A stretch of DNA of 64,000 nt from Geothrix sp. SG200 (GTDB lineage: Bacteria > Acidobacteriota > Holophagae > Holophagales > Holophagaceae), in the NCBI RefSeq assembly GCF_022808935.1, contig NZ_JAKZFR010000008.1:62001-126000 (forward strand), given 5' to 3'. The notes beneath the pieces were generated by a model. That model was not told where the DNA came from, made no database searches, and saw only the letters and a list, made by a program, of their open reading frames with translations. The translations under genes and the position numbers were made by a program. Below are positions 1 through 64,000 of the stretch, piece by piece (within the stretch, counting starts at the first letter, position 1; each line of letters begins with the position of its first letter).

Positions 1-1047
1 ATGAAGCTGCGGGAGCAGCCCTCCCGGCCGGAAACCACCCGGGTCGACGGGCTGACGGTCTCCCTGCAGCCGCTGAACCTCACGACCGTCCAGGCCCAGG
101 AGCGGCCGGCCGGCGAGACGTTCTCACTGGAGGGCCTGCTCGCACAGAATCCTCCGGTCTACCTGGTCGGCCCCCAGGACATCCTGCTGGTCACCGTTTG
201 GGACCACCCCGAGATCACCCTGCCCCTGGGCCAGTACCGGCAGGACACCGCCGCCGGCACCGTGGTGGACGAGCACGGCGATCTGTTCTTCCCCTACGTC
301 GGTAAGTTCCATGTCGCGGGACTTTCCGTGGGCCAGGTCCGGGACAAGCTCGCCGCGCTTCTGAACAAGGTGCTGCAGAATCCGCAAGTGGACGTGAAGG
401 TGATCGCCTACCGGTCGCAGAAGGTCTATCTGGGCGGGGAGGTCCGGAACCCGGGCGTCTATCCCGTGAACGATGTGCCGCTCTCCCTGACCGAGGCCCT
501 GAACCGCGCCGGCGGGCTCCTGCCGACGGCCGACGACAGCCGCATTCTCCTCTCGCGGGGCCAGAAGACCTGGACCCTGAATTTCCAGGCCCTGCTTTCC
601 CAGGGCAACCGGGTGGGTCAGATCCTGCTGCAGAACGGCGATTCACTCCAGGTTCCGCACCTGAACGACGCCCCCATCTACATGATGGGCGAGCTTCTGC
701 GGCCCGGGACGACGCCCCTGGTCCACGGCCAGCTCTCGCTGGCGAAGGCCATCCAGGACTCCGGCGGCATCCAGGGGCAGACCGCGGACCCCAGGTGCAT
801 CTACGTGATCCGCCAGGGCTCCTCGCTCAATGCCGTGGATGTCTTCCACCTCGACGCCCGCAACCCGACAGCCATGATCCTCGCAGACCGGTTCCCGCTG
901 CGGCCCCGGGACATCGTCTACGTGGACAAGGGCACGGTGGTGCGCTGGGGCCAGGTCGTGAATCTCGTCCTGCCGGCCTACAGCGGCCTGCTGCAGACTG
1001 CCGTCAGCGCCAAGTACCTGGGCTCCTCGTCGAACTCAAGACCATGA
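1..1047 (+). CDS. wza: Polysaccharide export protein, Wza family (5' end probably cut by the window)
   Basis: This is the outer-membrane channel of a Wza/Wzc-type capsule or exopolysaccharide exporter. An export domain starts near residue 53 (YLVGPQDILLVTVWDHPEI) and runs to about residue 135. Two SLBB-type beta-grasp domains follow, with the typical 'GEVRNPGVYPV' phrase near residue 147. The last ~25 residues (around GQVVNLVLPAYSGLLQTAVS) match the amphipathic C-terminal helix that forms the outer-membrane barrel in Wza. The frame opens at base 1 and shows no signal peptide or lipobox, so the real start most likely lies upstream of the window. Its stop overlaps the next gene's start (ATGA at 1044-1047), which makes it the first visible gene of a wza-wzb-wzc operon. 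Confidence 0.88.
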   Translation: MKLREQPSRPETTRVDGLTVSLQPLNLTTVQAQERPAGETFSLEGLLAQNPPVYLVGPQDILLVTVWDHPEITLPLGQYRQDTAAGTVVDEHGDLFFPYVGKFHVAGLSVGQVRDKLAALLNKVLQNPQVDVKVIAYRSQKVYLGGEVRNPGVYPVNDVPLSLTEALNRAGGLLPTADDSRILLSRGQKTWTLNFQALLSQGNRVGQILLQNGDSLQVPHLNDAPIYMMGELLRPGTTPLVHGQLSLAKAIQDSGGIQGQTADPRCIYVIRQGSSLNAVDVFHLDARNPTAMILADRFPLRPRDIVYVDKGTVVRWGQVVNLVLPAYSGLLQTAVSAKYLGSSSNSRP

Positions 1048-1523
1048 AGACTGGCTGTACCCCCGCCATTCACCGCATCCTCGTCATTTGTGAAGGCAAC
1101 CACTGCCGAGGCCCCATGGCCGAGGCGATGCTGCGCGCAGCCCTGCCTCCCGGCATCCAGGTGGCGTCCGCAGGGCTGAACGCCCTGGAGGGCCTCCCGG
1201 TGGATCCCGAGGTGTCCCGGTTGATGGCGGAGGCCGGCCTGGACGTCTCCGGGCACGCGGGCCGGCAGCTGACCGAGGAACTGCTCCTGGCGGCCGATCT
1301 CGTCCTGGTGATGGATCTTCCCCAGAAAGCCTGGTGCGAGGCGACGACCCCCAGCCTCCTGGGTCGGATCTTCCTCCTCGGGCACTGGCGCCCGGAGGGG
1401 GCCCGGGAGATTCCAGATCCCTTCCGCCAGGGGGCTGAGGCCTTCCGCACAGCCTTCGAGAACATCCACCTATCCGTGTCAGACTGGCTGCCCCGCTTGG
1501 CACACGAGCAGAGGTCTGCATGA
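1044..1523 (+). CDS. wzb: Low-molecular-weight protein-tyrosine phosphatase (Wzb type)
   Basis: This 159-residue cytoplasmic phosphatase would dephosphorylate the tyrosine kinase encoded next to it and so cycle capsule export. The CX5R catalytic loop is C16-E-G-N-H-C-R22, and the general acid is D125 in the DPF motif, as in the LMW-PTP family. The length is normal for the family. The start is fixed by a 4-nt overlap with the upstream gene, and its own stop overlaps wzc by 4 nt, so the three genes are probably translationally coupled. Confidence 0.9.
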   Translation: MKTGCTPAIHRILVICEGNHCRGPMAEAMLRAALPPGIQVASAGLNALEGLPVDPEVSRLMAEAGLDVSGHAGRQLTEELLLAADLVLVMDLPQKAWCEATTPSLLGRIFLLGHWRPEGAREIPDPFRQGAEAFRTAFENIHLSVSDWLPRLAHEQRSA

Positions 1524-3736
1524 ACAGCCCCCTCGCCACCGGCATTCGACCCTCCCGGCTGGATCCGGAGGAACCCCGCCCCCGCCCCTTGAAGCGGTTT
1601 CACGAGCCGGAGGAGATCGGGCTCACCGAGTGGCTTGCCAACCTCTGGGAGGGGAAGCACCTCATCCTCGCGGCGCTCGTCGTGTTCGTCGGGCTGGGTG
1701 GCCTGTACGTCTGGCAGGCGGCCCCGGTCTACCAGGTCCAGGCCCTGCTGCAGGTCCAGGCCAAGCGGACGGGCCCGTCGGACCCGGCCTTCGCGAAGAT
1801 GGAGGGCCTGCTCTCGGCGCCCTCGGATACGCCGAGCGAGGTCGAGATCCTCCAGAGCAACCTGGTGCTGGGCCGGACGGTGGAGGCGCTCAGCCTCGAT
1901 CTTCGCGCCCGCCCGAAGCTGTTCCCCGTCTTCGGCGCCGCCCTGAACCGCGGGAACCCGGAGGCGCCCAAGGTCGACCTGGAGTCGTTCGAGGTGCCGG
2001 ACGATCTGCGCGGGACGGTGTTCAGCCTCCGCGCCCTGGGGGGCGGGGCCTTCCAGTTGGATTCCCCGAAGGGCGCCCCCCTGGGCAAGGGCGAGGTGGG
2101 CCAGCCTCTGTCCGTGTCCTACGTGGGGGAACCCCTCAAGCTGGTCGTCCGCTACATGCAGGCCAAGCCCGGGCAGGTCTTCACGGTCGAGCGGAGCTCG
2201 GTGACCGACGGGATCGCCTCGCTTCGCGCCAACCTCGACGTGGCGGAAAAGGGCAAGCTCACGAACGTGCTGGGGCTGACCCTCACCAGCACCAATCCGG
2301 CTCTCGGCGCGAAGATCCTGAACGAGATCATCGACCAGTACATCCACCACAAGGTCGAGGGGAAGAACTCCACGACCATGAAGACCCTGGAGATCCTCAA
2401 GGAGCAGCTGCCCCAAGTGAAGGCCAAGCTGGACGAGTCGGAGAACCGGCTCAACCAGTTCCGGACCCGGACCGGATCCGTGGATCTCGCCCGCGAGGCG
2501 GACTCCTACCTCCAGCAGAGCGCCAACCTCAAGACGCAGATGTCCTCCCTTCAGCAGAGGCGCCAGGAGCTCCTTCGGACCTATCGGGAGGACGCCGACG
2601 TGGTGGCCACCCTCGACAAGCAGATCGCCCAGCTCAGAGCCGAGAATGGGCGGATCGAATCGAAGGTCCGCACCCTGCCGGGGGCCCAGCAGGAAGTGGT
2701 GCGCCTGTCCCGCGAGGTGGCGGTCAACACGGAGCTCTACACCGCGATCCTGAACAACATCCAGCAGCTCCGGATCGCCAGTGCGGGCGAGGTGGGAGGC
2801 ATCACGGTGGTGGATTCCGCCACGGCGGATCCCAAGCCCGTGGCGCCCCGGAAGACGCTGCTCATGGGCCTGTTCACCTTCCTCGGCCTCCTGGTCGGCA
2901 TCGGCCTCGCCATCCTCCGCAAGGCCCTCAATCCGCGCATCGAGGATCATCGCCTCCTCGAATCCAAGCTCGGGCTGCCGGTGCTGGTGACCATCCCCCA
3001 CAGCAAGGCCCAGGAGGCCCACAGCCAGGCCATCCGGAACGGCGAGGACGGCCTGCACCTGCTGGCGACCCTCAACCCGGACGACCTCGCCACGGAGAGC
3101 CTCCGCAGCCTTCGCACCAGCCTCCATTTCTCCAGGAAGCACGCGGCCGTGAGGACGATCATGGTGACCGGGCCCTCGCCGAACATCGGGAAATCCTTCG
3201 TGGCGGGGAACCTCGCCGCGGTGCTGGCCCGGTCCGGAAGCCGGGTGCTGGTGGTGGACGCCGACCTCCGGAAGGGGTCGCTGCACCGGCACTTCTGGTC
3301 GAAGGACCGGACAGGCGGGCTGTCGGACGTCCTGGCCGGGATGGCGGAATGGGAGACGGTGGTCCACAAGACGCCCGTGCCAAGGCTCTCCCTCATGATG
3401 TCCGGCTCCATCCCCATGAACCCGTCCGAGCTGCTGATGACGCAGGCCTTCGACACGTTCCTGGCCCAGGCCTCGAAGGCCTACGATTGCGTGATTCTGG
3501 ACGCCCCGCCCGTGTTGGCGGTCACCGACTCCCTCCTCATTGGGGCCAAGGTCGACGGCGTCCTGCTCGTGGTGAAGTACGGTGCCCACTCCCTCGACGA
3601 GTTGCGGGCCTGCCTCACCCAGCTCGATCGCGCGGATCTTCCGTTGATGGGGTGCGTCTTCAACGATGTCGAGCCTCTCGGCGTCGTGGGGAACTACACG
3701 CACTACCGGTACGCCTACCACTACCGGTACGAGTGA
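1520..3736 (+). CDS. wzc: Polysaccharide co-polymerase / BY-type tyrosine autokinase (Wzc)
   Basis: This 738-residue inner-membrane protein controls chain length and phosphorylates itself on tyrosine. A first membrane segment at about residues 46-66 is followed by a Wzz-type periplasmic domain with coiled-coil stretches (about 280-420) and a second segment near 445-465. The cytoplasmic kinase has Walker A G551-PSPNIGKS559, Walker A' around V578-DAD582 and Walker B ending at D661. The C-terminus is a tyrosine cluster (YTHYRYAYHYRYE), the usual autophosphorylation tail and the target of Wzb. A GC-rich gap that could hold a terminator separates the gene from a convergent operon. Confidence 0.93.
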   Translation: MNSPLATGIRPSRLDPEEPRPRPLKRFHEPEEIGLTEWLANLWEGKHLILAALVVFVGLGGLYVWQAAPVYQVQALLQVQAKRTGPSDPAFAKMEGLLSAPSDTPSEVEILQSNLVLGRTVEALSLDLRARPKLFPVFGAALNRGNPEAPKVDLESFEVPDDLRGTVFSLRALGGGAFQLDSPKGAPLGKGEVGQPLSVSYVGEPLKLVVRYMQAKPGQVFTVERSSVTDGIASLRANLDVAEKGKLTNVLGLTLTSTNPALGAKILNEIIDQYIHHKVEGKNSTTMKTLEILKEQLPQVKAKLDESENRLNQFRTRTGSVDLAREADSYLQQSANLKTQMSSLQQRRQELLRTYREDADVVATLDKQIAQLRAENGRIESKVRTLPGAQQEVVRLSREVAVNTELYTAILNNIQQLRIASAGEVGGITVVDSATADPKPVAPRKTLLMGLFTFLGLLVGIGLAILRKALNPRIEDHRLLESKLGLPVLVTIPHSKAQEAHSQAIRNGEDGLHLLATLNPDDLATESLRSLRTSLHFSRKHAAVRTIMVTGPSPNIGKSFVAGNLAAVLARSGSRVLVVDADLRKGSLHRHFWSKDRTGGLSDVLAGMAEWETVVHKTPVPRLSLMMSGSIPMNPSELLMTQAFDTFLAQASKAYDCVILDAPPVLAVTDSLLIGAKVDGVLLVVKYGAHSLDELRACLTQLDRADLPLMGCVFNDVEPLGVVGNYTHYRYAYHYRYE

Positions 3737-3832
3737 CGAACCCCGACGGGGCCGTCACGCGCCGGCCGGGGCCGCACGGGCCGCGCCATGCGGCGGGCAT
3801 TCTCCGTGAACCAGGTCGCATGGTCCAGGGCG

Positions 3833-5695
3833 CTACGGGTAATTCGAAGGTTCCCGTTCAGATGACCCATCTCCCGAGCCTGATGGGATCTTCTCGAGCG
3901 CTAGGGTATCGATGGCCGTGGCGAGGGTGGATAGCCGAAGATGGTCGAACAGACCCGCGAGCTCGAGGTCCACGCCAAACGTGCTCTTGATCTGGATGAG
4001 CAGTCCAATGCCACTCATCGAGTCGCCCCCCAGGTCGAAGAAGTCATCGTCCACGCCGACCGAATCCCGCTTCAGCAGATCGCACCATATCGCCGCGAGG
4101 GCCTGCTCGGTCTGGGTGCGGGGCTTTCCGCCCTTTTCGGCGCCAGCGGTCTCGCCGGTCCAGGGCGGCAGGGCTTTCCGGTCGACCTTTCCGTTTGGCG
4201 TGAGCGGGAGGGCGTCCATGAAGACGAAATGGGCCGGAACCATGTATCCCGGAATCCGCTCCTTGAGGAACGACCGCAACTCCCCGGCATCCGGCCTAGC
4301 GTCATCGCGTGCGACCACATAGGCGAGGAGTTGCTTGGCCCCGGATTCGTCCTCGCGCGCGAGGACCGCGCAAGACCAGACCTTCGGTTGTGCCGCGAGG
4401 GCCGCTTCGATCTCGCCAAGCTCGACCCGGTAGCCGCGGATTTTCACCTGATCGTCGATCCGACCCAGGTATTCCAGGATTCCATCCGCCCGGTACCTTG
4501 AGAGGTCTCCCGTCTTGTACATGGTGGCGCCTGGAACGTCGCTGAAGGGATCGGGCAGGAAACGCTCGGCCGTGAGCTCCGGCCGGTTCAGGTAACCGCG
4601 TGCCACGCCGGCGCCACCAATGTAGAGCTCGCCCATCTCGCCGGGCGGAACCGGCCGAAGGCTGGGATCGAGCACATACAGGGAGGTGTTCGCGATCGGC
4701 CGCCCGATGGGCACGGGTCCGCTGGTCGGATCCTCTGGCCGCACTTCGTGGACACAGCAACCGACGACCGTCTCGGTGGGGCCGTATTCGTTGATGATCC
4801 GCGTGTCAGGCGCCAGATCGCGCCAGAGCTGGAGGCTTTCGGCCAACAGATTCTCGCCCCCGACCACGAAGACCCTCGCCATGCCCGGCACATGGATCGG
4901 GTTGACCTGCTTGCTCAGCAGCTCCAGGTGCGACGGCGTGATCTTGACGAGACCGTGCCCCCCGGTTCGCTGCAACGCCGCCACCAGGTTCTGCGCGCCG
5001 GCATCCTCCGGCAGGAGCTCGACCGTGCCGCCCGCCATCAGCGGGGTGTACAGGCTGGTCACCGTGAGGTCGAACGACACGGAGGAATGAACCGGAACCC
5101 TGTGGCCGGGCCCGACGGCATAGGCCTGAATCGCCCACCACAAATAATTGACCAGGCCGCTGTGGACGATCATCGCCCCTTTGGGTCGGCCGGTCGATCC
5201 AGAGGTGTACATGACATAGGCCAGATGGGACGGATGGGCGACCGGCGCAGGATTGTCGTGGGCTTGGTGTTCGAGCAGCGGCCAGCCGCTGTCCAGGTAG
5301 ATCGCCTCGGCGCTCAGAGAGCCGAGCACCGGACGGCACTTCTCCTCGGTCAGCAGCCACCGCGTTCCGGCATCGCCGATCATGAACGACAGCCGCTCCG
5401 GTGGGTAGGTCGGATCCAGAGGGACATAGGCGCCTCCTGCCTTCCACACCCCCAGCAACGCCACGACCATCTCCGGGGAGCGCTCAAGACAGACGCCCAC
5501 GAGCACGTTCGGACCCACGCCGCGTTCGCGGAGGTGGTGCGCCACCTTGTTCGCGCGCTCATTCAATTCCCGGTAGCTGACCTGTCGCGTTCCGAATGAG
5601 AGGGCGACGGCGTCGGGGGTCCGGGCCACCTGGCGCTCGAACAGCTCGTGTGTGCATACAGGTGGGAATTCGGCGCGCGTATCGCTGATTGTCAT
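3833..5695 (-). CDS. Free-standing NRPS adenylation domain fused to a carrier protein (A-PCP)
   Basis: This protein activates an amino acid with ATP and loads it on its own phosphopantetheine arm; there is no condensation or thioesterase domain. The adenylation core has YTSGSTGRPKGA (A3), the FDLT motif with the Asp that binds the amino group, NEYGPTE (A5), YKTGD (A7) and NGKVDRK (A10). The carrier domain has LGGDS with the attachment Ser at residue 559. Aligned by eye to GrsA, the specificity positions read D-L-T-K-F-V-E-V-G-K, closest to the published Asn code DLTKLGEVGK, so Asn or a related acidic amino acid is a reasonable guess. The start overlaps the stop of the dehydrogenase gene, which indicates one operon. 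Confidence 0.87.
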   Translation of the reverse strand: MTISDTRAEFPPVCTHELFERQVARTPDAVALSFGTRQVSYRELNERANKVAHHLRERGVGPNVLVGVCLERSPEMVVALLGVWKAGGAYVPLDPTYPPERLSFMIGDAGTRWLLTEEKCRPVLGSLSAEAIYLDSGWPLLEHQAHDNPAPVAHPSHLAYVMYTSGSTGRPKGAMIVHSGLVNYLWWAIQAYAVGPGHRVPVHSSVSFDLTVTSLYTPLMAGGTVELLPEDAGAQNLVAALQRTGGHGLVKITPSHLELLSKQVNPIHVPGMARVFVVGGENLLAESLQLWRDLAPDTRIINEYGPTETVVGCCVHEVRPEDPTSGPVPIGRPIANTSLYVLDPSLRPVPPGEMGELYIGGAGVARGYLNRPELTAERFLPDPFSDVPGATMYKTGDLSRYRADGILEYLGRIDDQVKIRGYRVELGEIEAALAAQPKVWSCAVLAREDESGAKQLLAYVVARDDARPDAGELRSFLKERIPGYMVPAHFVFMDALPLTPNGKVDRKALPPWTGETAGAEKGGKPRTQTEQALAAIWCDLLKRDSVGVDDDFFDLGGDSMSGIGLLIQIKSTFGVDLELAGLFDHLRLSTLATAIDTLALEKIPSGSGDGSSEREPSNYP

Positions 5696-6843
5696 AAGGA
5701 CCGCCCCACGATTTCTTTCATGACCTCATTGGTGCCGCCATAAATCCGCTGTGCCCGGCTATCGCGCCACATGCGCGCGATCGGGTATTCCTCCATGTAC
5801 CCGTATCCCCCATGGAGCTGGACGCACTCGTCGATGACCCGGCATTGGCAGTCGGTCAGCCAGTACTTGGCCATCGCCGCGCTCACCGGGTCCAGCCGAC
5901 CGGCGATGTGCTGCTGGATGCAGTTGTCCACGAATACGCGCCCGACGTGCGCCTCGGTCTTGCACTCCGCCAGCTTGAACCGCGTGTTCTGCAAGTCGAT
6001 GAGCGGGTTGCCGTAAATCCGCCGCTCCTTCGCGTAGCGGGTCGTCATCTCCACCGCGCTTTCCGCGGAGGCGACGGCGGCGAGGCCGATCGACAGCCGC
6101 TCGTAGGTGAGCTGCTCCATGAGCTGCAGCAGTCCGCGGCCTTCGCCGGCGCCGAGCAGGTTCCTGGCGGGGACCCGCACCCCGTCGAAGAACAGCTCGC
6201 ACGTGTCCAGAGGGTGCCGACCGACTTTTTGCAGGATCTGGCCAATCCGGTAGCCAGGCAGGTTTTCGGTCTCGACGACCAGCAAGGACAGCGCCCTCAT
6301 GCCGGTGGCCTTGGGGTCCGTCCGCACGGCGAGACACACGAGACCCGCATGCCATCCATTGGTGATGAAGGTCTTGGAACCGTCGATGACATAGTCATCG
6401 CCCTCCCGGCGGGCGAGGGTCCTGAGGGACGCCAGATCGGACCCAGAGTCGGGTTCCGTCATCCCGATCGCACCAACGAGGGTTCCGCTGGCTAGGCGGG
6501 GGAGCCATGCCCGTTTCTGCGCCTCGCTGCCATAGGCCAGAATGTAGTGGGCCACGATGCTCTGGACCCCGGCGCCGAACGGAATCCCCGCACGGGCCAA
6601 CTCCTCCACGACGACGGCTTCATGCGCGAAAGTCCCGCCGCCCCCGCCGTAGGCTTCAGGCACGTCTGGCAGCAGCAATCCCGCCTGGCCGGCTTTGATC
6701 CACGCGCCGGAATCCGGGCGGCCCTGCGCCGCCCAGAGGGCCTGGTGCGGGGCGAGGTCGTGCTCGACGAAGTGCCGGACCGTCCGCCGGAAGATCCGTG
6801 TATCGTCGGTCATCCACGGGGACTCGTAACCGAGTGCTGTCAT
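5692..6843 (-). CDS. Acyl-CoA dehydrogenase-like flavoprotein, probably acting on a carrier-bound acyl or aminoacyl group
   Basis: This is a 383-residue FAD-dependent alpha,beta-dehydrogenase fold. The flavin and substrate motif MTEPDSGSDLASL lies near residue 145 and the C-terminal RIYGGTNEVM signature near 370. The usual MCAD-type catalytic Glu in that signature is Gly. A Glu at residue 248 in the YERLS helix matches the catalytic position of the isovaleryl/long-chain subfamily. Its coupling to a free-standing A-PCP recalls prolyl-PCP dehydrogenases (PltE type), so oxidation of an aminoacyl-PCP is plausible, but this is inference. The ATG at 6843 is preferred to one at 6876 because the homologous part begins there and GAGG lies upstream. 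Confidence 0.85.
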   Translation of the reverse strand: MTALGYESPWMTDDTRIFRRTVRHFVEHDLAPHQALWAAQGRPDSGAWIKAGQAGLLLPDVPEAYGGGGGTFAHEAVVVEELARAGIPFGAGVQSIVAHYILAYGSEAQKRAWLPRLASGTLVGAIGMTEPDSGSDLASLRTLARREGDDYVIDGSKTFITNGWHAGLVCLAVRTDPKATGMRALSLLVVETENLPGYRIGQILQKVGRHPLDTCELFFDGVRVPARNLLGAGEGRGLLQLMEQLTYERLSIGLAAVASAESAVEMTTRYAKERRIYGNPLIDLQNTRFKLAECKTEAHVGRVFVDNCIQQHIAGRLDPVSAAMAKYWLTDCQCRVIDECVQLHGGYGYMEEYPIARMWRDSRAQRIYGGTNEVMKEIVGRSL

Positions 6844-7051
6844 CGAATGGGATCGCCTCAGAAGAATAAAGGTCATATCATGTTCGACAACGGATTGCTA
6901 CAAGCTTGTCGACTGTCGGTGGGCATCACCGGGAGCCCATGACCTGCGGGCCCCCTTCCTGATCTTTCGAGATGCCGCCTCCGCTCCGGAACAGCCACCC
7001 GGTGAATTCACCCCCGGAATCAACTCATTCCTTCAAACCATCAGGTGTGGC

Positions 7052-8182
7052 ATGCACATTGAAATCACCCCCTATACGGCTGCACACGAAGAGGCCGTGC
7101 GGGCGTTCAACACACGACTCGCCGCGGCGAACCTCGACTCCAACCTGTATACCTTTCATTTCACGGAATCTCATGTTCCCAAGTGGCTTCCCAGGCGGGA
7201 AGGATTCGATCTGTACCAGGAATATTTCGTGGCTGTCGATGAACAAGGAGGCATGCACGGCGGTTACGGCTTGAAACATCAGCCCTTTCTGCTGAAGGGG
7301 GAATATCTGGTCATGCAGGATTACCAGAACCCGATCTCCGAAGGCATTGCCGACCGAACCTACGCCATGATCGGGGCGAAATTGTACTGGGATGCCCTTC
7401 GCAGGCATCCTCACATGTGGGGGCTGGGCATTGGAGGCCTCCACATTCCCATGGCGAAATTCCTGCTTTCAGCCGGATGGCAGACGACCCCGGTCCCGTT
7501 CTGGTTCAGGGTCATTCATCCCAATGCATTTCTGCGCAACATCATCATATTGCGGAACACCCGCCTTCGGCGGATCGTCTTCGATGTCCTCAGGTCCAGT
7601 GGCCTGGGCTGGCTGGGCATCAAGACGCTCTTCGGCCTGAGACGCGGCCATCGTCCCTCGGCGGATGTGTCCTGCGAGATTGTTCCCGGGTTCTCTGAAT
7701 GGGCCGATGCCGTCTGGGACAGCTGTAAAAACGACTATTCACTGATCGCGGTGCGCGATCACCGCATCTTGAATGCCCTGTACCCAGCCACCAACCCACG
7801 GTTCATACGCCTGAAGGTCATGCGGGACCGGCAGATCGTGGGCTGGGCGGTATTGCTCAATACCCAGATGTCCGGGCACAAGCAATTTGGCGACATGCGG
7901 GTGGGCACCCTGGTCGATTGCCTCGCCAAGCCCGCCGATGCCCGGGATGTCGTCGCCTGCTCCAGGAAGGTCCTCGAAGATGGCGGATCTGACCTGGTCA
8001 TCTCGAACCAGGCCAGCCAGGCCTGGTGCCTGGCGTTGCGGACCACGGGCTTCCTGGAAGGCCCCTCGAACTTCCCGTTTTTCATGTCCCCCAAGCTGGC
8101 TGCCCTGCTTCAACCCCTTGAGGAGAGCGCCGCAGGCTTCCACCTCAATCGCGGCGACGGTGATGGACCTGTGCATCTCTAG
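7052..8182 (+). CDS. GNAT/FemAB-like acyl- or aminoacyltransferase
   Basis: This 376-residue soluble protein has two acetyltransferase-like halves. The first (about 1-150) shows a GNAT-like pattern, including GLGIGGLHIPMAKFLLSAGW. The second half (about 205-350) resembles the duplicated fold of FemAB-type transferases. I do not recognise a named family. It is divergent from the A-PCP/dehydrogenase operon across a ~210-bp intergenic region and sits inside a polysaccharide locus. A role in moving the activated group from the carrier protein onto a sugar is therefore an attractive guess, not something the sequence proves. The ATG at 7052 is preceded by AGGTG. Confidence 0.65.
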   Translation: MHIEITPYTAAHEEAVRAFNTRLAAANLDSNLYTFHFTESHVPKWLPRREGFDLYQEYFVAVDEQGGMHGGYGLKHQPFLLKGEYLVMQDYQNPISEGIADRTYAMIGAKLYWDALRRHPHMWGLGIGGLHIPMAKFLLSAGWQTTPVPFWFRVIHPNAFLRNIIILRNTRLRRIVFDVLRSSGLGWLGIKTLFGLRRGHRPSADVSCEIVPGFSEWADAVWDSCKNDYSLIAVRDHRILNALYPATNPRFIRLKVMRDRQIVGWAVLLNTQMSGHKQFGDMRVGTLVDCLAKPADARDVVACSRKVLEDGGSDLVISNQASQAWCLALRTTGFLEGPSNFPFFMSPKLAALLQPLEESAAGFHLNRGDGDGPVHL

Positions 8183-8280
8183 ACTGGACGATCAAGTCTC
8201 GGATCCCTCCGCGGGTCTCGGGTGAGGGGTGCGAACCAGCAACCGCCGGGTGGCGGGAAGGACCAGAGGCTCCGGACGCG

Positions 8281-9414
8281 TTATGGGTGGCTGGGGGCCA
8301 GTTCCATGAACGCCAGGATGTCCGCTGTCACCCGGCGGACGTCGTAGGTCTCCTCGGCGATCCGCCGGCCCTCAGCCCCGAAGCGGGCGATCAAGCCCCG
8401 GTCCATGGCCAGCTTCGCCATGGCCTCGGCGAGCGCGTCGCTGTTCCGCACCGGAACGAGGAAGCCGTTGCTTCCATTCCGCACGGTGGCCCGGCATCCG
8501 GGGGCGTCCGTGGTGACGACGGCCCGCCCCATGGACATGGCCTCGAGCACGGATCGGGGCGTCCCCTCCCCGTAGGAAGGCAGCACCAGGACATGGGCGG
8601 CGGCCAGGGCCGGGCGGACATCCCCGGTCTCGCCGAGGTACTCCACGATGCCTTCGCGGGTCCAGGCCTCCACCTGCCCCGCCTTGATCGCGTTCGGATT
8701 GCTGTCCAGGGGACCCAGGATCTGGAAGCGTGCGCCCAGGTGCCGGTCCGAGAGGGTCCGGCAGGCCTGGACGTACTCGTTCAGGCCCTTGTCCCGCAGC
8801 AGCCGTCCCACGAAGAGGAAGGTCACGGAGCCAGGGGGGAGCGGCGACTGGACATAGTGGTCCAGGTCCACGCCGGAGCCGTTGATGATCCGCCAGGGGT
8901 GGCCCTCCGGCAGCATCCCTTCGTTCCGGAAGAAGGCCAGGTCGTCCTCGTTCTGGAAGAGGACCCCCCGGCATTGGCGGAGGGCCCGGCGGTAGAAGGC
9001 CTTCACCAGGCGCCGGACCGCCTGGTCGCGGAGTCCCGTGGGGGTGCCCTGGAGGGTGGTTCCCCGGCCGGTGATCATGGCAAAGCGCTGGTGGACCCCC
9101 GCCTGGCGGGCGGCCAGCGTCCCGAAGGCCACGGCCTTCACCTCATAGGCCAGGAGGGCCTCGAGGCGCAGGTGGCGGAACAGGTTCCGCAGGCGGACGA
9201 GGCTGGCCAGGTCCCGGAGGGGGTTCAGGCCTGTGCGGTCGAGGGTGATGGGAACGTAGGTGGCGCCGAGCGCCGCCAGGCTCGCCTGGATCCCGGCGGT
9301 GCCGCCGGGGGCGATGCCGTAGACCTCATGCCCCGCCCGGGCCATCTCCGAGATGAGGTGGCCGCGGAAGTTCACCAGGTCCCTCGCCTCGCCTCCCAGC
9401 ACTCCGATCCGCAT
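8281..9414 (-). CDS. Glycosyltransferase family 4 (PglA-like)
   Basis: This 377-residue GT-B enzyme adds a sugar to an undecaprenyl-linked intermediate on the cytoplasmic face. The N-terminal domain starts MRIGVLGGEARDLVNFRG. The C-terminal nucleotide-binding domain has FVGRLLRDKG near residue 202 and the E-x7-E region SYGEGTPRSVLEAMSMGRAV near 280. The overall pattern resembles the PglA branch of GT4, which transfers GalNAc to bacillosamine. That specificity would suit the UDP-HexNAc epimerase gene immediately upstream, whose stop codon overlaps this ATG. It is the last gene of the tviB-epimerase-GT operon. Confidence 0.85.
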   Translation of the reverse strand: MRIGVLGGEARDLVNFRGHLISEMARAGHEVYGIAPGGTAGIQASLAALGATYVPITLDRTGLNPLRDLASLVRLRNLFRHLRLEALLAYEVKAVAFGTLAARQAGVHQRFAMITGRGTTLQGTPTGLRDQAVRRLVKAFYRRALRQCRGVLFQNEDDLAFFRNEGMLPEGHPWRIINGSGVDLDHYVQSPLPPGSVTFLFVGRLLRDKGLNEYVQACRTLSDRHLGARFQILGPLDSNPNAIKAGQVEAWTREGIVEYLGETGDVRPALAAAHVLVLPSYGEGTPRSVLEAMSMGRAVVTTDAPGCRATVRNGSNGFLVPVRNSDALAEAMAKLAMDRGLIARFGAEGRRIAEETYDVRRVTADILAFMELAPSHP

Positions 9415-10444
9415 CAGAGCCGGGCCGCTTGGGCCGAGAACCAGGGGACCAGCTCATCCAGCCCCTGGGCCACCGAGTGGGTGGGCTCGTAGCCCAGGTG
9501 GGCCCGGATCTTGGAGAGGTCCGCCTGGGAATGCCGGATGTCGCCCTCGCGGGGCGGGCCGTACAGGGGGTCGCGCCGCTCGAACCCGGGATGCACGGCG
9601 GCGAGGCGCTCCACGATCATCCAGTAGAGGTTCGTCAGGGACGTGGTGCCGCCGTAGGAGACGTTGAAGACTTCGCCCAGGGCGCTCTCGGGGGCCACGC
9701 TGGCCAGGAGGTTGGCCTGGACGGCGTTGGCCACGAAGCAGAAGTCCCGGCTGGTGTCGCCATCGCCGTGAATGGTGCAGGTCTCCCCGTCGGCCAGGGC
9801 CTGGAGCCACTTGGGCATGACCGCCGCGTAGGGCCCGTTGGGATTCTGGCGGGGACCGAAGACGTTGAAGTAGCGGAAGCCGAGGGTCTTGAACCCGTAG
9901 GTCCGGGCGAAGATGGCCGCGTACTGCTCGCCGATGACCTTGGTGAGGGCGTAGGGGGACAGAGGGTGTCCGGTGCGTTCCTCGACCTTCGGAAGCCCGG
10001 CATCATCCCCGTAGACGGAGCTGGAGGAGGCGTAGGCCATCCGCCGGACACCGGCGTCCCGGGCGGCCACGAGCATGTTCAGGAGGCCGTCCACGTTGGA
10101 CTGGTGGCTGGCAATGGGATCCTTGATGGAGCGGGGCACGGAACCGAGCGCGGCCTGGTGGAGCACGACCTCGCTGCCTTCGCAGGCCTGCCGGCAGGTA
10201 TCCAGATCCCGGGTGTCGCCTTCGATGAAGGTGAACCGCGCCCACGCAGCCGGGGAAACCCCCTGGCGCACGTTCTCCAGGTTCCAGGGCCTCCCCGTGG
10301 AGAAGTTGTCGAGCCCGACCACGGTCTGGTCCAGCTCCAGGAGCTTCTGGAGGACGGATGAGCCGATGAACCCGGCCACGCCGGTCACGAGCCACCGCTT
10401 CGGGCGGGCCCGGAGGTCCTCGCAGAGCGCCAGGTACAGGCTCA

Positions 10445-10448
<4 letters not shown>
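9414..10448 (-). CDS. wbpP: UDP-N-acetylglucosamine 4-epimerase (WbpP/TviC type)
   Basis: This extended SDR enzyme interconverts UDP-GlcNAc and UDP-GalNAc, or the corresponding uronic acids. The NAD-binding glycine motif TGVAGFIGS lies near residue 22. SSSSVYG and the YALTK motif hold the catalytic Ser/Tyr/Lys. The phrase ALGSVPRSIKDP is characteristic of the WbpP/TviC branch. The start could be GTG at 10448, whose GTGA overlaps the upstream stop, or the next codon ATG at 10445. Adjacent tviB makes the classic pair for UDP-GalNAcA. Confidence 0.88.
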
Positions 10449-11719
<1,271 letters not shown>

Positions 11720-11941
11720 GATGCTCCACTCCTGGTGAGCTAGATGGTTGATCTTTCGAGGCGTCCATTGGTTGGTGCGACGAGGCGATTATTTCTCAAT
11801 CGGATGCTGGTGGCTAATGGATTTTTGATGAGCTCTTGGATGGTCAGGTCCCCTGTCCGTGGATCTCCTGGCTCCGGCCGGGGCAGTAGGCGTACGTCCC
11901 GTCCGGGAGGTCCGTGCATTCGCGGGTGCGAAGGACCAGTG

Positions 11942-14098
11942 TCATCCGCGACCTCCCCCGACGACTTCGTGGAAGGGTGGGTGCGGCAGGCCGGTGCGGG
12001 TCCGGGCCGCCAGCTCGCCCATGGTCATGGGCACCACGCCGTAGCGGTCCCGGAGTGCCACATGGCACCGCAGCAGGTCTTCGAGGTTGGCCAGGTTTTC
12101 CTGAAGCCGGGTTCCGAAATTGTGGGGGTGCCACCAGAGGTGGAAGCTCTCCCCGGCCCGGGCCGCCGCGGTCATGGCGCTCTTGATGCGCCGGAGGCGC
12201 AGGCCCTCCAGGCGTTCCAGGGAGGGGTGGATCGGGCGCAGGAAGCGGCTGGAGGGACAGTTGACCAGGCCGGCCTCTTCGCCGGGGATGAACCCGTTGG
12301 AGCCCGAGAGATTGACATAGTGGTCCACCAGGCGCGCCATGCGCCGGGGGGCGGAGTTCCCCTCGTCCTGTGACCCTCGGTACATCCAGGCCTTCTCGTT
12401 GCCGCGGAAGCAGGTGAACCCGGCCTCGGCGCAAACGGGCAGGTAGTCCGAGTTGTACTGGTTCCGCGGGAACACGAAGCTGACGGGGTGGACCGTGAGG
12501 CGCTGGATGGCGGCGATGGATGCCTCCAGGTCTGCCCGGAACTGGGCCTTGGTCTGCCCCTTCTCGAGACAGTAGAAATGGGAGAACGTGTGGCTGCCGA
12601 GCTCCTGGCCCTCGCAGTCGAGGATCTGGCGGGCCATGGAGAGACCGTAGTGGTAGGGATCGGAGCGCTCATCCGCTCCGATCTCATCCAGGGCCAGGTA
12701 GGGGTTCAATCCCTCGCGGTCGTAGGTGGGTCGCAGGTCGGGCAAGTACTCGAGGAGCTCCTCGCGGCGATCGAAGAGCGACATGCCCACCGCTGCCCAG
12801 GTGGCCTTGATGCCATACCGCCTGAACAATCCCAGCATGGCCGGGATGGCTTCGCGTTCCCCCAGGATGTGGTCCCCGTAGGTCTGGATGGATTGCTTGT
12901 CGCGGAGGCCCCAGAGGAGCTCGAAGTCCAAGGAGATGACAAAGGCGGGTGCCTGCTTGGGCAGGAGCTTCCGGGTCGTCGCCGAGGTACGGCGGACCAG
13001 GTCCTCCCACCGCTCGATGATGCGTTCCTGGTCGTAGCGGGTGACCATGTGTTCCCGGCCGACCTCACCCATCCGGTCACGCACGGGGGCATCCAGGACC
13101 ATCACGGCCAGCATCTGGTTCGCCAGCGCCTCCGGATCGCGCGGGGGAACGATCCACCCAGAGCGGCCCGGGGCGACCAGTTCCCGGACCCCCCCGACAT
13201 CCGTCGCCACGACAGGAAGGCCTGATGCCAGTGCCTCCATCACGGCATTGGGAAGGCCCTCCCAGGCCGAAGAAAGCACGAAGGCATCCGCCGCCTTCAT
13301 GAGCCTCGCCACGTCGGCGCGCTTCCCGAGGAAGCGCACGACCTGCCCCACCCCGCGCCTCTCCGCCTCCGCCCGGAGGGCGTAGATCTGCTCACCCCCT
13401 CCGGCGATGTGCAAGCGGAACCGGGGATTGGCCGCTGCGCACAGCGCCGCCGCCTCGAGCATGGTGGGGTAGTCCTTCGCCGGATTGAGGGTGCCGACGG
13501 CGAGCCACAGGAAGGCCTCCGGGGCGACGCCCAGGTCGGCCCTCACCTCTTCCCGGGGAACGGGTGAGGGGTAGTCCGAGGTGAACATCCCATTCGGAAT
13601 CACCAGGGTCTTCTTCGGCGTGAGGACTTTCCGCGAGACCATGTAATTGATTCCCGCCTGGGAGTTCGAGACGGTCAGGTCGACCAGCGGTTCCGTGATC
13701 CGGTAGACCTTTGCGCGAAGCGAGGTCTTGGTGAAGGCGGTCCGGAGGGAGCCGATGATGACCGGGATGCCCGCCAATCGACCGCACACGCGGCCGATGA
13801 CGTCGGAATGGTAGCTGAAGCAGATCAGCACCGAAGGCTTCCAGGCGCGCAGGTGCCGGAGGAGCCGCAGTGTCATGCGAATCGGAATGAGTGGATGGTC
13901 CTTGGGCATTCGGTGGAGCTCGCAGGACAGGTGGGGGATGCCATCGGCCTGGAGCTCCTCCTCGAAATCACCGCCGGGAAAGAGGGAGAGGATGCCCACC
14001 TTCCACCCCCTTCGGTGAAGGGATGTGCAGATCCGGACCAGTTGGGTTTCGGCTCCCCCACGGCCCAATTGATCGGTGAGAAACACGATGTCGTACAT
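11942..14098 (-). CDS. Fusion of a GT4 glycosyltransferase and a polysaccharide deacetylase-like (CE4) domain
   Basis: This 718-residue protein joins two enzyme domains that are normally separate. Residues 1 to ~375 are a GT-B glycosyltransferase (DQLGRGGAETQL at the N-terminus, SAWEGLPNAVMEALASGLPV near 285). Residues ~385-718 resemble a NodB/CE4 deacetylase. The latter shows a D-F-E motif at D391 after a beta strand (FVISLDFELLWG) and the metal-binding H-T-F-S-H at 503-507. WHPHNFG near residue 660 supplies a further His. The enzyme may add a HexNAc and de-N-acetylate the product, or deacetylate the growing chain. The upstream GT4 stop abuts this ATG directly. Confidence 0.85.
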   Translation of the reverse strand: MYDIVFLTDQLGRGGAETQLVRICTSLHRRGWKVGILSLFPGGDFEEELQADGIPHLSCELHRMPKDHPLIPIRMTLRLLRHLRAWKPSVLICFSYHSDVIGRVCGRLAGIPVIIGSLRTAFTKTSLRAKVYRITEPLVDLTVSNSQAGINYMVSRKVLTPKKTLVIPNGMFTSDYPSPVPREEVRADLGVAPEAFLWLAVGTLNPAKDYPTMLEAAALCAAANPRFRLHIAGGGEQIYALRAEAERRGVGQVVRFLGKRADVARLMKAADAFVLSSAWEGLPNAVMEALASGLPVVATDVGGVRELVAPGRSGWIVPPRDPEALANQMLAVMVLDAPVRDRMGEVGREHMVTRYDQERIIERWEDLVRRTSATTRKLLPKQAPAFVISLDFELLWGLRDKQSIQTYGDHILGEREAIPAMLGLFRRYGIKATWAAVGMSLFDRREELLEYLPDLRPTYDREGLNPYLALDEIGADERSDPYHYGLSMARQILDCEGQELGSHTFSHFYCLEKGQTKAQFRADLEASIAAIQRLTVHPVSFVFPRNQYNSDYLPVCAEAGFTCFRGNEKAWMYRGSQDEGNSAPRRMARLVDHYVNLSGSNGFIPGEEAGLVNCPSSRFLRPIHPSLERLEGLRLRRIKSAMTAAARAGESFHLWWHPHNFGTRLQENLANLEDLLRCHVALRDRYGVVPMTMGELAARTRTGLPHPPFHEVVGGGRG

Positions 14099-15280
14099 TC
14101 AGGCACCGGCGGGGAAAGGACGGGTCGATGGGACGCGGCGCAGGGAGGCCAGCGCGGCTTCCGTGCGGCGGACGAGAATCTCGGTGCTGAACTCCGAGCA
14201 CATCCGCGCGCGCTGGGCCATGCCCTTCGCGGTTCGGGATGCTGGGGGTTCCCTCAAGAGATGGGAGATGGCCGCTGCCAGCGCCTGATCATCGCCAGGG
14301 TCCACCATTGCCTCAGGGTCGCCCACCAGGCGCTCGGAATCGCCCGCCCGGGTCGAGACACAGGGGATGCCGCAAGCCATGGCCTCTCCCAGGACATTGG
14401 GAAAGCCCTCGTCGGTCGAGGACAGGGCCATGACGGTCAGGGCGTTATAGACGGCAGGCATCTCGGCACAGGCACCGGGCCACAACACGCGATCCCCGAG
14501 ACCAAGGGTCTCCGCCTGCCGCTTCAGGGACGCCGAATAGCCCGACGGCCCGCTTCCCACACAGACGAAGCGCGCTTCAGGCCAATCCGCAGCGATCCGT
14601 GCGGCGGCGCGCAGGAAGGTTGGATGGTCCTTCACCGGCTCCAGACGGCCCACGATGCCGATGAGCGGCGCCTCTGCGGGCACGTTCCAGGCCCGGCGTT
14701 GCTCCAGGCCGCTGGGCGGGGCCGGCGCGAACCGGATGACATCGAATCCGTTGGGGATGACCAGCATCCGGGGGCCCCGCATGCCCATGGCTTGGTGACT
14801 GGCCTGCCCCGCCTCAGAGTTGAAGATGATCAAATCCGTGAATCGGGCCAGGCGCGCCGAGATCCTAAGCAGCCAACGGGACCGGCCATCCAACAGCGAA
14901 ACGTCGCTGCTGGTGCGGCGGATGCCCCAGGCCACGGGCCTGCCAAGCAGGCGCCCCAGCAGCAGGGCCGGCAGGTTGGCGTCCATGTACCCATGGAGAA
15001 CGTCCGGCTGGATCCGCCTCAGCAGGGCCAGCAGGCGGGGAAGCGCGGTCAGGTACCCGGCACCGCCCCTCCGTTTGTGGAGGCAATGCCAGGTGCTCTC
15101 CGGGATCCCCTCCGTCTCGCCCCACAGGTGGTTCTCGCCGTGTGCCTCGGGGCCATAGAACACCACGACGTGTACCTCGAACCGGCGCTTGTCCATCCCC
15201 CGCACCAGCTCGCACAGCTGACGCTCGGCCCCGTGCGCGATCAGGGAAGGGATGAGGAACGCGACGCGGGTCCGGATCAC
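14099..15280 (-). CDS. Glycosyltransferase family 4
   Basis: This is a 393-residue GT-B enzyme of the polysaccharide locus. The acceptor domain begins VAFLIPSLIAHGAERQLCEL. The donor domain has VIPNGFDVIRF near 180, GIVGRLEPVKDHPTFL near 215 and STDEGFPNVLGEAMACGIP near 300, the usual E-x7-E catalytic/donor region. The GTG start at 15280 is chosen because GTGA overlaps the stop of the upstream deacetylase-like gene and the conserved N-terminal strand begins there. An in-frame extension upstream only reads through the neighbouring gene out of frame. Donor and acceptor are unknown. Confidence 0.85.
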   Translation of the reverse strand: MIRTRVAFLIPSLIAHGAERQLCELVRGMDKRRFEVHVVVFYGPEAHGENHLWGETEGIPESTWHCLHKRRGGAGYLTALPRLLALLRRIQPDVLHGYMDANLPALLLGRLLGRPVAWGIRRTSSDVSLLDGRSRWLLRISARLARFTDLIIFNSEAGQASHQAMGMRGPRMLVIPNGFDVIRFAPAPPSGLEQRRAWNVPAEAPLIGIVGRLEPVKDHPTFLRAAARIAADWPEARFVCVGSGPSGYSASLKRQAETLGLGDRVLWPGACAEMPAVYNALTVMALSSTDEGFPNVLGEAMACGIPCVSTRAGDSERLVGDPEAMVDPGDDQALAAAISHLLREPPASRTAKGMAQRARMCSEFSTEILVRRTEAALASLRRVPSTRPFPAGA

Positions 15281-16041
15281 GACGCCCCCCTCGTCCGCTG
15301 CCTCCGGGTCATGGTGAGGATCTTCCGCGAGAGGCCCACCATCCGGTCCAACGGGGAGAGGCGGCGGCCGCCAAGAGCCCTCGCCTCGTCGAGGGAGATC
15401 ATTCTTGGTCCCAGCTGCTCCAGCCGCTTCCGGAAGCGGGTCAGCTCTCCGCCAGAGAGAAGACCGAGGTGGTAGCAGAAGGTCCACACCCCCCAAGGCA
15501 TGGGCCGCATCATCGCGTACTGCTGTGGAATCCACACGGTGCCCTGGTTGTCCTGATAGGGACCGAAGGCCATGCCATCGCTGATGGTCCAGACCCCGAG
15601 CTCCCTCAGCGCAGCCACGGTGACCAGATCGAAGGAATGGGAAGGCGCGATCCATGCGTCTGGCCGGACCCCTTCGCGGGCGAAGATCTCCATGCCGAGT
15701 TTCAGCTTGCGAAGCTGTTCCTCGTGGGGAAGGCCGGCGAATTCGCTCTTCGACGGAAAACCCAGGATGCCCGACTCGGAATTCACGCTGAGGTGCTGAT
15801 ACCCGTGGAGGCCGATGGCCCACCCCCGCGCCTGCCAGCCACGCACCCGCTCCCAGAAGTCGGGCGCCGGCGGATCGACCATCAGCTTCGGATCCTGATT
15901 GTCGGGAACCACCGCCAGGATCGGCTTCACCCCCTGTGCGACCAGGACCTCTTCGACGGCGTTCCAGGTCGACCAGTCCATGGTCGGGCAGATGTCGTCG
16001 AAGCGGAGCAGGTAGCGTGGGCCGTCGAAGTGGCTGCTCAT
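15277..16041 (-). CDS. DUF2334-type polysaccharide deacetylase-like protein, copy 1
   Basis: This is a 254-residue single-domain protein of the divergent deacetylase superfamily. YLLRFDDICPTMDW at the N-terminus carries the Asp pair, PILAVVPDNQDPKL follows, GLHGYQH (near 95) is the His motif, and APSHSFD (near 150) supplies another His. It probably removes an acetyl group from a lipid-linked or free glycan in the cytoplasm, as there is no signal peptide. It is clearly paralogous to the gene two positions upstream (16367-17155); the two share most motifs. Both neighbours overlap it by 4 nt. Confidence 0.8.
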   Translation of the reverse strand: MSSHFDGPRYLLRFDDICPTMDWSTWNAVEEVLVAQGVKPILAVVPDNQDPKLMVDPPAPDFWERVRGWQARGWAIGLHGYQHLSVNSESGILGFPSKSEFAGLPHEEQLRKLKLGMEIFAREGVRPDAWIAPSHSFDLVTVAALRELGVWTISDGMAFGPYQDNQGTVWIPQQYAMMRPMPWGVWTFCYHLGLLSGGELTRFRKRLEQLGPRMISLDEARALGGRRLSPLDRMVGLSRKILTMTRRQRTRGAS

Positions 16042-16370
16042 CGAGGGAGCTCCGGCAGGCTGGACGGGGAGGAAGTCCCTCGATGGGAGGCCATGCCAGG
16101 TCTGTTCGGCATCCCGGGACGGGGCTTGGCCGCTGCACCGTGTCGAGGTTCAGGCCCGGCAGGCTGGCCGGCGGGCCGAGCGAGCTCCCGGTGCCTCTCG
16201 GAGGAGGTCCAAGACCGCCGAGGCCGGGGCCTTCCGTTGCATAAGCCCCGCCCGGGATCCGGGTTGAACCGGGAGACGTCCCAGCCGTTCGGGATGATCT
16301 GCCGGCGCCGCGCGGCGCCGCAGGCCGCCAGAGCATTGATGAGAAACAGCACACGGGGTTTCCGGGTCAT
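16038..16370 (-). pseudogene. Remnant of a GT4 glycosyltransferase with internal deletions
   Basis: The reading frame starts with a normal GT4 N-terminus (MTRKPRVLFLINALAACGA). It jumps directly to a mid-protein GT4 motif, IIPNGWDVSRFNPDPG, which should lie about 170 residues later. The remaining ~70 residues look like shifted-frame, Arg/Pro-rich sequence. Only 110 codons remain, against about 375 in intact neighbours. The flanking signals are preserved: the ATG overlaps the upstream stop, and the final TGA overlaps the next ATG at 16041. The position, between two DUF2334 genes, mirrors the intact DUF2334-GT4 pair next door, so this is probably the dead GT of a duplicated pair. Confidence 0.72.
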
Positions 16371-17155
16371 TGGGCCATTGCCCTTCGTTCGCGCAGGCGC
16401 CGCCGGGCGGTCCAGAGGGGCCCCATGATGCGGTGGGTCCAGACGAATTCTGAAAACCCTTGCCAACGGTCGGACAGAGAGAGCCTGCGCCCCGCGTAAT
16501 CCTGGAGCACGGAGGGGACATCCGTCAGGCGAGATGCATAGGTTCGGAGGGATTCGACAAACATCTCCAGCCGCTGGGGGGTCCAGTGGTTGTGGTGGTT
16601 GCACACGGTCCAGATGCCCGCGGACCTGGGCTGGAAATCCCAAAGCTGCTGGGGTATCCAGGTGATGCCGTTGGCCTCGGTGAAAGGCCGTGGCCAGAGG
16701 CCGTCACTGATGCGGGTCAAGCCGAGGTCCGCGAGGATCTCCACGGTGGTGCGGTCGAAGGAGTGGGAAGGCGCCACCCAGGCTTCGGCGCGGACGCCCT
16801 GCTGATCGAAGATTGCCAGCCCGGATCTCAGCTTGGCCTCCTGCTCCGCCCGCGGAAGACCGGCGAACTCGCTCTGAGGGGTCAGCTTCAACATCCCAGG
16901 GTTCCTGTTCACGTAGACGTGCTGGTACCCGTGGATCGCGATGGTGTAGCCCATGGCTTGCCAGCGGCGGACACGGGCCCAGAAGTCCGCCTGGGGGGGG
17001 TCGACCATCAACTTGCGGTCGCGGTTATCGGGCACCACCGCCAGGATGGGCTTCACCCCGAACTGGACCAGGCGGGCCTCGATGGCCTCCCACATGGCCC
17101 AGTTCATGGTCGGACAGATGTCGTCGAAACGCACCAGGTAGCGGCTATCGGTCAT
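16367..17155 (-). CDS. DUF2334-type polysaccharide deacetylase-like protein, copy 2
   Basis: This 262-residue protein has the same architecture as its paralogue at 15277-16041. It shows YLVRFDDICPTMNW, AVVPDNRDRKLMVDPP, AIHGYQHVYVN, APSHSFD and TWIPQQ in the same order. It lacks a signal peptide and is presumably a cytoplasmic glycan deacetylase; its substrate is unknown. The start at 17155 is supported by AAGGAG nine bases upstream; an in-frame extension to 17260 has no such site. It is the first gene of the long minus-strand operon down to 11942, and its upstream region is shared with the divergent GT4 gene at 17360. Confidence 0.8.
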   Translation of the reverse strand: MTDSRYLVRFDDICPTMNWAMWEAIEARLVQFGVKPILAVVPDNRDRKLMVDPPQADFWARVRRWQAMGYTIAIHGYQHVYVNRNPGMLKLTPQSEFAGLPRAEQEAKLRSGLAIFDQQGVRAEAWVAPSHSFDRTTVEILADLGLTRISDGLWPRPFTEANGITWIPQQLWDFQPRSAGIWTVCNHHNHWTPQRLEMFVESLRTYASRLTDVPSVLQDYAGRRLSLSDRWQGFSEFVWTHRIMGPLWTARRRLRERRAMAQ

Positions 17156-17359
17156 GCGGATCGTCTCCTTCACCACGGATTCGATGGCCAAGACGGAAGC
17201 GGCAATCGGTTGGGAAGGCTGCCGATGTCCATAGAACAGGATTCTCCAACAAGACTTCATCTACAATACATTCAGATGTCAAAAATCGATAGAATGTCGT
17301 TTCATGATCGTGTCTATCCCTGGCACCCTTCATCACCCGCCGCGCGAGGTAAGGAACAC

Positions 17360-18493
17360 ATGAAGATCTGCTTTTTCATCTGGGGCCTTCGAGCCGCCGG
17401 TGCGGAGCGGGTGCTCTCTTTTCTCGCGAATGACTGGTCGGCGGGGGGAAGGCGGGTCGTGGTCCTGACCATGGAGGATGAGGGGAAGGCGCCTTTCTAC
17501 CACCTGGGCCGCGCCATCGAGGTGCGGCCCCTGAACCTGCTGGGAGAAAGCCACAACCTGCTTTCCGGGCTCGTCAACAACCTCCGCCGGCTCCGCAGCA
17601 TTCGCAAGGCGATCCGCGAGGAACAGCCCGACGTGCTGATCGCCTTCATCGACAAGGCCAACATCCTGGCGGTCCTGGCGTCTCGAGGCCTGGGCATCCC
17701 CGTCATCATCTCGGAGCGCACCGATCCCTCCAGGCGATCGCTCGGATGGCGCTGGGGTCTCCTGCGCGATCTGGCCTACCCCCGAGCCGACACCGTCGTC
17801 TTCCAGTCGCAAGCCGTGCTGGAGTGGTTTCCCGCCGGGGTCCGCCGAAAAGGAGTGGTCATTCCCAACCCGGTGCCCCCGCCACCACCCATTCAGGGGG
17901 GCGATCCCGGGAACGCGTCACCCCACCGCCTCGTGGCCATCGGAAGGTTGTTCCCCGTCAAGGGGTTCGATCTCCTCCTGCGGGCCTTCGCCCTGATCCG
18001 GGAGCGGGCGCCTGGATGGACGCTGGAGATCTGGGGCGAGGGGCCTGAACGAAAGGCGCTGGAGGCCCAGGTCCTGAGCCTGGGCCTGTCCGGGTGCATC
18101 CGCCTTCCGGGCTTGACCGAGGATCCCTACGCGGTCCTGCGCGGGGCGGACCTGTTTGTCATGTCGTCCCGGGCCGAAGGGTTCCCGAATGCCCTGGCGG
18201 AGGCGATGGCCTGCGGGCTTCCCGTGGTGTGCACGGATTTCGGGGGCGCCGCGAGGGAGATCATTCTGGACGGCGTGAATGGGCGCCTGGTGCCGCCCGA
18301 GGACCCCTCGGCCCTGGCCGAGGCTCTTGTTGACCTGATGTCGGACCCCGCGGGCCGGGCACGCCTCTCGGCGCGAGCCGCCGAAGTGGTGCAGCGGTTT
18401 TCGGGCGAGCGGGTCCTGGCCCTGTGGGAGGACGCCATCCAGCAGGCCAGAGGCCGGAAGGTCGCCGCGGGAGGTATCGCATGTCCAATGTGA
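17360..18493 (+). CDS. Glycosyltransferase family 4
   Basis: This 377-residue GT-B enzyme starts MKICFFIWGLRAAGAERVL. It has VVIPNPVPPPPP near 175, AIGRLFPVKGFDLLL near 200 and SRAEGFPNALAEAMACGLPV near 275. The 'IPNPV' and 'AERVLS' pattern resembles GT4 enzymes that add GalNAc or Gal residues (PglH/PglJ-like), but specificity cannot be read safely. The ATG at 17360 follows AAGGAA. It opens a plus-strand operon and overlaps the asparagine-synthase-like gene by 13 bp. The region before it is shared with the divergent deacetylase operon. Confidence 0.87.
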   Translation: MKICFFIWGLRAAGAERVLSFLANDWSAGGRRVVVLTMEDEGKAPFYHLGRAIEVRPLNLLGESHNLLSGLVNNLRRLRSIRKAIREEQPDVLIAFIDKANILAVLASRGLGIPVIISERTDPSRRSLGWRWGLLRDLAYPRADTVVFQSQAVLEWFPAGVRRKGVVIPNPVPPPPPIQGGDPGNASPHRLVAIGRLFPVKGFDLLLRAFALIRERAPGWTLEIWGEGPERKALEAQVLSLGLSGCIRLPGLTEDPYAVLRGADLFVMSSRAEGFPNALAEAMACGLPVVCTDFGGAAREIILDGVNGRLVPPEDPSALAEALVDLMSDPAGRARLSARAAEVVQRFSGERVLALWEDAIQQARGRKVAAGGIACPM

Positions 18494-20196
18494 TCTTTGC
18501 CTGTTGGCGTGGCCCCCAGGGCGCGCTCAGCGAGGGTGACCTGAGGCGTGTGGCGGACCGGATCACGCCCTCCAACGTGGCCGGCCACCCCCATCAGGTG
18601 GCGATGGGGACCCTGGAGGGACTGTGCCTCACGGGACCGGTGGGGGCGGCCACGGCGAGGGAAACCTCGGCTCACCTGGGTGCTTTCGCGGGTTCCTGGC
18701 CGGCTTGGCACGAGCCAGGGTCCCCGGTGCCGGATGGGACCTTCGCCCTGGTCCGGTCCGATGGCGGGCGGGTGGAGCTGTGCAGCGATTTCGCGGGATC
18801 CAGGACGCTCTGGTACGTCCTCACGGAGACCCGCTTTCTCGCCTCGACGTCCCAGCGGGCGCTGGTCGCTCTCATGGAAGGCCTGGAGTTCAACCGGGCG
18901 GCCTTCGCGTGGTTCTTGTCGTCGAGCACGCTCGGCCCTTCGGACGGCTGGGACCGGCGCATTCACCGCCTGCCCCAGAACGCCCGCCTGGTGCTGGACC
19001 GCCAGCGGTGGACCCTGGACCTTCGCACCACCCCGATCGAGTTCAGCCCCAGGCCGATGAACGCCGCGGCCTGCCGGGAGGAGCTGCTGGGGATCATGCG
19101 GGCGGCCATCCAGCGATTCGATTTCACCTCCGCGCGCTGGGCCCTGCCCCTGTCGGGAGGCTATGACAGCCGGTTCATCCTAGGGGTCCTGGTGGAAGCC
19201 GGGGTTCGGCCTCCCACCATGACCTGGGGACTCGCGTCCTCCCTCCACCAGCCAGGCAACGATGCCTTCATCGCCCGGAGGATCGCCTCGCACTATGGCC
19301 TTGCCCACGACTACCTGCTCTCGGAGCGATCGGAGGATCCGCCTGCGGCGGTCGTGGATCAGTTCCTGGCCGCCAGCGGGGGCGCCACCGACCAGCTCTT
19401 TCCCTACCTGGATGGCCTGCGCATGTGGGCATCCTTCGCGGCGAGCGGAATCTCGGGGGTGATCCGGGGTGATGAGGGCTTCGGCTGGATCCCTGTGAGG
19501 ACTGTGCAGCACGCGAGAACCTCCGTGGGCCTGACCATGCTGAGGGATTTCCTGATGGAGGCCGAGGCCGAGGAACTCGCGGATGGCGCGCAGCGCCTCC
19601 CGGAAGCGCTGGAACACCGGGCCGGCGAGTCCATCCCCGCCTACCGGGACCGCCTCTACCATGGCCACCGGATTCCCGTTGGCCTCGCCGCATTGAATGA
19701 CGTGAAGGCGCCCTTCGTGGAGATCGCGAGCCCGCTCCTGTCTCGCGAGGTGCTCTCCTTCGTCCGCCAGATGCCCGACGACCTGCGCACCAGCAAGGCG
19801 GCATTCAGCCAGATCGCGAAGGCCGCAGGCCCGCCGGTGCCCTATGCGACCATGGGTGCCGACGACGACCGCAGCGACTTCATCCATTCGGAACCCTACC
19901 TGCGCTGGCTCCGTGAGGAACTCGAAAGCGGGACCGTCGAAGCCCTGCTGCCGGATGCCTGGAGGGCCCGCCTCCTGGGCCACCTCTCGGAGACTGCCTT
20001 TACGCCGACCTCCAGCCGGACGGTGAGGGCCGCCCTCAAGCGGGTCATCCCTACCTCCTGGATCCGGGCCGTCAAAGCGCGGATGGGGCCCGAGCTTCCG
20101 TCGTGGGGGTTCCTCGCGCTCCGCACGGGGCTCGCCAGCCGCCTGGTGCGCCTGCTCGAATCGGATGCCAAGGCGATGAGAGAGGGTTCTCGGTAA
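18481..20196 (+). CDS. Asparagine synthase-like protein without the glutaminase cysteine
   Basis: This 571-residue protein resembles class B asparagine synthetases. The synthetase domain has the PPi-loop LPLSGGYDSRFIL near residue 230, where the family has SGG-x-D-S. The N-terminal Ntn-like half is present, but the protein starts MSNVIF, so the Cys2 nucleophile that would release ammonia from glutamine is missing. In polysaccharide loci, relatives amidate uronic acids. Because this locus makes a HexNAc-uronic acid (tviB), amidation of that acid with free ammonia or ammonia from a partner is a testable guess. It overlaps the GT4 gene by 13 bp. A ~220-bp gap with AT-rich sequence and a TTGACA at 20279 follows. 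Confidence 0.8.
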   Translation: MSNVIFACWRGPQGALSEGDLRRVADRITPSNVAGHPHQVAMGTLEGLCLTGPVGAATARETSAHLGAFAGSWPAWHEPGSPVPDGTFALVRSDGGRVELCSDFAGSRTLWYVLTETRFLASTSQRALVALMEGLEFNRAAFAWFLSSSTLGPSDGWDRRIHRLPQNARLVLDRQRWTLDLRTTPIEFSPRPMNAAACREELLGIMRAAIQRFDFTSARWALPLSGGYDSRFILGVLVEAGVRPPTMTWGLASSLHQPGNDAFIARRIASHYGLAHDYLLSERSEDPPAAVVDQFLAASGGATDQLFPYLDGLRMWASFAASGISGVIRGDEGFGWIPVRTVQHARTSVGLTMLRDFLMEAEAEELADGAQRLPEALEHRAGESIPAYRDRLYHGHRIPVGLAALNDVKAPFVEIASPLLSREVLSFVRQMPDDLRTSKAAFSQIAKAAGPPVPYATMGADDDRSDFIHSEPYLRWLREELESGTVEALLPDAWRARLLGHLSETAFTPTSSRTVRAALKRVIPTSWIRAVKARMGPELPSWGFLALRTGLASRLVRLLESDAKAMREGSR

Positions 20197-20417
20197 ACCA
20201 TCGAGCCATGTGGGGAACGCTTTTGGGCAAAAACATGTAAATAATGAAATTGTAAAATGTTATTAACACGCGGATGCCTTGACAGGAAACGAGAACATGG
20301 AACCATGACGAAAACCAGTGGAACTGGTCAGCTGGCTGAGCATTCGACGGGGTTCGTCACCCTGCCGAATCAGAACCTGAGATCCCTGAGACGCCCAATC
20401 TAGAGGTGGATTCCTAC

Positions 20418-21794
20418 ATGGTGGTGGTCGCATTGCGACGAGTCTGGGCCCGCCTCCCCTTGATCGCGGCCAACCGGGGTGTGTTGCGGGCGGTGCTGAC
20501 CGTCGGGTTCTTCGCGGTGGGCGTCAAGGTGGTGTCCGTCGTGAAGGAATCGGTGGTCGCGGCCGCCTTCGGGACTTCCAACGCCTTGGACGCCTTCGTG
20601 ATCGCCACCCTGGCGCCTACGGTGGCCGTCAGCCTCATCTCCAATTCCTTGAATGCAGCCCTGATTCCCACCTACATCGAGGTCCGGACCAAGGAGGGGT
20701 CCGCCTCGGCCGGGCGTCTCTATGCCACAGTGCTGCTGCTCAATCTCGCGCTGCTGACGGTCCTCTCCCTGGGGGTGGCCCTGACCTCCCCCCGGTGGCT
20801 GCCCGTCATCGCCTCGGGGTACTCCCCCGAGAAGCTGGCCCTGGCTCAGCAGCTGGTCTACTGGTCCATGCCCATGGTGGTGGCAACGGGGTTGTCCACG
20901 ACTTGGGGGGCGATCCTCAATGCGCACGAGAAGTTCGGCATCGTGGCCATGGCTCCGGCGCTGAATCCGCTCGCGATCCTGGTCGCTCTGGCGGTGGCCT
21001 ACAAGGCCTGGGGCATTGGCGCCCTGGTGGCCGGAACCCTTCTCGGAGCCGCCTTGGAGGCGGGAGTGGTCGGCGCCAGCCTGTTTCGGAGAGGGCACTC
21101 CCTCCTGCCCCACTGGCATGGGATGACAGGGCACGTCAGGACTGTCCTCGCGCAGTATGGGGCCACCATCAGCGGGGCATTCTTGATTACCTCCATGTCG
21201 CTGGTGGACCAGGGCATGGCTTCGATGCTCGGCCCCGGGAGCAACAGCGCACTGAGCTATGGGATGAAGATCCCCACGGCCTTCGCCGGCCTGGGCATGG
21301 CGGCCCTGGGTACCGCGGTGCTTCCGCGGTTCTCGCAGTTCGCGAGCGAGGAAAACTGGCTGGAATTCCGACGGACCCTCTGGAAGTACCTGCTCATCGT
21401 AGGGGCCCTGAGCATCCTCGGGGCCTGCCTGCTCGCGGCCGGGTCCACCCTGATCACGACCATCCTGTACGAGCGGGGCCGGTTCTCGGCCCAAGACACG
21501 GGGCTTGTGTCCCGAATCCAGATGTTCTACCTGCTGCGCCTGCCGATCCCGATCACCGCGACCTTGCTGGTGCGGGCCCTCAATGCCATGCGCGCCAACC
21601 AGATCCTGGCCGCGATCGCGGTCCTGCAGGCGATCCTGAACGCGGTCCTCGACTGGGTCTTCATGCAGCGGATGGGTGCTCCGGGGATCGCAGCCTCCTC
21701 CCTGGGAGTGTCCATGGTGGCCTTCACCTGTGTCTCGGTGTCCGTCTGGTGGCTGCTGGACAAGCGGTGCAAAGGAGTCGCGAGCCATGGCTGA
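20418..21794 (+). CDS. MOP-family lipid-linked oligosaccharide flippase (MurJ/Wzx-like)
   Basis: This ~458-residue polytopic membrane protein has about 12-14 hydrophobic segments. It begins with the MurJ-like VVKESVVAAAFGTSNALDAF, which fits the MviN/MurJ branch of flippases. In this setting it probably acts as the Wzx that flips the undecaprenyl-linked repeat unit. The ATG at 20418 is preferred because AGAGGTGG sits just before it; a GTG at 20406 lies inside that site. A possible promoter with TTGACA at 20279 lies upstream. The stop overlaps the CapA gene's start. Confidence 0.85.
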   Translation: MVVVALRRVWARLPLIAANRGVLRAVLTVGFFAVGVKVVSVVKESVVAAAFGTSNALDAFVIATLAPTVAVSLISNSLNAALIPTYIEVRTKEGSASAGRLYATVLLLNLALLTVLSLGVALTSPRWLPVIASGYSPEKLALAQQLVYWSMPMVVATGLSTTWGAILNAHEKFGIVAMAPALNPLAILVALAVAYKAWGIGALVAGTLLGAALEAGVVGASLFRRGHSLLPHWHGMTGHVRTVLAQYGATISGAFLITSMSLVDQGMASMLGPGSNSALSYGMKIPTAFAGLGMAALGTAVLPRFSQFASEENWLEFRRTLWKYLLIVGALSILGACLLAAGSTLITTILYERGRFSAQDTGLVSRIQMFYLLRLPIPITATLLVRALNAMRANQILAAIAVLQAILNAVLDWVFMQRMGAPGIAASSLGVSMVAFTCVSVSVWWLLDKRCKGVASHG

Positions 21795-22959
21795 AGGGGG
21801 CGTGCGGATCTTCGTCGGTGGTGACATCTGCCCGATCGGGCGCATGTCCGGTCCCTTTGGCAGGGGTGAATCCGACCTCATCTTCGGCGATGTGCTCGAC
21901 CTCATCCGAGGGTGCGACTTCGCCGTGGCGAACCTGGAGTGCCCGCTCGCCGATGGGAGCCGACGGCCGGTCCCGAAATCCGGGCCCAACCTCCGTGCGC
22001 TTCCCAGGGCCGCAGAGACCCTGCGTCGGAGCGGGTTCGGCGCCGTGGGTCTCGCCAACAACCACATCATGGACTTCGGGGAGGCCGGCCTGAAGGACAC
22101 CCTGACCGCCTGTGCTTCGGCGGATCTCGACACCTTCGGAGCCGGCATGACCTTGCCGGAGGCCCGCAAGCCCCTCATCGTCACGCGGAAGGGTCTCCGC
22201 ATCGCCTTCCTGGCCGTGGCGGAGGATGAACGCTGCCTGGCGACGAGCTCGCGTCCGGGGGCGAACCCGGCGGACCCGATCTGGGTGGTCCGCACCCTGG
22301 CCGAGCATCGGGATCAGTTCGATCGGCTGGTGGTCCTCCTGCATGGGGGAAACGAAGGCTTCCCGTACCCGGCGCCCTGGTTGAGGGAGGCCTGCCGGTT
22401 CGTGGTGGAGCAGGGGGCCGATGTCGTGGTCTGCCAGCACTCCCACTGCGTCGGCTCCATGGAGGTCCATCAAGGCGGAACGATCCTCTATGGCCAGGGA
22501 AACTTCATCTTCGATTACGCCGATCATGGTCCCCTGGGCGACCAGGGGCTGGGGCTGGTCATCACCTTCCACGAGGGACAACCCGCGCAGGTGTCGCTGC
22601 ATCCGATCGAGCAGGTCGCCGGTGGGGGTGGCATCCGGCGGTCCTCCGAACGGGAGGCCCAGGCCCTCCTCGAGACGTTGCGAATCCAGTCGGAAGTGCT
22701 GGGGGACCCGGAACGGTACCGCCAGGTGTGGAACGCCTTCTGTGACCAGCGGCGCGCTGGGTTCCTGACGCGGCTATTCGGGTTTGGAAGATGGCTCCAG
22801 CGATTGAACCGTCGCGGTTGGCTGTTCCGCCACTTGACCCCGGCTGATCTGCTCAGGATCTACAACCTGGTCAGCTGCGAAAGCCACCGAAGTGCCCTTC
22901 GGACCTCCCTCGATCACCTGATTGATCAGACCATTCCGCCGGAGGAGGGGCGAGGATGA
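21787..22959 (+). CDS. CapA-family protein (metallophosphatase-like capsule protein)
   Basis: This 390-residue protein has the PGA_cap/CapA calcineurin-like fold. Its motifs in order are FVGGDICPIG (near 8), ANLECPLAD (near 48), LANNHIMDFGEAGL (near 88), LLHGGNEG (near 185), and QHSHCVGSMEVHQGG followed by YGQGNFIFD (near 218-240). These carry the metal-binding Asp, Asn and His residues of the family. In Bacillus, CapA is needed for poly-glutamate export; in polysaccharide loci the role is unclear, perhaps phosphate removal or hand-over during export. It has no signal peptide. It overlaps both neighbours (8 nt and 4 nt). Confidence 0.85.
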   Translation: MAEGGVRIFVGGDICPIGRMSGPFGRGESDLIFGDVLDLIRGCDFAVANLECPLADGSRRPVPKSGPNLRALPRAAETLRRSGFGAVGLANNHIMDFGEAGLKDTLTACASADLDTFGAGMTLPEARKPLIVTRKGLRIAFLAVAEDERCLATSSRPGANPADPIWVVRTLAEHRDQFDRLVVLLHGGNEGFPYPAPWLREACRFVVEQGADVVVCQHSHCVGSMEVHQGGTILYGQGNFIFDYADHGPLGDQGLGLVITFHEGQPAQVSLHPIEQVAGGGGIRRSSEREAQALLETLRIQSEVLGDPERYRQVWNAFCDQRRAGFLTRLFGFGRWLQRLNRRGWLFRHLTPADLLRIYNLVSCESHRSALRTSLDHLIDQTIPPEEGRG

Positions 22960-24284
22960 CGGAACGTCGCGCGACCGGGTTCCCAGAACCGGGCCCGACC
23001 CGATCCTGGGCCACAGAGCTGCTCCAGGATGGGGGGGAGCAGAACTATGAATTGCGCGGGACCTGGGCCTTCGTGACCTGGGGGACGATGGTTACCATCG
23101 CCCTCGTTCCCTTCACGAACGTGTTCGTTCCGATGACGAGCCGTCAGTATTCGATGATGAGCGTGACCCAGCTGTTCTTCTGGGTCTGTCTCCTGCTCTC
23201 GCCGAGGGTCCTCAGGCGGGGGTTTTCACCCGTGCTCGCCTGGTTGGGGGTCCTGTTCGGCACCCGGTACGTCTACGGTTCACTGCTTTCGACCCTCCCG
23301 GCGCAGATGACCGATTCGACTCGCAACATGATTCGGCCCATGCTCTGGGCCTGGATCCTGGCAGCCGTCATGAGGGATGACCGGCTGAGGAAGCGGGCCT
23401 GCGACGTCTTCCTTCTGGGTTGTACCCTGGCGGGAATCCTCCATCTGATGGGCATCGGGACCGCGGCTCCGATCGTCGAAGCGCTCGGGGAGCAGCGCAT
23501 CTCAGCCTTCGAGCAGAACGCGAACGTGCTTGGCGTCATCTACGCAACGGCCTTCGTCATCGCCATCGCCCGGGTGATCCAACCCCGCACGGGCTACGGA
23601 TGGGCGATGCGGCTGCTGTTCCTCGGGGCGGGAATCATCGTGGTCCTGGGCCTTCTCCTGACAGGCTCACGCACGGCGGCCATCTTCGCCGCCATCGGCG
23701 TCGTGACGGTGGTGGCCATCGAGACGCGGCGTGCGCGATGGTCCCTGCCCGCGGTTCTGGTGTCGATGATCTTCATGGGCCTGGTCGTGGGCGGAGGCCT
23801 GGCCAAATCGATCATCGAGAAGCGGTCCGAACGCGTGGTGAGCGCCGACATCAGCGGCGAGGACCGGGCCCGGATGGCGCCGGTGCTCATCGAGCAGTTC
23901 CTCCGCTCCCCGCTGTATGGCTTGGGTCCCGAGAATTACCGTGTGGAACTCGGGCATCGGTCCAGGACCGGGGACTCCGATGTCGGCATCGTGGCCCACA
24001 ATCAGATGGCCATGTTCGCGGTGGAGATGGGACTCTTCGGCCTCATTCCGTTCCTGATCATGTGCGGCCTGCTCCTCAGCCAGGCCTGGCGTGTCCGTGC
24101 GATGGAGGGGGGCCTGCCCTTCGCCCTGGCCCTTCCCTGCGTCATCACGGCCTGCACCACCGCGAACATCGTCTTTCATTGGCATTTCTACTTCATCGTG
24201 GGGCTGGTGTCGGGTGCCCATGGCGCTCACCGGATGCTCCAGGCCTCACGCCAGGAATCCCCTGCCATGGAGGACGAGCCATGA
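22956..24284 (+). CDS. O-antigen polymerase/ligase family membrane protein (Wzy-like)
   Basis: This 442-residue inner-membrane protein has about ten hydrophobic segments. The Wzy_C-type motif shows LLLTGSRTA near 228 and LYGLGPENYR (near 320), followed by AHNQMAMFAVEMGLFGLIPF (near 350), the periplasmic loop with the conserved Arg and His. It most likely polymerises repeat units carried across by the adjacent flippase; a ligase role is the alternative. ATGA overlaps on both sides bind it into the flippase-CapA-ATP-grasp operon. Confidence 0.83.
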   Translation: MTERRATGFPEPGPTRSWATELLQDGGEQNYELRGTWAFVTWGTMVTIALVPFTNVFVPMTSRQYSMMSVTQLFFWVCLLLSPRVLRRGFSPVLAWLGVLFGTRYVYGSLLSTLPAQMTDSTRNMIRPMLWAWILAAVMRDDRLRKRACDVFLLGCTLAGILHLMGIGTAAPIVEALGEQRISAFEQNANVLGVIYATAFVIAIARVIQPRTGYGWAMRLLFLGAGIIVVLGLLLTGSRTAAIFAAIGVVTVVAIETRRARWSLPAVLVSMIFMGLVVGGGLAKSIIEKRSERVVSADISGEDRARMAPVLIEQFLRSPLYGLGPENYRVELGHRSRTGDSDVGIVAHNQMAMFAVEMGLFGLIPFLIMCGLLLSQAWRVRAMEGGLPFALALPCVITACTTANIVFHWHFYFIVGLVSGAHGAHRMLQASRQESPAMEDEP

Positions 24285-25303
24285 TCGTCGGATTGAGTGG
24301 TCGGATGCGCCGGACTCCCGCGAATTGGCGAGGGGAGTTCGAAAAAGCCTGCGCAGCGCTAGGCCTGGAGGCGCGCGACGTGCCGGTGGATGGCCATGCC
24401 TGGATAGAGGCGGTGAAAGGCGTCGATCTCTTCGTATGGCGCCCGACGATGGCCGACCCGAGCGAAATGGCGGAGATCCGGACCAAGATCCCGCTCATTG
24501 AGGCGATGGGAATCCCCTGTTTCCCCAATTCCCTCATGCTCTGGCTCTACGACGACAAGATCCGGGAGACGCTGTTCCTGAGGGCCCACGGCCATCCGGT
24601 ACCGGAGACCTTCATCAGCTTCAACGAGGAGGAAGCACGAAGGTTTTTGGAGGAGGCGATCTACCCGTTGATCACCAAGACGCACATGGGCGCCTCGGCC
24701 AGCGGTGTGGTCAGCCTCCCGAATCGCGCAGCGGCCCTGGCGCTGCTGAAGGGCATCTTCCGGCCCCAGAGCCTCATGGAAAAGGCGATGGCGAAGTACC
24801 ATTACATGCCGCGCCTGGAGAAAGGGGATCTCCTGCTGGCGAGGAAGCTCCGGTACCAGGACGCCTGTCCCAGGTACATCTACGCCCAGGAATTCATCAA
24901 GGCCGATTCGGACTGGCGCATCACGACCCTCGGCACCGATCTCCTGTCAGTCTTCGTCCGGAGGAACCGGCCCGATGATTTCCGGGCCAGCGGAAGCGGC
25001 TTGTGGGAGATGGTCGAGCCTGAGGATCTGCCCGCGGAGGCCTGCGATCTCGCCCTGGAGATCAGCAACCGGCATGGTTTCACCTCCATGGCCTACGATT
25101 TCATGCGGGGGCCGAAGGGCTGGGTCATCGGAGAGATCTCCATGACCTTCGTGTTGAACGATGTCTACACCACCACGCTGTTCCGCCGAACTCCGGCGGG
25201 GTATGCAAGGCAGGCGCCGATCCCCATCGGAGTCATGCACCTGTCCGCCCTGATGGAAGCCAGGGAGCGGGGAACGGCGATCCCGCACTGGCCCATGACC
25301 TGA
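24281..25303 (+). CDS. ATP-grasp family ligase (RimK-like), substrate unknown
   Basis: This 340-residue cytoplasmic protein has an ATP-grasp layout. The N-terminal pre-grasp part ends near IPCFPNSLMLWLYDDK (about 80-95), where the 'DDK' recalls the entry of the ATP-grasp domain. YPLITKTHMGASASGV (near 125) is the glycine-rich loop with the ATP-binding Lys, YAQEFI lies near 200, and GEISMTFVLNDV (near 280) carries metal-binding Glu and Asn. Such enzymes make amide or ester bonds from a carboxylate and a nucleophile. With the adenylation and asparagine-synthase-like genes, it suggests that the polymer carries an amino-acid or amide decoration. Last gene of its operon, facing a convergent gene. 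Confidence 0.75.
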   Translation: MIVGLSGRMRRTPANWRGEFEKACAALGLEARDVPVDGHAWIEAVKGVDLFVWRPTMADPSEMAEIRTKIPLIEAMGIPCFPNSLMLWLYDDKIRETLFLRAHGHPVPETFISFNEEEARRFLEEAIYPLITKTHMGASASGVVSLPNRAAALALLKGIFRPQSLMEKAMAKYHYMPRLEKGDLLLARKLRYQDACPRYIYAQEFIKADSDWRITTLGTDLLSVFVRRNRPDDFRASGSGLWEMVEPEDLPAEACDLALEISNRHGFTSMAYDFMRGPKGWVIGEISMTFVLNDVYTTTLFRRTPAGYARQAPIPIGVMHLSALMEARERGTAIPHWPMT

Positions 25304-25348
25304 GGGGACGATCCGGTGCGCATCAATCCGGTTGGATGCGAACCGGGG

Positions 25349-25945
25349 TCAGACCCGCTTGGGGGCGAGGAGGCCGAGGGTGGCCAGGATCACCTTGAGG
25401 TTGCGCCAGACGCCCGCCTTCGCGGCATAGTCGAGGTTGATCCGGATCTTGTCGGGAAGGATCGTCCCGATGTAGTGGGCTTCCGGATCCTCGTGGCCCT
25501 CCAGCAGATCGCTTTCGTTCCGGTAGGCGATCGAGGCCAGGTCGGTGATGCCCGGCCGGAGGTCCAGCACCCGCCGCTGGGCTTCGGTGTAGAGCGCGAC
25601 GAATCGCGGGACTTCGGGCCGGGGACCCACGAACCCCATCTCGCCGGTGACCACGTTGATCAGCTGCGGGAGCTCATCGAGCTTCCAGCGCCGCAGCCAC
25701 GCGCCCGTCCGCGTCACCCGGGGGTCTCCGCTCACGGTGAGGGGGCGCCCGATGCGGTCCGCGTCGACGACCATCGTCCGGAATTTCCAGATCCGGAACA
25801 GACGCCCCTTCCGCCCCACCCGCACCTGCCGGTAGAAGACCGGGGGGCCATCCACGAGCCTGATGAGGGCCGCCAGGAAGAACAGCCCGGGAGACAGCAG
25901 AACCAGCCCGAGGATCGCGCCCAGGAAGTCGAAGAGCCGCGTCAT
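25349..25945 (-). CDS. Initiating sugar-1-phosphate transferase (monotopic, PglC type)
   Basis: This 198-residue membrane-associated enzyme transfers a sugar-1-phosphate from a UDP-sugar to undecaprenyl phosphate, starting the repeat unit. It has the single N-terminal re-entrant helix (DFLGAILGLVLLSPGLFFL). The core shows KFRTM near 54, the catalytic D90-E91 in WKLDELPQLINV, and GFVGPRPE near 104. The size is that of the minimal PglC form rather than long WbaP. The start codon is 4 bp from a MITE-like element that occupies the place of its native ribosome-binding region; the sequence just upstream of the ATG has no clear AGGAG. Confidence 0.9.
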   Translation of the reverse strand: MTRLFDFLGAILGLVLLSPGLFFLAALIRLVDGPPVFYRQVRVGRKGRLFRIWKFRTMVVDADRIGRPLTVSGDPRVTRTGAWLRRWKLDELPQLINVVTGEMGFVGPRPEVPRFVALYTEAQRRVLDLRPGITDLASIAYRNESDLLEGHEDPEAHYIGTILPDKIRINLDYAAKAGVWRNLKVILATLGLLAPKRV

Positions 25946-25949
25946 GGTC

Positions 25950-26286
25950 AGGGCCTGTCTTCAAAGTGGATGCGAGCCGCGGCGGGTCCAGCCGCGTGAT
26001 CCAGGAAGGCGGCGGCCGCAGGGCGATGCGGGACATCGTTCAAGGCCACCAACGCACCTGGGCGCGCGGCTGGGCCCGTCCCCCTCTCCCTATCGCAGGC
26101 CCCAGGCGGGGCCTGCTCCTGCCCGGCGTTCCGCCGGGCAGAGGGCGGAACCGGCGAGGGGCGGCGCCCGGCGCGATACTGCGTCAAGCTCCTCGTCAAT
26201 AGTGCCGCTATTGCCATCGTCGCTTTCCTTGTCTCGCTTGGGCGGCGCCCCTCGCGCGGCCACACCCCACTTTGAAGACAGGCCCT
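25950..26286. mobile_element. MITE-like element with 20-bp perfect terminal inverted repeats
   Basis: AGGGCCTGTCTTCAAAGTGG at 25950-25969 is repeated as its exact reverse complement at 26267-26286, closing a 337-bp interval. The interior has no credible gene but holds smaller hairpins: CAGGCCCC/GGGGCCTG near 26097-26116, CCCGGCG/CGCCGGG just after it, and CAATAG/CTATTG near 26200. This is the layout of a non-autonomous, DNA-transposon-derived miniature element. No target-site duplication is obvious. It fills the whole space between the aminotransferase stop (TAG at 26285-26287, partly inside the right repeat) and the initiating transferase start, so it probably altered both. Confidence 0.75.
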
Positions 26287-27442
26287 AGGCCTGGTTCGAA
26301 CCGAGGAGGTCCTCCAGGGCCTCGCAGACGTCTGAGACATCCCGATCAGTCATCCCTGGATGCAGGGGGAGGCTCAGCATCCGGCTGAAGGCCTCCGCGG
26401 CCACGGGGCAATCCTCGGCCCGGTAGCCGTACTTCTCCCGGTAGTACGGGTGCATGTGCACCGGGAGGTAGTGCACCGAGGTCCCGATGTTGCGTGCCTT
26501 GAGGCCTTCGATGAGGGCGTTCCGGTCGATTCTGAGTTGATCCGGCCGCAGGCGGAGCACATAGAGGTGCCAGCTCGACTCCACCTCCGGGCGCTCGACG
26601 GGGAGCTCCAGGCAGGCGAGCCGCCCAAGCCGGTCCCCGTAGGCGGCCACCACTTCCCGCCGCCGCCGCTGGAACCCCTGCAGCCGGTCCAGCTGATGGA
26701 GGCCGAGCGCCGCCTGGATATCCGTCATGTTGTACTTGAACCCCGGCAGGATGACCTCGTAGTACCAGGAGCCGCTCCGGTCGAAGCGCTTCCAGGCGTC
26801 GCGGTTCATCCCGTGGTGGCCGTAGATGTGCGCCTTCTCGACCAGCGCTGCATCCCCCGTCAGGCAGCCGCCCTCCGAGGTGGTGATGTTCTTCGTGGCG
26901 TAGAAACTGAAGGCCGCAAGGTTGGACCGGGAGCCCACCAGGCGGCCCCGGTAGCGGGCGGAGATGGCGTGGGCGGCGTCCTCCAGGACCTGGAGGCCAT
27001 GGCGGTCGGCCAGCGCGAAGATGGCGTCCAGATCCGCTGGGTGCCCGGCGTAATGGACCGGGAGGATGGCCTTCGTCCGGGGTGTGACGGCCCGGGCCGC
27101 GGCTTCCGGGTCCAGATTGAGGGTGTCCGGAGACACGTCCACGAGGATCGGCTTCGCCCCGACGTGTTCGACCACGTTCGCCGTGGCGCAGAAGGTCATG
27201 GAGGGGACGAGCACCTCGTCACCGGGCCCGATGCCCAGGGCCAGCAGGCCCACATGGAGGCCCGCCGTGCAGGAATTGAGGCCCACCACGGCCGGCGCGC
27301 CGAAGTAGCCCTTCAGCTTGGTCTCGAACGCCTTGGTCTTCGGACCCGTGGTGATCCAGTCGGACCTCAGCGTGTCCATCACCTCGTCGCGCTCTTCGTT
27401 CCCGATGGCAGGCGGGCTGAAGGGCAGGAATACATCCCTCAT
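26285..27442 (-). CDS. DegT/DnrJ/EryC1/StrS-family sugar aminotransferase
   Basis: This 385-residue PLP enzyme aminates a keto-sugar nucleotide. K184 in YATKNITTSEGG forms the Schiff base, and D155 in LEDAAHA contacts the pyridine nitrogen. LNSCTAGLHVGLLALG near 55 binds phosphate. The pattern fits the PglE/PseC/ArnB group. With the membrane 4,6-dehydratase at 33940 and the PglC-like transferase next door, the expected product is a UDP-4-amino-sugar of the bacillosamine type, although no PglD-like acetyltransferase is seen. The stop codon is made by the junction with the MITE-like element, so the last residues (LGSNQA) may not be native. Confidence 0.9.
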   Translation of the reverse strand: MRDVFLPFSPPAIGNEERDEVMDTLRSDWITTGPKTKAFETKLKGYFGAPAVVGLNSCTAGLHVGLLALGIGPGDEVLVPSMTFCATANVVEHVGAKPILVDVSPDTLNLDPEAAARAVTPRTKAILPVHYAGHPADLDAIFALADRHGLQVLEDAAHAISARYRGRLVGSRSNLAAFSFYATKNITTSEGGCLTGDAALVEKAHIYGHHGMNRDAWKRFDRSGSWYYEVILPGFKYNMTDIQAALGLHQLDRLQGFQRRRREVVAAYGDRLGRLACLELPVERPEVESSWHLYVLRLRPDQLRIDRNALIEGLKARNIGTSVHYLPVHMHPYYREKYGYRAEDCPVAAEAFSRMLSLPLHPGMTDRDVSDVCEALEDLLGSNQA

Positions 27443-27555
27443 AAAATCCCCATAGAATGCGGTTTCAGTATCGGATTATTCTGGCTCCGTGCATAGATAA
27501 ATAAGGCAATCTAGACTAGGAGCCAGGCTTGATGGGTTCCCGGGGCGGAGCTACC

Positions 27556-28773
27556 ATGCGCACAGACACGCCACAGGTCGCCGCCGTGCATGCGATGAAC
27601 GTTCCTTCTCTCCTGCTCCGAATCCTGCTGGCTGGGCTTCTAGGTGCCAGCAGCGCCACTGCGGGCGGACCCAGTCGACGAATCGCAGGCCCCCCCGGCC
27701 AAGGGTGTGTGCCCCCTCCGAGATCCGCCCAGGTCATCAACGTCCGGGGTGGTCGGGGAGGGGCCCGGGGCGACGGGATCACCGACGATACCCAGGCCAT
27801 CCAACGGGCCGTGGACGTGGTGGCCGGCACGGGTGGGACCGTGAGCATCCCGAAGGGCACCTACCTTATCAACGCACTCGTGTCGGTGCGCCTAAGGAGC
27901 GACATGACGCTGGCCCTTGCGCCCGGGGCCGTGCTGAAGGCCATCCCGAATGGTTCGGCGCATTCCGCCATCCTCCTGGTCTCCAGGGCGGAACGGGTGA
28001 CCATCACCGGCGGCACGCTCCTGGGCGAGCGGGCGGGCCACACCGGCCAGGGGGGTGAGTGGGGCCACGGGCTGTCCCTCGCGCAGGCCCGGCAGGTGGT
28101 GGTGGCGGGAGTCACCGCCAAGGAGTGCTGGGGAGACGGTTTTTATGTGTCCTCCAGCCGTGAGGTGACTTTCTGCGGCGTGATCGCGGACCACAACCGG
28201 CGTCAGGGGATGTCGATCACCAGCGGGAAGGGCATCGTGGTCCGGGACTCCACCTTCAAGAACACCGCCGGAACGCTCCCGGAGGACGGCCTGGACATCG
28301 AGCCCAACGCCGGCGACACGGTGGACGACGTCCTCATCACGGGTTGCACGTTCGCGGACAACGCCGGATACGGCCTCGAGATCGGCGTGCCCCAGGCCCA
28401 CACGGGCCGTGCCTGGATCTCTCACGTCGTGGTGGATGGCAATACCAGCACGGGCAATGGGGCGCACACGCTCAGCCCCTCGCCACGCGCCGGCATCGAG
28501 GTCTCCAATTGTGCCGAAGTGCGGATCACCAACAATCGGGTGGTGAAGAACGGCCTTGGCATCCTCCTGCGGAATGGGGCGGACCGCTGCACCGTGACCG
28601 GGAACGCCATCACGGGCAATGCCGGGGACGGCATCCTCCAGTACCTTTGCAAGGGGAACACCATCAGCGGAAACACCGTGACGGGCAACTTGGGCCGGGG
28701 GATCAACTCTTCCGACTCGTCCGTGGAGGGCGTCTCTCGCAACACCTTGTCGGGGAACGGACAGCCGCGCTGA
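27556..28773 (+). CDS. Secreted right-handed parallel beta-helix protein (pectate lyase-like)
   Basis: This ~405-residue protein carries a signal-like stretch around residues 15-38 (NVPSLLLRILLAGLLGASSATAG). A Pectate_lyase_3-type entry follows (VINVRGGRGGARGDGITDDTQAIQRA, about residues 60-85), then many beta-helix turns of the type ITGNAITGNAGDGI. It probably cleaves, epimerises or binds the exopolysaccharide in the periplasm. A start at 27556 is supported by CGGAG seven bases upstream; ATG at 27532 (with GGAG) and ATG at 27595 (directly before the hydrophobic core) are alternatives. It is divergent from the aminotransferase gene. Confidence 0.78.
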   Translation: MRTDTPQVAAVHAMNVPSLLLRILLAGLLGASSATAGGPSRRIAGPPGQGCVPPPRSAQVINVRGGRGGARGDGITDDTQAIQRAVDVVAGTGGTVSIPKGTYLINALVSVRLRSDMTLALAPGAVLKAIPNGSAHSAILLVSRAERVTITGGTLLGERAGHTGQGGEWGHGLSLAQARQVVVAGVTAKECWGDGFYVSSSREVTFCGVIADHNRRQGMSITSGKGIVVRDSTFKNTAGTLPEDGLDIEPNAGDTVDDVLITGCTFADNAGYGLEIGVPQAHTGRAWISHVVVDGNTSTGNGAHTLSPSPRAGIEVSNCAEVRITNNRVVKNGLGILLRNGADRCTVTGNAITGNAGDGILQYLCKGNTISGNTVTGNLGRGINSSDSSVEGVSRNTLSGNGQPR

Positions 28774-28937
28774 CCTGGCCCAGGGCGGACCTGGGGCCCT
28801 GCTGTTCCCTGCGGTGCGGCAAATGGAAGGCCGCCGCGATTCGCAACACTGGAACGTCCTTCCGTACGCAGCAACTCCTTGGTCATCTGGCGGAACAACT
28901 GCACCGCGATGACCAAGGAGGCTGGTTCCCGACTTGC

Positions 28938-30893
28938 CTAGAAACTCAGGTCGTTGATGAGGGCCTGATCATAGGCATCAAGTCCACCCACGCGACATCC
29001 GGCGTTCGCCTTCACGTAGTTGGCTCCATCCAGGGCGCTGGTCGCCGTGATCCGGGCCGCGGTGGGAACGGAGAATGGAGAGGACATGTTGTTGCCAATG
29101 CTGGACCCATCCTTTGAGAAGTTTCCGCTCGAGTAGCACTGGGCCGGAGCGCCACTGCTCGTGTCGACGTGAACGGCGGCCGTATTGCCAGGATTGACTG
29201 CGTTATACATGTAGTTCCCGAGCACATTGGCCTTCGCGCCCCAGTAGATTTCAATGCCGTAGTTGGATGAGTACTTCCACCCGACGTTGTTGATGACTTC
29301 CGCGCAGACCCCGGGAGCGGCGGTTCCGTTGGCGTCGTCCCAACCAATGGCAGGGATGCGGTAGTAGCCGTTCGAAATCAGGTTGTGGTAGAAGGTGATG
29401 TTGTAATTGCCACCGCCGATCAGGCAAGGGTAGTTCGGGCTCCCCGCCATTCCTGCTCCGATGATGCAGTTCTGGATCGTGAAGTCATGGTTCCCGTGCC
29501 AGATGTCGATCCCTTCATCGCCGTAGTTCGAGAAGGAGCAGTGATCGATCACCACGTTGTAGTTGTCAGGCTGGAATTGGATGCCCTCACCATTGCTTCC
29601 GGCGATTCCGCAGCGATTCCGTATCCCTTTGACAATAATATTGTTGCAGCTGGAGAACACCATCTGGTAACCAGTGAAGGTGATGCCCGGAGCTGGGGCT
29701 GAAGTCCCGTCAACAGTGACATTGGAGCAGGAACTGAAGTTGATGGGACTCGATACGGGAAGCGTCCCCGCCACGTCGAACACGATGGTCCGGTTTGAAC
29801 CTGCCGCGGCGCGGAAGCTTCCAGGCCCCGAGTCGTTGAGGTTGGTGACGTGGACCACCTGCTGCCCAGCGCCACCGGTGGTGGCGTAGCCGAACCCGGC
29901 CCACCCCGTCTGGACGCCATTCACTGCGTTCACCGTGAGCGTCGCCGCGCTGGAGGTCACGCTGCCAGAGGTATTGGTCACCACCACAGTGAACGCTGCG
30001 CCGCTGTCCGCCGTGCTGGTGGCCGGCGTGGTGTAGCTGGCGGAGGTGGCGCCGCTGATCGCGGTCCCATTCTTGCTCCACTGATAGCTCAGAGTGGCGG
30101 TGCCGGTGGCGACCACGCTGAAGGTGGCCGTTTGGCCCGCGTTCACGGCAAGGCTCAGGGGCTGGGTCGTGATGGAGGGCGGCGCGGAAGGCGTGAGGGT
30201 TCCCTGCACCGTGACGGTGGTGGATCCGCTTACGCTGGCGTTGGATGCGTTGGTGGCCACGGCCTTGATCGTGTGCGTGCCGCCGGTTGCCGGGGCCGTG
30301 TAGAGCATGTGGGCCCCGTCACCGTTGGGCGTGAGGGCGCCAACCGTGGCATTGCCGTTGGAGACGTTATCCACGAACCAGGTGATCGTCTGGCTTTCGG
30401 TGCCAGACACCGCGGCGTAGTAGGCCTGGGCGGCACCGGTGCTGATGGTCGCGCCGGCAGGGCTCAGCGTCACGGTGGCGGTATTGGTGGCTTTGCGGAC
30501 ATGCACCTGGGTCTTGGCAGACTTGGTGGTGTCCATGACGCTGGTGGCGGCCAGCACGTAGTTGCCTTCGGTCGTGGGGGCCGTGTAAGTGACGGTGTTT
30601 CCACTGCCGGCGATCGTACCCACATCGCTGCTGCCGTTCGGGATGCCGTCTACCGTCCAGGTCACGGCCATGTCGGCGGTGCCCTTGACCTGGGCCGTGA
30701 CGGGCACGGTGTCGCTGGCAGTGATATCGGCTGGGACACCGACCAGGGCGACAGTCACGGCATCCGCCGGGGCAGTCGCGCCTGCATTTCCTGAACCATT
30801 GCTGCCACCACCCCCGGAGCAGGCCGCCGTCAGAATCAGCATTCCGACAATGGCCGTCCCCTGAAGCGTGGTGAAAAATTTTCTGACCTGCAT
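28938..30893 (-). CDS. Lipoprotein with Ig-like domains and a C-terminal beta-helix (pectate lyase-like)
   Basis: This 651-residue surface or periplasmic lipoprotein has a signal peptide ending in the lipobox LTAAC at C25, then a Gly/Ser linker. Two or three Ig-like beta-sandwich repeats (about 45-245) follow, then an Ig domain with the phrase SYQWSKNGTAISGATSASY (about 260-325). From ~335 a right-handed beta-helix begins GWAGFGYATTGGAGQQVVHV, with FDVAGT and IDHCSFSNYGDEGIDI as in PL1-type lyases. It may degrade or anchor the polysaccharide. The start at 30893 is supported by GGAGG five bases upstream. The gene lies immediately behind a perfect sigma-54 promoter and next to the NtrC-type regulator. 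Confidence 0.85.
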   Translation of the reverse strand: MQVRKFFTTLQGTAIVGMLILTAACSGGGGSNGSGNAGATAPADAVTVALVGVPADITASDTVPVTAQVKGTADMAVTWTVDGIPNGSSDVGTIAGSGNTVTYTAPTTEGNYVLAATSVMDTTKSAKTQVHVRKATNTATVTLSPAGATISTGAAQAYYAAVSGTESQTITWFVDNVSNGNATVGALTPNGDGAHMLYTAPATGGTHTIKAVATNASNASVSGSTTVTVQGTLTPSAPPSITTQPLSLAVNAGQTATFSVVATGTATLSYQWSKNGTAISGATSASYTTPATSTADSGAAFTVVVTNTSGSVTSSAATLTVNAVNGVQTGWAGFGYATTGGAGQQVVHVTNLNDSGPGSFRAAAGSNRTIVFDVAGTLPVSSPINFSSCSNVTVDGTSAPAPGITFTGYQMVFSSCNNIIVKGIRNRCGIAGSNGEGIQFQPDNYNVVIDHCSFSNYGDEGIDIWHGNHDFTIQNCIIGAGMAGSPNYPCLIGGGNYNITFYHNLISNGYYRIPAIGWDDANGTAAPGVCAEVINNVGWKYSSNYGIEIYWGAKANVLGNYMYNAVNPGNTAAVHVDTSSGAPAQCYSSGNFSKDGSSIGNNMSSPFSVPTAARITATSALDGANYVKANAGCRVGGLDAYDQALINDLSF

Positions 30894-30916
30894 TAGAACC
30901 TCCGCAGCTAAGGAAC

Positions 30917-30932
30917 AGCAACGGAGGTGCCA
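30917..30932 (-). promoter_or_regulatory. Sigma-54 (-24/-12) promoter of the beta-helix lipoprotein gene
   Basis: Read on the minus strand this is TGGCACCTCCGTTGCT, an exact match to the consensus TGGCAC-N5-TTGCW. The -12 element lies ~25 bp before the ATG at 30893, giving a leader of roughly 14 nt that still includes the GGAGG. The sigma-54 activator gene lies just upstream at 31050-32405. A TTGTTA...TAACAA inverted repeat at 30956-30989 could be part of an activator site, which is weaker evidence. Confidence 0.8.
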
Positions 30933-31049
30933 CCATGAACCACCCGGATCACAACTTGTTAAATCGCGTGTTGCAAGGATTAATAACAACCACTCAGCGC
31001 AGACGCGGTCCCCCTGGAAAGGGCCAAGTCTGAACTTTGGATCTGAATT

Positions 31050-32405
31050 CTAGAATCTGGACGGTTCAGGCCCGTAAGTCTTGAGTTTTTGGTAGAGGGT
31101 GCTTCGAGGGATATTGAGTCGCTTGGCAGCCCGATCCACATGGCCCCCCTCTTCATGGAGGATCTGGATGATGTAGTGCTGCTCCATCTCCTTCAGGGTC
31201 AAGTTGGTGGGCCCCACGGATCCCTTGCCGTCCGGGCTGGAGGCGAAATCCAGGTCCAGCGCTTCGATCGTGGACGACTTGGCGCCCATCAAGGCCCTCT
31301 CCAAGACGTTGCGCAGCTCGCGGATATTCCCCGGCCAGGCATGGTGCTTGAGCTTCATCAGCGCGCCCTGGGAGAGACGCATCTGCTCCCGGCCGCAATC
31401 ATGGGTCAGCCGGTTCAGGAGGATCTGGCCGAAGGCGGGAATGTCCTCGGCACGCTCGCGCAATGGGGGCACGTGGATCTGAATGGCGCTGATGCGGTAG
31501 AAGAGGTCCGAGCGGAAGAGCTGCTCCTGGACGAGCCGATCCAGCGGCTGATGGGTGGCAGCGATCAAGCGGAAGTCCACTTTCCGGTCCTGGAGCCCGC
31601 CCAGCCGGCGGAAACGTTTTTCTTCCAGTGCTTTAAGAACCTTTGGCTGGATCTGCAGGTCCATGTCCCCGATTTCATCCAGGAACACGGTCCCGCGGTG
31701 GGCGGCCTCAAGCAGGCCGACCTTGACCCCGACCGCCCCCGTGAAGGCCCCCTTCTCGTGCCCAAAGAGCTCTGACTCCAGGAAATCCTTGCTGAGCCCT
31801 CCACAATTGAGCTCGAGCATCGGCTCTGAAGCCCTGGAACTGTTCCGGTGGATCCACCGGGCCAGCTCGCTCTTCCCTGTGCCCGTCTCGCCCAGAATGA
31901 GGATGGGGCTCTCGGTCGCAGCCGCGAGGCGGGACTGCCCCTCCAGCTCATGGATGGCAGGACTCTCCCCGATGAAGGGATCGACCGCGCGCTGGGGTTG
32001 GTCCGCCGAGTCGCGAGCCAGCTGCTTTCGACGGTTCTTCTGGTTTTCAAGCGCCCGCTCGATCACCACGAGCAGCGCAGGAAGATCCAAGGGCTTCACC
32101 AGGAATTGCTCGGCGCCAAGCTGGATGGCCCGGACGGCGAGTTCGATGCTCGCATACCCGGTGAGAAGGATGATGGGGACTCCGGCATCGATGGCCTTGA
32201 GCTTCGGAAGCAGCTCGATGGCGTTCCCGTCCGGCAGCGAGTAATCCAGGGTGACGGCATCGTAAACGTCCGCGCGGTACCTGATCTCAGCTTCAGCGCA
32301 GGTCTCCGCCTCATCCACCGTGAAGCCGCGGAGCTCCAGGTAATCCCGAATCGCAAAGACAATGACTTCGTCATCGTCCACGACCAGAATCTTCGCCTTC
32401 GCCAT
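31050..32405 (-). CDS. NtrC-family sigma-54-dependent response regulator
   Basis: This 451-residue enhancer-binding protein has a receiver domain with the acidic pocket VVDDDE and phosphoacceptor D54. The AAA+ domain has Walker A GETGTGKS, the sigma-54-contacting GAFTGA loop and Walker B VFLDEIGD. A Fis-type HTH lies at the C-terminus (HVDRAAKRLNIPRSTLYQKL). It should activate sigma-54 promoters after phosphorylation. The sensor kinase gene ends 7 bp upstream, so both are one operon. The consensus sigma-54 promoter just downstream, before the lipoprotein gene, is its most obvious local target. Confidence 0.95.
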   Translation of the reverse strand: MAKAKILVVDDDEVIVFAIRDYLELRGFTVDEAETCAEAEIRYRADVYDAVTLDYSLPDGNAIELLPKLKAIDAGVPIILLTGYASIELAVRAIQLGAEQFLVKPLDLPALLVVIERALENQKNRRKQLARDSADQPQRAVDPFIGESPAIHELEGQSRLAAATESPILILGETGTGKSELARWIHRNSSRASEPMLELNCGGLSKDFLESELFGHEKGAFTGAVGVKVGLLEAAHRGTVFLDEIGDMDLQIQPKVLKALEEKRFRRLGGLQDRKVDFRLIAATHQPLDRLVQEQLFRSDLFYRISAIQIHVPPLRERAEDIPAFGQILLNRLTHDCGREQMRLSQGALMKLKHHAWPGNIRELRNVLERALMGAKSSTIEALDLDFASSPDGKGSVGPTNLTLKEMEQHYIIQILHEEGGHVDRAAKRLNIPRSTLYQKLKTYGPEPSRF

Positions 32406-32412
32406 GGAACCC

Positions 32413-33573
32413 TCAAGGTGGAATGGCTGCTCGCAAAGGATAGGACAATTCCGATGGCAACATGAAGCTGATCCTCATCCTTCCTTCGGCTCCGGGCCCC
32501 GCGGTCAGGGTCCCTCCGTGCGCCTCGAACACCCGCCGGGCTCCCGGCAGCGTGAGCCGGCCCATTCCAGAAACCCGGAAGTAGAAGGGTTCGAACAGAC
32601 GGACCATATCGACATTTTTCATCTTGGCGTCTGAGAAATCCAGGTGCCCGGAGACCGCACTCCTGCCTTTCGGGTGGCTGCTTGCGACATTGAGCACCAC
32701 GTGGCCGCCTGGCTCCTCCTGCTGCAGCGCGAGGCCAATCATGCGGGTGAAGGCCGACTGCAGACCCTGCTTATCGGCATTGACCGCCGGCAAGGACCCT
32801 TCGATGTGGAGTTGAAGATCAAGGCCGTTTTTCGCGGCCAAGGGAAGGTTGTGCTCGATGGCTTCCCGCAGCAAAGGCTCGAGCGCGAGCATGGTCCAGG
32901 AGAGTCCCTGAGGGTATCCGTATTCCCTCAACTCCACGATGAAGGAGCTCATCCGGTCCAGGCTTCTCCGGATGTTGGCTCCGTACTTGCTCATCCCGCC
33001 CACGTCCGCGAACCTCGCCTCAAAGGCATCCAGGCTCGCCGAGATACCGAAGATGAAGCTGCCGAGTTCGTGGACGAGTCCCGGCACAAATGACGCGGCC
33101 AAAGGTGAGCGTGGCGTGGCGCGCGATTCGGATTTTTGACGATCCATGCTCACGATGGTCCGGATATGTTCACCCAGCAATCTCAAACCTTCCCGTTGAG
33201 CCTCGGAGAGGGTGAGCGGGTCCGGTGACAGCACGCAGAGGGTTCCAACGACCAGGTGCCGATCATCGACCAGGGGCAGGGCCTCGGCGACCAGAAGGCC
33301 GTGTTTCTCCAGCAGTCGGGCCCTCGATTCGGGGTCGGGTCCCTGGGACAGGTTTGGTTCGAGATCCGCAAGCTGTTCGCTCGTGAGACCGCTGCCATCA
33401 CGGTACCAAGCGCCGATGTCGTCCTGCATGACCAGAGCCACCTGCGCGCCCGTGAAGGCCGCCCCGATGAGCAGCGAATCCCGCAGCAGGTTCTCGGAAT
33501 GGGATTCGGTGAAACCATGCCGAGGCGGGGTATTGGACCGGGATTGGATCGGAAATGGACCGCCGGAATTCAC
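32413..33573 (-). CDS. GAF-domain sensor histidine kinase-like protein with a degenerate ATPase domain
   Basis: This ~386-residue soluble sensor has a GAF-like input domain (about 25-140, with VALVMQDDIGAWYRDG and VVGTLCVLSPDP). A dimerisation/H-box helix contains H168 (VPGLVHELGSF). The HATPase-like C-terminal domain has a recognisable F-box (LFEPFYF) and a G2-like MGRLTLPGARRVFEAHGG. The N-box Asn is absent (FTRMIGLALQ) and no DxGxG G1 box is seen (LDFSDAKMKN), so ATP binding is doubtful. It may be phosphatase-only or a pseudokinase. The GTG at 33573 is chosen for GGGAGG four bases upstream. Confidence 0.75.
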   Translation of the reverse strand: MNSGGPFPIQSRSNTPPRHGFTESHSENLLRDSLLIGAAFTGAQVALVMQDDIGAWYRDGSGLTSEQLADLEPNLSQGPDPESRARLLEKHGLLVAEALPLVDDRHLVVGTLCVLSPDPLTLSEAQREGLRLLGEHIRTIVSMDRQKSESRATPRSPLAASFVPGLVHELGSFIFGISASLDAFEARFADVGGMSKYGANIRRSLDRMSSFIVELREYGYPQGLSWTMLALEPLLREAIEHNLPLAAKNGLDLQLHIEGSLPAVNADKQGLQSAFTRMIGLALQQEEPGGHVVLNVASSHPKGRSAVSGHLDFSDAKMKNVDMVRLFEPFYFRVSGMGRLTLPGARRVFEAHGGTLTAGPGAEGRMRISFMLPSELSYPLRAAIPP

Positions 33574-33939
33574 ACGGCCTCCCTTCGGGATCGCTTCAGG
33601 GGACAGATTGGCACCCCTCGATACTGTTTGGAATGCTCTGAATGGGTTCAAGGGGTGGATCCAGGGCCGCAGGCAAAGGAGACCCTCGGCGCCATCCGCG
33701 TGCCCGTGATGGACCCCCACTCCGGGATCGCGCCCAAGTACCGCGGACAGGCCGGCGGACACGGGGGCCCTCGTCAACGGCGATCCCGACCACGCGGGCG
33801 GGAGGATCCATCTCGCAGGCGAGGTGTCGACACAGGCGATGTGGTCTCCCAGGCCCGGTTTGAGCCCGACCGCCGGAACACCTTCGCGACCAGCTTCTAC
33901 CTGCAGGCGCCCGTCGGGGCGGAAGGGGATCCCAGAGGG
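33574..33939. other. Non-coding or unrecognised stretch between kinase and dehydratase genes
   Basis: These 366 bp lie upstream of the kinase gene and downstream of the dehydratase gene. Open frames cross it on both strands because of the high GC content, but none shows a recognisable motif, ribosome site or domain. It presumably holds the promoter of the kinase-regulator operon. A decayed gene fragment cannot be excluded. Confidence 0.5.
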
Positions 33940-35952
33940 TCAGTTGAACAGGGGGACTTCCTCGAGCACGGGCGGGGAGGGGCCCGAGGCGGCCTCGGCA
34001 TACCGCCCGAGGCCCTGCGAGGAGGGCTGGTAGCTGGGCACGAGCTGCTTGAAGCAGCGGAGCATTTCCCGCTGGCGCTGGCCCTCGGGCAGGTGGATGG
34101 CCTCCCGAAGCTTGTGCAGAGAGACATCCAGGAGCCAAGGGTCTGGAGGGGGTTGCATGGCCTCGAACACCTTGGCCTGGGGGTCCCCATTCCCGTGTTC
34201 ACTATCCATGAAGAGCTCTTCATAGAGCTTCTCCCCGGGCCGCATGCCGGTGAACTGGATGTCGATGTCGATGCCCGGGTTCAGGCCGGAGAGGCGGGCC
34301 ATGTCCATGGCCATGTCCACGATCCGCACGGGCTCGCCCATGTTGAGGACGAAGACCTTTCCCGTCTCCCCGAGGACGCCCGCCTGGAGGACCAGCTGGC
34401 TGGCTTCGGGGATGGTCATGAAATACCTCGTCATGTCCGGATGGGTCACCGTGAGGGGCCCGCCGGTCCGGATCTGGTCGCGGAAGAGGGGGATCACGCT
34501 GCCCCGGCTGCCGAGGACGTTCCCGAAACGGACGCTCACGAACCGGCGGTCCGCCGGGGCTTCGTCCGCCGCCTGCATGACCAGGGACTCCGCGATCCGC
34601 TTGGACACGCCCAGCACGTTCGTGGGGTTCACCGCCTTGTCCGTGGAGATGTTGACGAAGATCCGGACGTTGCCGGCCAGGGCCGCCTTCAGGACGTTGA
34701 GGGTGCCGAAGATGTTGTTCTCGATGGCTTCTTCGGGATTCCGCTCGAGGAAGGGGACATGCTTGTGGGCCGCCGCGTGGAAGACGATGGCCGGGTTGCA
34801 CGACTCGAAGGCGCGCTGGAGCCTGAGGGAATTCCGAATGTCGCAGAGCTCCACGGCGAGGTTCATGCCGGGGAACTGCCTGCGCAGATCCCGCTCCACC
34901 TCCCAGAGGCTGTTCTCCCCCCGTCCCAGGAGCACCAGGCGCCCGGGCCGGAAGGGGGCCACCTGCCGGGCCAGCTCGCTGCCGATGGAGCCGCCCGCGC
35001 CCGTGATGAGCACCACGGAACCCTCCACCTCCTGGCTGATGGCCGTGAGGTCCAGGGTCACGGGCTCCCGCCGGAGCAGATCCTCGATGGCGATATCCCG
35101 CAACTCGGGCTTCCAGGGGCGGTCCCCGATGAGGTTCGAGATGCCGGGGACGGTCTTCACCCGCACGCCCTGGATCTGGAGCAGCTCGCTCAGCTGCTTC
35201 AGCTTGGCCCCGGGCACGCGGGGCATGGCCAGGATCACCTGGGTGGCCTGGCACTCCTTGATGAAGATCGGCAGGAGGTGGCTGTGGCCGAGGACGGGGA
35301 TGCCGTGGATCCGGACCCCCTGCTTTTCGAGGGCATCGTCCACGAAGCCGACCACCTCGCACTGGAGCTGGGGATTCGCGCGAAGCTCCTGGCAGAGCAG
35401 GGCGCCCGCCCGGCCCGCCCCGACGATGAGGGTCCGGTGGACGGACTGACCGTGGTTCCCGACCGGGTTCAGCCGATCCCGCGTGGCGAACCTGCGCTGT
35501 GACAGGCGATGGTAGCCGGCCACGAAGACGAGCCGGAGGGCGAGCCACATGGGGCAGGTGATGAGCCCCGCCACCAGGAGCAGGTTGCGCGAATCAAGGT
35601 CGAGGCCCAGGCGATCCTGGAAGACGGAGGCCAGGAGGAGGATGGACACCATGACGATGGTGCCGAAGATGAAGGATTCGGCCTCCTCGATGCCCAGCAG
35701 GCGGAAGTGCTGGCTGGTGTACCGGAAGGCGAGGTTCACGGCCATGGCGAAGGCCACCCACGAGGCGACGCCGTACAGGGTCGGCAGTTCCTGGCGCACC
35801 AGGCTGGTCGCCACGACCCAGGAGAGCGCCGCCACCCCGGTGTCCAGGACCAGCTTGCAGGCCTGCCGGATGGCGGGTCGCTTCAGGAGACCAAGGGGTC
35901 CAAGCGCCTCGTTGGCCTCGTTGTCAGGGGACTGCAGAGTGTTTTCATGCAT
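33940..35952 (-). CDS. Membrane nucleotide-sugar 4,6-dehydratase (PglF/WbpM/CapD family)
   Basis: This 670-residue inner-membrane enzyme removes water from UDP-GlcNAc to give the 4-keto-6-deoxy sugar. Four N-terminal transmembrane helices (about 35-165) precede a first Rossmann-like domain (LIVGAGRAGALL near 175). The catalytic SDR domain starts VVLITGAGGSIGSELARQ (near 335). It contains HAAAHKHVPFLE, the STDKAVNPTNVLGVSKR catalytic stretch and RFGNVLGSRGSV. This is the first step towards the aminotransferase product (gene at 26285) and the PglC-type transferase. It is transcribed alone towards the kinase operon; no good ribosome-binding site is seen at the ATG. Confidence 0.93.
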   Translation of the reverse strand: MHENTLQSPDNEANEALGPLGLLKRPAIRQACKLVLDTGVAALSWVVATSLVRQELPTLYGVASWVAFAMAVNLAFRYTSQHFRLLGIEEAESFIFGTIVMVSILLLASVFQDRLGLDLDSRNLLLVAGLITCPMWLALRLVFVAGYHRLSQRRFATRDRLNPVGNHGQSVHRTLIVGAGRAGALLCQELRANPQLQCEVVGFVDDALEKQGVRIHGIPVLGHSHLLPIFIKECQATQVILAMPRVPGAKLKQLSELLQIQGVRVKTVPGISNLIGDRPWKPELRDIAIEDLLRREPVTLDLTAISQEVEGSVVLITGAGGSIGSELARQVAPFRPGRLVLLGRGENSLWEVERDLRRQFPGMNLAVELCDIRNSLRLQRAFESCNPAIVFHAAAHKHVPFLERNPEEAIENNIFGTLNVLKAALAGNVRIFVNISTDKAVNPTNVLGVSKRIAESLVMQAADEAPADRRFVSVRFGNVLGSRGSVIPLFRDQIRTGGPLTVTHPDMTRYFMTIPEASQLVLQAGVLGETGKVFVLNMGEPVRIVDMAMDMARLSGLNPGIDIDIQFTGMRPGEKLYEELFMDSEHGNGDPQAKVFEAMQPPPDPWLLDVSLHKLREAIHLPEGQRQREMLRCFKQLVPSYQPSSQGLGRYAEAASGPSPPVLEEVPLFN

Positions 35953-36164
35953 GACGCACTCAGAATGAAGGAATTTAACAATAATACCTCTTGAGCCGTA
36001 AGCAATAGGCTAAAAAAAATGTTTATACCTTCTCCTCCAAGCTGGGGCTTCGAGCGGGCGCGGCCAGCGGGGGCAACCAACGGGGTGGATCCGGGCCAGG
36101 CAGGCCCGGGGCCTCGCTTCAGGCGGTCCAGTCGGGGCCGGGACCCATCAGGCGCCTCGCCCGG

Positions 36165-36353
36165 GCCTTCGACCCACCGGAGCGGACTCGAACCGCATCC
36201 CACTTTGCGGTTTGCCGGTCCCGTTGACGGTGGACTCCGGCCATACGTGTGTGGCTGGGGTGGGTCTGAGTCTCACCACGCAACCCGCCGGGGGCTTCGA
36301 CCCACTCGGTCGGACTCGAACCGCACCCCGCTGCGCGGTCTGCCGGTCCCGCT
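36165..36353. repeat. Imperfect ~60-bp direct repeat containing a tRNA T-arm-like motif
   Basis: Segments 36165-36225 and 36293-36353 (offset 128 bp) share most of their sequence, including GGACTCGAACCGCA and TGCCGGTCCCG. On the minus strand each contains GCGG-TTCGAGT-CCG, shaped like a tRNA T arm. They may be further remnants of tRNA-targeted insertions, of a type different from the tRNA-His fragments to the right. Confidence 0.55.
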
Positions 36354-36595
36354 CCCGACAGCCCAACGGGCTGTCTCCGCGGTCCCATTCGCGGGTCCGA
36401 GTCCCATCAGCCACCCGATATGAAGGCGCCCCGCTTCGCGGGGCGCTGATCTGGGGCGGCTGATGGGACTCGAACCCGGCCAACGGCTGGCCCCGGCCCC
36501 CGGGCGCTGCGGAGGCTCCACTGGAGCCTCCTCGCTGGGGCCTACCGGGCCGCCGTTGTTTCTGTCGTGGGTTCGGGCCCGGTTCTCCCCCAATG

Positions 36596-36620
36596 AAAAA
36601 CCCCCCTGGCGGGGGGCTTT
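36596..36620 (-). terminator. Rho-independent terminator in repeat copy 1
   Basis: On the minus strand AAAG-CCCCCC-GCCA-GGGGGG-TTTTT, a 6-bp GC stem followed by a T run. It follows the tRNA-His 3' fragment in the same sense, as at the intact tRNA gene. Confidence 0.75.
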
Positions 36621-36769
36621 CGATCTGGGGCGGCTGATGGGACTCGAACCCGGCCAACGGCTGGCCCCGGCCCCCGGGCGTTGCGGAGGCTCCACTGGAG
36701 CCTCCTCGCTGGGGCCTACCGGGCAGCCGTTGTTTCTGTCGTGGGTTCGAGCCCGGTTCTCCCCCAATG

Positions 36770-36794
36770 AAAAACCCCCCTGGCGGGGGGCTTT
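36770..36794 (-). terminator. Rho-independent terminator in repeat copy 2
   Basis: Same CCCCCC-GCCA-GGGGGG-TTTTT structure as in copy 1, 174 bp away, directly next to the left attachment site. Confidence 0.75.
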
Positions 36795-36844
36795 CGATCT
36801 GGGGCGGCTGATGGGACTCGAACCCACGACACCTGGAATCACAA
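36787..36844. repeat. Left attachment site (tRNA-His 3' duplicate)
   Basis: 58 bp identical to 61282-61339. It contains the tRNA-His 3' half up to the anticodon loop, plus 14 bp of trailer, but lacks the 5' half, so it is not a functional tRNA. To the right the sequence continues with GAAAGGTATCGAA, which is shared with the internal site at 43117-43150. Confidence 0.9.
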
Positions 36845-36907
36845 GAAAGGTATCGAAACTCGGGGAGTGAGTGTCCATGCGGGTCTGCGGGGTGACCCGG
36901 GAGGCCA

Positions 36908-36925
36908 CCCCACAGATACACCACA
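36908..36925. repeat. att-flanking repeat, copy 1
   Basis: CCCCACAGATACACCACA begins exactly 64 bp after the end of the left att core. The same motif with one change begins 64 bp after the internal att core (43201), and another variant lies near the right end (61149). It is a candidate integrase arm-binding site. It ends 2 bp before the stop codon of the RND gene. Confidence 0.7.
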
Positions 36926-36927
36926 AT

Positions 36928-39900
36928 CTATTGGCTTTCAGCGCCGTTCACAGTCTTCGGCTTGCCCACCCAGGCATAGAAGCTGGGCAGGGCCAGCAAG
37001 GTGAACAGGGTGCTGGTGATGAGGCCGCCCACCATGACGATGGCCAGGGGTCGCTCCAGTTCACTGCCACCGATGCCGAGCAGCATGGGCATGAGACCGA
37101 GGATGGCGCTCCCGGCGGTCATGAGCTTGGGGCGCACGCGACCAAGGCTGGCCTCCTTGAGGGCCTCTTGGAACGGCATTCCGGCATCCACCAGATGCTT
37201 GGCCTGGGAGATGAGCACGAGGCTGTTCTGCACCGCGACGCCGAACAGCCCGATCACCCCCACGATGGAGCTGATGTTCCAGGTCTCCCCCGCCAGCCAG
37301 AGCGCGATGAGGCCTCCGGCGAGGGCGTTGGGCAGGGTGAGGACGACCACGAGGACTTCCCGCCAGCGCCCCAGCGCGAGGTAGAGCAGGCCGACGACGA
37401 GGGCCAGGGCGGCCCCGATGGCGACCATCAGGCGCTTCTGGGTCTCCCGGGCATCCTCGACCTTGCCGCCCAGCTTCACGACCGTGCCCTTGGGCAGGGT
37501 CAAGCCTTTGAGGGCCTTCTCCAGGCGGTCCGCCGTGCCCCCCAGGTCGCCCGTGGTGCGGACGTTCAGGGCCAGGCGCCGCTGGGCCGCCTCGCGGCGA
37601 ATCAGGCTGGGGGTGCTCGCCTCGTCGAAGCGGGCCACCTGGCCCAGCTCGACCACGCGGCCATCATCGAGCACCATGGGCAGACGCTTGAGGGTCTCGG
37701 GGCTGGTGCGGCCATCGTCCGGGAAGCGGACGATCCGTTCGATCCGTTGGGGACCGTCGAAGCGGGGCGTGGTGTCGAGGCCCTGTAAGGCGGTCTTCAG
37801 GGTCTTCACGATGAGTGGTCGCGGAACATCGAGACGACGCAGCGCGTCCTCGTCGGGCACCACGATCCACTTCGGCAAGGATCCGGCGCCCTCGGGGGTG
37901 ACGGATGCCACGCCCGGCACCTTGGCCAAGACTTCCTGGATGCCGGGGAGCTGGGTCTGAAGGGCCCCCAGATCCGGGTGGAAGAGCTTGATCTGGATGT
38001 CCGCCGGAGTGCCTCCGATGCCTTCAGCGATCCGCATCTGCATGGGTGTGGTCAGCTCCACCGGATAGGGCAAGCTCTCGGCGATCTCGGCGACCTCCTT
38101 CTGCACTTCGGGGGTTCTCATGGACCCGTCGAGCACCACCAGCACGTCGGAGATCGTGTGGGGCATGGGGTCTTCGGTCAGCTCCGAACGCCCGGTCCGG
38201 CGGTAGACAGACGAGACACCAGGGAGCTTGACCAGCTTCTGCTCAAGCTGGAAGTTGGCCTCATCCACGGCGGCCAGGCTGGTCTCGGCAGGGAGGATGC
38301 TGTTCAACAGCAGAGCGCCCTCGTCCAGGGTGGGTAGGAAGTTGCTCCCCAGGTTGATGGCCAGCCACAGGCTCGGGATGGTCAAGCCCAGGAACAACAC
38401 CTGCACCAGCACCCCGTGCTTCATGGCCCAGTCCAGGCCGGGCTTGTAGATGGACTTGATTGCCTTCACGGGCTTCGGCTCTTCCAGCAGGGAACCTGGA
38501 GGGAGGAACCGTTCGACCAGGGCGGGGACGAGCGTGAAGCTCAAGATCAAACTGAGGGTCATGGCCGTGGCGATGGCTACGGCCAGCGGCGCGTAGAGCC
38601 TGCCCGCCAAGCCTCCGATGGCCAGCAAGGGGATGAAGACGGCCAGGATGACCAGCACCGCAGTGAGGACAGGACCCCCCACTTCGGCGGCGGCCCGCGT
38701 AAGGGCCACCCGTCTAGGCTCGATGTGATCCCGGTGCTCATGCAGCCGATGGGCGAGGTTCTCGACCATGATCACGGCGGCGTCCACCAACAGGCCCACA
38801 GCGATGGCGAGGCCACCCAGGGTCATGGCGTTGAGGCCCATTCCCGCCGCGTTCAGGGGGATCGCCGCCCCGAGGGTGGCCAGGGGGAGCACGGCGATGA
38901 CGATCAGGGCGGCCCGGAAGTTCCCCAGCAGGAGCACGAGCACCAGGGCGACGAAGAGCCCGCCGAGAAGGAGCGCCAACGTCACGCCGTTCAGGGCGTG
39001 GGTGACGAGGTTCCCCTGGTCATACATCAGGGTCAGCTCCATCCCGTCGGGCAGGCTCTGGCGCAGTTCATCCAGGGCCTTCCGGGTCTCACGAGAGACC
39101 GTCAGGGTCTCTGCCGTGGGCTGGCGGACTACCCGCAGGCTCACGTCCTCGTGGCCCTGGTGGCGGGCGAGCCCACGTCGAAACCCAGCACCTTCACGGA
39201 CTTCAGCCAGGTCGCCCAGAAGGATCGTCCCCCGAGGTGTCTTCAGCCGGAGCTTCTTCACGTCCTCGGGCTGGGCCGCCAGGCTGCCCACGGTGATGAA
39301 CCAGCCCTTGTCCTGGATCTCCATCACCCCGGCGGCGCTGTCCTGGTGGCTGCCGTCCAGGGCTTCAAGGATCTGGGTGAGGCTCACCCCCTGGAGGCGC
39401 ATCCGTTCGGGCTGGACGATCACCTGGAGCTGGCGCTCCTCACCCCCGAGCCGTTCCACGCGGGCGACGCCGGGGACCGCCTGGAGGCGGGGGATGACCA
39501 CCTTCTCCGTGTGGTCCCGTAGCTTCATGGGGTCCGTGGTAGGCCCTTCCAGCACGATCTCCATGATCTCCTGGAGGCGCCCGGCGGCACTGGAGACCAG
39601 CGGAGCCCGGGTCCCTTCCGGGAAGTTGCCGAGGATGCCCGCGAGGCGTTCGGCCACGAGCTGACGGGCCCGCCAGGGGTCCGTGTCGCCCTCGAAGGAC
39701 ACCACCACCTGGACGACCTCGGCCTGCACGGTGCTCACTACGCGCTTGACGCCGGGGAGGCCGCCGATGGCCTGCTCCACCGGCTGGGCCACGGTAAGCT
39801 CCAGCTCCGTGGCGGCGCGTCCCGGGCTCTGGATGAGGAGGTTGAGGCTGGGGAGGGAGAGATCGGGGAAGAGATCACGCTTCAGCGTGGCGAAGCTGGC

Positions 39901-40020
39901 GAGCCCCGCGACTCCCCACACCATGGCCAGGGCGAAGACCCAACCCTTGCGGGGGAGCATCCAGTCGAACCAGCGGCGGATCAGAGATCGGTGATGTGAG
40001 GATGAGACATCAGTGGTCAT
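36928..40020 (-). CDS. Heavy-metal RND efflux pump, inner-membrane transporter (CusA/CzcA family)
   Basis: This 1030-residue proton-driven exporter has the duplicated RND layout of 12 transmembrane helices and two large periplasmic loops. The helix-4 motif reads GLAIAVGLLVDAAVIMVEN. The AIAVG..VDAA pattern resembles the CusA (Cu/Ag, HME4) group more than the DFG-type CzcA group, so monovalent metal is the better guess; the real substrate is not proven. It works with the adaptor and outer-membrane factor encoded upstream. Its start overlaps the adaptor's end by 11 bp. It is the last gene of an operon headed by an ArsR regulator. Confidence 0.93.
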   Translation of the reverse strand: MTTDVSSSHHRSLIRRWFDWMLPRKGWVFALAMVWGVAGLASFATLKRDLFPDLSLPSLNLLIQSPGRAATELELTVAQPVEQAIGGLPGVKRVVSTVQAEVVQVVVSFEGDTDPWRARQLVAERLAGILGNFPEGTRAPLVSSAAGRLQEIMEIVLEGPTTDPMKLRDHTEKVVIPRLQAVPGVARVERLGGEERQLQVIVQPERMRLQGVSLTQILEALDGSHQDSAAGVMEIQDKGWFITVGSLAAQPEDVKKLRLKTPRGTILLGDLAEVREGAGFRRGLARHQGHEDVSLRVVRQPTAETLTVSRETRKALDELRQSLPDGMELTLMYDQGNLVTHALNGVTLALLLGGLFVALVLVLLLGNFRAALIVIAVLPLATLGAAIPLNAAGMGLNAMTLGGLAIAVGLLVDAAVIMVENLAHRLHEHRDHIEPRRVALTRAAAEVGGPVLTAVLVILAVFIPLLAIGGLAGRLYAPLAVAIATAMTLSLILSFTLVPALVERFLPPGSLLEEPKPVKAIKSIYKPGLDWAMKHGVLVQVLFLGLTIPSLWLAINLGSNFLPTLDEGALLLNSILPAETSLAAVDEANFQLEQKLVKLPGVSSVYRRTGRSELTEDPMPHTISDVLVVLDGSMRTPEVQKEVAEIAESLPYPVELTTPMQMRIAEGIGGTPADIQIKLFHPDLGALQTQLPGIQEVLAKVPGVASVTPEGAGSLPKWIVVPDEDALRRLDVPRPLIVKTLKTALQGLDTTPRFDGPQRIERIVRFPDDGRTSPETLKRLPMVLDDGRVVELGQVARFDEASTPSLIRREAAQRRLALNVRTTGDLGGTADRLEKALKGLTLPKGTVVKLGGKVEDARETQKRLMVAIGAALALVVGLLYLALGRWREVLVVVLTLPNALAGGLIALWLAGETWNISSIVGVIGLFGVAVQNSLVLISQAKHLVDAGMPFQEALKEASLGRVRPKLMTAGSAILGLMPMLLGIGGSELERPLAIVMVGGLITSTLFTLLALPSFYAWVGKPKTVNGAESQ

Positions 40021-41140
40021 GGTCTTCCCCTCCGCTCTTGCGCTTGATCTGGAGGGACTTCAGCAGGTAGGCCCCCTCGCCCACCACGGTCTCGCCGGGC
40101 TTCACCCCATCGAGCACCATCACGTCGGTGCCCAGCTCGGGGCCCCGGCGGACGGGCCGGAACTCGGCCTCCTCGCCTTCCTTGACGAAGACGCCCCAGG
40201 TCCCTTCCACCTGCTGCAAGGCGCTCTGGGGGAGAACGACGGTCTTCGCCAGGGGCACGTGCACCTCCAGCGGCGTGCCGGGGATGGGGAGCGGACCCCC
40301 CAACAGGCGTAGGCGGTAACTGAGGCGCCGGGTGTCCGTGGTGAGGGTCATGGGGGTGCCCTCCAGACGGGCCTTCCACCGCTGTCCGTCGCCCTTGCGG
40401 ACCTCGGTCACGGCGCCGGTCTGCCACTTCTCCGGGGCGGGGAGTGGCAGCTCCAGGCGGGCGATGGCGGCTGAAGCGGCCTGGAAGCTACCCAGCTCCT
40501 GCCCGGCCTCGACCCCTTGGCCGAGCTGGATCTTGTAGGCGGTGACGGTGCCAGCCTTCGGAGCCTTCACGGTCAGGACGGCACCCGCCGTCTCGGGGTT
40601 CTGGCCCCGGGCCTCCAGGGCGAGCCGGGCGGCCTCCTCCTCCGCCCTGGCTGTGGCGGCTTCGCTCCGGGCGGCTTCCAGCTCGCGCCGGGAGCCTGCT
40701 TGGGCGTCGAAGAGCCGCTGTTCGCGGGCCAGTTCGCCCTCGGCACGGTCACGCTTGGCCCGGGTGGACAGCCAGTCGGCCTTGAGGCGGGCCAGCTCGG
40801 GGCTCTGGACGGTGAACAACCCGGCCCCGGCGGCGACGTGCTGTCCGGGTGGGACCTGGATTGCCGAGACGATGCCCTTCACCGGGCTGCTGAGGATGGC
40901 CTGGGCGGACTCGTCCCCGATGGCCTCGGCGGGATACCACGCGCCCTCGGCCTTGGGCTCGGGAACCACCAGGAAGCGGAGGCCTCGGATGTCCTTCAGC
41001 GGGAGGTGCATGGGCTCGTCGCCCCGGGTGGCCTCATCCTTGTGGGCCTCCTTGGATTCAGCGGGCGTGGCCTTGCGGTCGCACGCCGTGGTGGCGATCA
41101 GCACAAGGGATAAGAGGGACAGTCGAAGGACATGGTTCAT
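40010..41140 (-). CDS. RND efflux periplasmic adaptor lipoprotein (membrane fusion protein)
   Basis: This 376-residue adaptor bridges pump and outer-membrane channel. The signal peptide ends in the lipobox ATTAC (C20). A hairpin coiled coil (about 115-175: AELKADW..., RELEAARSEAATARAEEEAARL) is flanked by lipoyl-type halves and a beta-barrel. The C-terminus GGEDHDH is His/Asp-rich and may bind metal. The start codon overlaps the stop of the outer-membrane factor gene. Confidence 0.9.
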   Translation of the reverse strand: MNHVLRLSLLSLVLIATTACDRKATPAESKEAHKDEATRGDEPMHLPLKDIRGLRFLVVPEPKAEGAWYPAEAIGDESAQAILSSPVKGIVSAIQVPPGQHVAAGAGLFTVQSPELARLKADWLSTRAKRDRAEGELAREQRLFDAQAGSRRELEAARSEAATARAEEEAARLALEARGQNPETAGAVLTVKAPKAGTVTAYKIQLGQGVEAGQELGSFQAASAAIARLELPLPAPEKWQTGAVTEVRKGDGQRWKARLEGTPMTLTTDTRRLSYRLRLLGGPLPIPGTPLEVHVPLAKTVVLPQSALQQVEGTWGVFVKEGEEAEFRPVRRGPELGTDVMVLDGVKPGETVVGEGAYLLKSLQIKRKSGGEDHDH

Positions 41141-42312
41141 GGGTTCACCCCGTTGGTGAGGGCCTGGACTTCGGCGGACAGAAGGTGGGCGGCGTGGAGG
41201 CGGCGGAAGGAAGCGGCCTTCGCCTCCAGGAGCTGGCGGCGGATGGGCAGGGCCTCGGAAGGGCGTTCCTTGCCCTCGCTGAGGCGCAAGCTGATGGCCT
41301 TGAGGGACTGCTCGAAGCCCGTGAAGGGCAAGGGCGGCGTGGCGGTCTGAAGCCTTGCCAGCGCGGATTGGAAGCGGGCATCCAGTTCCAGTAGGGCGGT
41401 CTCCAGCTCACGCTTGGTGGCCTGGATAGTGGCCTCCGTCTCCCGCCGGACGGCCTGACCTTCACCCGGGCGGGGGAAGCGATACGCAAAGCCAACCTTG
41501 CCGATGCGGTCTTCCCCTTCCTTGCCGTAGCTGCCTCGGAGACTCCACCGGCTGGTGGCGATGGCTTCCTGATGCCGAAGGGCCTGCTCTTCCAGATCCA
41601 GACGCTCCTGGATGGCCCGGCGCAGGGTGCTGGCCTCGAACCTGGGTTGGAGGTCGTCGGAGGGTGGCAGGGAAGCCTCCCCCGGGGCCGCCAAAGCGGC
41701 AGGCACGGGGGGCACATCAGCCAGGGATCGCAGCACGGCCCAGGCGTTCAGCCGCTGGCGGCGGGCCTCGTCCAGATCAGCCTGGGCGCGGAGCCGCTCG
41801 CCTTCGACCAGGGTCACCTGGAACGCGGGGTCCGCTCCGGTCTCCAGCCGCACCTGGGCGGCTTTGAACCACGCTTGCACCGTCGCGAGATCCGTCTCCC
41901 GAAGGTGCAGGACCTCCTCGGCCAGCCAGGCGTCCAGATAGGCTTGGCGGAGACGGAAACGTGCCTCGATCTTGGCGGCGTCACGAAGCGCCGGGTCGGC
42001 CTTGCCGAGGGATGCCTCCAGGCGACTCCGGGTGCCTTGCGACAAGAACAACGGCAAGTCCAGATCCACGGTCTGGTCCGTTGTCGTCGGAGCGATAGGG
42101 TTCGTGCGAGGCCCGGCGGCGATGCCAAGGGCTGGTCCCTCGCGCAGGAATCCGCGTGTGCTGGCCAGGGCTCGATGCCGTTCAGCGAGCAGGGCCTCGG
42201 TCCGGAATTGCTCGGGGCTGGTCCGGGCCCGCTGGATGATGTCGTCGTAGGAGAGGGGCGGCGCCTGCGCGAAGAGCAGGCAGGGCATCGCCCCAAGAAG
42301 GAGAGATCGCAT
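41137..42312 (-). CDS. TolC-family outer-membrane efflux channel
   Basis: This 391-residue outer-membrane factor has a signal peptide (MRSLLLGAMPCLLFAQA) and long amphipathic alpha-helical repeats rich in Ala, Glu, Gln and Arg, typical of the TolC/CusC/CzcC tunnel. The ATG at 42312 is preferred because the signal peptide begins there and GAGG lies five bases upstream; an in-frame ATG at 42348 only adds a non-hydrophobic stretch. It is the third component of the RND pump. Confidence 0.88.
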   Translation of the reverse strand: MRSLLLGAMPCLLFAQAPPLSYDDIIQRARTSPEQFRTEALLAERHRALASTRGFLREGPALGIAAGPRTNPIAPTTTDQTVDLDLPLFLSQGTRSRLEASLGKADPALRDAAKIEARFRLRQAYLDAWLAEEVLHLRETDLATVQAWFKAAQVRLETGADPAFQVTLVEGERLRAQADLDEARRQRLNAWAVLRSLADVPPVPAALAAPGEASLPPSDDLQPRFEASTLRRAIQERLDLEEQALRHQEAIATSRWSLRGSYGKEGEDRIGKVGFAYRFPRPGEGQAVRRETEATIQATKRELETALLELDARFQSALARLQTATPPLPFTGFEQSLKAISLRLSEGKERPSEALPIRRQLLEAKAASFRRLHAAHLLSAEVQALTNGVNP

Positions 42313-42384
42313 GGGAGCCTCAATCGGTTCGAGTGGATGGCGCGGCAAGGCGAGGCCCAGCCGTGGCTTCGGAGCTGGGATCGC

Positions 42385-42654
42385 TCAGGCCCGGGGGGGA
42401 CCCTTCTCGGGTTCGATGACCATGCTGACGAGGTGCTCGGCCCGCTCGGCCTCGTAGTGTGTGCGCGGCAGCGGATCAGGGGCAGGTGGGACGGGAGCCT
42501 CTGGAACGGGGACTGTGGCACAGCCATCGACGCAGAAGATGTGGCAGATGGGGGCACAGTCGTCGTTCACGCCCTCGGCGCACTGATCCAGGCTCGTCGC
42601 GCCCAAGTAGACGGAGGCCAGGCAGAGCAGGAGGATCGCAACCCAGCGCCTCAT
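42385..42654 (-). CDS. Small secreted cysteine-rich protein of the metal-efflux operon
   Basis: This 89-residue protein has an N-terminal signal peptide (RRWVAILLLCLASVYLGATS). A cysteine-rich core follows (QCAEGVNDDCAPICHIFCVDGC, with a His), then a proline-rich linker. The five clustered Cys and the His suggest metal binding or disulfides in the periplasm. Location between the regulator and pump genes (start overlapping the arsR stop) suggests a metal chaperone or sensor, but I know no named family for it. Confidence 0.72.
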   Translation of the reverse strand: MRRWVAILLLCLASVYLGATSLDQCAEGVNDDCAPICHIFCVDGCATVPVPEAPVPPAPDPLPRTHYEAERAEHLVSMVIEPEKGPPRA

Positions 42655-43031
42655 GAGGCGGTCACGTGGGCGTGTGTGTGGGTTTCCTCGTTGAGGCAGA
42701 GCCCGTGATACATGAGCTTGGTCACGCAGGGGTCCACGATGCTGTAGTGGATGTGGGTCCCATGGCGGCGGGTGCTGAGGATGCCGAGATCCACCAGGCG
42801 CCGGAGCTGATTGGAGACGGCCTGGGGCTTCATGCCCACGGCTTCGGCCAGATCACTCATGCAGGGGTCGCCCAGGAGCACTAGGGCGTGGAGTAGCCGC
42901 AGACGTGTGTCCGACGCCAGCACCTCGAAGACCTGGGCCAACTCCGAGGCCATTGCCACGCCCAAGAGCGGACGCTCCGTCAGGGGCGCCTTGGGGGGGC
43001 AAGCGGGGAGCTGGAGGAGCGACTTCGCCAT
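42651..43031 (-). CDS. ArsR/SmtB-family metal-responsive repressor
   Basis: This is a 126-residue winged-helix regulator. The HTH is SDLAEAVGMKPQAVSNQLRRL, with the wing LSTRRHGTHIHYSI. A Cys (DPCM) lies in the HTH region, and DPCVTKLMYHGLC and the C-terminal HTHAH are candidate metal ligands. It should release the promoter when metal binds. The ATG at 43031 is chosen because an upstream in-frame ATG at 43079 would put the operator palindrome inside the coding region. It is the first gene of the efflux operon. Confidence 0.88.
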   Translation of the reverse strand: MAKSLLQLPACPPKAPLTERPLLGVAMASELAQVFEVLASDTRLRLLHALVLLGDPCMSDLAEAVGMKPQAVSNQLRRLVDLGILSTRRHGTHIHYSIVDPCVTKLMYHGLCLNEETHTHAHVTAS

Positions 43032-43038
43032 CGAATGA

Positions 43039-43062
43039 ATATTACACGGACCGATGTAATAT
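43039..43062. promoter_or_regulatory. ArsR-type operator palindrome of the metal-efflux operon
   Basis: ATATTACA at 43039-43046 and TGTAATAT at 43055-43062 form a perfect 8-bp inverted repeat, 8 bp apart, only 7 bp upstream of the arsR start. AT-rich 8-8-8 dyads of this kind are typical of ArsR/SmtB operators, so autoregulation is expected. Confidence 0.8.
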
Positions 43063-43116
43063 GATGTTGAGTAAATCAATTCATGTGGCCTGATTCACTC
43101 AGCCGTGAACCTGCAT

Positions 43117-43150
43117 CCACGACGCTTGGAATCACAAGAAAGGTATCGAA
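43117..43150. repeat. Internal attachment-like site
   Basis: 34 bp matching 36824-36857 at 32 positions, including GGAATCACAAGAAAGG. It contains the tRNA-His anticodon-arm part of the att core and the same GAAAGGTATCGAA island-side arm. It lies between the metal-efflux operon and the proteasome-like gene, as expected if two related elements inserted in tandem. Confidence 0.75.
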
Positions 43151-43200
43151 GCAAGCAGAGGTAGTCGTGGTGCGGGTTGGCTCAAGTTCCCGATAGAGCG

Positions 43201-43218
43201 CCCCACAGATGCACCACA
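43201..43218. repeat. att-flanking repeat, copy 2
   Basis: CCCCACAGATGCACCACA begins 64 bp after the end of the internal att core, the same spacing as copy 1 at the left att. Confidence 0.7.
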
Positions 43219-43227
43219 CAGCAGCAG

Positions 43228-44037
43228 CTAGGGTGTAGCCGGAGAGCCTGGAACAGGCACTCCAGGTATTGCAGTCGATGTCCCGGTATTTATTCCCTTG
43301 ATCTCATTGATCAACGCTGTCTCCGCCGCGTTGATTTTTTCGAGGTGTTCCCCGATGTCGGTGTCTGAAGCGGATTGAACAGTTGGTAGGTCCCCTGGTT
43401 TCGATGGAAGAGGAAGGATGGCCATCTGGATCCCTCCACCAACGCCACCAGGGTTTGTTCGTTTTACGTGATCTATGGTCCAAGCTGCCACCAGCCGTCC
43501 TTCACTTAATGAAGGTTCGGAATCGGACCAGAGCAGGCGTTTTGTGTAAGCCAGAAAAGGATCCGCAATTGCCTGACCACTTCCTAGTGCGACAAAGGGA
43601 AGGTCCTTCGTGCACATCTCCGGTGATCCATTTACGTCAAATTGAAACAGATGTGGCTTTTTATTTACTGGAATTGCGACTAATGATTTGCAAATCGATG
43701 AACCAGCTTCTCCTGTAAGTGACCTTTGGTATTGTGCGGTATGCAAGTAGGGATTAAGGAATTGGGCGATTTCTTTTCCGATCTTGTCCATTACTTGTTC
43801 TGGCTCTGTCAACCCGCTAAAACCGTTGGTTTTCCAGAGCCTAAGAATCTGATTTGAAAGTATTTGCGAAATACCAACGGCCCCTGTAGCAGCGTAAATT
43901 ATATGATCACCAAGGGTTTTGACCTTTTGAACTTGTTGTTGGCCAATGGTGAACATACCACCGGCTCCAAAAGTGGCGGCACTATCAGAGGCAATCAAAA
44001 TTCCGTCTTTACACCGTATTCCAACCAAGACAGTCAT
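43228..44037 (-). CDS. Proteasome-like Ntn-hydrolase (predicted peptidase)
   Basis: This 269-residue protein resembles proteasome beta-subunits or HslV. After Met removal, Thr2 would be the N-terminal nucleophile (MTVLVGIRCKDGILIASDSAA). D18 falls exactly at the Asp17 position of that family, K38 or K40 could be the Lys33 equivalent, and ALGSGQAIADPF matches the conserved Ser-Gly region. The C-terminal ~70 residues, ending in a Pro/Gly/Thr tail, are extra. No ATPase partner is encoded nearby. It is co-transcribed with the small gene upstream (3-bp gap; its AAGGA site lies in that gene). Both are much more AT-rich than the window, a sign of transfer. A toxin, defence or regulatory protease is possible; function is unknown. 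Confidence 0.72.
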   Translation of the reverse strand: MTVLVGIRCKDGILIASDSAATFGAGGMFTIGQQQVQKVKTLGDHIIYAATGAVGISQILSNQILRLWKTNGFSGLTEPEQVMDKIGKEIAQFLNPYLHTAQYQRSLTGEAGSSICKSLVAIPVNKKPHLFQFDVNGSPEMCTKDLPFVALGSGQAIADPFLAYTKRLLWSDSEPSLSEGRLVAAWTIDHVKRTNPGGVGGGIQMAILPLPSKPGDLPTVQSASDTDIGEHLEKINAAETALINEIKGINTGTSTAIPGVPVPGSPATP

Positions 44038-44040
44038 GGT

Positions 44041-44475
44041 CTATCCTTGAAATACACTGTTGGCCTTCATCTCTGGGAAAGCCGCATAAATTGACGAGAC
44101 CAATTGATTAAATGTCAATGATTGTGTCCAGTTAACAATTGTTTCTAGATATTCTTTAACTTCTGGATCCAACCGGTCTTTTAGTGATTTAGCTAATTCT
44201 CTGCCTTTTTCTGTGATTTGATATTGTCTATAACGCGAAATCGGAGGACGTGTAATTGTTATCAAACCTTCAAATTCTAAACGCTCAGCATCTGAATATA
44301 CTTCACCGCAAAATGGGCCATAATCATACGGATCAAACGGATAAAATGAACTTGATTTAAGTTTATCTGCATCAAATTTTTTACTGATGATGAAGAGGCT
44401 CTTTTGTAGCTGAACAGGTTGCAGTGGACCTTCTCCCGACGAAATTGTCATCAGTGTCCAATCTCTTGGGGTCAT
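44041..44475 (-). CDS. Small Panacea/SocA-like (DUF4065-like) winged-helix protein
   Basis: This 144-residue protein has VQLQKSLFIISK, then FYPFDPYDYGPFCGEVYSDAERLEFEGLI, which recalls the LQK..YFA and YGP..P.VY motifs of Panacea/SocA antitoxin domains. YQITEKGRELAKSL follows, a winged-helix-like phrase seen in PadR-type and phage-associated proteins. It is very AT-rich compared with its neighbours. GAGG precedes the ATG. Directly upstream of the proteasome-like gene, it may be that protein's antitoxin, adaptor or regulator. The family assignment rests on motif resemblance only. Confidence 0.6.
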   Translation of the reverse strand: MTPRDWTLMTISSGEGPLQPVQLQKSLFIISKKFDADKLKSSSFYPFDPYDYGPFCGEVYSDAERLEFEGLITITRPPISRYRQYQITEKGRELAKSLKDRLDPEVKEYLETIVNWTQSLTFNQLVSSIYAAFPEMKANSVFQG

Positions 44476-44724
44476 AGATGCCTCACTCTACGAATCTTAT
44501 GATGACTAAATAGTGCCTTGAGTTTCCGAGATGTGGATGGCCGAGCATCAGAATCTGATGGATTCCAATTTGTCTGTGATCAAAATCTGTGCCTCTTGAG
44601 CGAAATCAGTTGAATCTGGGCATACAGGCCAGTCGGTCGCTAGAGTATGAGCCCAGAACTGTCGACCTGGGGCCGAAATCCCGACAGGTTTCAGAGCAAC
44701 TGGGCAATTTCATGCCAAAGGTCT

Positions 44725-45897
44725 TCAGAAAGGGCTTTCCCGTTCCGTCCCCTCGGACAGCACCTGCAAGACCTGGCTGTAGGCGAACAGCCGGTTACGC
44801 TGGCCCCCGGTAATCTCCCGGACGATACCCATCTCCGTCAGGGCCTTCAGGGCCTTATTGACGGTGGCGGGGGAGAGGTTCTCGGCGTCGCCGATGGCCG
44901 AGGCGGAGGCAATGGGCCGCCCTTGTAGGTAGTGGTGGACCTGTAGGACGGACCCCGCGATCTTGCCGTAAGCCTGGATGCGCTTCCGGTCGTCGGAGAA
45001 TAGCTGGAGTAGCCGCTGGGCGGTCGAGACCGCGCTGTCGGAGGTCTCGGTAACGCCCTGGAAGAAGAAGTCGAGCCAAGCCTCCCAGTCGCCCTCGATG
45101 CGGACCTTTTGCAGCAGCTCGTAGTAGGTCTCCCGGTGCTGCTTCAGGAAAAGGCTGAGGTATAGGAGGGGTTCGCGCAGCACGCCTTCCACGCTGAGGA
45201 GCAGGGTGATGAGCAGGCGCCCCACGCGCCCGTTGCCGTCCAGGAAGGGGTGCAAGGTCTCGAACTGCACATGTGCCAGGGCCGCCCGGGTCAGGGGGTC
45301 GGCGATGGTGGCGTCCCCATGCAGGAAGGTCTCCCAGGTCTTCAGGCACTCGGGGAGTTCCTCATGGGGCGGCGGGACGAACTTGGCGTTGCCGGGGCGG
45401 CTGCCGCCAATCCAGTTCTGGCTGGTCCTGAACTCCCCGGGCTGCTTCCCGCTGCCCCGGCCCGAGGTGAGCAGCACCTCGTGAATCTCGCGGATGAGCC
45501 GCAAGCAGAGGGGGAAGCCCTCCTTGAGACGCTTCAGCCCGTGGTTCAGGGCTGCGACGTAGTTGGACACCTCGACCACGTCGTCCAGGGGGACCCCGGG
45601 GGCGTGCTGGTTCTCGTAGGCCAGCAGGTCAGAGAGGGAGGACTGTGTTCCCTCGATCTGGCTGGAGAGCACGGCCTCCTTGCGGACGTAGCTGTAGAGG
45701 AACAGGGCCGGGTCCGGCAGCAGGGCCGTGACCCCATCTAGGCGACCCAGGGCCAGGGCGGCCCGCTGTTGGGCGGCCAGCAGTCCTGGGGTCCACTGGA
45801 TGGGGGGATCAGGTGGCAGGGGGTGTGGAACGAATGCCCGGACGGGTTCGCCCTGGGTCGTCTGCACGACGTAGCGGCCTGTGATGTCCCGCTTCAT
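44725..45897 (-). CDS. Fic-domain protein (predicted AMP- or nucleotidyltransferase) with own inhibitory motif and winged helix
   Basis: This 390-residue protein has an N-terminal inhibitory helix S78-SQIEG83 ([S/T]xxxE[G/N]). The Fic core holds the complete motif HPFLDGNGRVGR at 216-227. The C-terminal winged helix (ASAIGDAENLSPATVNKALKAL) should bind DNA. Such class II/III Fic proteins modify target proteins and keep themselves inactive. The ATG at 45897 is chosen over 45969 because the latter would read through two palindromes upstream. Those palindromes are probably its own operators. No separate antitoxin gene is seen. Confidence 0.9.
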   Translation of the reverse strand: MKRDITGRYVVQTTQGEPVRAFVPHPLPPDPPIQWTPGLLAAQQRAALALGRLDGVTALLPDPALFLYSYVRKEAVLSSQIEGTQSSLSDLLAYENQHAPGVPLDDVVEVSNYVAALNHGLKRLKEGFPLCLRLIREIHEVLLTSGRGSGKQPGEFRTSQNWIGGSRPGNAKFVPPPHEELPECLKTWETFLHGDATIADPLTRAALAHVQFETLHPFLDGNGRVGRLLITLLLSVEGVLREPLLYLSLFLKQHRETYYELLQKVRIEGDWEAWLDFFFQGVTETSDSAVSTAQRLLQLFSDDRKRIQAYGKIAGSVLQVHHYLQGRPIASASAIGDAENLSPATVNKALKALTEMGIVREITGGQRNRLFAYSQVLQVLSEGTERESPF

Positions 45898-45912
45898 GGC
45901 GCCCCCGGAAAG

Positions 45913-45978
45913 TAAAACAAGGATGATCCTTGTTTTAGAAAAGGGCAAACAACTAAAACAAGACATCACCTTGTTTTA
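45913..45978. promoter_or_regulatory. Two 25-bp palindromic operators before the fic gene
   Basis: TAAAACAAG-N7-CTTGTTTTA occurs at 45913-45937 (where the centre is also symmetric: GATGATC) and again at 45954-45978. The centres are 41 bp, close to four helical turns, apart. They lie 16-81 bp upstream of the fic start, so binding of a dimer at both sites could repress fic. The divergent integrase at 46185 may also be affected. Confidence 0.78.
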
Positions 45979-46184
45979 CGTCTTGATGGGGGCCAGCGGT
46001 GTCCACCAGGTCGGCTCCGAAAGACGTATCTACCTAGCGTTGCGTGTATTTCCAGAATATTTCGACGCTATGCCCGCCGTCCCCACCAGGGCTTCGCCAC
46101 CTGGATCCACTTTGGGGTGCATTCCAGGATGTGAACGACCTACTCGGCAGTGGACGGGGTCACCCCGCCATCACCGAGGGGTTC

Positions 46185-47327
46185 ATGGCGCAGTCCGGCT
46201 ACAAGAACGGGTTGAAGAAGACCCCCAAGGGTTTCTGGGCATTCAAAATCCGGGTGGGCCGCCAGACCAAGGAAGGGACGTTTCCCACCACCCAGTTGCA
46301 GACGGCGAGAAAACTGCTCGAACGGGTCCGCGATGACCTCCTTCGCCAGCAGGAGGGCCTGGAAGTCGAGCTGACCGTCAGCGAAGCCATGGACTACTGG
46401 CTGGATAGCAGCTACGCCAGAGCCAAGCATCTGGATCGCGCCAACTATGCCTTCGACCGCGCCCGCCCGGTGCTGGGCAGCGTGCAGGTCCGCCGCCTCA
46501 CCCAGGCGACCATCATCGCCTTCAAGCGCACCCTCCTCGAATCCGACGACCCAGACCGGCGCCCGCTCGCTCCGACGACCGTGAACATCGTGCTCCGCTA
46601 CCTGGCGGTGGCCATCAACTGGGCCGTGAAAAACAAGAAAATTGCTGAGAACCCCTTGAAGCAGATGCCTTACGAGCCCGTGCCGGAGGACAACCGACCT
46701 TTCCTCGTCCGGGACGACCTGATCCCCTTCCTGATGAAGGTGGACGCCCTAGGCAACGCCCACCAGCAGGTGGCCATCCGGGCCATGCTCCTTATGGGGC
46801 TACGCGAGTCCGAGGCCCTGCGGCTCCGCTGGGACGGCTTCACCGGCGACTGGGCGTTCTACGCTCCGGCCCGTGCGAAGAACGGGAAGGCTCAGCCTAT
46901 CCCTGTCCAAGCCGAGGTGCTCCGGGCGGTCAGGGCGTTGCCGCAGAAGTCTGAGTGGGTCCTCCCAGGGAGGGCCGGGTCCCTGCACCTGAAGGGCTAC
47001 ACCCGCAAGGTCGTGGAGGAGGCCGGGGTCGAGATCGGCAAGCCCGGGCTGACCCCCCACCGCCTCCGAGCCTCGTGCGCGACCATCCACGCGGCCAGGG
47101 GAGCCAACGCCTTCCAGATCCGTGACCTGCTCCGCCATGAGCGGATTGCGACCAGTCAGAAGTATGTGAACAAGGTCCCATGCAACCTCCAGGTCGTGGT
47201 CCAGACCACGTTCGATGGGATCACCGAGATGTTCACCCGAGTTGTCCCTATCACGCCCCAAGCGATGCCCGGCGGTGTGGGTCAGATCGACCCATCCGAC
47301 GACCCAACCGGAGAACCGAACCGATGA
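46185..47327 (+). CDS. Tyrosine recombinase (phage/island integrase) 1
   Basis: This 380-residue integrase has an N-terminal SAM-like core-binding half (about 60-160). The catalytic domain has R207 (GLRESEALRLRW), the H-x-x-R box H292-RLR295, H318 and the nucleophile Y327. The Arg-I, His, Arg-II, His and Tyr residues are all there, so it should be active. The start at 46185 follows GAGGGG. Its stop overlaps the following HTH gene. It is a candidate enzyme for tRNA-His integration. Confidence 0.9.
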   Translation: MAQSGYKNGLKKTPKGFWAFKIRVGRQTKEGTFPTTQLQTARKLLERVRDDLLRQQEGLEVELTVSEAMDYWLDSSYARAKHLDRANYAFDRARPVLGSVQVRRLTQATIIAFKRTLLESDDPDRRPLAPTTVNIVLRYLAVAINWAVKNKKIAENPLKQMPYEPVPEDNRPFLVRDDLIPFLMKVDALGNAHQQVAIRAMLLMGLRESEALRLRWDGFTGDWAFYAPARAKNGKAQPIPVQAEVLRAVRALPQKSEWVLPGRAGSLHLKGYTRKVVEEAGVEIGKPGLTPHRLRASCATIHAARGANAFQIRDLLRHERIATSQKYVNKVPCNLQVVVQTTFDGITEMFTRVVPITPQAMPGGVGQIDPSDDPTGEPNR

Positions 47328-47620
47328 CCACCACCAGCACGAAGGCCACCCCCACGACGGTGGCCACCGAAGCCGACACCACCACCATGACCTTCAAGCG
47401 CCTGCTCGGCACCGACGAGCTTGTGCTCCGGCTCCGGGAGCTGATGCCCGGCGGGATCTCCAAGCGAACGATCTACCTGTGGTGTGACATGGGGTGCCCG
47501 CACGTCCCTGTTCCCGGCGCCAGGAAGAAGCTGGGCTTCGTATTCACCGAGGTCATGGAGTGGGTCCTGTCCCACAAGGTCGAGCGGAACGTCTTCGCAA
47601 GCCCCCGGCGGGTGGCGTGA
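47324..47620 (+). CDS. Small HTH DNA-binding protein between the two recombinases
   Basis: This 98-residue protein has a Thr-rich N-terminus, then ELMPGGISKRTIYLWCDMGCPHVP, an excisionase/AlpA- or MerR-like helix-turn-helix in which 'SKRTIYLWCDMGCP' would be the recognition part. It is overlapped by 4 nt at its start and 3 nt at its end with the recombinase genes, so all three are translated together. A likely recombination directionality factor or regulator. Confidence 0.72.
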   Translation: MTTTSTKATPTTVATEADTTTMTFKRLLGTDELVLRLRELMPGGISKRTIYLWCDMGCPHVPVPGARKKLGFVFTEVMEWVLSHKVERNVFASPRRVA

Positions 47621-48789
47621 TGAAGAAGAAGGCGCAGGAGAAAACCTCCCAGGCGACGCCTCGGGTGAAGCCCCCCGACGACCATCGCCTCGTCGAGGTC
47701 AACCCAGAGGTCCCCCGAAAAGTCCGTCCGGACCCCGACCTTGTCACCCCGGACTTGGTCGTCCGGATGCCCGCCGCCAAGGTTCCGATAACAAGAGTTA
47801 TCAGCACCACCACCTCACCGGCGGGGATCCAGGTCATCCCCGGCGCGACCCCTGTCCAGATGGTGATCGCCTCCTTCATCAGTGGGGGCCTCGACAGCGA
47901 GGACACCCGGCGTGCTTACCGTCGTCACCTTCACGATGCTGTTGCCATTCTTGGTGTAGAGGATGTCCGTGACCTGACCGGGGCGCGGCTCGCGGGTTAC
48001 CGGGCCCGCCTTTTGGCCGATGGGCGTGGACCTGCCACCCACGCCCAGGCCCTCGCGGCAGTCCGGGCCTTCCTTCGCTGGGTTGGCGGGGTCTTCCACC
48101 TCCGCCAATTCGACGGCGAGGTTCTCCGGGCAACCCTCCGGGCCCCACGCGTCTCCGTGATCAAGCCCTACTTGGTGCTCACCGAGGCGGAGACCGCCAG
48201 GATGATCAAGGCGGCGGCGGACCGCCGGGACCGGGCCATCGTGATGACCCTCCTCGGCGCTGGGCCACGAGTCTCCGAGCTGACCGGCCTTGATGTTCGG
48301 GACCTCCGCCAGGATGCAGACGGCGGAGACATCCTCCACATCCGGGCAGGCAAGGGCGCGAAGGACCGGATGGTCCCCATCCACGAGGAGGTCACCCGGG
48401 CCATCCACGCCTACTTGTCAAGCTCGGGGCGCACGACCACCGACTCGGGGCCCCTGTTCCTTGCCCAGGATCGCGGGCGTCACCTTCGAACCCAGACCAG
48501 GGTCGGAGCGCGGGCGGTCCGGGACCTCATCTATCTTCTGCATGATCTGGCTGAGATCGCGAAGCCCATCAGCCCCCACAGCCTCCGCCACAGCTTCGCG
48601 ATCAGGGCCTTGCGCTACAGCGGGAACATCCTCGCCGTCTCGAAGATGCTCGGCCACGCCAACGTGGCCACGACCCAGACCTACCTGGACCACCTCGGCC
48701 TGGGTGAGCTTCGGCGGGCGGTCCCACATCTTCCTGTAGCGGATGGGGGACGTGATGAAGACGGCACGGCGATGACGATGTTGCCGTGA
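47620..48789 (+). CDS. Tyrosine recombinase 2 (XerC/D-like)
   Basis: This ~389-residue recombinase has a basic, Pro-rich N-terminal extension (~70 residues). A core-binding domain follows (about 85-175), then the catalytic domain with R217 (GAGPRVSELTGL), the beta-hairpin Lys (GKGAKDRMVP), H320-SLR323, H346 and Y355. It is unlike recombinase 1 in sequence detail. The TGATG overlap with the small HTH gene shows co-translation. A pair of different recombinases may be needed for integration and excision. Confidence 0.88.
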   Translation: MKKKAQEKTSQATPRVKPPDDHRLVEVNPEVPRKVRPDPDLVTPDLVVRMPAAKVPITRVISTTTSPAGIQVIPGATPVQMVIASFISGGLDSEDTRRAYRRHLHDAVAILGVEDVRDLTGARLAGYRARLLADGRGPATHAQALAAVRAFLRWVGGVFHLRQFDGEVLRATLRAPRVSVIKPYLVLTEAETARMIKAAADRRDRAIVMTLLGAGPRVSELTGLDVRDLRQDADGGDILHIRAGKGAKDRMVPIHEEVTRAIHAYLSSSGRTTTDSGPLFLAQDRGRHLRTQTRVGARAVRDLIYLLHDLAEIAKPISPHSLRHSFAIRALRYSGNILAVSKMLGHANVATTQTYLDHLGLGELRRAVPHLPVADGGRDEDGTAMTMLP

Positions 48790-48847
48790 ACGGGAAACCC
48801 GACTTCCGAGATCAAGGGTGAACCCTCTTGATCCCTGGAGGCCCCAC

Positions 48848-49171
48848 ATGACCCCAACCGATCTCATCACGGCCAGAGAGACCGCCCAGCGCCTCCACGT
48901 CGCCGTCGGCACCCTCAAGCGATGGCGCCGATGCCATGCCGGTCCTCCCTGGTGCCGGGTTGGGAGCCGGGCCGTCCGCTACTCGGTGGCCCTCCTGGAA
49001 GTCTGGCTGGGCAGGGAGAACGCGGGGGCCGGTTTCGACACGGGGAACAGCTCCGAGGGGCGCGGTCGGACCGACGATCTCGCGGGTATCATCCCTTCGC
49101 CAGCAGCCGACCAGGGCCCGCACCCCCGGCGCTGGAACTTCCTCGCCAACATCCGCCCCCAAGGCGGGTAG
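48848..49171 (+). CDS. Small HTH (excisionase/MerR-like) protein
   Basis: This 107-residue protein has the motif LITARETAQRLHVAVGTLKRWRRCHAGP, a helix-turn-helix with the 'W' and 'GPPW' of excisionase-type DNA-binding proteins. A long unstructured C-terminal part (about 60-107) follows. GGAGG lies six bases upstream of the ATG. A hairpin near 48811-48836 separates it from the recombinase gene. Position suggests an excisionase or regulator for the island or for the reverse transcriptase gene that follows. Confidence 0.68.
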   Translation: MTPTDLITARETAQRLHVAVGTLKRWRRCHAGPPWCRVGSRAVRYSVALLEVWLGRENAGAGFDTGNSSEGRGRTDDLAGIIPSPAADQGPHPRRWNFLANIRPQGG

Positions 49172-49316
49172 GAGTCCCCATGCTCGTCCAACCCTCGAAC
49201 CGTGGCCCTCCTGGCGGCCGACCCCGTTCGCGGCTTCGCCGCGCCCGGGGTCGGGCCCAGACCCGACCAACACCCGGATCGACCATCGTCTTCAGAACTT
49301 CCCCGAGGCCAACGGC

Positions 49317-50765
49317 ATGACCAAGCTAGCCATGAACACCATGTCTGTCACTCGGCGGGGCCGGGGTCGATCCCGCGCGAGTTTCGAGAACACTACCACC
49401 GAGAACATCATCACCATGGAGGACCTCCAGCAGGCGGTCCACAGGATCAACCGAGAGGCGAAGCCCGGGATCGACGGTGTCACCGCCAAGGACTACCTAA
49501 AGGACGCCAACCAGAACCTCCGGCGAGTCTTCAGGGACATCCACAGCGGCCACTGGAGACCCAGGCCCGTGCGCAAGGCCCCGATCTACAAGGGCCCCGG
49601 GGAGAAACGCATCCTGGGTATCCCCTGTATAGAGGACAAGGTCGTGCAGTGGGCCATGGTCTTCCACCTAGAACCGTGGATGGAGGGCATCTTCCTCCCC
49701 TGCTCCTTCGGGTTCAGACCCCACGTGGGGACCATCGACGCCTGCAAGAGGATCCGGGATAACCTCGCCACTTGGCAGGGAGCCTGGATCATCGACGCCG
49801 ACATCCGGAAGTTCTTCGACTCCATCCCCCACGGGGTGCTCATGAGCATCTTGAAGAGGATGGGCCTCTCGAAGTTCTACCGGCGCCTGATCTTCCAGTT
49901 CCTGAAGGCTGGGACCCAGGACGGGCGGCAGTGGGAAGCGACGACCAAGGGAACCCCCCAGGGCGGCGTGATCTCACCCTTGCTGGCGAACGTCGTCCTC
50001 CACGTTGCCCTGGACACGTGGTTCTACGAGACGGTTCTCCCCGGCCTCACCGGACGGGCTGACCTGATCAGATACGCGGACGATTACGTGGCGATGTTCG
50101 AGGACGAGGCGGAAGCCCGGACCTTTCTTCAGGCAGTCACTGCACGCCTGAATGAGTTCGGCCTGGACATCCACCCCGAGAAGACCAGGATCGTCAACTG
50201 CCACGGCACCTCCACGGACATGCCCTCCTCGGACATGGCCACAGCGGAGCCGACGGCGCTGAACTTCCTGGGCTTCACACTCTCCATGGCGCCGGGGCAG
50301 GACTCGTCTTCGATCCAGGTCACCACCTCTCCGATCAGCATCTCCAGATCGGTGGGGAAGTGGCGCCGCTACATGGAGAAGTGGCAATTCCTCTCTGACC
50401 AATGGCAAGCCCATCCTGATCGCCGTGGGGAGCTTGAGGAACCCCTCGACGCCAATGGACTCCTGGACAAGATCCAGAAGAGCGTAGGCGGCTTCCTCGC
50501 CTACCAGAGCCACCTCAGTGACCTCGATGGCCATCTCCACTACTTGGAGGCCGTGAGGCCCGTTCTCGAAGCCCTGATGCGCAGGGCACAGGCCACTAAC
50601 ACCCACCTGACACGTCTCAAGATGATGCTCTCCCCGGGGAACATCCAGACCCTCATCGACGAAGCACGTCAGCGTGGGCGTTACTTTAAGTCTCTATCCG
50701 GCGACTGGCGAACCTACCTGCATGGCTACCAGGTTGTTCGCCCGGGCATGGGAGAAGCCGTCTGA
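49317..50765 (+). CDS. Stand-alone reverse transcriptase, group II-intron-like
   Basis: This 482-residue RT has KPGIDGVTAKDY (RT0/1), RPRPVRKAPIYKG with RILGIPCIEDKVVQWAM (RT2), DADIRKFFDSI (RT3), GTPQGGVISPLLANVVLH (RT4), the catalytic Y253-ADD256 (RT5) and LNFLGFTL (RT7). The C-terminal ~150 residues are alpha-helical, thumb-like and then unfamiliar. There is no HNH endonuclease, and no intron domain V is seen downstream. QG..SP rather than SQ argues against a diversity-generating retroelement. It may be a domesticated RT, possibly for defence or repair. The start at 49317 is the first in-frame ATG before the conserved region. Confidence 0.85.
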   Translation: MTKLAMNTMSVTRRGRGRSRASFENTTTENIITMEDLQQAVHRINREAKPGIDGVTAKDYLKDANQNLRRVFRDIHSGHWRPRPVRKAPIYKGPGEKRILGIPCIEDKVVQWAMVFHLEPWMEGIFLPCSFGFRPHVGTIDACKRIRDNLATWQGAWIIDADIRKFFDSIPHGVLMSILKRMGLSKFYRRLIFQFLKAGTQDGRQWEATTKGTPQGGVISPLLANVVLHVALDTWFYETVLPGLTGRADLIRYADDYVAMFEDEAEARTFLQAVTARLNEFGLDIHPEKTRIVNCHGTSTDMPSSDMATAEPTALNFLGFTLSMAPGQDSSSIQVTTSPISISRSVGKWRRYMEKWQFLSDQWQAHPDRRGELEEPLDANGLLDKIQKSVGGFLAYQSHLSDLDGHLHYLEAVRPVLEALMRRAQATNTHLTRLKMMLSPGNIQTLIDEARQRGRYFKSLSGDWRTYLHGYQVVRPGMGEAV

Positions 50766-50967
50766 TCAGCGGTTTCGACTCGGCGTCAAACGGGGGGACG
50801 CCCCCGACGGCGACCAAGGCTGGTAACAGCCGTGCCCGCTCACACGCGCATGTTTCAAGGCTATACCTACTGTAATTCTGACTCTGCACTTTCTCACGAC
50901 AACATGAGAGGGCGAGCACGCGGCGCCCCGCCATAAAATCCGCGACGGCACTGGCCGGAATCCAGGA

Positions 50968-51024
50968 GACGGGCCCGTGCACGGGCCCGTCGTCATTTTG
51001 GGCTGACCTCAGCAGGGTCAGCCC
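50968..51024. terminator. Two strong hairpins between the RT and hsdR genes
   Basis: A 24-bp perfect palindrome (50968-50991; half-site GACGGGCCCGTG) is followed by TCATTTTG. A second stem, GGGCTGACC / GGTCAGCCC (51000-51008 and 51016-51024), comes next. They lie between converging genes and probably form a bidirectional terminator, although a structured RNA linked to the RT cannot be excluded. The rest of the 295-bp gap shows nothing recognisable. Confidence 0.6.
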
Positions 51025-51060
51025 TGGCGGGCCGGAGCAATTGATCAGGCACTCTGGCGG

Positions 51061-54000
51061 CTATACCGGGGTATCTGCCTTCTCCTTCTTGAGGGCGCCG
51101 TAGACCTTGTGAAGCATGTGCTCCAGGGCCATCTTCCGGAACTCTCCGTCGCCCATGAGCCTGCTGAAGATCTCCTCGTTGCCCTCCATGCGGTCGATGA
51201 CCAAGCCCTCGAAGGCCTTCTCGAAGACGTAGCGGAAATCGTCCTTGGTGTTGGTCGCCGCCGCCTTCTGGAGAGCGTCATTCTCGACGGCCTCCTCCTG
51301 GATCTGATCGAAGAACAACTGGTCGGCCAGGGTGAAGTCCGTCCCGAAGCGCTCGTTCAGGATGTCGATGAGTTCCGACAGGCGGATCTTCTGGTCCTGC
51401 TGGCCGGTGCCCACATCACTCGGCCCCTTCAAGGGTTTCCCGTCCCCGGTATCCAGGTCGATTCGCCCTTCGCTGATCTTTTGCAGCCGGTAGTATTGCA
51501 GCCCGATTTCATCTTCCAGGTGCAGGGCTGGTCCCGCCTCCCGCTTCGGCAGCTTGGTCAGCAGGAACCGGAGGTAGGTGTAGAGGCGCTCCAGATCCGA
51601 GTCCAGGTAAGGGATCACCTGGGAGAGGAAGGCATACATGTTGCGGAAGTTGACCAGCAGGGTCTTCGCCTCCTCCCGCTCCTCCTCCGGGCGACCCTTG
51701 AATCGCTCCACCGCCTTGTCCAGGATGCCGTTCATCTCGGCGCTGTCCTGGAAGGTCTCCTGGCGGTGCGGCCTGAAGTAAACGTCTGCGAACGTCTTGA
51801 CCTCCTCCTCGAAGATCAGGTTGGTCTCCTCGATCTGGTGCTGGAGCCGATAGAGATGCTGAGGGTCTGTCAGCGGCTCCGTCGGTGTGTCCTCGTAGTA
51901 GGGCTTGAACGCCTTGAAGATCTCCTCGGGCTTGTTCCGGAAGTCCAGGATGAAGGTGTCCTCCTTCCCGGCGCAGGTGCGGTTCAGCCGGGATAGGGTT
52001 TGGACGGCCTGAAGGCCCGTCAACTTCTTGTCCACATACATGGTGTGGAGCAGGGGCTGGTCGAAGCCCGTCTGATACTTCTCAGCCACCAGGAGGACTT
52101 GATACTCCTGGGTGTCAAACTTCCCCGGAAGTTCGCTCTCCTTGATGCCGCCGTTCATGCCCACTTCTGTGTAGTTCTTCCCGGGGACCTTGGGGTCCAC
52201 CACCGTGCCCGAGAAGGCCACCAAGGTCTTCACGTCCTGGTAGCCCTTCTTATTGATGTATTTGTCGAAGGCCAGCTTGTAGCGCACGGCATGTAGCCGG
52301 GAGTCGGTTACGACCATGGCCTTAGCCCTTCCCCCGATCTTGTGCCGGATGTGGGTCCGGAAATGCTCCACCATCACCTCGGTCTTGGTGGCCAGGTTGT
52401 GGGGGTGGAGCGTCAGGACACGGGCCAGGGCCCGGGCGGCCTTCTTCCGCTCAACATGCACGTCTTCCTCGGTGGCCTGGATGATGCGGAAGTAGGCCTC
52501 GTAGGTGACGTAGTGCTTGAGAACGTCGTGGATGAACCTCTCTTCGATGGCCTGCCGCATGGTGTAGAGGTGGAAGGGGGATTCCCCCGTGGGGCCGGGC
52601 TCGTCGAACACCTTCTTCGTTTTGTATTTAGGGGTGGCGGTGAAGGCGAAGTAGCTCAAGTTCGGCTGCTTCCCCCGCTTCATCATCTCCCGCACGACCC
52701 CGGCGAGGCGGTCGGGGTCCTCATCCTCCTCCGGTCCGTGCTCGGCGGCGTAGGCTGCCGCCTCTTCGGCCAGACGATCGGCATTGAGGACCCCCTTCAG
52801 CTCCGTGGCGCTCTCGCCGGACTGGGAGCTGTGGGCCTCGTCCACGATGACGGCAAACTGCTTGTCCTTCGTGGCGATGCTCAGGCCGTGGAAGCCTTCC
52901 TCCCGGAGTTTCTCCAGGGTCTCGGCGATGAAGGGGAACTTCTGCAAGGTGGTGATGACGATCGGCGTCCCATTGGCGAGCGCCTGCACCAACTGGCGGG
53001 TGTCCTCATCGACCTTCTGGACCACGCCGTCCTTGTGATCGAATTGGTGGATCGTGTTCTGAAGCTGCTGGTCCAGCACCCGGCGGTCTGTGACCACCAC
53101 CACGCTGTCGAAGACCTTCTTGTCCTGGGCGTCGTGGAGGCTCGACAGGCGGTAGGCCAGCCAGGCGATGGAGTTGGACTTGCCGGAACCAGCGGAGTGC
53201 TGCACCAGATAGTTCCTGCCGGGGCCATGCTCCTGGGCGTGATGCACCAGACGGCGGACACAGTCGAGCTGGTGGTAGCGGGGGAAGATCATCGTCTCCT
53301 TGGTGATCTTCTTGATCCCCTCGTCGGTCAGGATCCGCTTCTCTTCCTCCTGGAGATGCAGGTAGCGGCCCAGGATGTCCATCAGGCTGTCCCGCTGCCA
53401 CACCTCCCGCCAGAGGTAGGCGGTGCGGAACCCGCCATCGGTAGCAGGGGGGTTCCCCGCATGGCCGTGGTTGCCGAGGTTGAAGGGCAAGAAGAAGGTC
53501 TTGTCCCCGCTGAGCCGGGTGGTCATGAAGACCTGATCCGGGTCCACGGCGAAGTGGACCAGGGTGCGCCGCTTGAACTCGAAGATCAGCTCCCGGGGGT
53601 CCCGCTCGGTCTTGTATTGCTTCTTGGCGTGGTCCACCGTCTGGCCCGACATGGGGTTCTTCAACTCCGCCGTGGCGATGGGCAGGCCGTTGAGGAAGAG
53701 CACAAGGTCCAGGGACTTCGTGTGGGTCTCGCCATAGAAGAGCTGCCGGGTCACGCTCAGGACGTTCTTCCCGAAGAGGGCCAGCATGTCTGGGTTCATC
53801 CGGTTGGCGGGGGCAAAGGAGGCCACCCGCAGCTTCTTGCCGTAGCACTTGAACCCCTGCCTCAGCACCTTGAGGATGCCCTTGGTCTCCAGCTCCTTCC
53901 CGAGGTGGTCCAGGACGACCTTCTCGGTCTCGGCCTTGTGAATGGCCTTCAGGCTGTCCCAGGCCTTCGCCTGAGTGGACTGGATGAACCCCAGCACGAG

Positions 54001-54141
54001 AACGGGATCCAGCGCCCGGGCCTTGTCGTAGCGCCCGGGGGCGTTTCCCTTCTCCCGGTAGTCAACGAAGGTGTATCCCCCTTGTGTGGTCAGGTGGTCC
54101 ACGATGGCGTCTTCGAGACGGGCTTCGGTGTGCTTTTTCAT
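51061..54141 (-). CDS. hsdR: Type I restriction enzyme, restriction/translocase subunit
   Basis: This 1026-residue motor and nuclease subunit has an N-terminal PD-(D/E)xK nuclease (D in LDLVLFLNG, then ATAELKNP, about 140-160). The SF2 helicase has Walker A SAGSGKS with K321 and the DEAH box IVDEAH. Motif-VI-like VQTLSRLNR lies near 700. A helical C-terminal domain binds the methylase. The length is normal. It is the last gene of hsdM-rhuM-hsdS-hsdR, with 4-nt overlaps throughout. It cuts DNA lacking the methylation set by hsdM/hsdS. Confidence 0.95.
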   Translation of the reverse strand: MKKHTEARLEDAIVDHLTTQGGYTFVDYREKGNAPGRYDKARALDPVLVLGFIQSTQAKAWDSLKAIHKAETEKVVLDHLGKELETKGILKVLRQGFKCYGKKLRVASFAPANRMNPDMLALFGKNVLSVTRQLFYGETHTKSLDLVLFLNGLPIATAELKNPMSGQTVDHAKKQYKTERDPRELIFEFKRRTLVHFAVDPDQVFMTTRLSGDKTFFLPFNLGNHGHAGNPPATDGGFRTAYLWREVWQRDSLMDILGRYLHLQEEEKRILTDEGIKKITKETMIFPRYHQLDCVRRLVHHAQEHGPGRNYLVQHSAGSGKSNSIAWLAYRLSSLHDAQDKKVFDSVVVVTDRRVLDQQLQNTIHQFDHKDGVVQKVDEDTRQLVQALANGTPIVITTLQKFPFIAETLEKLREEGFHGLSIATKDKQFAVIVDEAHSSQSGESATELKGVLNADRLAEEAAAYAAEHGPEEDEDPDRLAGVVREMMKRGKQPNLSYFAFTATPKYKTKKVFDEPGPTGESPFHLYTMRQAIEERFIHDVLKHYVTYEAYFRIIQATEEDVHVERKKAARALARVLTLHPHNLATKTEVMVEHFRTHIRHKIGGRAKAMVVTDSRLHAVRYKLAFDKYINKKGYQDVKTLVAFSGTVVDPKVPGKNYTEVGMNGGIKESELPGKFDTQEYQVLLVAEKYQTGFDQPLLHTMYVDKKLTGLQAVQTLSRLNRTCAGKEDTFILDFRNKPEEIFKAFKPYYEDTPTEPLTDPQHLYRLQHQIEETNLIFEEEVKTFADVYFRPHRQETFQDSAEMNGILDKAVERFKGRPEEEREEAKTLLVNFRNMYAFLSQVIPYLDSDLERLYTYLRFLLTKLPKREAGPALHLEDEIGLQYYRLQKISEGRIDLDTGDGKPLKGPSDVGTGQQDQKIRLSELIDILNERFGTDFTLADQLFFDQIQEEAVENDALQKAAATNTKDDFRYVFEKAFEGLVIDRMEGNEEIFSRLMGDGEFRKMALEHMLHKVYGALKKEKADTPV

Positions 54142-55487
54142 GACTGGGCCGGGGTGGGAATCGCCACATGACGCACATCGATCTGGCCGGTGGTGGCGGC
54201 GGTGATCAATGCAGTGCGGTAATCCGTGAGTTTTGTGACGGTCTTTCCGGCGGTCTCAACCAATCGGTCGAGATACTCCAGACGGCCTTCAAGGAACCGG
54301 ACAATCACTCGTTGCTCAGCAATGGGTGGCACAGGGAAGGCGAATTTCTTGAGCGTGTCTGACTCCACCTTGAGGGTTCCGTGGGCGGACTCTTGGGCGA
54401 GGCTTGACAGGATTTTGGAGAATCCGGTCAGGCACCAGAAGAGGAAACGGGCGTCCAACTCGCCCCCGCAACGGAGAGCCTTCATGTCCTGGTTCACCGT
54501 CACCGGACGCTCCGTAATGCCCACTGGAAAGGAATGAGCGAGGATCATCCCTCGAACAACTACGAGAACAGCACCGTCCGGGATCAACGCAAGGCCAGTT
54601 TCCTCCAGGGCTTTCTCCGTGATGTGATCAATCGAGTCGGAGATCCTCTCTTGCTTCATGTCCTTGGGGGTGACCCATGGAATGTCACCCTCCCAATACT
54701 CTGCCTTCGACGTGCTTGGGGTCATACCCCCTGACATCGTCATCAAGAAGCCGAGGGGGACGATGTCCCAATGCCTTGGCACCCAACCAAGCCAATCGAT
54801 GCAAGAGTCCCTCATGGGGGCGGACAGGTCCAATCCCTTGGTGGCGGCTCGGGTGATGATCGCCGTTCGCTTCTCCTTGAGCTTCTCGACCAGATCCGTC
54901 TTCTTGGTGATCAGGGCATCGATCTGACTTGTCTTCCAATCCAAGAAGGCTGCGATCTGCCTTTGCTCATCCAGCTGTGGAATGGGGAGATAGAGATCTT
55001 TGTATTTTTCGGCGCTGAAGTTCTCGATGGTGGCTTGGATCGATGTGGAACGAATGCAAGCCCAGTAACACGCTGTCTGACAGTAATAAAAAGCATACCT
55101 AGGAAGAATGACCGTCTGATCAGTTCGATATCGGATCAAATAGCCCGCATAGGCCGCTCTTCCCCAACTAGCAAAATACTGAAAACTCTTGCCGACGGTC
55201 CCGCTACGTGCAAGAAGGATGTCTCCATCTTGCAGTAAATAAGGTTCTGCAACGTGTTCTTCGAGGGAGCGGAAGGTGTCTTCATGAAGGGTGCCGTCTT
55301 CCTTCACATCAGTGATCCGAATGTAGCGAGGAAGTTGAGGATCATCTAGAACTGCGGCTTCATTCGCGCCATACATCAGAGTTTCCGATGCCGTGAACCG
55401 TAGCCGCCTAGATGACCAATGTCGAGGTAGGGCTCCCAGCCAGCCCGTCCAGCAGTCGGCGTATTCGGGGTAGGCCGGATACCTCAC
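54138..55487 (-). CDS. hsdS: Type I restriction-modification specificity subunit
   Basis: This 449-residue subunit has two target-recognition domains (about 15-180 and 220-400) with the usual GDILLARSGTVGK and IPLPQL-like phrases and spacer helices (LDEQRQIAAFLDWKTSQIDALI; IAEQRVIVRFLEGRLEYLDRLV). The recognition sequence should be bipartite but cannot be read by eye. It starts with GTG at 55487, whose GTGA overlaps the rhuM stop. The first half is noticeably more AT-rich than the second, as expected for an exchanged recognition domain. Confidence 0.93.
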   Translation of the reverse strand: MRYPAYPEYADCWTGWLGALPRHWSSRRLRFTASETLMYGANEAAVLDDPQLPRYIRITDVKEDGTLHEDTFRSLEEHVAEPYLLQDGDILLARSGTVGKSFQYFASWGRAAYAGYLIRYRTDQTVILPRYAFYYCQTACYWACIRSTSIQATIENFSAEKYKDLYLPIPQLDEQRQIAAFLDWKTSQIDALITKKTDLVEKLKEKRTAIITRAATKGLDLSAPMRDSCIDWLGWVPRHWDIVPLGFLMTMSGGMTPSTSKAEYWEGDIPWVTPKDMKQERISDSIDHITEKALEETGLALIPDGAVLVVVRGMILAHSFPVGITERPVTVNQDMKALRCGGELDARFLFWCLTGFSKILSSLAQESAHGTLKVESDTLKKFAFPVPPIAEQRVIVRFLEGRLEYLDRLVETAGKTVTKLTDYRTALITAATTGQIDVRHVAIPTPAQS

Positions 55488-56488
55488 GCCCCACCTTCCT
55501 TCCCCTTCGCCTGCTTCTCAATGGCTTCCAGGGTCTTGATGTCCTCCGTGTCCGCATCAAGCGCCTCGGCTTGGCGGCGGTTCTGGTCGAAGGCCTCGTA
55601 GCGGTCGTGGGCGATAGCCTTCATGTCCTCGGTGCTGATGGACCCGGCGTGGGTCAGCACGGGGCGGTCGTTGAAGACCAGCAACCTGTCCACGTTCTCC
55701 CGCCAGTAGGCCAGGGTGAGGCTCTTCCGCTCCTTCACCCGGAGTTCGGCCTGCTCCAGGAAGATCACGACCAGGCGGTTCAGGGTGTCGACTTCCTCGG
55801 CGGAGAGGTAGTTCTTGGCGACGATGACATCCTGCTTGCGGACCCTGGACCCGCTCCAGGTGGTGAGGGCCATGTTGGGGGCGTCGGGGTTCGCCCGAGT
55901 GACCACGATCTCCGCCGCCGTCTTCTGGCACACGGCATAGAGGAGCTTGTTCTGCACCTCCGCGAAGAAGAGGTGGGCGTGGGTGTCGTCGGCCCGGTAG
56001 TCGTCGCTGAGGGCGAAGAGGTCCCGGACCTTCTGGTAGAAGCGCTTCTCGGAGGCCCGGATCTCCCGGATGCGGGCCAGCAACTCGTCGAAGTAGTCCC
56101 AGCCGCCGGGGTTCTTGAGGCGTTCGTCGTCCATGACGAAGCCCTTCACCAGGTATTCCGTCAGGTGGCTCGTGGCCCACTGGCGGAACTGGGTGCCCCG
56201 GGGGGACCGCACCCGGTAGCCGATGGCCAGGATCATCTCGATGCGATAAACCTTGACCTTGTAGTTCTTGCCATCCGAGGCAGTCGTCAAGGATTCCTTT
56301 ACAACTGCCCCTTCCGGCAGCTCACCCTCCTCCAGGATGTGCTTGGCGTGGATGCTGACGTTCTGCTTGGTGGTATCGAACAGCTCGGCGATCTCCCCCT
56401 GGGATAGCCACACGGTGCCGTCCATGGCCCGGAACTGCACCTGGGCTTTGCCGTCCTCGCTCCGGTAGAGCACGACCTCGCCGCTCAT
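55484..56488 (-). CDS. rhuM: RhuM-family protein encoded inside the restriction operon
   Basis: This 334-residue RhuM/PF13310-like protein has an N-terminal wHTH-like part (VWLSQGEIAELFDTTKQNVSIHAKHI). A central VYRIEMILAIGYRVRSPRGTQFR motif is typical of Bro-N/RhuM-type proteins, followed by LLYAVCQKTAAEIV and a charged C-terminus. It often occurs between hsd genes. Its role is unsettled; a regulatory or protective function has been suggested by location only. It overlaps both neighbours by 4 nt. Confidence 0.85.
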   Translation of the reverse strand: MSGEVVLYRSEDGKAQVQFRAMDGTVWLSQGEIAELFDTTKQNVSIHAKHILEEGELPEGAVVKESLTTASDGKNYKVKVYRIEMILAIGYRVRSPRGTQFRQWATSHLTEYLVKGFVMDDERLKNPGGWDYFDELLARIREIRASEKRFYQKVRDLFALSDDYRADDTHAHLFFAEVQNKLLYAVCQKTAAEIVVTRANPDAPNMALTTWSGSRVRKQDVIVAKNYLSAEEVDTLNRLVVIFLEQAELRVKERKSLTLAYWRENVDRLLVFNDRPVLTHAGSISTEDMKAIAHDRYEAFDQNRRQAEALDADTEDIKTLEAIEKQAKGKEGGA

Positions 56489-58749
56489 GCCGTGACCCCT
56501 TCCAGCATGGCCATGATCTCCTTCTCAAGCGTCTTGATGTCGGCCTCGATCGCCTCCAGGGGGCGTGGCGGCTCATATTGGTAGAAGTGGCGGGTAAATG
56601 GGATCTCGTAGCCGACCTTCACCTTCTTGTGGTCGATCCAGGCGTCCGCCCGGTAGGGCAGCACCTCGGCCTTGAGGTAGGCCTCGCAGTGGTCCTTCAC
56701 CAAGGCGATGAGCTTCGTGAGGTCCACCTTCCCCTTGTTCTTCTTGCCCTCGTAGTCCAAGGGGAGGGGCAGGGCGATGCCCGGAGGCAAGGGGACGTTC
56801 TCCGTGTCCCGAAGGTCCGCATCCGGCTCCTGGTTCCCCTTGGCGTCCAGGCAGGGCTTCGCCGTGGGGTCCTTCTCTCCGAGGCTCCCAGGGGAAACCA
56901 GGGCTGTTTTCAGGGTGCCTTCCAGCTCGGTCTCCGCCTGCTCGAAGGCCAAGGAGAGCTGTTTGAGGAAGGCCTTCCGGTCCTTCACCACGTGGCCATC
57001 CGTGAAGTCCGCCTTCATGCCTTCGAGGACCTCCAGGATGGCAGCCTGGGCGGCCTTCCCCTGTAACTCCTCCTCGGCCTTCTTTTTCTTGTTCTTCCGC
57101 TTGAGGGAGATCGCCAGATCCATGAAGGCGCTGGTCGCCTTGAACCGGGCGATGCGCTCATCGGTCACGGCGAAGTTCAGGCGCAGGGGGCGTTCGACGG
57201 TGATTCTCAGGAACCCGAGGTCCCGGTTGTCGAGCACTTTGCTGACGATCAGACCCTTGGTCTGGTCTCGCTTGGGATCGATGTTGGTCTGAATCTCTCC
57301 AACGGTCATTTGCACGTCGTGCTGGAAATCCCCGTAGAGCTTGGTGATCACCCCGATGTGATCGGGAGAACCATCCTGGCCATCCCCGATCTTCTTCCGC
57401 TTGTCGCCCAGGCTCTTCTTCATCTTCCAGGCGAAGTCCGTAGCATTGATGAGCTGGACCTTGCCCTTCCGGTGCTCCGGCTTTCGGTTGGTCACGAGCC
57501 AGATGTAGGTCGAGATGCCCGTGTTGTAGAAGAGCTGGTCCGGCAGGCCGACCACTGCTTCAAGCATGTCGTTCTCGATGATCCACCTGCGGATGTTGCT
57601 CTCCCCGCCTCCAGCGTCTCCGGTGAACAGAGGCGAGCCGTTGAAGACGATGGCGATGCGGGAGCCCTCGTCGTCCCCGGCGGGCCGCATCTTGGAGATC
57701 ATGTGGAGCAGGAACAGGAGGGCTCCGTCGTTGATACGGGGCAGACCGGGGCCAAAGCGTCCGTTGAATCCGAACTCGTTGTGCTCCCGGGTGACGTGGT
57801 CCTTCTCCGGCTTCCACTCCACGCCGAAGGGAGGGTTCGCCAGCATGTAATGGAACTGCTCGTTGGGATGGCCGTCGCCATCCACGAAGCCTTCCTTGGT
57901 CTTCCCCGTGCCCAGGGTGTCCCCGAAGGCAATGTTCTGGGCATCTTCGCCCTTGATCATGAGGTCGGAGCCGCAGATGGCGAACGACTCGGGGTTGTAT
58001 TCCTGGCCGTAGAGCCCAAGGGTGGCGCTGGGGTTCAGCCCCTTCTCCGGATCTTTGATCAGCTTCTCGGACTCTGAGAGCATCCCGCCCGTGCCACAGG
58101 TCGGGTCGTAGATCTTGATGACCTTCCCCTGGGTGTAGACCAGATCGTCGTGGGTGAAGAGGAGCTTCACCATGAGGTTGATGACTTCACGGGGAGTGAA
58201 GTGGTCCCCGGCCTCCTCGTTGGCCTGCTCGTTGAACCGCCGGACCAGGTCCTCGAACAAATAGCCCATGGCGATGTTTGGGATGGTGTCCGGATGCAGG
58301 TCCACAGCCGCCACCTGCTTGACGACCTCGAAGAGGCGGTTGGCCTCCTCCAGCTTCTCGATCTCCTCCTCGAACTTGAACTTTTCGATGATCTTCCGGG
58401 CCCGGGAGGAAAACCCGGCCATGAAGTTCACCAGGTTGGCGGCGAGCTTGTCCGGGTCCCCCAGGAGCTTCTGGAACGTGAAGTCGCTGGTGTTGTGGAA
58501 GGTCAGCTTGAACCTGTGGTTGATGGTCTTCTCGATGGTGTCCGGGTCCGACTTGCCGTCCGCCTGCAACTTCTTGTGCAGGGCGATGACGGCCTCCTTG
58601 CTGCTCTCCAGGACGCAGTCCAGGCGCCGGAGGACGACCAGGGGGATCATCACCCGTCGGTATTGGGGTGGCCGGTAGGGGCCCCGAAGGAGGTTGGCGA
58701 TGTTCCAGATGACATCGCCCTGCTGCTTGATGGTGTCGAGGTTGGCCAT
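56485..58749 (-). CDS. hsdM: Type I restriction-modification methyltransferase subunit
   Basis: This 754-residue N6-adenine methyltransferase has an N-terminal HsdM_N helical domain (about 1-160), the SAM-binding motif YDPTCGTGGML (near 215) and the catalytic N305-PPF308. It is longer than a typical HsdM (~500) because of a ~200-residue helical C-terminus (from about 530) found in larger type I methylases. It is the first gene of the operon; ~256 bp separate it from the divergent gene at 59006. Confidence 0.94.
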   Translation of the reverse strand: MANLDTIKQQGDVIWNIANLLRGPYRPPQYRRVMIPLVVLRRLDCVLESSKEAVIALHKKLQADGKSDPDTIEKTINHRFKLTFHNTSDFTFQKLLGDPDKLAANLVNFMAGFSSRARKIIEKFKFEEEIEKLEEANRLFEVVKQVAAVDLHPDTIPNIAMGYLFEDLVRRFNEQANEEAGDHFTPREVINLMVKLLFTHDDLVYTQGKVIKIYDPTCGTGGMLSESEKLIKDPEKGLNPSATLGLYGQEYNPESFAICGSDLMIKGEDAQNIAFGDTLGTGKTKEGFVDGDGHPNEQFHYMLANPPFGVEWKPEKDHVTREHNEFGFNGRFGPGLPRINDGALLFLLHMISKMRPAGDDEGSRIAIVFNGSPLFTGDAGGGESNIRRWIIENDMLEAVVGLPDQLFYNTGISTYIWLVTNRKPEHRKGKVQLINATDFAWKMKKSLGDKRKKIGDGQDGSPDHIGVITKLYGDFQHDVQMTVGEIQTNIDPKRDQTKGLIVSKVLDNRDLGFLRITVERPLRLNFAVTDERIARFKATSAFMDLAISLKRKNKKKKAEEELQGKAAQAAILEVLEGMKADFTDGHVVKDRKAFLKQLSLAFEQAETELEGTLKTALVSPGSLGEKDPTAKPCLDAKGNQEPDADLRDTENVPLPPGIALPLPLDYEGKKNKGKVDLTKLIALVKDHCEAYLKAEVLPYRADAWIDHKKVKVGYEIPFTRHFYQYEPPRPLEAIEADIKTLEKEIMAMLEGVTA

Positions 58750-59005
58750 GGATTTGTTTTCCGTGCGGCCTATGGCCGAAACTGGAGAGGATGAGGTCGG
58801 CGGAATGTATTTGAGCCTGGGCGGGGCAAGCCTGGAGACGCTGCATGACCCTTTAGGTAGATGACCTTCAGGTTAACGCAGGGCCTTGGGCATTCCTTGG
58901 CCGGAATCCCGGAGGGGGCGTTCTCGGCGGGGCAGTTTTGGTGGCGGGTGCATTACTTCCCTCCGATCCCCCTACTAGGCCCAGGGGCCCTGCCTGACGG
59001 CGAAG

Positions 59006-59956
59006 GTGACGAGCACGAGGCCCCTACCAAGCGGGGGGTCGTTGCGAGAGGGCTTCTGGATCCACGCCAAGACAGGTTCGTTCAAGCTCGTCGATGAACA
59101 TGCCCGCTGGATCCAGCGACCCGAAAACGCCCAGGAGTTCGAGCTTCCCGACGAAGTCGTCCTGGCTCTTGGGGATCTGCGCTGGGACTTCAACGGGAAG
59201 GGTCGCCGGGACATCCTGCTGCTCGCCATGGACCAGGGGCTGATCCGCACCCGGGGGCACGGACCCGGGGCGGTGACGTTCGAGGCCACCTTGCCCATCG
59301 AGGAGATCATCCGGGGCAGCGCGAAGTTCATGCAGCTGAACTGCGGTCCGGCCACCCGGTGCACCGTCTCAGACCTCCGCCGGGGCGAGACCGTCGTCTT
59401 CACCTACGGCGACGCCAAGCCGGTCATCGAGGCCAGGGACTACCGGTTCCTCCTGCCGGTCTGGATGCGCCCGACCCAGGTCCTGCCCATGCCGCGCCCT
59501 TTTGTTCTGCTGGATGGGTGGGTAGCCAACGGGATCTGGACTTGCTCCGCGTTGCCGGGCGCTACCACCCCCAGCCAGCTCGTGGTCCTCCTGGGCGAGA
59601 TGGGCATCGAGGGGTCCGGGTGGCTGGCCCTGAAGGACGGGCGGACCTGGAAGATGTCCCCATCGGCCCCGCCCTTGACCCCGGTTGACCCTGAGCGCTT
59701 GCCCAAGCACGTCCGGGTCTGTTCGGACTGCGGCTGGCCTACCACGGGACCGTCGTCCCCCTGCCAGTGCGGGAACACCCTCCACTGTCGTGCCTGCGGG
59801 CTGCCCAGGTTCTGGCCGGTGCCAGGGAAAGACATGGTGACCCTCGGTGGAGACTCTCTCCACGTCCCTCTCGTGGCCGGATATGGGCATCGGTGCCTCC
59901 GCTGGGGCTCTGTGAGTGTGATGCCTTTGGACGAGCTGATCCGGCGGGGGCGTTGA
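59006..59956 (+). CDS. Unrecognised protein with a C-terminal zinc-ribbon-like cysteine cluster
   Basis: This 316-residue soluble protein belongs to no family I recognise. The first 150 residues are mixed alpha/beta (FELPDEVVLALGDLRWDF, ILLLAMDQGLIRTRGH). The end has CSDCGWPTTGPSSPCQCG and then CRACG, a CxxC/CxC/CxxC pattern that could bind zinc. A GTG start is taken at 59006; a TTG at 59042 is also possible, and neither has a strong ribosome site. The next gene overlaps it (TTGA). It lies in the right end of the island next to three more unknown genes. Confidence 0.6.
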   Translation: MTSTRPLPSGGSLREGFWIHAKTGSFKLVDEHARWIQRPENAQEFELPDEVVLALGDLRWDFNGKGRRDILLLAMDQGLIRTRGHGPGAVTFEATLPIEEIIRGSAKFMQLNCGPATRCTVSDLRRGETVVFTYGDAKPVIEARDYRFLLPVWMRPTQVLPMPRPFVLLDGWVANGIWTCSALPGATTPSQLVVLLGEMGIEGSGWLALKDGRTWKMSPSAPPLTPVDPERLPKHVRVCSDCGWPTTGPSSPCQCGNTLHCRACGLPRFWPVPGKDMVTLGGDSLHVPLVAGYGHRCLRWGSVSVMPLDELIRRGR

Positions 59957-60372
59957 AGCCTATCTGGTTCGCGGTGGTCGCCCTCTGGGCTCTCGCCTGC
60001 CTTGGCATCCGGCTTCGACTCCATGGCCGTCTCCTTGTCGCCGGAACCTCGCTGAGGACCTCGGACTGGGTGCTTCGGGCCCTGGGCGCCCGGTGGCTGC
60101 CCAGGGTCAGCCTTGGCCTGCTGATCGTTCAGGGGATCCGGGAGCCCGGCGCCGTCGTCCACGCTCTCCGGGGCCTCGATGGGCGCAATGTAATTGCCGT
60201 TGTGGTGGGCGGGGCGTTCCGCTTGTTCGCAACGGCCACGCTCTGGGCCGAGTTCCGGGTTGTGGAAGAGCATCGGCTTCACCGCCTTGATCTTCGGGCC
60301 TCCCTGGTCTGGGAAGCTGCGTTCTGGGCCCATGCCTGGTTGACACTCCTTCCGACCGCGCTGTGGAGCTGA
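59953..60372 (+). CDS. Small putative membrane protein
   Basis: This is a 139-residue protein with three or four hydrophobic stretches (PIWFAVVALWALACLGIRL at the N-terminus, then VIAVVVGGAFRLFATATLW and WEAAFWAHAWLTLLPTAL). No family was recognised. The start is an assumed TTG at 59953 in a TTGA overlap with the previous stop, which argues for coupling but leaves the start uncertain. Confidence 0.5.
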   Translation: MKPIWFAVVALWALACLGIRLRLHGRLLVAGTSLRTSDWVLRALGARWLPRVSLGLLIVQGIREPGAVVHALRGLDGRNVIAVVVGGAFRLFATATLWAEFRVVEEHRLHRLDLRASLVWEAAFWAHAWLTLLPTALWS

Positions 60373-60373
60373 C

Positions 60374-60811
60374 GTGGGCATCAACCTGATCCAGAACGAC
60401 GAGCAGCACCCCGAAGGGAACCCCCCGTCCGCGACCATGCGGATCGAGGAGACCATCCTGCTCGACGAGCGCGTCCAGACCCTCCAGGGGCCTTTGGTCG
60501 ACGCGGGCTTCGAGGTCACGCTCCTCCCGGTCTCCCAGAGGGGCACAATCCCCCAGCGTCGCCCAGGCATGGCCCCGCGCCCGCCGATCCTGATCACTGG
60601 GAAGGTCCGGGACTGGCTGGACCGGAACCCCGACCCGATGACCCTCGGGGTCAGCCTGATCAACGTGGCGGCCATCGTGGGCCATCCGGAGGGGTGCGCC
60701 GCCGTCCTGCTCCGGGCCCTGGCCGACCCGACCGTTCCCACCTACACCCTCTTCTGGATGGACTTCTCCCCGGACGGTCGGCGCCACCTGATGCTCTTCG
60801 TGCGGGAGTAG
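60374..60811 (+). CDS. Hypothetical protein
   Basis: This 145-residue protein starts with GTG at 60374, one base after the previous stop. The sequence is soluble and mixed in type (RIEETILLDERVQTLQGPL, VSLINVAAIVGHPEGCAAVLLRAL). No motif was recognised. The close packing with its neighbours and a stop followed 12 bp later by another start support an operon of unknown function at the island's right end. Confidence 0.5.
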   Translation: MGINLIQNDEQHPEGNPPSATMRIEETILLDERVQTLQGPLVDAGFEVTLLPVSQRGTIPQRRPGMAPRPPILITGKVRDWLDRNPDPMTLGVSLINVAAIVGHPEGCAAVLLRALADPTVPTYTLFWMDFSPDGRRHLMLFVRE

Positions 60812-60823
60812 ACCCTGATCCGC

Positions 60824-61069
60824 GTGACCGTGGACTACGGATTCGACCTGCACTCCATCAGCCTCATGGAGCCCGTCTTCGCCCAGATCCAGGTGGGTCT
60901 ACCCGTGGTCGTCGAGGGGCAGGGTTTCCCGGTCGAAGGCGTCCTGGAGCAGGACCTGTGGGCCTTCAACTACGGCGCCGTAGGGGCCGTCCACGTGACG
61001 ACCGACACGGGCCGCGAGGTGTTCGAGGGGGGTCTCGGGGACGCCGAGGTGGCAGTTCACTGGGACTGA
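60824..61069 (+). CDS. Small hypothetical protein
   Basis: This 81-residue acidic protein (MTVDYGFDLHSISLMEPVFA..., ending VAVHWD) starts with GTG at 60824. No recognised family, signal peptide or membrane segment. It is the last of the four tightly packed unknown genes before the tRNA-His end of the island. Confidence 0.45.
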   Translation: MTVDYGFDLHSISLMEPVFAQIQVGLPVVVEGQGFPVEGVLEQDLWAFNYGAVGAVHVTTDTGREVFEGGLGDAEVAVHWD

Positions 61070-61148
61070 AGGGGTGACCGTGGACGCCTCCACCTCGTCC
61101 AGGCCCACCACTGCCGCACCACCCCGGGTGGTGCGCTGCCCGGAACCG

Positions 61149-61166
61149 CCCCACAAATACACCACA
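61149..61166. repeat. att-flanking repeat, copy 3 (right end)
   Basis: CCCCACAAATACACCACA, one base different from copy 1, lies 116 bp inside the right att copy and in the same orientation as the left copies. Confidence 0.65.
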
Positions 61167-61253
61167 ACGGGTGGGTCTCGGGGGCCAAACAAAGGACTTA
61201 CGAGCACCCGGGAGCACCGAACTGCACCCAGTTGCACTGGTGGTCCCGGACGC

Positions 61254-61290
61254 GAAAAAGCCCCGGAGATGCAGCATCCACGGGGCTTTC
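61254..61290 (-). terminator. Terminator downstream of tRNA-His
   Basis: On the minus strand GAAAGCCCCG...CGGGGCTTTTT, with an inner GATGC/GCATC stem. It is placed directly behind the tRNA 3' end. Confidence 0.75.
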
Positions 61291-61339
61291 GATCTGGGGC
61301 GGCTGATGGGACTCGAACCCACGACACCTGGAATCACAA
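61282..61339. repeat. Right attachment site, inside tRNA-His
   Basis: 58 bp identical to 36787-36844. It covers the trailer, acceptor, T arm, variable region and part of the anticodon arm of the intact tRNA gene, and ends in the anticodon loop. Confidence 0.9.
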
Positions 61340-61372
61340 TCCAGTACTCTAACCAACTGAGCTACAGCCGCC
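61295..61372 (-). tRNA. tRNA-His (anticodon GTG)
   Basis: The minus strand reads GGCGGCTGTAGCTCAGTTGG at the 5' end. The anticodon stem CTGGA/TTCCAG carries a GTG anticodon, the T arm is GTGGGTTCGAGTCCCAT, and the 3' end is CAGCCGCCCCA with encoded CCA. G-1 pairs with C73, the special mark of tRNA-His. The gene is complete and is the target of the island at its 3' side. Confidence 0.96.
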
Positions 61373-61480
61373 GTCGGACCATTCAGATTATCCGGGGCGG
61401 TCCCGGATGGCCAGCGGGAACCTTCGGGGGAGTGCGGTCATCGAAAGAAGCAGGCCGGAATTCGGCAAAGCGAGGAGTCT

Positions 61481-62986
61481 ATGAATCGTCAGATGAAGCA
61501 GGTCCTGGGGTTGTCCGCGTTCGCGGCCGGCTGCATGGCCCTGGGGATGGGCCTCAGCTACGGTTGGCAGGCCCAGGCGCAGGAGGAAAAGCCGGTGACG
61601 GTGGAAGCGCGGGGTGCGGATCGCCTCCCGCCCATCGCGGAGGTGGCCGAGAAGCTGAACCCCACCGTGGTGGCCATCACCAACACCAGTTTCGTGAAGA
61701 ATCAGCGCTTCCAGCACCCCCAGATCGGGGGCGATGACTTCTTCGACTTCTTCTTCGGCCCCGGCGGGCCGCAGCAGCGGCGGTCCCCGCGGGGCGGCGA
61801 GGACGAACAGCGTGCCGTTTCCGGCGGCTCAGGCGTGATCATCAGCCCCCAGGGCGAGATCCTCACCAACTACCACGTCATCGCCAGCATGGGCGGCGCC
61901 GCGGACAATTCCCTGGAGGTGAAGACCAGCGACGGGAAGAGCTACAAGGCCACGGTCCTGGGCAAGGACAAGGAGCTGGACATCGCCCTCATCAAGATCG
62001 ACGCGGCCCACCTGCCCTTCGCCAAGCTGGGCGAATCGGATTCCCTCAAGATCGGCGAGTGGGTGGTGGCCATCGGCAACCCCTTCGGCCTCGAGCACAC
62101 CGTCACCCAGGGCATCATCAGCGCCAAGGGCCGCAAGCTCGACACCGGCGTCAGCTCCTTCCTCCAGACCGACGCCGCCATCAACCGCGGCAACTCCGGC
62201 GGGCCCCTGCTGAATCTCAAGGGCGAGGTCATCGGCATCAACACCGCCATCAACCCCGCGGGCCAGAACATCGGCTTCGCCGTGCCCATCAGCCAGGTGA
62301 ACCGCATCATCAAGGACCTCCGCAGCGGCAAGCCGGTGAGCCGGGGCTACCTTGGCGTGGGGCCGCAGGATCTGGACCAGGCCTACCAGGACGCCCTGGG
62401 CGCCAAGGAAGGCGTGGTGGTGAGCACCGTGGAGAAGGGCCAGGCGGCGGACAAGGCGGGCGTTCAGCGCCTGGATGTCATCACCGCGGTGGACGGCCAG
62501 CCCGTGCGCAGCCAGGACGAGCTGGTGAGCGCGATCTCCAGCCGCCGGGCGGGCGATTCCGTGAAGCTCAGCATCTGGCGTGACGGCAAGACCCTCACCC
62601 TGACCGCCACGCTGGGGGATCGGAAGGCCCTGGAAGAGCAGCGCCGACGCGATTCCGGCGAGGAATCCGACGAGGAAGGCGGCCAGGGCGCCCAGGGTGA
62701 GGTGAAGGGCGTGAACCTGGAGAAGCTCTACGGGTTCACGGTCGAGCCCCTCGACGTGAAGCGACGGCTCAAGGGCGTGGTGGTGACCTCCGTGGACCCC
62801 CGTTCCCCGGCGGCCGAGCGCGGCCTGGCCCCCGGCCTGGTCATTACCGAGGTGGGCCGGCAGCCCGTGAACAACCTGGCCGAGTTCAACGCCCAGGTGA
62901 AGAAGGCCGGCGGCAAGACCCTGCTGCTCTTCATCCAGAGCCCCAACGGGGCCCAGAAGATCACCCTGGCCATTCCGCCCCGCTGA
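61481..62986 (+). CDS. htrA: Do/HtrA-family periplasmic serine protease
   Basis: This 501-residue protease for misfolded envelope proteins has a signal peptide or anchor (about 1-34). The trypsin-like domain has the triad H132 (LTNYHVI), D167 (ELDIAL) and S239 (RGNSGGPL). Two PDZ domains follow (about 285-375 and 405-495), separated by a charged linker rich in Glu, Asp and Arg. The ATG is preceded by GAGGAG. It lies outside the island and looks like ordinary chromosomal backbone. Confidence 0.95.
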   Translation: MNRQMKQVLGLSAFAAGCMALGMGLSYGWQAQAQEEKPVTVEARGADRLPPIAEVAEKLNPTVVAITNTSFVKNQRFQHPQIGGDDFFDFFFGPGGPQQRRSPRGGEDEQRAVSGGSGVIISPQGEILTNYHVIASMGGAADNSLEVKTSDGKSYKATVLGKDKELDIALIKIDAAHLPFAKLGESDSLKIGEWVVAIGNPFGLEHTVTQGIISAKGRKLDTGVSSFLQTDAAINRGNSGGPLLNLKGEVIGINTAINPAGQNIGFAVPISQVNRIIKDLRSGKPVSRGYLGVGPQDLDQAYQDALGAKEGVVVSTVEKGQAADKAGVQRLDVITAVDGQPVRSQDELVSAISSRRAGDSVKLSIWRDGKTLTLTATLGDRKALEEQRRRDSGEESDEEGGQGAQGEVKGVNLEKLYGFTVEPLDVKRRLKGVVVTSVDPRSPAAERGLAPGLVITEVGRQPVNNLAEFNAQVKKAGGKTLLLFIQSPNGAQKITLAIPPR

Positions 62987-63004
62987 ACCTGGCCATGACC
63001 CGAT

Positions 63005-63033
63005 CCGGAGCCCCGGTCCCCCCGGGGCTCCGG
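63005..63033. terminator. Strong hairpin after htrA
   Basis: CCGGAGCCCCGG and CCGGGGCTCCGG form a perfect 12-bp stem with a 5-nt loop 19 bp after the htrA stop. No T run follows, so it may act as a weak terminator or an RNA-stabilising end. Confidence 0.6.
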
Positions 63034-63078
63034 CCGTTCAGGGTAAACTCGAAGGTTCAACCAGGGTAAGGATCAATC

Positions 63079-64000
63079 ATGGGCCTGCGCCTCCTTCTTG
63101 TGGACAGCGACCGGAGCTTCCTCAAGGAGCACAAGGTCAGCCTGGAGGCGGCCTTCGATCTGGAGGTGGCCAGCTCGCCGGACGGCGTGGTGGAGCGCCT
63201 GGAGCGGGGCGACTACGCGGCCGCGCTCATCTGCGTCGAGGTGGCGGACAACAAGGGCTACGCGCTCTGCTCGACCCTCCGGAGGCAGCCGGCCCTGGCC
63301 GCGCTGAAGATCGCCCTCATCAGCGCCAAGGCCACGGAAGAGGAGTACCGCAGGCACCAGAGCCTCAAGGGCCGGGCGGACCTCTATCTGCGAAAGCCCA
63401 TCGCCCCCAGCGCCCTGGTGGCGGCCCTCTCGCCCCTGGTGCCCGCCCGCGCGGTGGATCCGGATAATCCCCTGGGCGACCTGGCGGACGTGGAGGGGGG
63501 TGACGACTGGCTGGACAACCTGCGGGGCGCGATGGCCCCGCCCGCCCCGGCACCAGCCCCGGCACCAACCAATGCGCCAACCCCGGCACCGACGTCTGTG
63601 TCGACGCCCAGCCCCGAACCGCCGCCGACCCCTCCCGTCCCCGCCGCCGCGAAACAAGGCCGGTCCACGCGGCCGCCGGACACCACCCGCGCCCATCTGC
63701 TGGAGGAGCAGGTCGTCGCCCTCCGGGAGGAGCTGCGGGTGAGGGACCAGCAGCTCCGGGAGGCCGAGGATTATCTCCACGAGCGCATCGGGGCCGCCAC
63801 CCTGAACCTCGATGAAATCGCGGCCAGGGATCGCGATCTCGCCGCGGCCCGGCAGGAGGCCGAGGATGCCCGGGCGGTTTCGGACCGGCTCGAGAAGGAC
63901 CTGGCAGCGCTGAAGTCCGCCATGCAGGTCCAGGAACGGGAACAGGCTGATCTCAAGGCCCGGCTGAAGCAGGCGGAGGCCAAGCTCGCCGCCAGCGTCG
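63079..64000 (+). CDS. FrzS-like pseudo-receiver protein with Pro-rich linker and coiled coil (3' end beyond window)
   Basis: This protein has an N-terminal receiver-like domain (about 1-118: LLLVDSDRSF, ALICVEVADN, IALISAKA, YLRKPI). The phosphoacceptor place appears to be Glu (CVEV) instead of Asp, so it is probably a pseudo-receiver. A Pro/Ala/Thr-rich linker (about 150-200) and a long heptad coiled coil follow, running off the window. The layout resembles FrzS/polar-motility scaffold proteins. ATG at 63079 follows AAGGA. Confidence 0.75.
   Translation, partial: MGLRLLLVDSDRSFLKEHKVSLEAAFDLEVASSPDGVVERLERGDYAAALICVEVADNKGYALCSTLRRQPALAALKIALISAKATEEEYRRHQSLKGRADLYLRKPIAPSALVAALSPLVPARAVDPDNPLGDLADVEGGDDWLDNLRGAMAPPAPAPAPAPTNAPTPAPTSVSTPSPEPPPTPPVPAAAKQGRSTRPPDTTRAHLLEEQVVALREELRVRDQQLREAEDYLHERIGAATLNLDEIAARDRDLAAARQEAEDARAVSDRLEKDLAALKSAMQVQEREQADLKARLKQAEAKLAASV

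Follow-up and report, generated by a model that had tools for sequence, protein, structure and literature searches.

Two tyrosine recombinases, two HTH genes and a reverse transcriptase in one predicted operon of a tRNA-His island in Geothrix sp. SG200

Analysis of a 64,000-nucleotide stretch of the genome of Geothrix sp. SG200 (the window; GCF_022808935.1, contig NZ_JAKZFR010000008.1, positions 62,001 to 126,000, forward strand) revealed five intact, co-directional ORFs in the order Int1, HTH1, Int2, HTH2 and reverse transcriptase (RT) within an integrative island at tRNA-His. We consider it probable that this operon is the recombination module of the island, composed of an Int1 and HTH1 system, a second pair of Int2 and HTH2, and a captured RT. 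The gene set resembles two integrase/HTH pairs and a free-standing RT put together in one operon, unlike an RIT trio.

Operon layout and recombinases

The genes and associated elements (window positions) were:

45910..45979, no strand: two palindromes, AAAACAAGGATGATCCTTGTTTT and AAAACAAG-7-CTTGTTTT, between the divergently oriented Fic and Int1 genes (repeat pair D2/I1)
46185..47327, + strand: Int1, a tyrosine recombinase of 380 aa, proposed as the integrase at tRNA-His (PF00589, 2.4e-15; catalytic residues; relatives)
47324..47620, + strand: HTH1, winged-HTH, 98 aa, proposed as directionality factor for Int1 (coupling of its homologues with Int1-family genes; AF2 model; weak fold matches)
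47620..48789, + strand: Int2, XerC/D-like tyrosine recombinase, 389 aa (PF00589, 3.9e-28; XerC model, 138.9 bits, under the 335 cut-off)
48848..49171, + strand: HTH2, HTH_17/excisionase-like, 107 aa (PF12728, 6.1e-5, below gathering; phrog_66 'excisionase and transcriptional regulator', 2.4e-6)
49218..49254, + strand: strong hairpin in the HTH2-RT gap (inverted repeat I16; 49172-49330 folded with z -2.56, and none of 200 shuffles matched its stability)
49317..50765, + strand: RT, free-standing group II type, 482 aa, YADD (RVT_1, 1.7e-35; TIGR04416, 276 bits, cut-off 300; no intron RNA)

Int1 and HTH1 overlapped by 4 nt (ATGA) and HTH1 and Int2 by 1 nt (TGATG), as in the original prediction, whose gene coordinates were correct. 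The "full translational coupling" that it claimed was in keeping with these two junctions but overstated for HTH2, the best start of which (ATG 48848, preceded by GGAGG) lay 58 nt beyond the Int2 stop; GTG 48818 was a possible alternative start. A second HTH gene did follow Int2, ending at 49171, and the interleaving of HTH genes with two recombinases in a single operon was confirmed. Co-directional genes with short overlaps are common in bacterial operons and unsurprising in themselves. The RT gene started 145 nt downstream of HTH2 and is presumably co-transcribed with the integrase operon. Upstream of Int1, the two palindromes are possible operators, judging from their sequence.

Int1 and Int2 were the only tyrosine recombinases found by profile search of the window, which gave no third, catalytically dead recombinase. 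The catalytic R, K, H, R, H and Y were aligned at positions 207/232/292/295/318/327 of Int1 and 217/245/320/323/346/355 of Int2, and were invariant in all seven aligned sequences; both enzymes are predicted to be capable of recombination. Identity between the two was 23.8% over 294 columns, which agrees with the earlier claim of two different, complete recombinases. Because identity was this low (24%), an origin of the pair by recent duplication was rejected.

The tRNA-His island and the Int1/HTH1 system

The following features delimited the island:

36787..36844, + strand: attL, left copy of a 58-bp direct repeat of the tRNA-His 3' half, identical over 58 bp to 61282-61339
36908..36926, + strand: end motif CCCCACAGATACACCACAA at the left end (motif search of the window)
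43114..43137, + strand: degenerate att-like junction inside the island, where two tandem elements meet, resembling the left ends of the islands of genomes G244, G307 and G276 (sequence)
43201..43219, + strand: internal copy of the end motif with 2 mismatches (motif search)
61149..61167, + strand: end motif CCCCACAAATACACCACAA at the right end (motif search)
61282..61339, + strand: attR, the right-hand 58-bp repeat copy, which overlaps the 3' half of tRNA-His (repeat identity)
61295..61371, - strand: tRNA-His (gtg) (ARAGORN; Rfam, 68.4 bits)

The island was composite, 24.5 kb long and bounded by the exact 58-bp repeat, with HsdR/HsdS/HsdM, RhuM, Fic and efflux genes as cargo. At 4 of the 21 tRNA-His loci examined, in four relatives from the genus, the site was empty, the left-flank gene (81-96% identity) directly adjoining tRNA-His and HtrA. 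The island thus shows three marks of the tRNA-targeting integrative kind: the tRNA 3' end is directly repeated on both sides, the site is uninterrupted in relatives, and a phage-type integrase (Int1) lies inside. The proposal that tRNA-His is the attachment site was borne out by the exact repeat together with the empty sites. The 19-bp end motif matched three times in the window, against 0.02 matches expected from shuffles. Six of the 21 sister loci carried it, invariably at island ends, and the other 15 had none.

Close homologues of Int1 were present in 3 of 47 genomes of the genus (SG200 itself; G307, 88%; G244, 84%), and these three were the ones whose islands had both the left-end and the right-end motif. 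At five of eight other Int1-family loci a tRNA gene lay within approximately 160 bp of the integrase ORF. Because of this adjacency in wider relatives, and its presence in all three genomes with both end motifs, Int1 is most likely the integrase of the island at tRNA-His. Two observations count against this reading. In G244 the gene was truncated and in G307 a contig end interrupted it, which leaves the window with the only known intact copy. Most relatives, moreover, sit right beside the tRNA, but Int1 was separated by 3 kb from the nearest left end and by 14 kb from attR.

HTH1 homologues (33-38%) in the sister genomes G322 and G252 overlapped an Int1-family gene by 4 nt; two of three homologue loci were thus coupled to an integrase, and the third was at a contig end. 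Because of these overlaps, HTH1 is probably the directionality factor (Xis) of Int1, and the coupling points to integrase/directionality-factor pairs rather than to a four-part recombinase. The AF2 model of HTH1 (helix-helix-strand-helix, pLDDT 77) makes a winged-HTH fold plausible and gave weak fold matches, among them the excisionase RdfS. In tripartite ICEs, IntS, IntG and IntM are paired with RdfS, RdfG and RdfM. Weighing against the assignment, none of the fold matches reached E 0.001, HTH1 matched no family in Pfam, NCBIfam or PHROG, and the gene order in G322 and G252 (HTH-Int) was the opposite of that in the window.

Under the favoured reading, Int1 would recombine attL with attR, that is, the 58-bp tRNA-His repeats, with the 19-bp sites near each end serving as its arm-like sites and HTH1 setting directionality. 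Int2 and HTH2 would be a second integrase/HTH pair from another type of element, joined downstream on the same transcript, in which HTH2 may likewise act as a directionality factor and Int2 may have a separate site of its own. The search for a second att pair for Int2 gave none, and the repeat search found no repeats bordering the Int2-RT segment, merely short chance-like pairs; both results count against the favoured reading, and an inserted segment bordered by repeats was rejected on the latter. The 3.4-4 kb Fic islands of G276 and G182 were considered as non-autonomous elements moved in trans. This was dropped because they had no right-end motif; they may be deletion remnants.

The reverse transcriptase

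The RT was overlooked in the original prediction, which ended with HTH2. Its best models were generic group II RTs (PDLC01136, 2e-61; TIGR04416), and PADLOC DRT models matched at 2e-30 or weaker. A group II intron behind HTH2 was rejected: the window contained no intron RNA domains, and relaxing E to 5 for 45900-51100 revealed none either, while the same search detected RNA at 11 of 14 RT places. Like domesticated group II-like RTs such as G2L4, the enzyme was of group II type without intron RNA, but it was set apart from them by a poorly conserved maturase region. As its active site was YADD where YIDD is described for G2L4 (PMC12337344, PMC4244168), assignment to G2L4 was rejected. On the tree its branch was long (2.34), and a common clade of three intron-free RTs was unsupported, with long branches and weak forks. 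We favour a group II-derived, intron-free enzyme that would have been captured as the last gene of the operon. Since another intron-free RT lay approximately 0.8 kb upstream of the coupled HTH-integrase pair of G252, the RT-recombinase association may recur. It is highly doubtful that the RT takes part in island movement or repair, for example by copying or sealing a recombination intermediate, so that the five genes with their two integrase/HTH pairs would form one working module.

Known systems and alternative explanations

tRNA-targeting genomic islands and IMEs share with the window the att repeat of the tRNA 3' half, the tyrosine integrase, the small winged-HTH gene, efflux, Fic and restriction cargo and tandem accretion; the window differs by its two unrelated integrases, two interleaved HTH genes and RT in a single operon and by an integrase gene away from the tRNA. 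SEs, as described, have an operon intA-tfp-intB with srap in which both integrases are required, and they share the alternation of recombinase and non-catalytic genes and a suggested translational coupling (PMC10214605). However, the SE Tfp is a large, catalytically dead protein of recombinase fold, the operon lies at the left end of the element, the footprint is 6 bp and the reported hosts are Gammaproteobacteria. SE membership was rejected, since the middle gene of the window encodes 98 aa with a winged-HTH model and its operon is not at the left end. GInts (ginABCD) likewise have several recombinases and a small protein per operon and variable cargo (PMC5385486), but in them three recombinase genes (ginABC) stand with ginD at one island end, with repeats of 10-17 nt; with two recombinases in an internal operon, this assignment was also rejected. 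RIT elements (ritABC) also have several tyrosine recombinases per operon, but three adjacent ones and no interleaved HTH genes, and were rejected because the window has two. Tn554-type elements (tnpA, tnpB, tnpC) were judged by gene order alone. Tripartite ICEs are described with several integrase/directionality-factor pairs per element (PMC5882170); those pairs are in separate regions, unlike the single operon here.

The suggestion that Int1 and Int2 act as an obligate pair in the manner of an RIT trio was not upheld, with two recombinases, an internal operon and the two genes apart in every relative examined, the outcome that the original prediction had named as its refutation. Int1-family genes stood without an Int2-like gene at all 11 relative loci examined, and the two closest Int2 relatives had no Int1-family neighbour of the window's type. 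The gene order of the operon was sought in other genomes and found in none. The operon cassette is therefore not a conserved unit. Searching genome contigs with Int2 gave 14 loci, with a best long match of 32%; in viral contigs Int2 had five weak relatives, whose long matches did not exceed 35%, and Int1, RT and the HTH1 alignment had none. Plasmids and phages contained distant integrases only.

A single cooperative machine, as in SEs, GInts, RIT elements and Tn554, in which Int1 and Int2 jointly act on attL and attR with the HTH proteins as obligate auxiliaries and stoichiometry set by coupling, has its precedent in the SE operon and would agree with the 4-nt and 1-nt overlaps and with two catalytically complete recombinases. 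We regard it as distinctly improbable given the relatives above, the unique gene order, the position of the operon at neither end of the island and the missing dead third recombinase; moreover, long tRNA repeats are what a phage-type integrase acting singly typically leaves. Accretion by decay, in which Int2-HTH2 would be the relic of another, degraded element and the RT a group II intron protein left stranded, both functionless in the island, draws on the composite structure, the degenerate internal att, the third end-motif copy, the long RT branch and the visibly decayed related islands of G244, G276 and G182. It appears unlikely, as five intact co-directional ORFs with overlaps, complete catalytic residues in both recombinases and a retained YADD speak against decay, and an intron RNA remnant is absent. 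A tentative alternative, rather unlikely though compatible with the favoured reading of Int1 and HTH1, is that the RT is anti-phage cargo outside the recombination module, beside the type I restriction system and only accidentally placed after HTH2. Many intron-free RTs are defence genes, and the HsdR/HsdS/HsdM and RhuM genes and the DRT matches are in line with this; however, the best models belonged to no defence RT class, and the RT was oriented with the integrase operon, against the restriction genes.

If int1-HTH1-int2-HTH2-RT is one functional transcript, one switch would tie a domesticated RT to two site-specific recombination systems that are independent of each other. The operon would then be a test case for how single integrase/directionality pairs give rise to multi-recombinase elements, and for whether mobile elements besides introns make use of free-standing group II RTs.

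Operon layout and recombinase integrity

The putative operon consisted of five co-directional genes:

Genes of the operon (window coordinates)
46185–47327, +, Int1, tyrosine recombinase, first gene
47324–47620, +, HTH1, small HTH gene, second gene
47620–48789, +, Int2, tyrosine recombinase, third gene
48848–49171, +, HTH2, second HTH gene, fourth gene
49317–50765, +, RT, reverse transcriptase, 482 aa (RVT_1, 1.7e-35), fifth gene

The gene order and overlaps of the original prediction were confirmed: Int1 and HTH1 overlapped by 4 nt and HTH1 and Int2 by 1 nt, with HTH2 next in the same direction. The gap between Int2 and HTH2 was 58 nt (28 nt with the alternative start GTG at 48818), and the RT gene, 145 nt past HTH2, was preceded by a strong hairpin inside the 145-nt stretch (z −2.56). 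Alignment placed the catalytic residues R, K, H, R, H and Y at 207/232/292/295/318/327 in Int1 and 217/245/320/323/346/355 in Int2, invariant in 7/7 aligned sequences; judged by sequence, both are complete recombinases. Their mutual identity was 23.8%, Int1 resembling phage-type integrases and Int2 resembling XerC/XerD/XerA (XerC model score 138.9 bits vs. a cut-off of 335). No further tyrosine recombinase was found by profile within the window.

The island at tRNA-His

The attachment site of the island is tRNA-His, at which the following features were located:

Features of the island (window coordinates)
36787–36844, left copy of the exact 58-bp repeat
36908, 43201 and 61149, starts of the 19-bp end motif copies
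~36.8–43.1 kb, element A, RND efflux genes
43114–43137, degenerate att-like stretch accompanying the middle motif copy
~43.1–61.3 kb, element B, proteasome-like protein, Fic, the operon, type I restriction genes, RhuM
45910–45979, two palindromes in the divergent Fic–Int1 region
61282–61339, right copy of the exact 58-bp repeat, overlapping the 3′ half of tRNA-His
61295–61371, −, tRNA-His

Among the 21 genus tRNA-His loci surveyed (L016 and L075–L094), four (L083, L084, L085 and L087) were empty sites, in which the window's left-flank gene (81–96% identity) adjoined tRNA-His and HtrA. The 19-bp motif CCCCACARATACACCACAA occurred three times in the window (≤3 mismatches; 0.02 expected), and its middle copy, together with the degenerate att-like stretch, showed two tandem elements, A and B. 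In a scan of 21 sister loci, which left out L091, L092 and most further tRNA-His regions, six carried the motif, positioned at island ends, and 15 did not. Related islands with the same left end were found in five genomes (G244, G307, G276, G182 and G040). Motifs at both ends were present in the window's own island and those of G307 and G244, the genomes with a close Int1 homologue; G276, G182 and G040 carried the left-end motif only, and close Int1 was absent in all three.

At 36448–36844, a 174-bp unit was repeated 2.2 times in tandem, each copy opening with the tRNA-His 3′ end, and similar partial tRNA-His repeats lay beside the site in several sister genomes; these may be old attL remnants or decoy sites. 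Fic (44725–45969; L075 16710–17921; L076 2102–3313) was 94–98% identical among islands, and the Fic islands of G276 and G182 at tRNA-His spanned 3.4–4 kb, with the same left end and without an integrase or right-end motif. Other cargo included a RhuM-family gene (55484–56488) between HsdS and HsdM of the type I restriction operon, RhuM being carried by the related G244 and G307 islands too, and, at 43228–44475, a proteasome-subunit-like protein (PF00227, 4.4e-12) with a weakly PadR-like protein as its neighbour. The palindromes might couple the operon to the control of Fic; because they were kept with Fic also in integrase-free islands, they more likely serve Fic.

Distribution of the recombinases and the HTH genes

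Close Int1 homologues were present in 3/47 genus genomes: the window's own, G307 (88%, residues 1–196, where the contig ends) and G244 (84%, residues 1–197, after which a deletion fuses Int1 to the right end). Int1 was lost within 3 nt of the same codon (196/197; window 46771–46774) in G244 (L016 11854) and G307 (L100 contig end), reflecting either coincidence or a breakpoint hot spot. At 1e-30, Int1-family matches occurred in eight of a sample of 297 phylum genomes. Outside the tRNA-His island (L002, L017–L023), 5/8 Int1-family loci had a tRNA gene within ~160 bp of the ORF (tRNA-Met, Thr, Met, Arg and Arg); in the others it lay at 2.2 kb (L022) or 8 kb (L017), or there was none on the 8.3-kb contig (L020).

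HTH1 homologues (32–38%) numbered three among the 47 genus genomes, and an HTH1-family query matched 3/396 phylum genomes, including the window's. In G322 and G252 the homologue came first, sharing 4 nt with the beginning of an Int1-family gene (HTH–Int order); in G308 it sat at a contig end. The AF2 model of HTH1 (four sequences, pLDDT 77) was helix-helix-strand-helix and had no Foldseek match at E 0.001. The best matches were viral DNA-packaging motor proteins (0.018), which, going by the title of the third match, we take to be terminase small subunits, and the excisionase RdfS scored 0.45. HTH1 is therefore likely a directionality factor, mainly on the basis of its pairing with Int1-family genes.

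Searches of 297 phylum genomes (at 1e-30) and of genome_contigs gave no close relative of Int2; the 14 loci from genome_contigs reached 32% in the best long match. Across the 47 genus genomes, the single real relative was in G322 (44%); other matches (~34–39%) were generic, one per genome, and presumably represent chromosomal Xer. A profile of Int2 and the G322 protein retrieved one further relative from 396 genomes (G411, a sister genus, 39%), with another recombinase 3.3 kb off. Near neither relative was there an RT or an Int1-family gene of the type seen in the window. Weak HTH2-like matches ~1–4 kb from both (G322, 28%, 1.4e-7; G411, 33%, 1e-3) hint at an Int2/HTH_17 pairing, although HTH_17 proteins are common.

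The suggestion that Int1 and Int2 act as a pair was not supported in relatives, where the two were separate, the finding named in advance as refuting it: an Int2-like gene was found in 0/11 Int1-family loci (L002, of which 4 kb only was available, L016–L023, L149 and L150). L150 alone had an additional recombinase ORF, which was a fragment of 148 aa; the G308 contig stops at the HTH gene. Nor did the proposed four-gene unit recur, as the four- or five-gene order was seen in no other genome examined, leaving the window's own as the one intact copy known.

The reverse transcriptase and the proposed mechanism

The window RT (reverse TRANSCRIPTASE) was group II-like (TIGR04416, 276 bits vs. a cut-off of 300) and retained YADD and the conserved RT blocks; its AF2 model was confident in palm and fingers and poor in the last 40 residues (mean pLDDT 72.6). 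Group II intron RNA was detected with Rfam at 11/14 RT places (L024, L025, L152, L155, L156 and L164–L169) and was absent from the window, G252 and G322 (L154). In the tree, no branches were longer than those of these three RTs (2.34, 2.09 and 3.36, respectively), and no supported clade united them. The intron-free RT of G252 lay 0.8 kb upstream of the coupled HTH–Int pair, the second such RT beside an integrase module; no recombinase was found near that of G322. At L025 (G021, 3249–8355), a RIT-like trio of neighbouring tyrosine recombinase genes directly adjoined an RT-carrying group II intron. The window RT can be read equally as defence cargo or as a relic.

The known multi-recombinase elements are SEs, GInts, RITs and Tn554 (PMC10214605, PMC5385486; for RIT and Tn554, PMC8138268). 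The window departs from them in how many recombinases it has, in the small predicted winged-HTH protein that separates these, in an operon lying inside the island and in the length of its tRNA repeat. In tripartite ICEs, several integrases are paired with several directionality factors (PMC5882170, PMC11963761). Islands of composite or tandem structure at tRNA genes are known as well (PMC8978831, PMC4891358). A literature search, with subscription journals largely outside it and partly judged by titles, returned no description of this arrangement; among the titles was one on a methicillin-resistance island.

We propose that Int1, helped by HTH1, would integrate and excise the island at tRNA-His, with the 58-bp repeat as core and the 19-bp motifs as arm-like sites. 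A second integrase/HTH pair, predicted to be joined to the same transcript, would be formed by Int2 and HTH2, and the RT would be a captured enzyme without intron RNA.

Follow-up and report, generated by a model that had tools for sequence, protein, structure and literature searches.

What has become of a group II intron reverse transcriptase (RT) that is found without its intron? RTs of this origin have repeatedly become host tools, as in CRISPR spacer acquisition and DNA repair. The window analysed here, a stretch of 64,000 nucleotides from Geothrix sp. SG200, offers a well-bounded case, in which the YADD motif is kept and the ribozyme RNA is gone, in a genus with intron-bearing relatives. 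It thus gives a view of which regions of the enzyme are the first to change once the intron is lost. A preliminary description of the sequence had proposed a domesticated RT rather than a moving intron, situated on a defence island behind integrase and excisionase-type genes.

The RT gene and its island

The gene lies on a mobile element whose features are as follows.

36448-61281, no strand: 24.8-kb genomic island at tRNA-His, absent from the sister genome G017
36787-36844, + strand: attL-like repeat, 58 bp identical to the 3' half of tRNA-His (61282-61339)
46044-47327, + strand: phage-type tyrosine integrase (domain profile match)
47494-48789, + strand: XerC-like tyrosine recombinase (domain profile match)
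48848-49171, + strand: small HTH_17 / excisionase-like protein (weak match)
49317-50765, + strand: stand-alone group II-like RT, 482 aa (TIGR04416 276 bits, RVT_1 123 bits)
50968-50991, + strand: terminator-like hairpin between the RT gene and the restriction operon (such sites are no commoner than in shuffles)
51061-58749, - strand: type I restriction-modification (RM) operon with hsdR, hsdS, a RhuM family gene and hsdM, convergent to the RT gene
61282-61371, - strand: tRNA-His and attR-like repeat, right end of the island

In G017 the counterparts of 36391-36477 and 61281-61587 are adjacent and the left flank runs directly into tRNA-His, which defines 36448-61281 as an island with a precise empty site. 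Partial copies of this half at 36448 and 36622 bring the att-like copies at the left end to three, with a spacing of 174 bp. The phage-type integrase is the probable island integrase. The position of the RT behind integrase and excisionase-type genes was borne out, in that two tyrosine recombinases and the weakly matching HTH/excisionase-like gene lie upstream. A conserved partnership of the RT with the XerC-like recombinase was considered and rejected, as the two best homologues of the recombinase have no adjoining RT. The island carries two small HTH-like ORFs, one directly before the RT, and its further cargo includes an RND-type efflux pump, an ArsR-type regulator and Fic. The term defence island therefore fits only in part: the element is mobile and has a type I restriction system, but with metal efflux also aboard its cargo is mixed.

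Other genes of the island were noted in passing. The RhuM-family gene (55484-56488; PADLOC candidate PDC-S05) is flanked by hsdS and hsdM, and contig 10 of the genome G045 has a comparable RhuM gene with an hsdR-like fragment behind it (L158). A proteasome-subunit-like protein is encoded at 43228-44037 (Pfam PF00227, 46 bits).

The RT gene is present in a single copy in the genome and its ORF is intact, with an ATG at 49317, a GAGG 8 nt upstream and a TGA at 50763-50765; the frame is open upstream as far as 48936. The protein is divided as follows.

49407-50282, + strand: RT core, residues 31-322
49950-49967, + strand: GTPQGG motif, inside the core
50073-50084, + strand: YADD motif of group II type, inside the core (residues 253-256)
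50331-50585, + strand: thumb / X (maturase) region, residues 339-423, three helices, with the highest sequence divergence among 57 RTs
50598-50762, + strand: C-terminal extension, with predicted helices 428-437 and 440-458 and a low-confidence tail; no endonuclease (En) domain

The match to the group II RT/maturase model TIGR04416 covers profile positions 3-302 of 353 and falls just below the cut-off of 300 bits, compared with 361-434 bits for intron RT controls. A domain profile search found no HNH/En domain, and the earlier account of a complete RT with YADD and without an endonuclease stands. The best PDB sequence match was the GsI-IIC RT, which was also the closest fold (Z 30.2, rmsd 3.8 over 368 residues, reaching model residue 451) to an AlphaFold2 model built from 57 sequences; other fold matches were the G2L4 RT (Z 25.2), DRT9 (23.0) and DRT2 (21.4). 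The model has a pLDDT of 85, with values below 50 confined to residues 1-28 and 456-482, and predicts three long C-terminal helices (339-365, 379-400 and 403-423), as in group II thumbs, followed by two shorter ones. The C-terminal 150 or so residues, previously called unfamiliar, are thus mostly a diverged group II thumb/X region (339-423), followed by two short helices and a tail of low confidence, and contain no unrelated domain. The C-terminal part had no match among plasmids, and within the genus only matches at E about 0.01, the best in an ORF that by sequence is chemoreceptor-like.

Search for intron RNA

No intron RNA had been visible in the preliminary description, which had named a convincing domain V/VI downstream, or a place inside an active intron clade, as a sign against its reading. 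Rfam intron models gave no match at E<=10 in 47000-52500, for either D5 or D1-D4. The same models detected RF02005 D1-D4 (62-188 bits) upstream in all nine of nine sister introns, and D5 in five of the nine, so the empty result does not come from a blind test. A nucleotide profile (nhmmer) tuned to the family for D5 and D1-D4, and built partly from the same loci that it scored, detected D5 at about 100 of 114 RT relatives and at least one of the two elements at 104; in 98 cases the D5 lay from -72 to +99 nt relative to the stop codon. The ten relatives with neither include two congeneric RTs described below and one locus cut at a contig edge; four more (L023, L024, L029 and L030) belong to a remote clade of RTs, probably class C, to which the model is unsuited. 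Beside the window RT this profile found nothing.

50690-50865, + strand: expected position of D5 from homologous introns (-72 to +99 nt relative to the stop codon); no D5 here

Across the whole genome, which is 98% complete, RF00029 (D5) had no match and RF02005 only two of 8-10 bits, against a cut-off of 49. With no intron RNA match near the gene and no convincing one genome-wide, no cognate intron is detectable for the RT, whether in cis or in trans. By the defining RNA, the window RT is not a mobile intron.

Ancestry and divergence of the enzyme

The nearest relatives are RTs of group II introns that lack an endonuclease, found in Holophagaceae and other Acidobacteriota, on Rhizobium plasmids and elsewhere; none closer turned up when genome and viral contigs were scanned for patterns. 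The reference locus L008 resembles RmInt1 in its C-terminal sequence and presumably belongs to that class. The window RT shares with the RmInt1-like class D/E introns 36-45% identity over the core, YADD, GTPQGGVISPLLAN, FLGFT and the lack of an En domain. It differs from them in having no intron RNA, in a strongly diverged thumb/X region that bears an insertion, and in not keeping the C-terminal RRSQR...W segment. Judged from sequence, its ancestry lies among endonuclease-less RmInt1-like introns of the RF02005 type, with an uncertain exact position on a long branch.

RTs without intron RNA also occur in two further genomes of the genus (L037:9105-10475 and L038:8990-10504). No DNA is shared among the regions that flank the three intron-less RTs, and the RT of G045 is a closer match to Holophagaceae introns than to the window RT. 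FastTree joined the window RT with the two congeneric RTs, whereas a site-heterogeneous mixture model did not join the three. The AU test rejected neither a single clade of the three (p 0.52) nor a position of the window RT inside class E-like introns (p 0.415), and their grouping is therefore not taken as settled; as all three branches are long, the FastTree grouping is possibly long-branch attraction. Placement within an active intron clade was thus not demonstrated by trees or AU tests, although the AU test did not reject the class E-like position. We consider it doubtful that the three RTs form a new domesticated lineage derived from class D/E-type introns in Holophagaceae, which would be an island-spread defence or repair module with a mechanism of its own. 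In the second of these genomes, a DRT4 gene (L038:2859-4601, - strand; PADLOC 523 bits) lies within a type I RM operon, 4.4 kb from the intron-less RT.

Divergence of the window RT is unevenly spread over the protein. Compared with 54 relatives, the core retains 48 of 52 highly conserved columns. The thumb/X region scores -0.28 bits per column, the lowest of 57 sequences (introns, 1.36 +- 0.53), and the gap between core and thumb is 1.62, against a maximum of 1.33 among intron RTs, these thumb scores hinging on an uncertain alignment. The end branch measures 1.59 substitutions per site, on which an unconstrained gene should have acquired about 33 stop mutations; none is seen, and part of the branch may predate loss of the intron. 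Taken from sequence comparison, the pattern reads as polymerase function retained and maturase function relaxed. The RT had no match to the maturase model GIIM, but since an RmInt1-like intron control also missed it, absence of GIIM was dropped as a sign of lost maturase function.

Several known identities were also tried and rejected. The window RT is not a G2L4 enzyme, which is marked by YIDD and a 9-residue RT3a insertion (PMC12337344), for it has YADD and, compared with homologues, lacks the RT3a plug insertion between residues 186 and 212. YADD likewise sets it apart from UG10 (G2L3), with its YVDD (PMC4244168). It is not a CRISPR-associated RT (G2L1/G2L2), as it has no Cas1 or Cas6 fusion and its neighbours are recombinases, HTH, type I RM and Fic genes. 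Nor is it a retron, with 48 bits for retron_St85 against a cut-off of 235, a score that any group II RT would give, and no retron RNA in Rfam scans. Scores for DRT and UG families fell far below the NCBIfam cut-offs (Drt3a 71 against 200 bits, Drt2 52 against 390, Drt4 33 against 450). Group II-like RTs without a ribozyme are a loose known class (PMC4424553), and the G2L5 RTs of Gimesia maris are reported as seemingly transposon-located (PMC8934634); by description, the basis of this comparison, the window RT resembles G2L5 and other unplaced orphans in being a group II-like RT without a ribozyme (PMC4424553, PMC8934634). The best reading is that it fits the broad G2L class, a group II-type RT without ribozyme RNA, as a new addition to the G2L-type orphans.

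Possible present roles of the RT

We consider it probable that the window RT is a free-standing enzyme domesticated from the protein of an endonuclease-less mobile group II intron. The ancestor would have been an intron protein of the RmInt1-like lineage, without an endonuclease, from an RF02005-type intron. The intron RNA would then have been lost; selection would have maintained the polymerase core while the maturase/thumb surface drifted, and splicing and retrohoming would as a result no longer be the job of the RT. Given descent from mobile introns and loss of the intron RNA, it has probably taken on a different job, and would now ride as cargo of the tRNA-His island. The enzyme would be active, synthesising DNA on host or invader RNA or DNA ends or on a bound RNA, and this synthesis may serve DNA-end repair or anti-phage defence. 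Repair and defence are not told apart by sequence alone; we lean slightly towards an accessory function from which the island benefits.

The conserved core, the predicted group II RT fold, the lack of the expected stops, the missing intron RNA, the disproportionate divergence of the thumb, the bounded island and the intron-less congeneric RTs together make domestication the probable outcome. Against it, no close ortholog was found that would show selection since loss of the intron, the upstream recombinase module has no RT link in its two best homologues, and known domesticated RTs carry YIDD (G2L4) or YVDD (UG10) where the window RT has the intron-like YADD (PMC4244168, PMC12337344). Of the earlier proposal, then, the stand-alone RT without endonuclease or intron RNA on a mobile island held, and neither of the signs named against it emerged, though a place in an active intron clade is still compatible with the trees.

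Next in likelihood after a domesticated free-standing RT, and itself possible though not favoured, is a relic, in which a group II intron has degraded and its protein gene has outlived the RNA and is heading for loss, without present function. A single copy in one genome with no orthologs found, together with the strongly diverged thumb, would suit such a relic, as would fragmentation toward inactive forms, a fate proposed for group II introns (PMC4496777). However, the 482-aa ORF is intact, with its core positions kept and none of the stops expected under neutrality, and no trace of D1-D4 or D5 lies beside it.

Within the preferred reading of a domesticated RT, two roles can be envisaged. Phage defence by a new DRT-like system, with a possible RNA partner from 49030-49316 or 50766-51060, is somewhat unlikely. 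The shared RT palm and an island with a restriction system recall the DRT/UG defence RTs (DRT2, DRT9, UG17); the type I RM operon adjoins the RT on the mobile island, and a congener has its intron-less RT close to DRT4 inside such an operon. Nevertheless, the PADLOC DRT and UG scores of the window RT do not stand out from those of ordinary group II intron RTs, and its flanks have no similarity to the two congeneric loci. Folding of both flanks is somewhat more stable than that of shuffled sequence (z -1.8 and -2.3), but such folds are nothing unusual in GC-rich DNA, and the terminator-like hairpin falls within one of the two.

The second role, DNA repair in the manner of G2L4 by microhomology-mediated end joining, is unlikely. 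Like the G2L4 RT of Pseudomonas, the window RT is a free-standing group II-type enzyme without D/En domains and with an extended C-terminal thumb region, and the similarity of its predicted fold to G2L4 would be consistent with such a role. Also in favour, basal repair activity has been described even in a mobile group II intron RT (PMC12337344). In contrast to G2L4, however, it has YADD instead of YIDD and no RT3a insertion, and is borne on an island in one strain only rather than being a conserved host gene.

Finally, the RT might act in trans as the maturase of a group II intron that lacks an ORF and lies at another genomic site. Such an arrangement is known in principle for group II introns, but here it is very improbable and largely contradicted, as the 98%-complete genome has no D5 or convincing D1-D4 and the maturase region is the most diverged part of the RT.

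Two further loci were noted in the genus. An ORF at L037:8197-9126 (+ strand) overlaps the start of the intron-less RT and by eye has an ADP-ribosyltransferase-like fold; its only library matches were phrog_4776 and phrog_25265, phage families without an assigned function. In another congener, an apparently truncated group II intron RT of 291 aa (L141:5910-6785, - strand) has retained both D1-D4 and D5.
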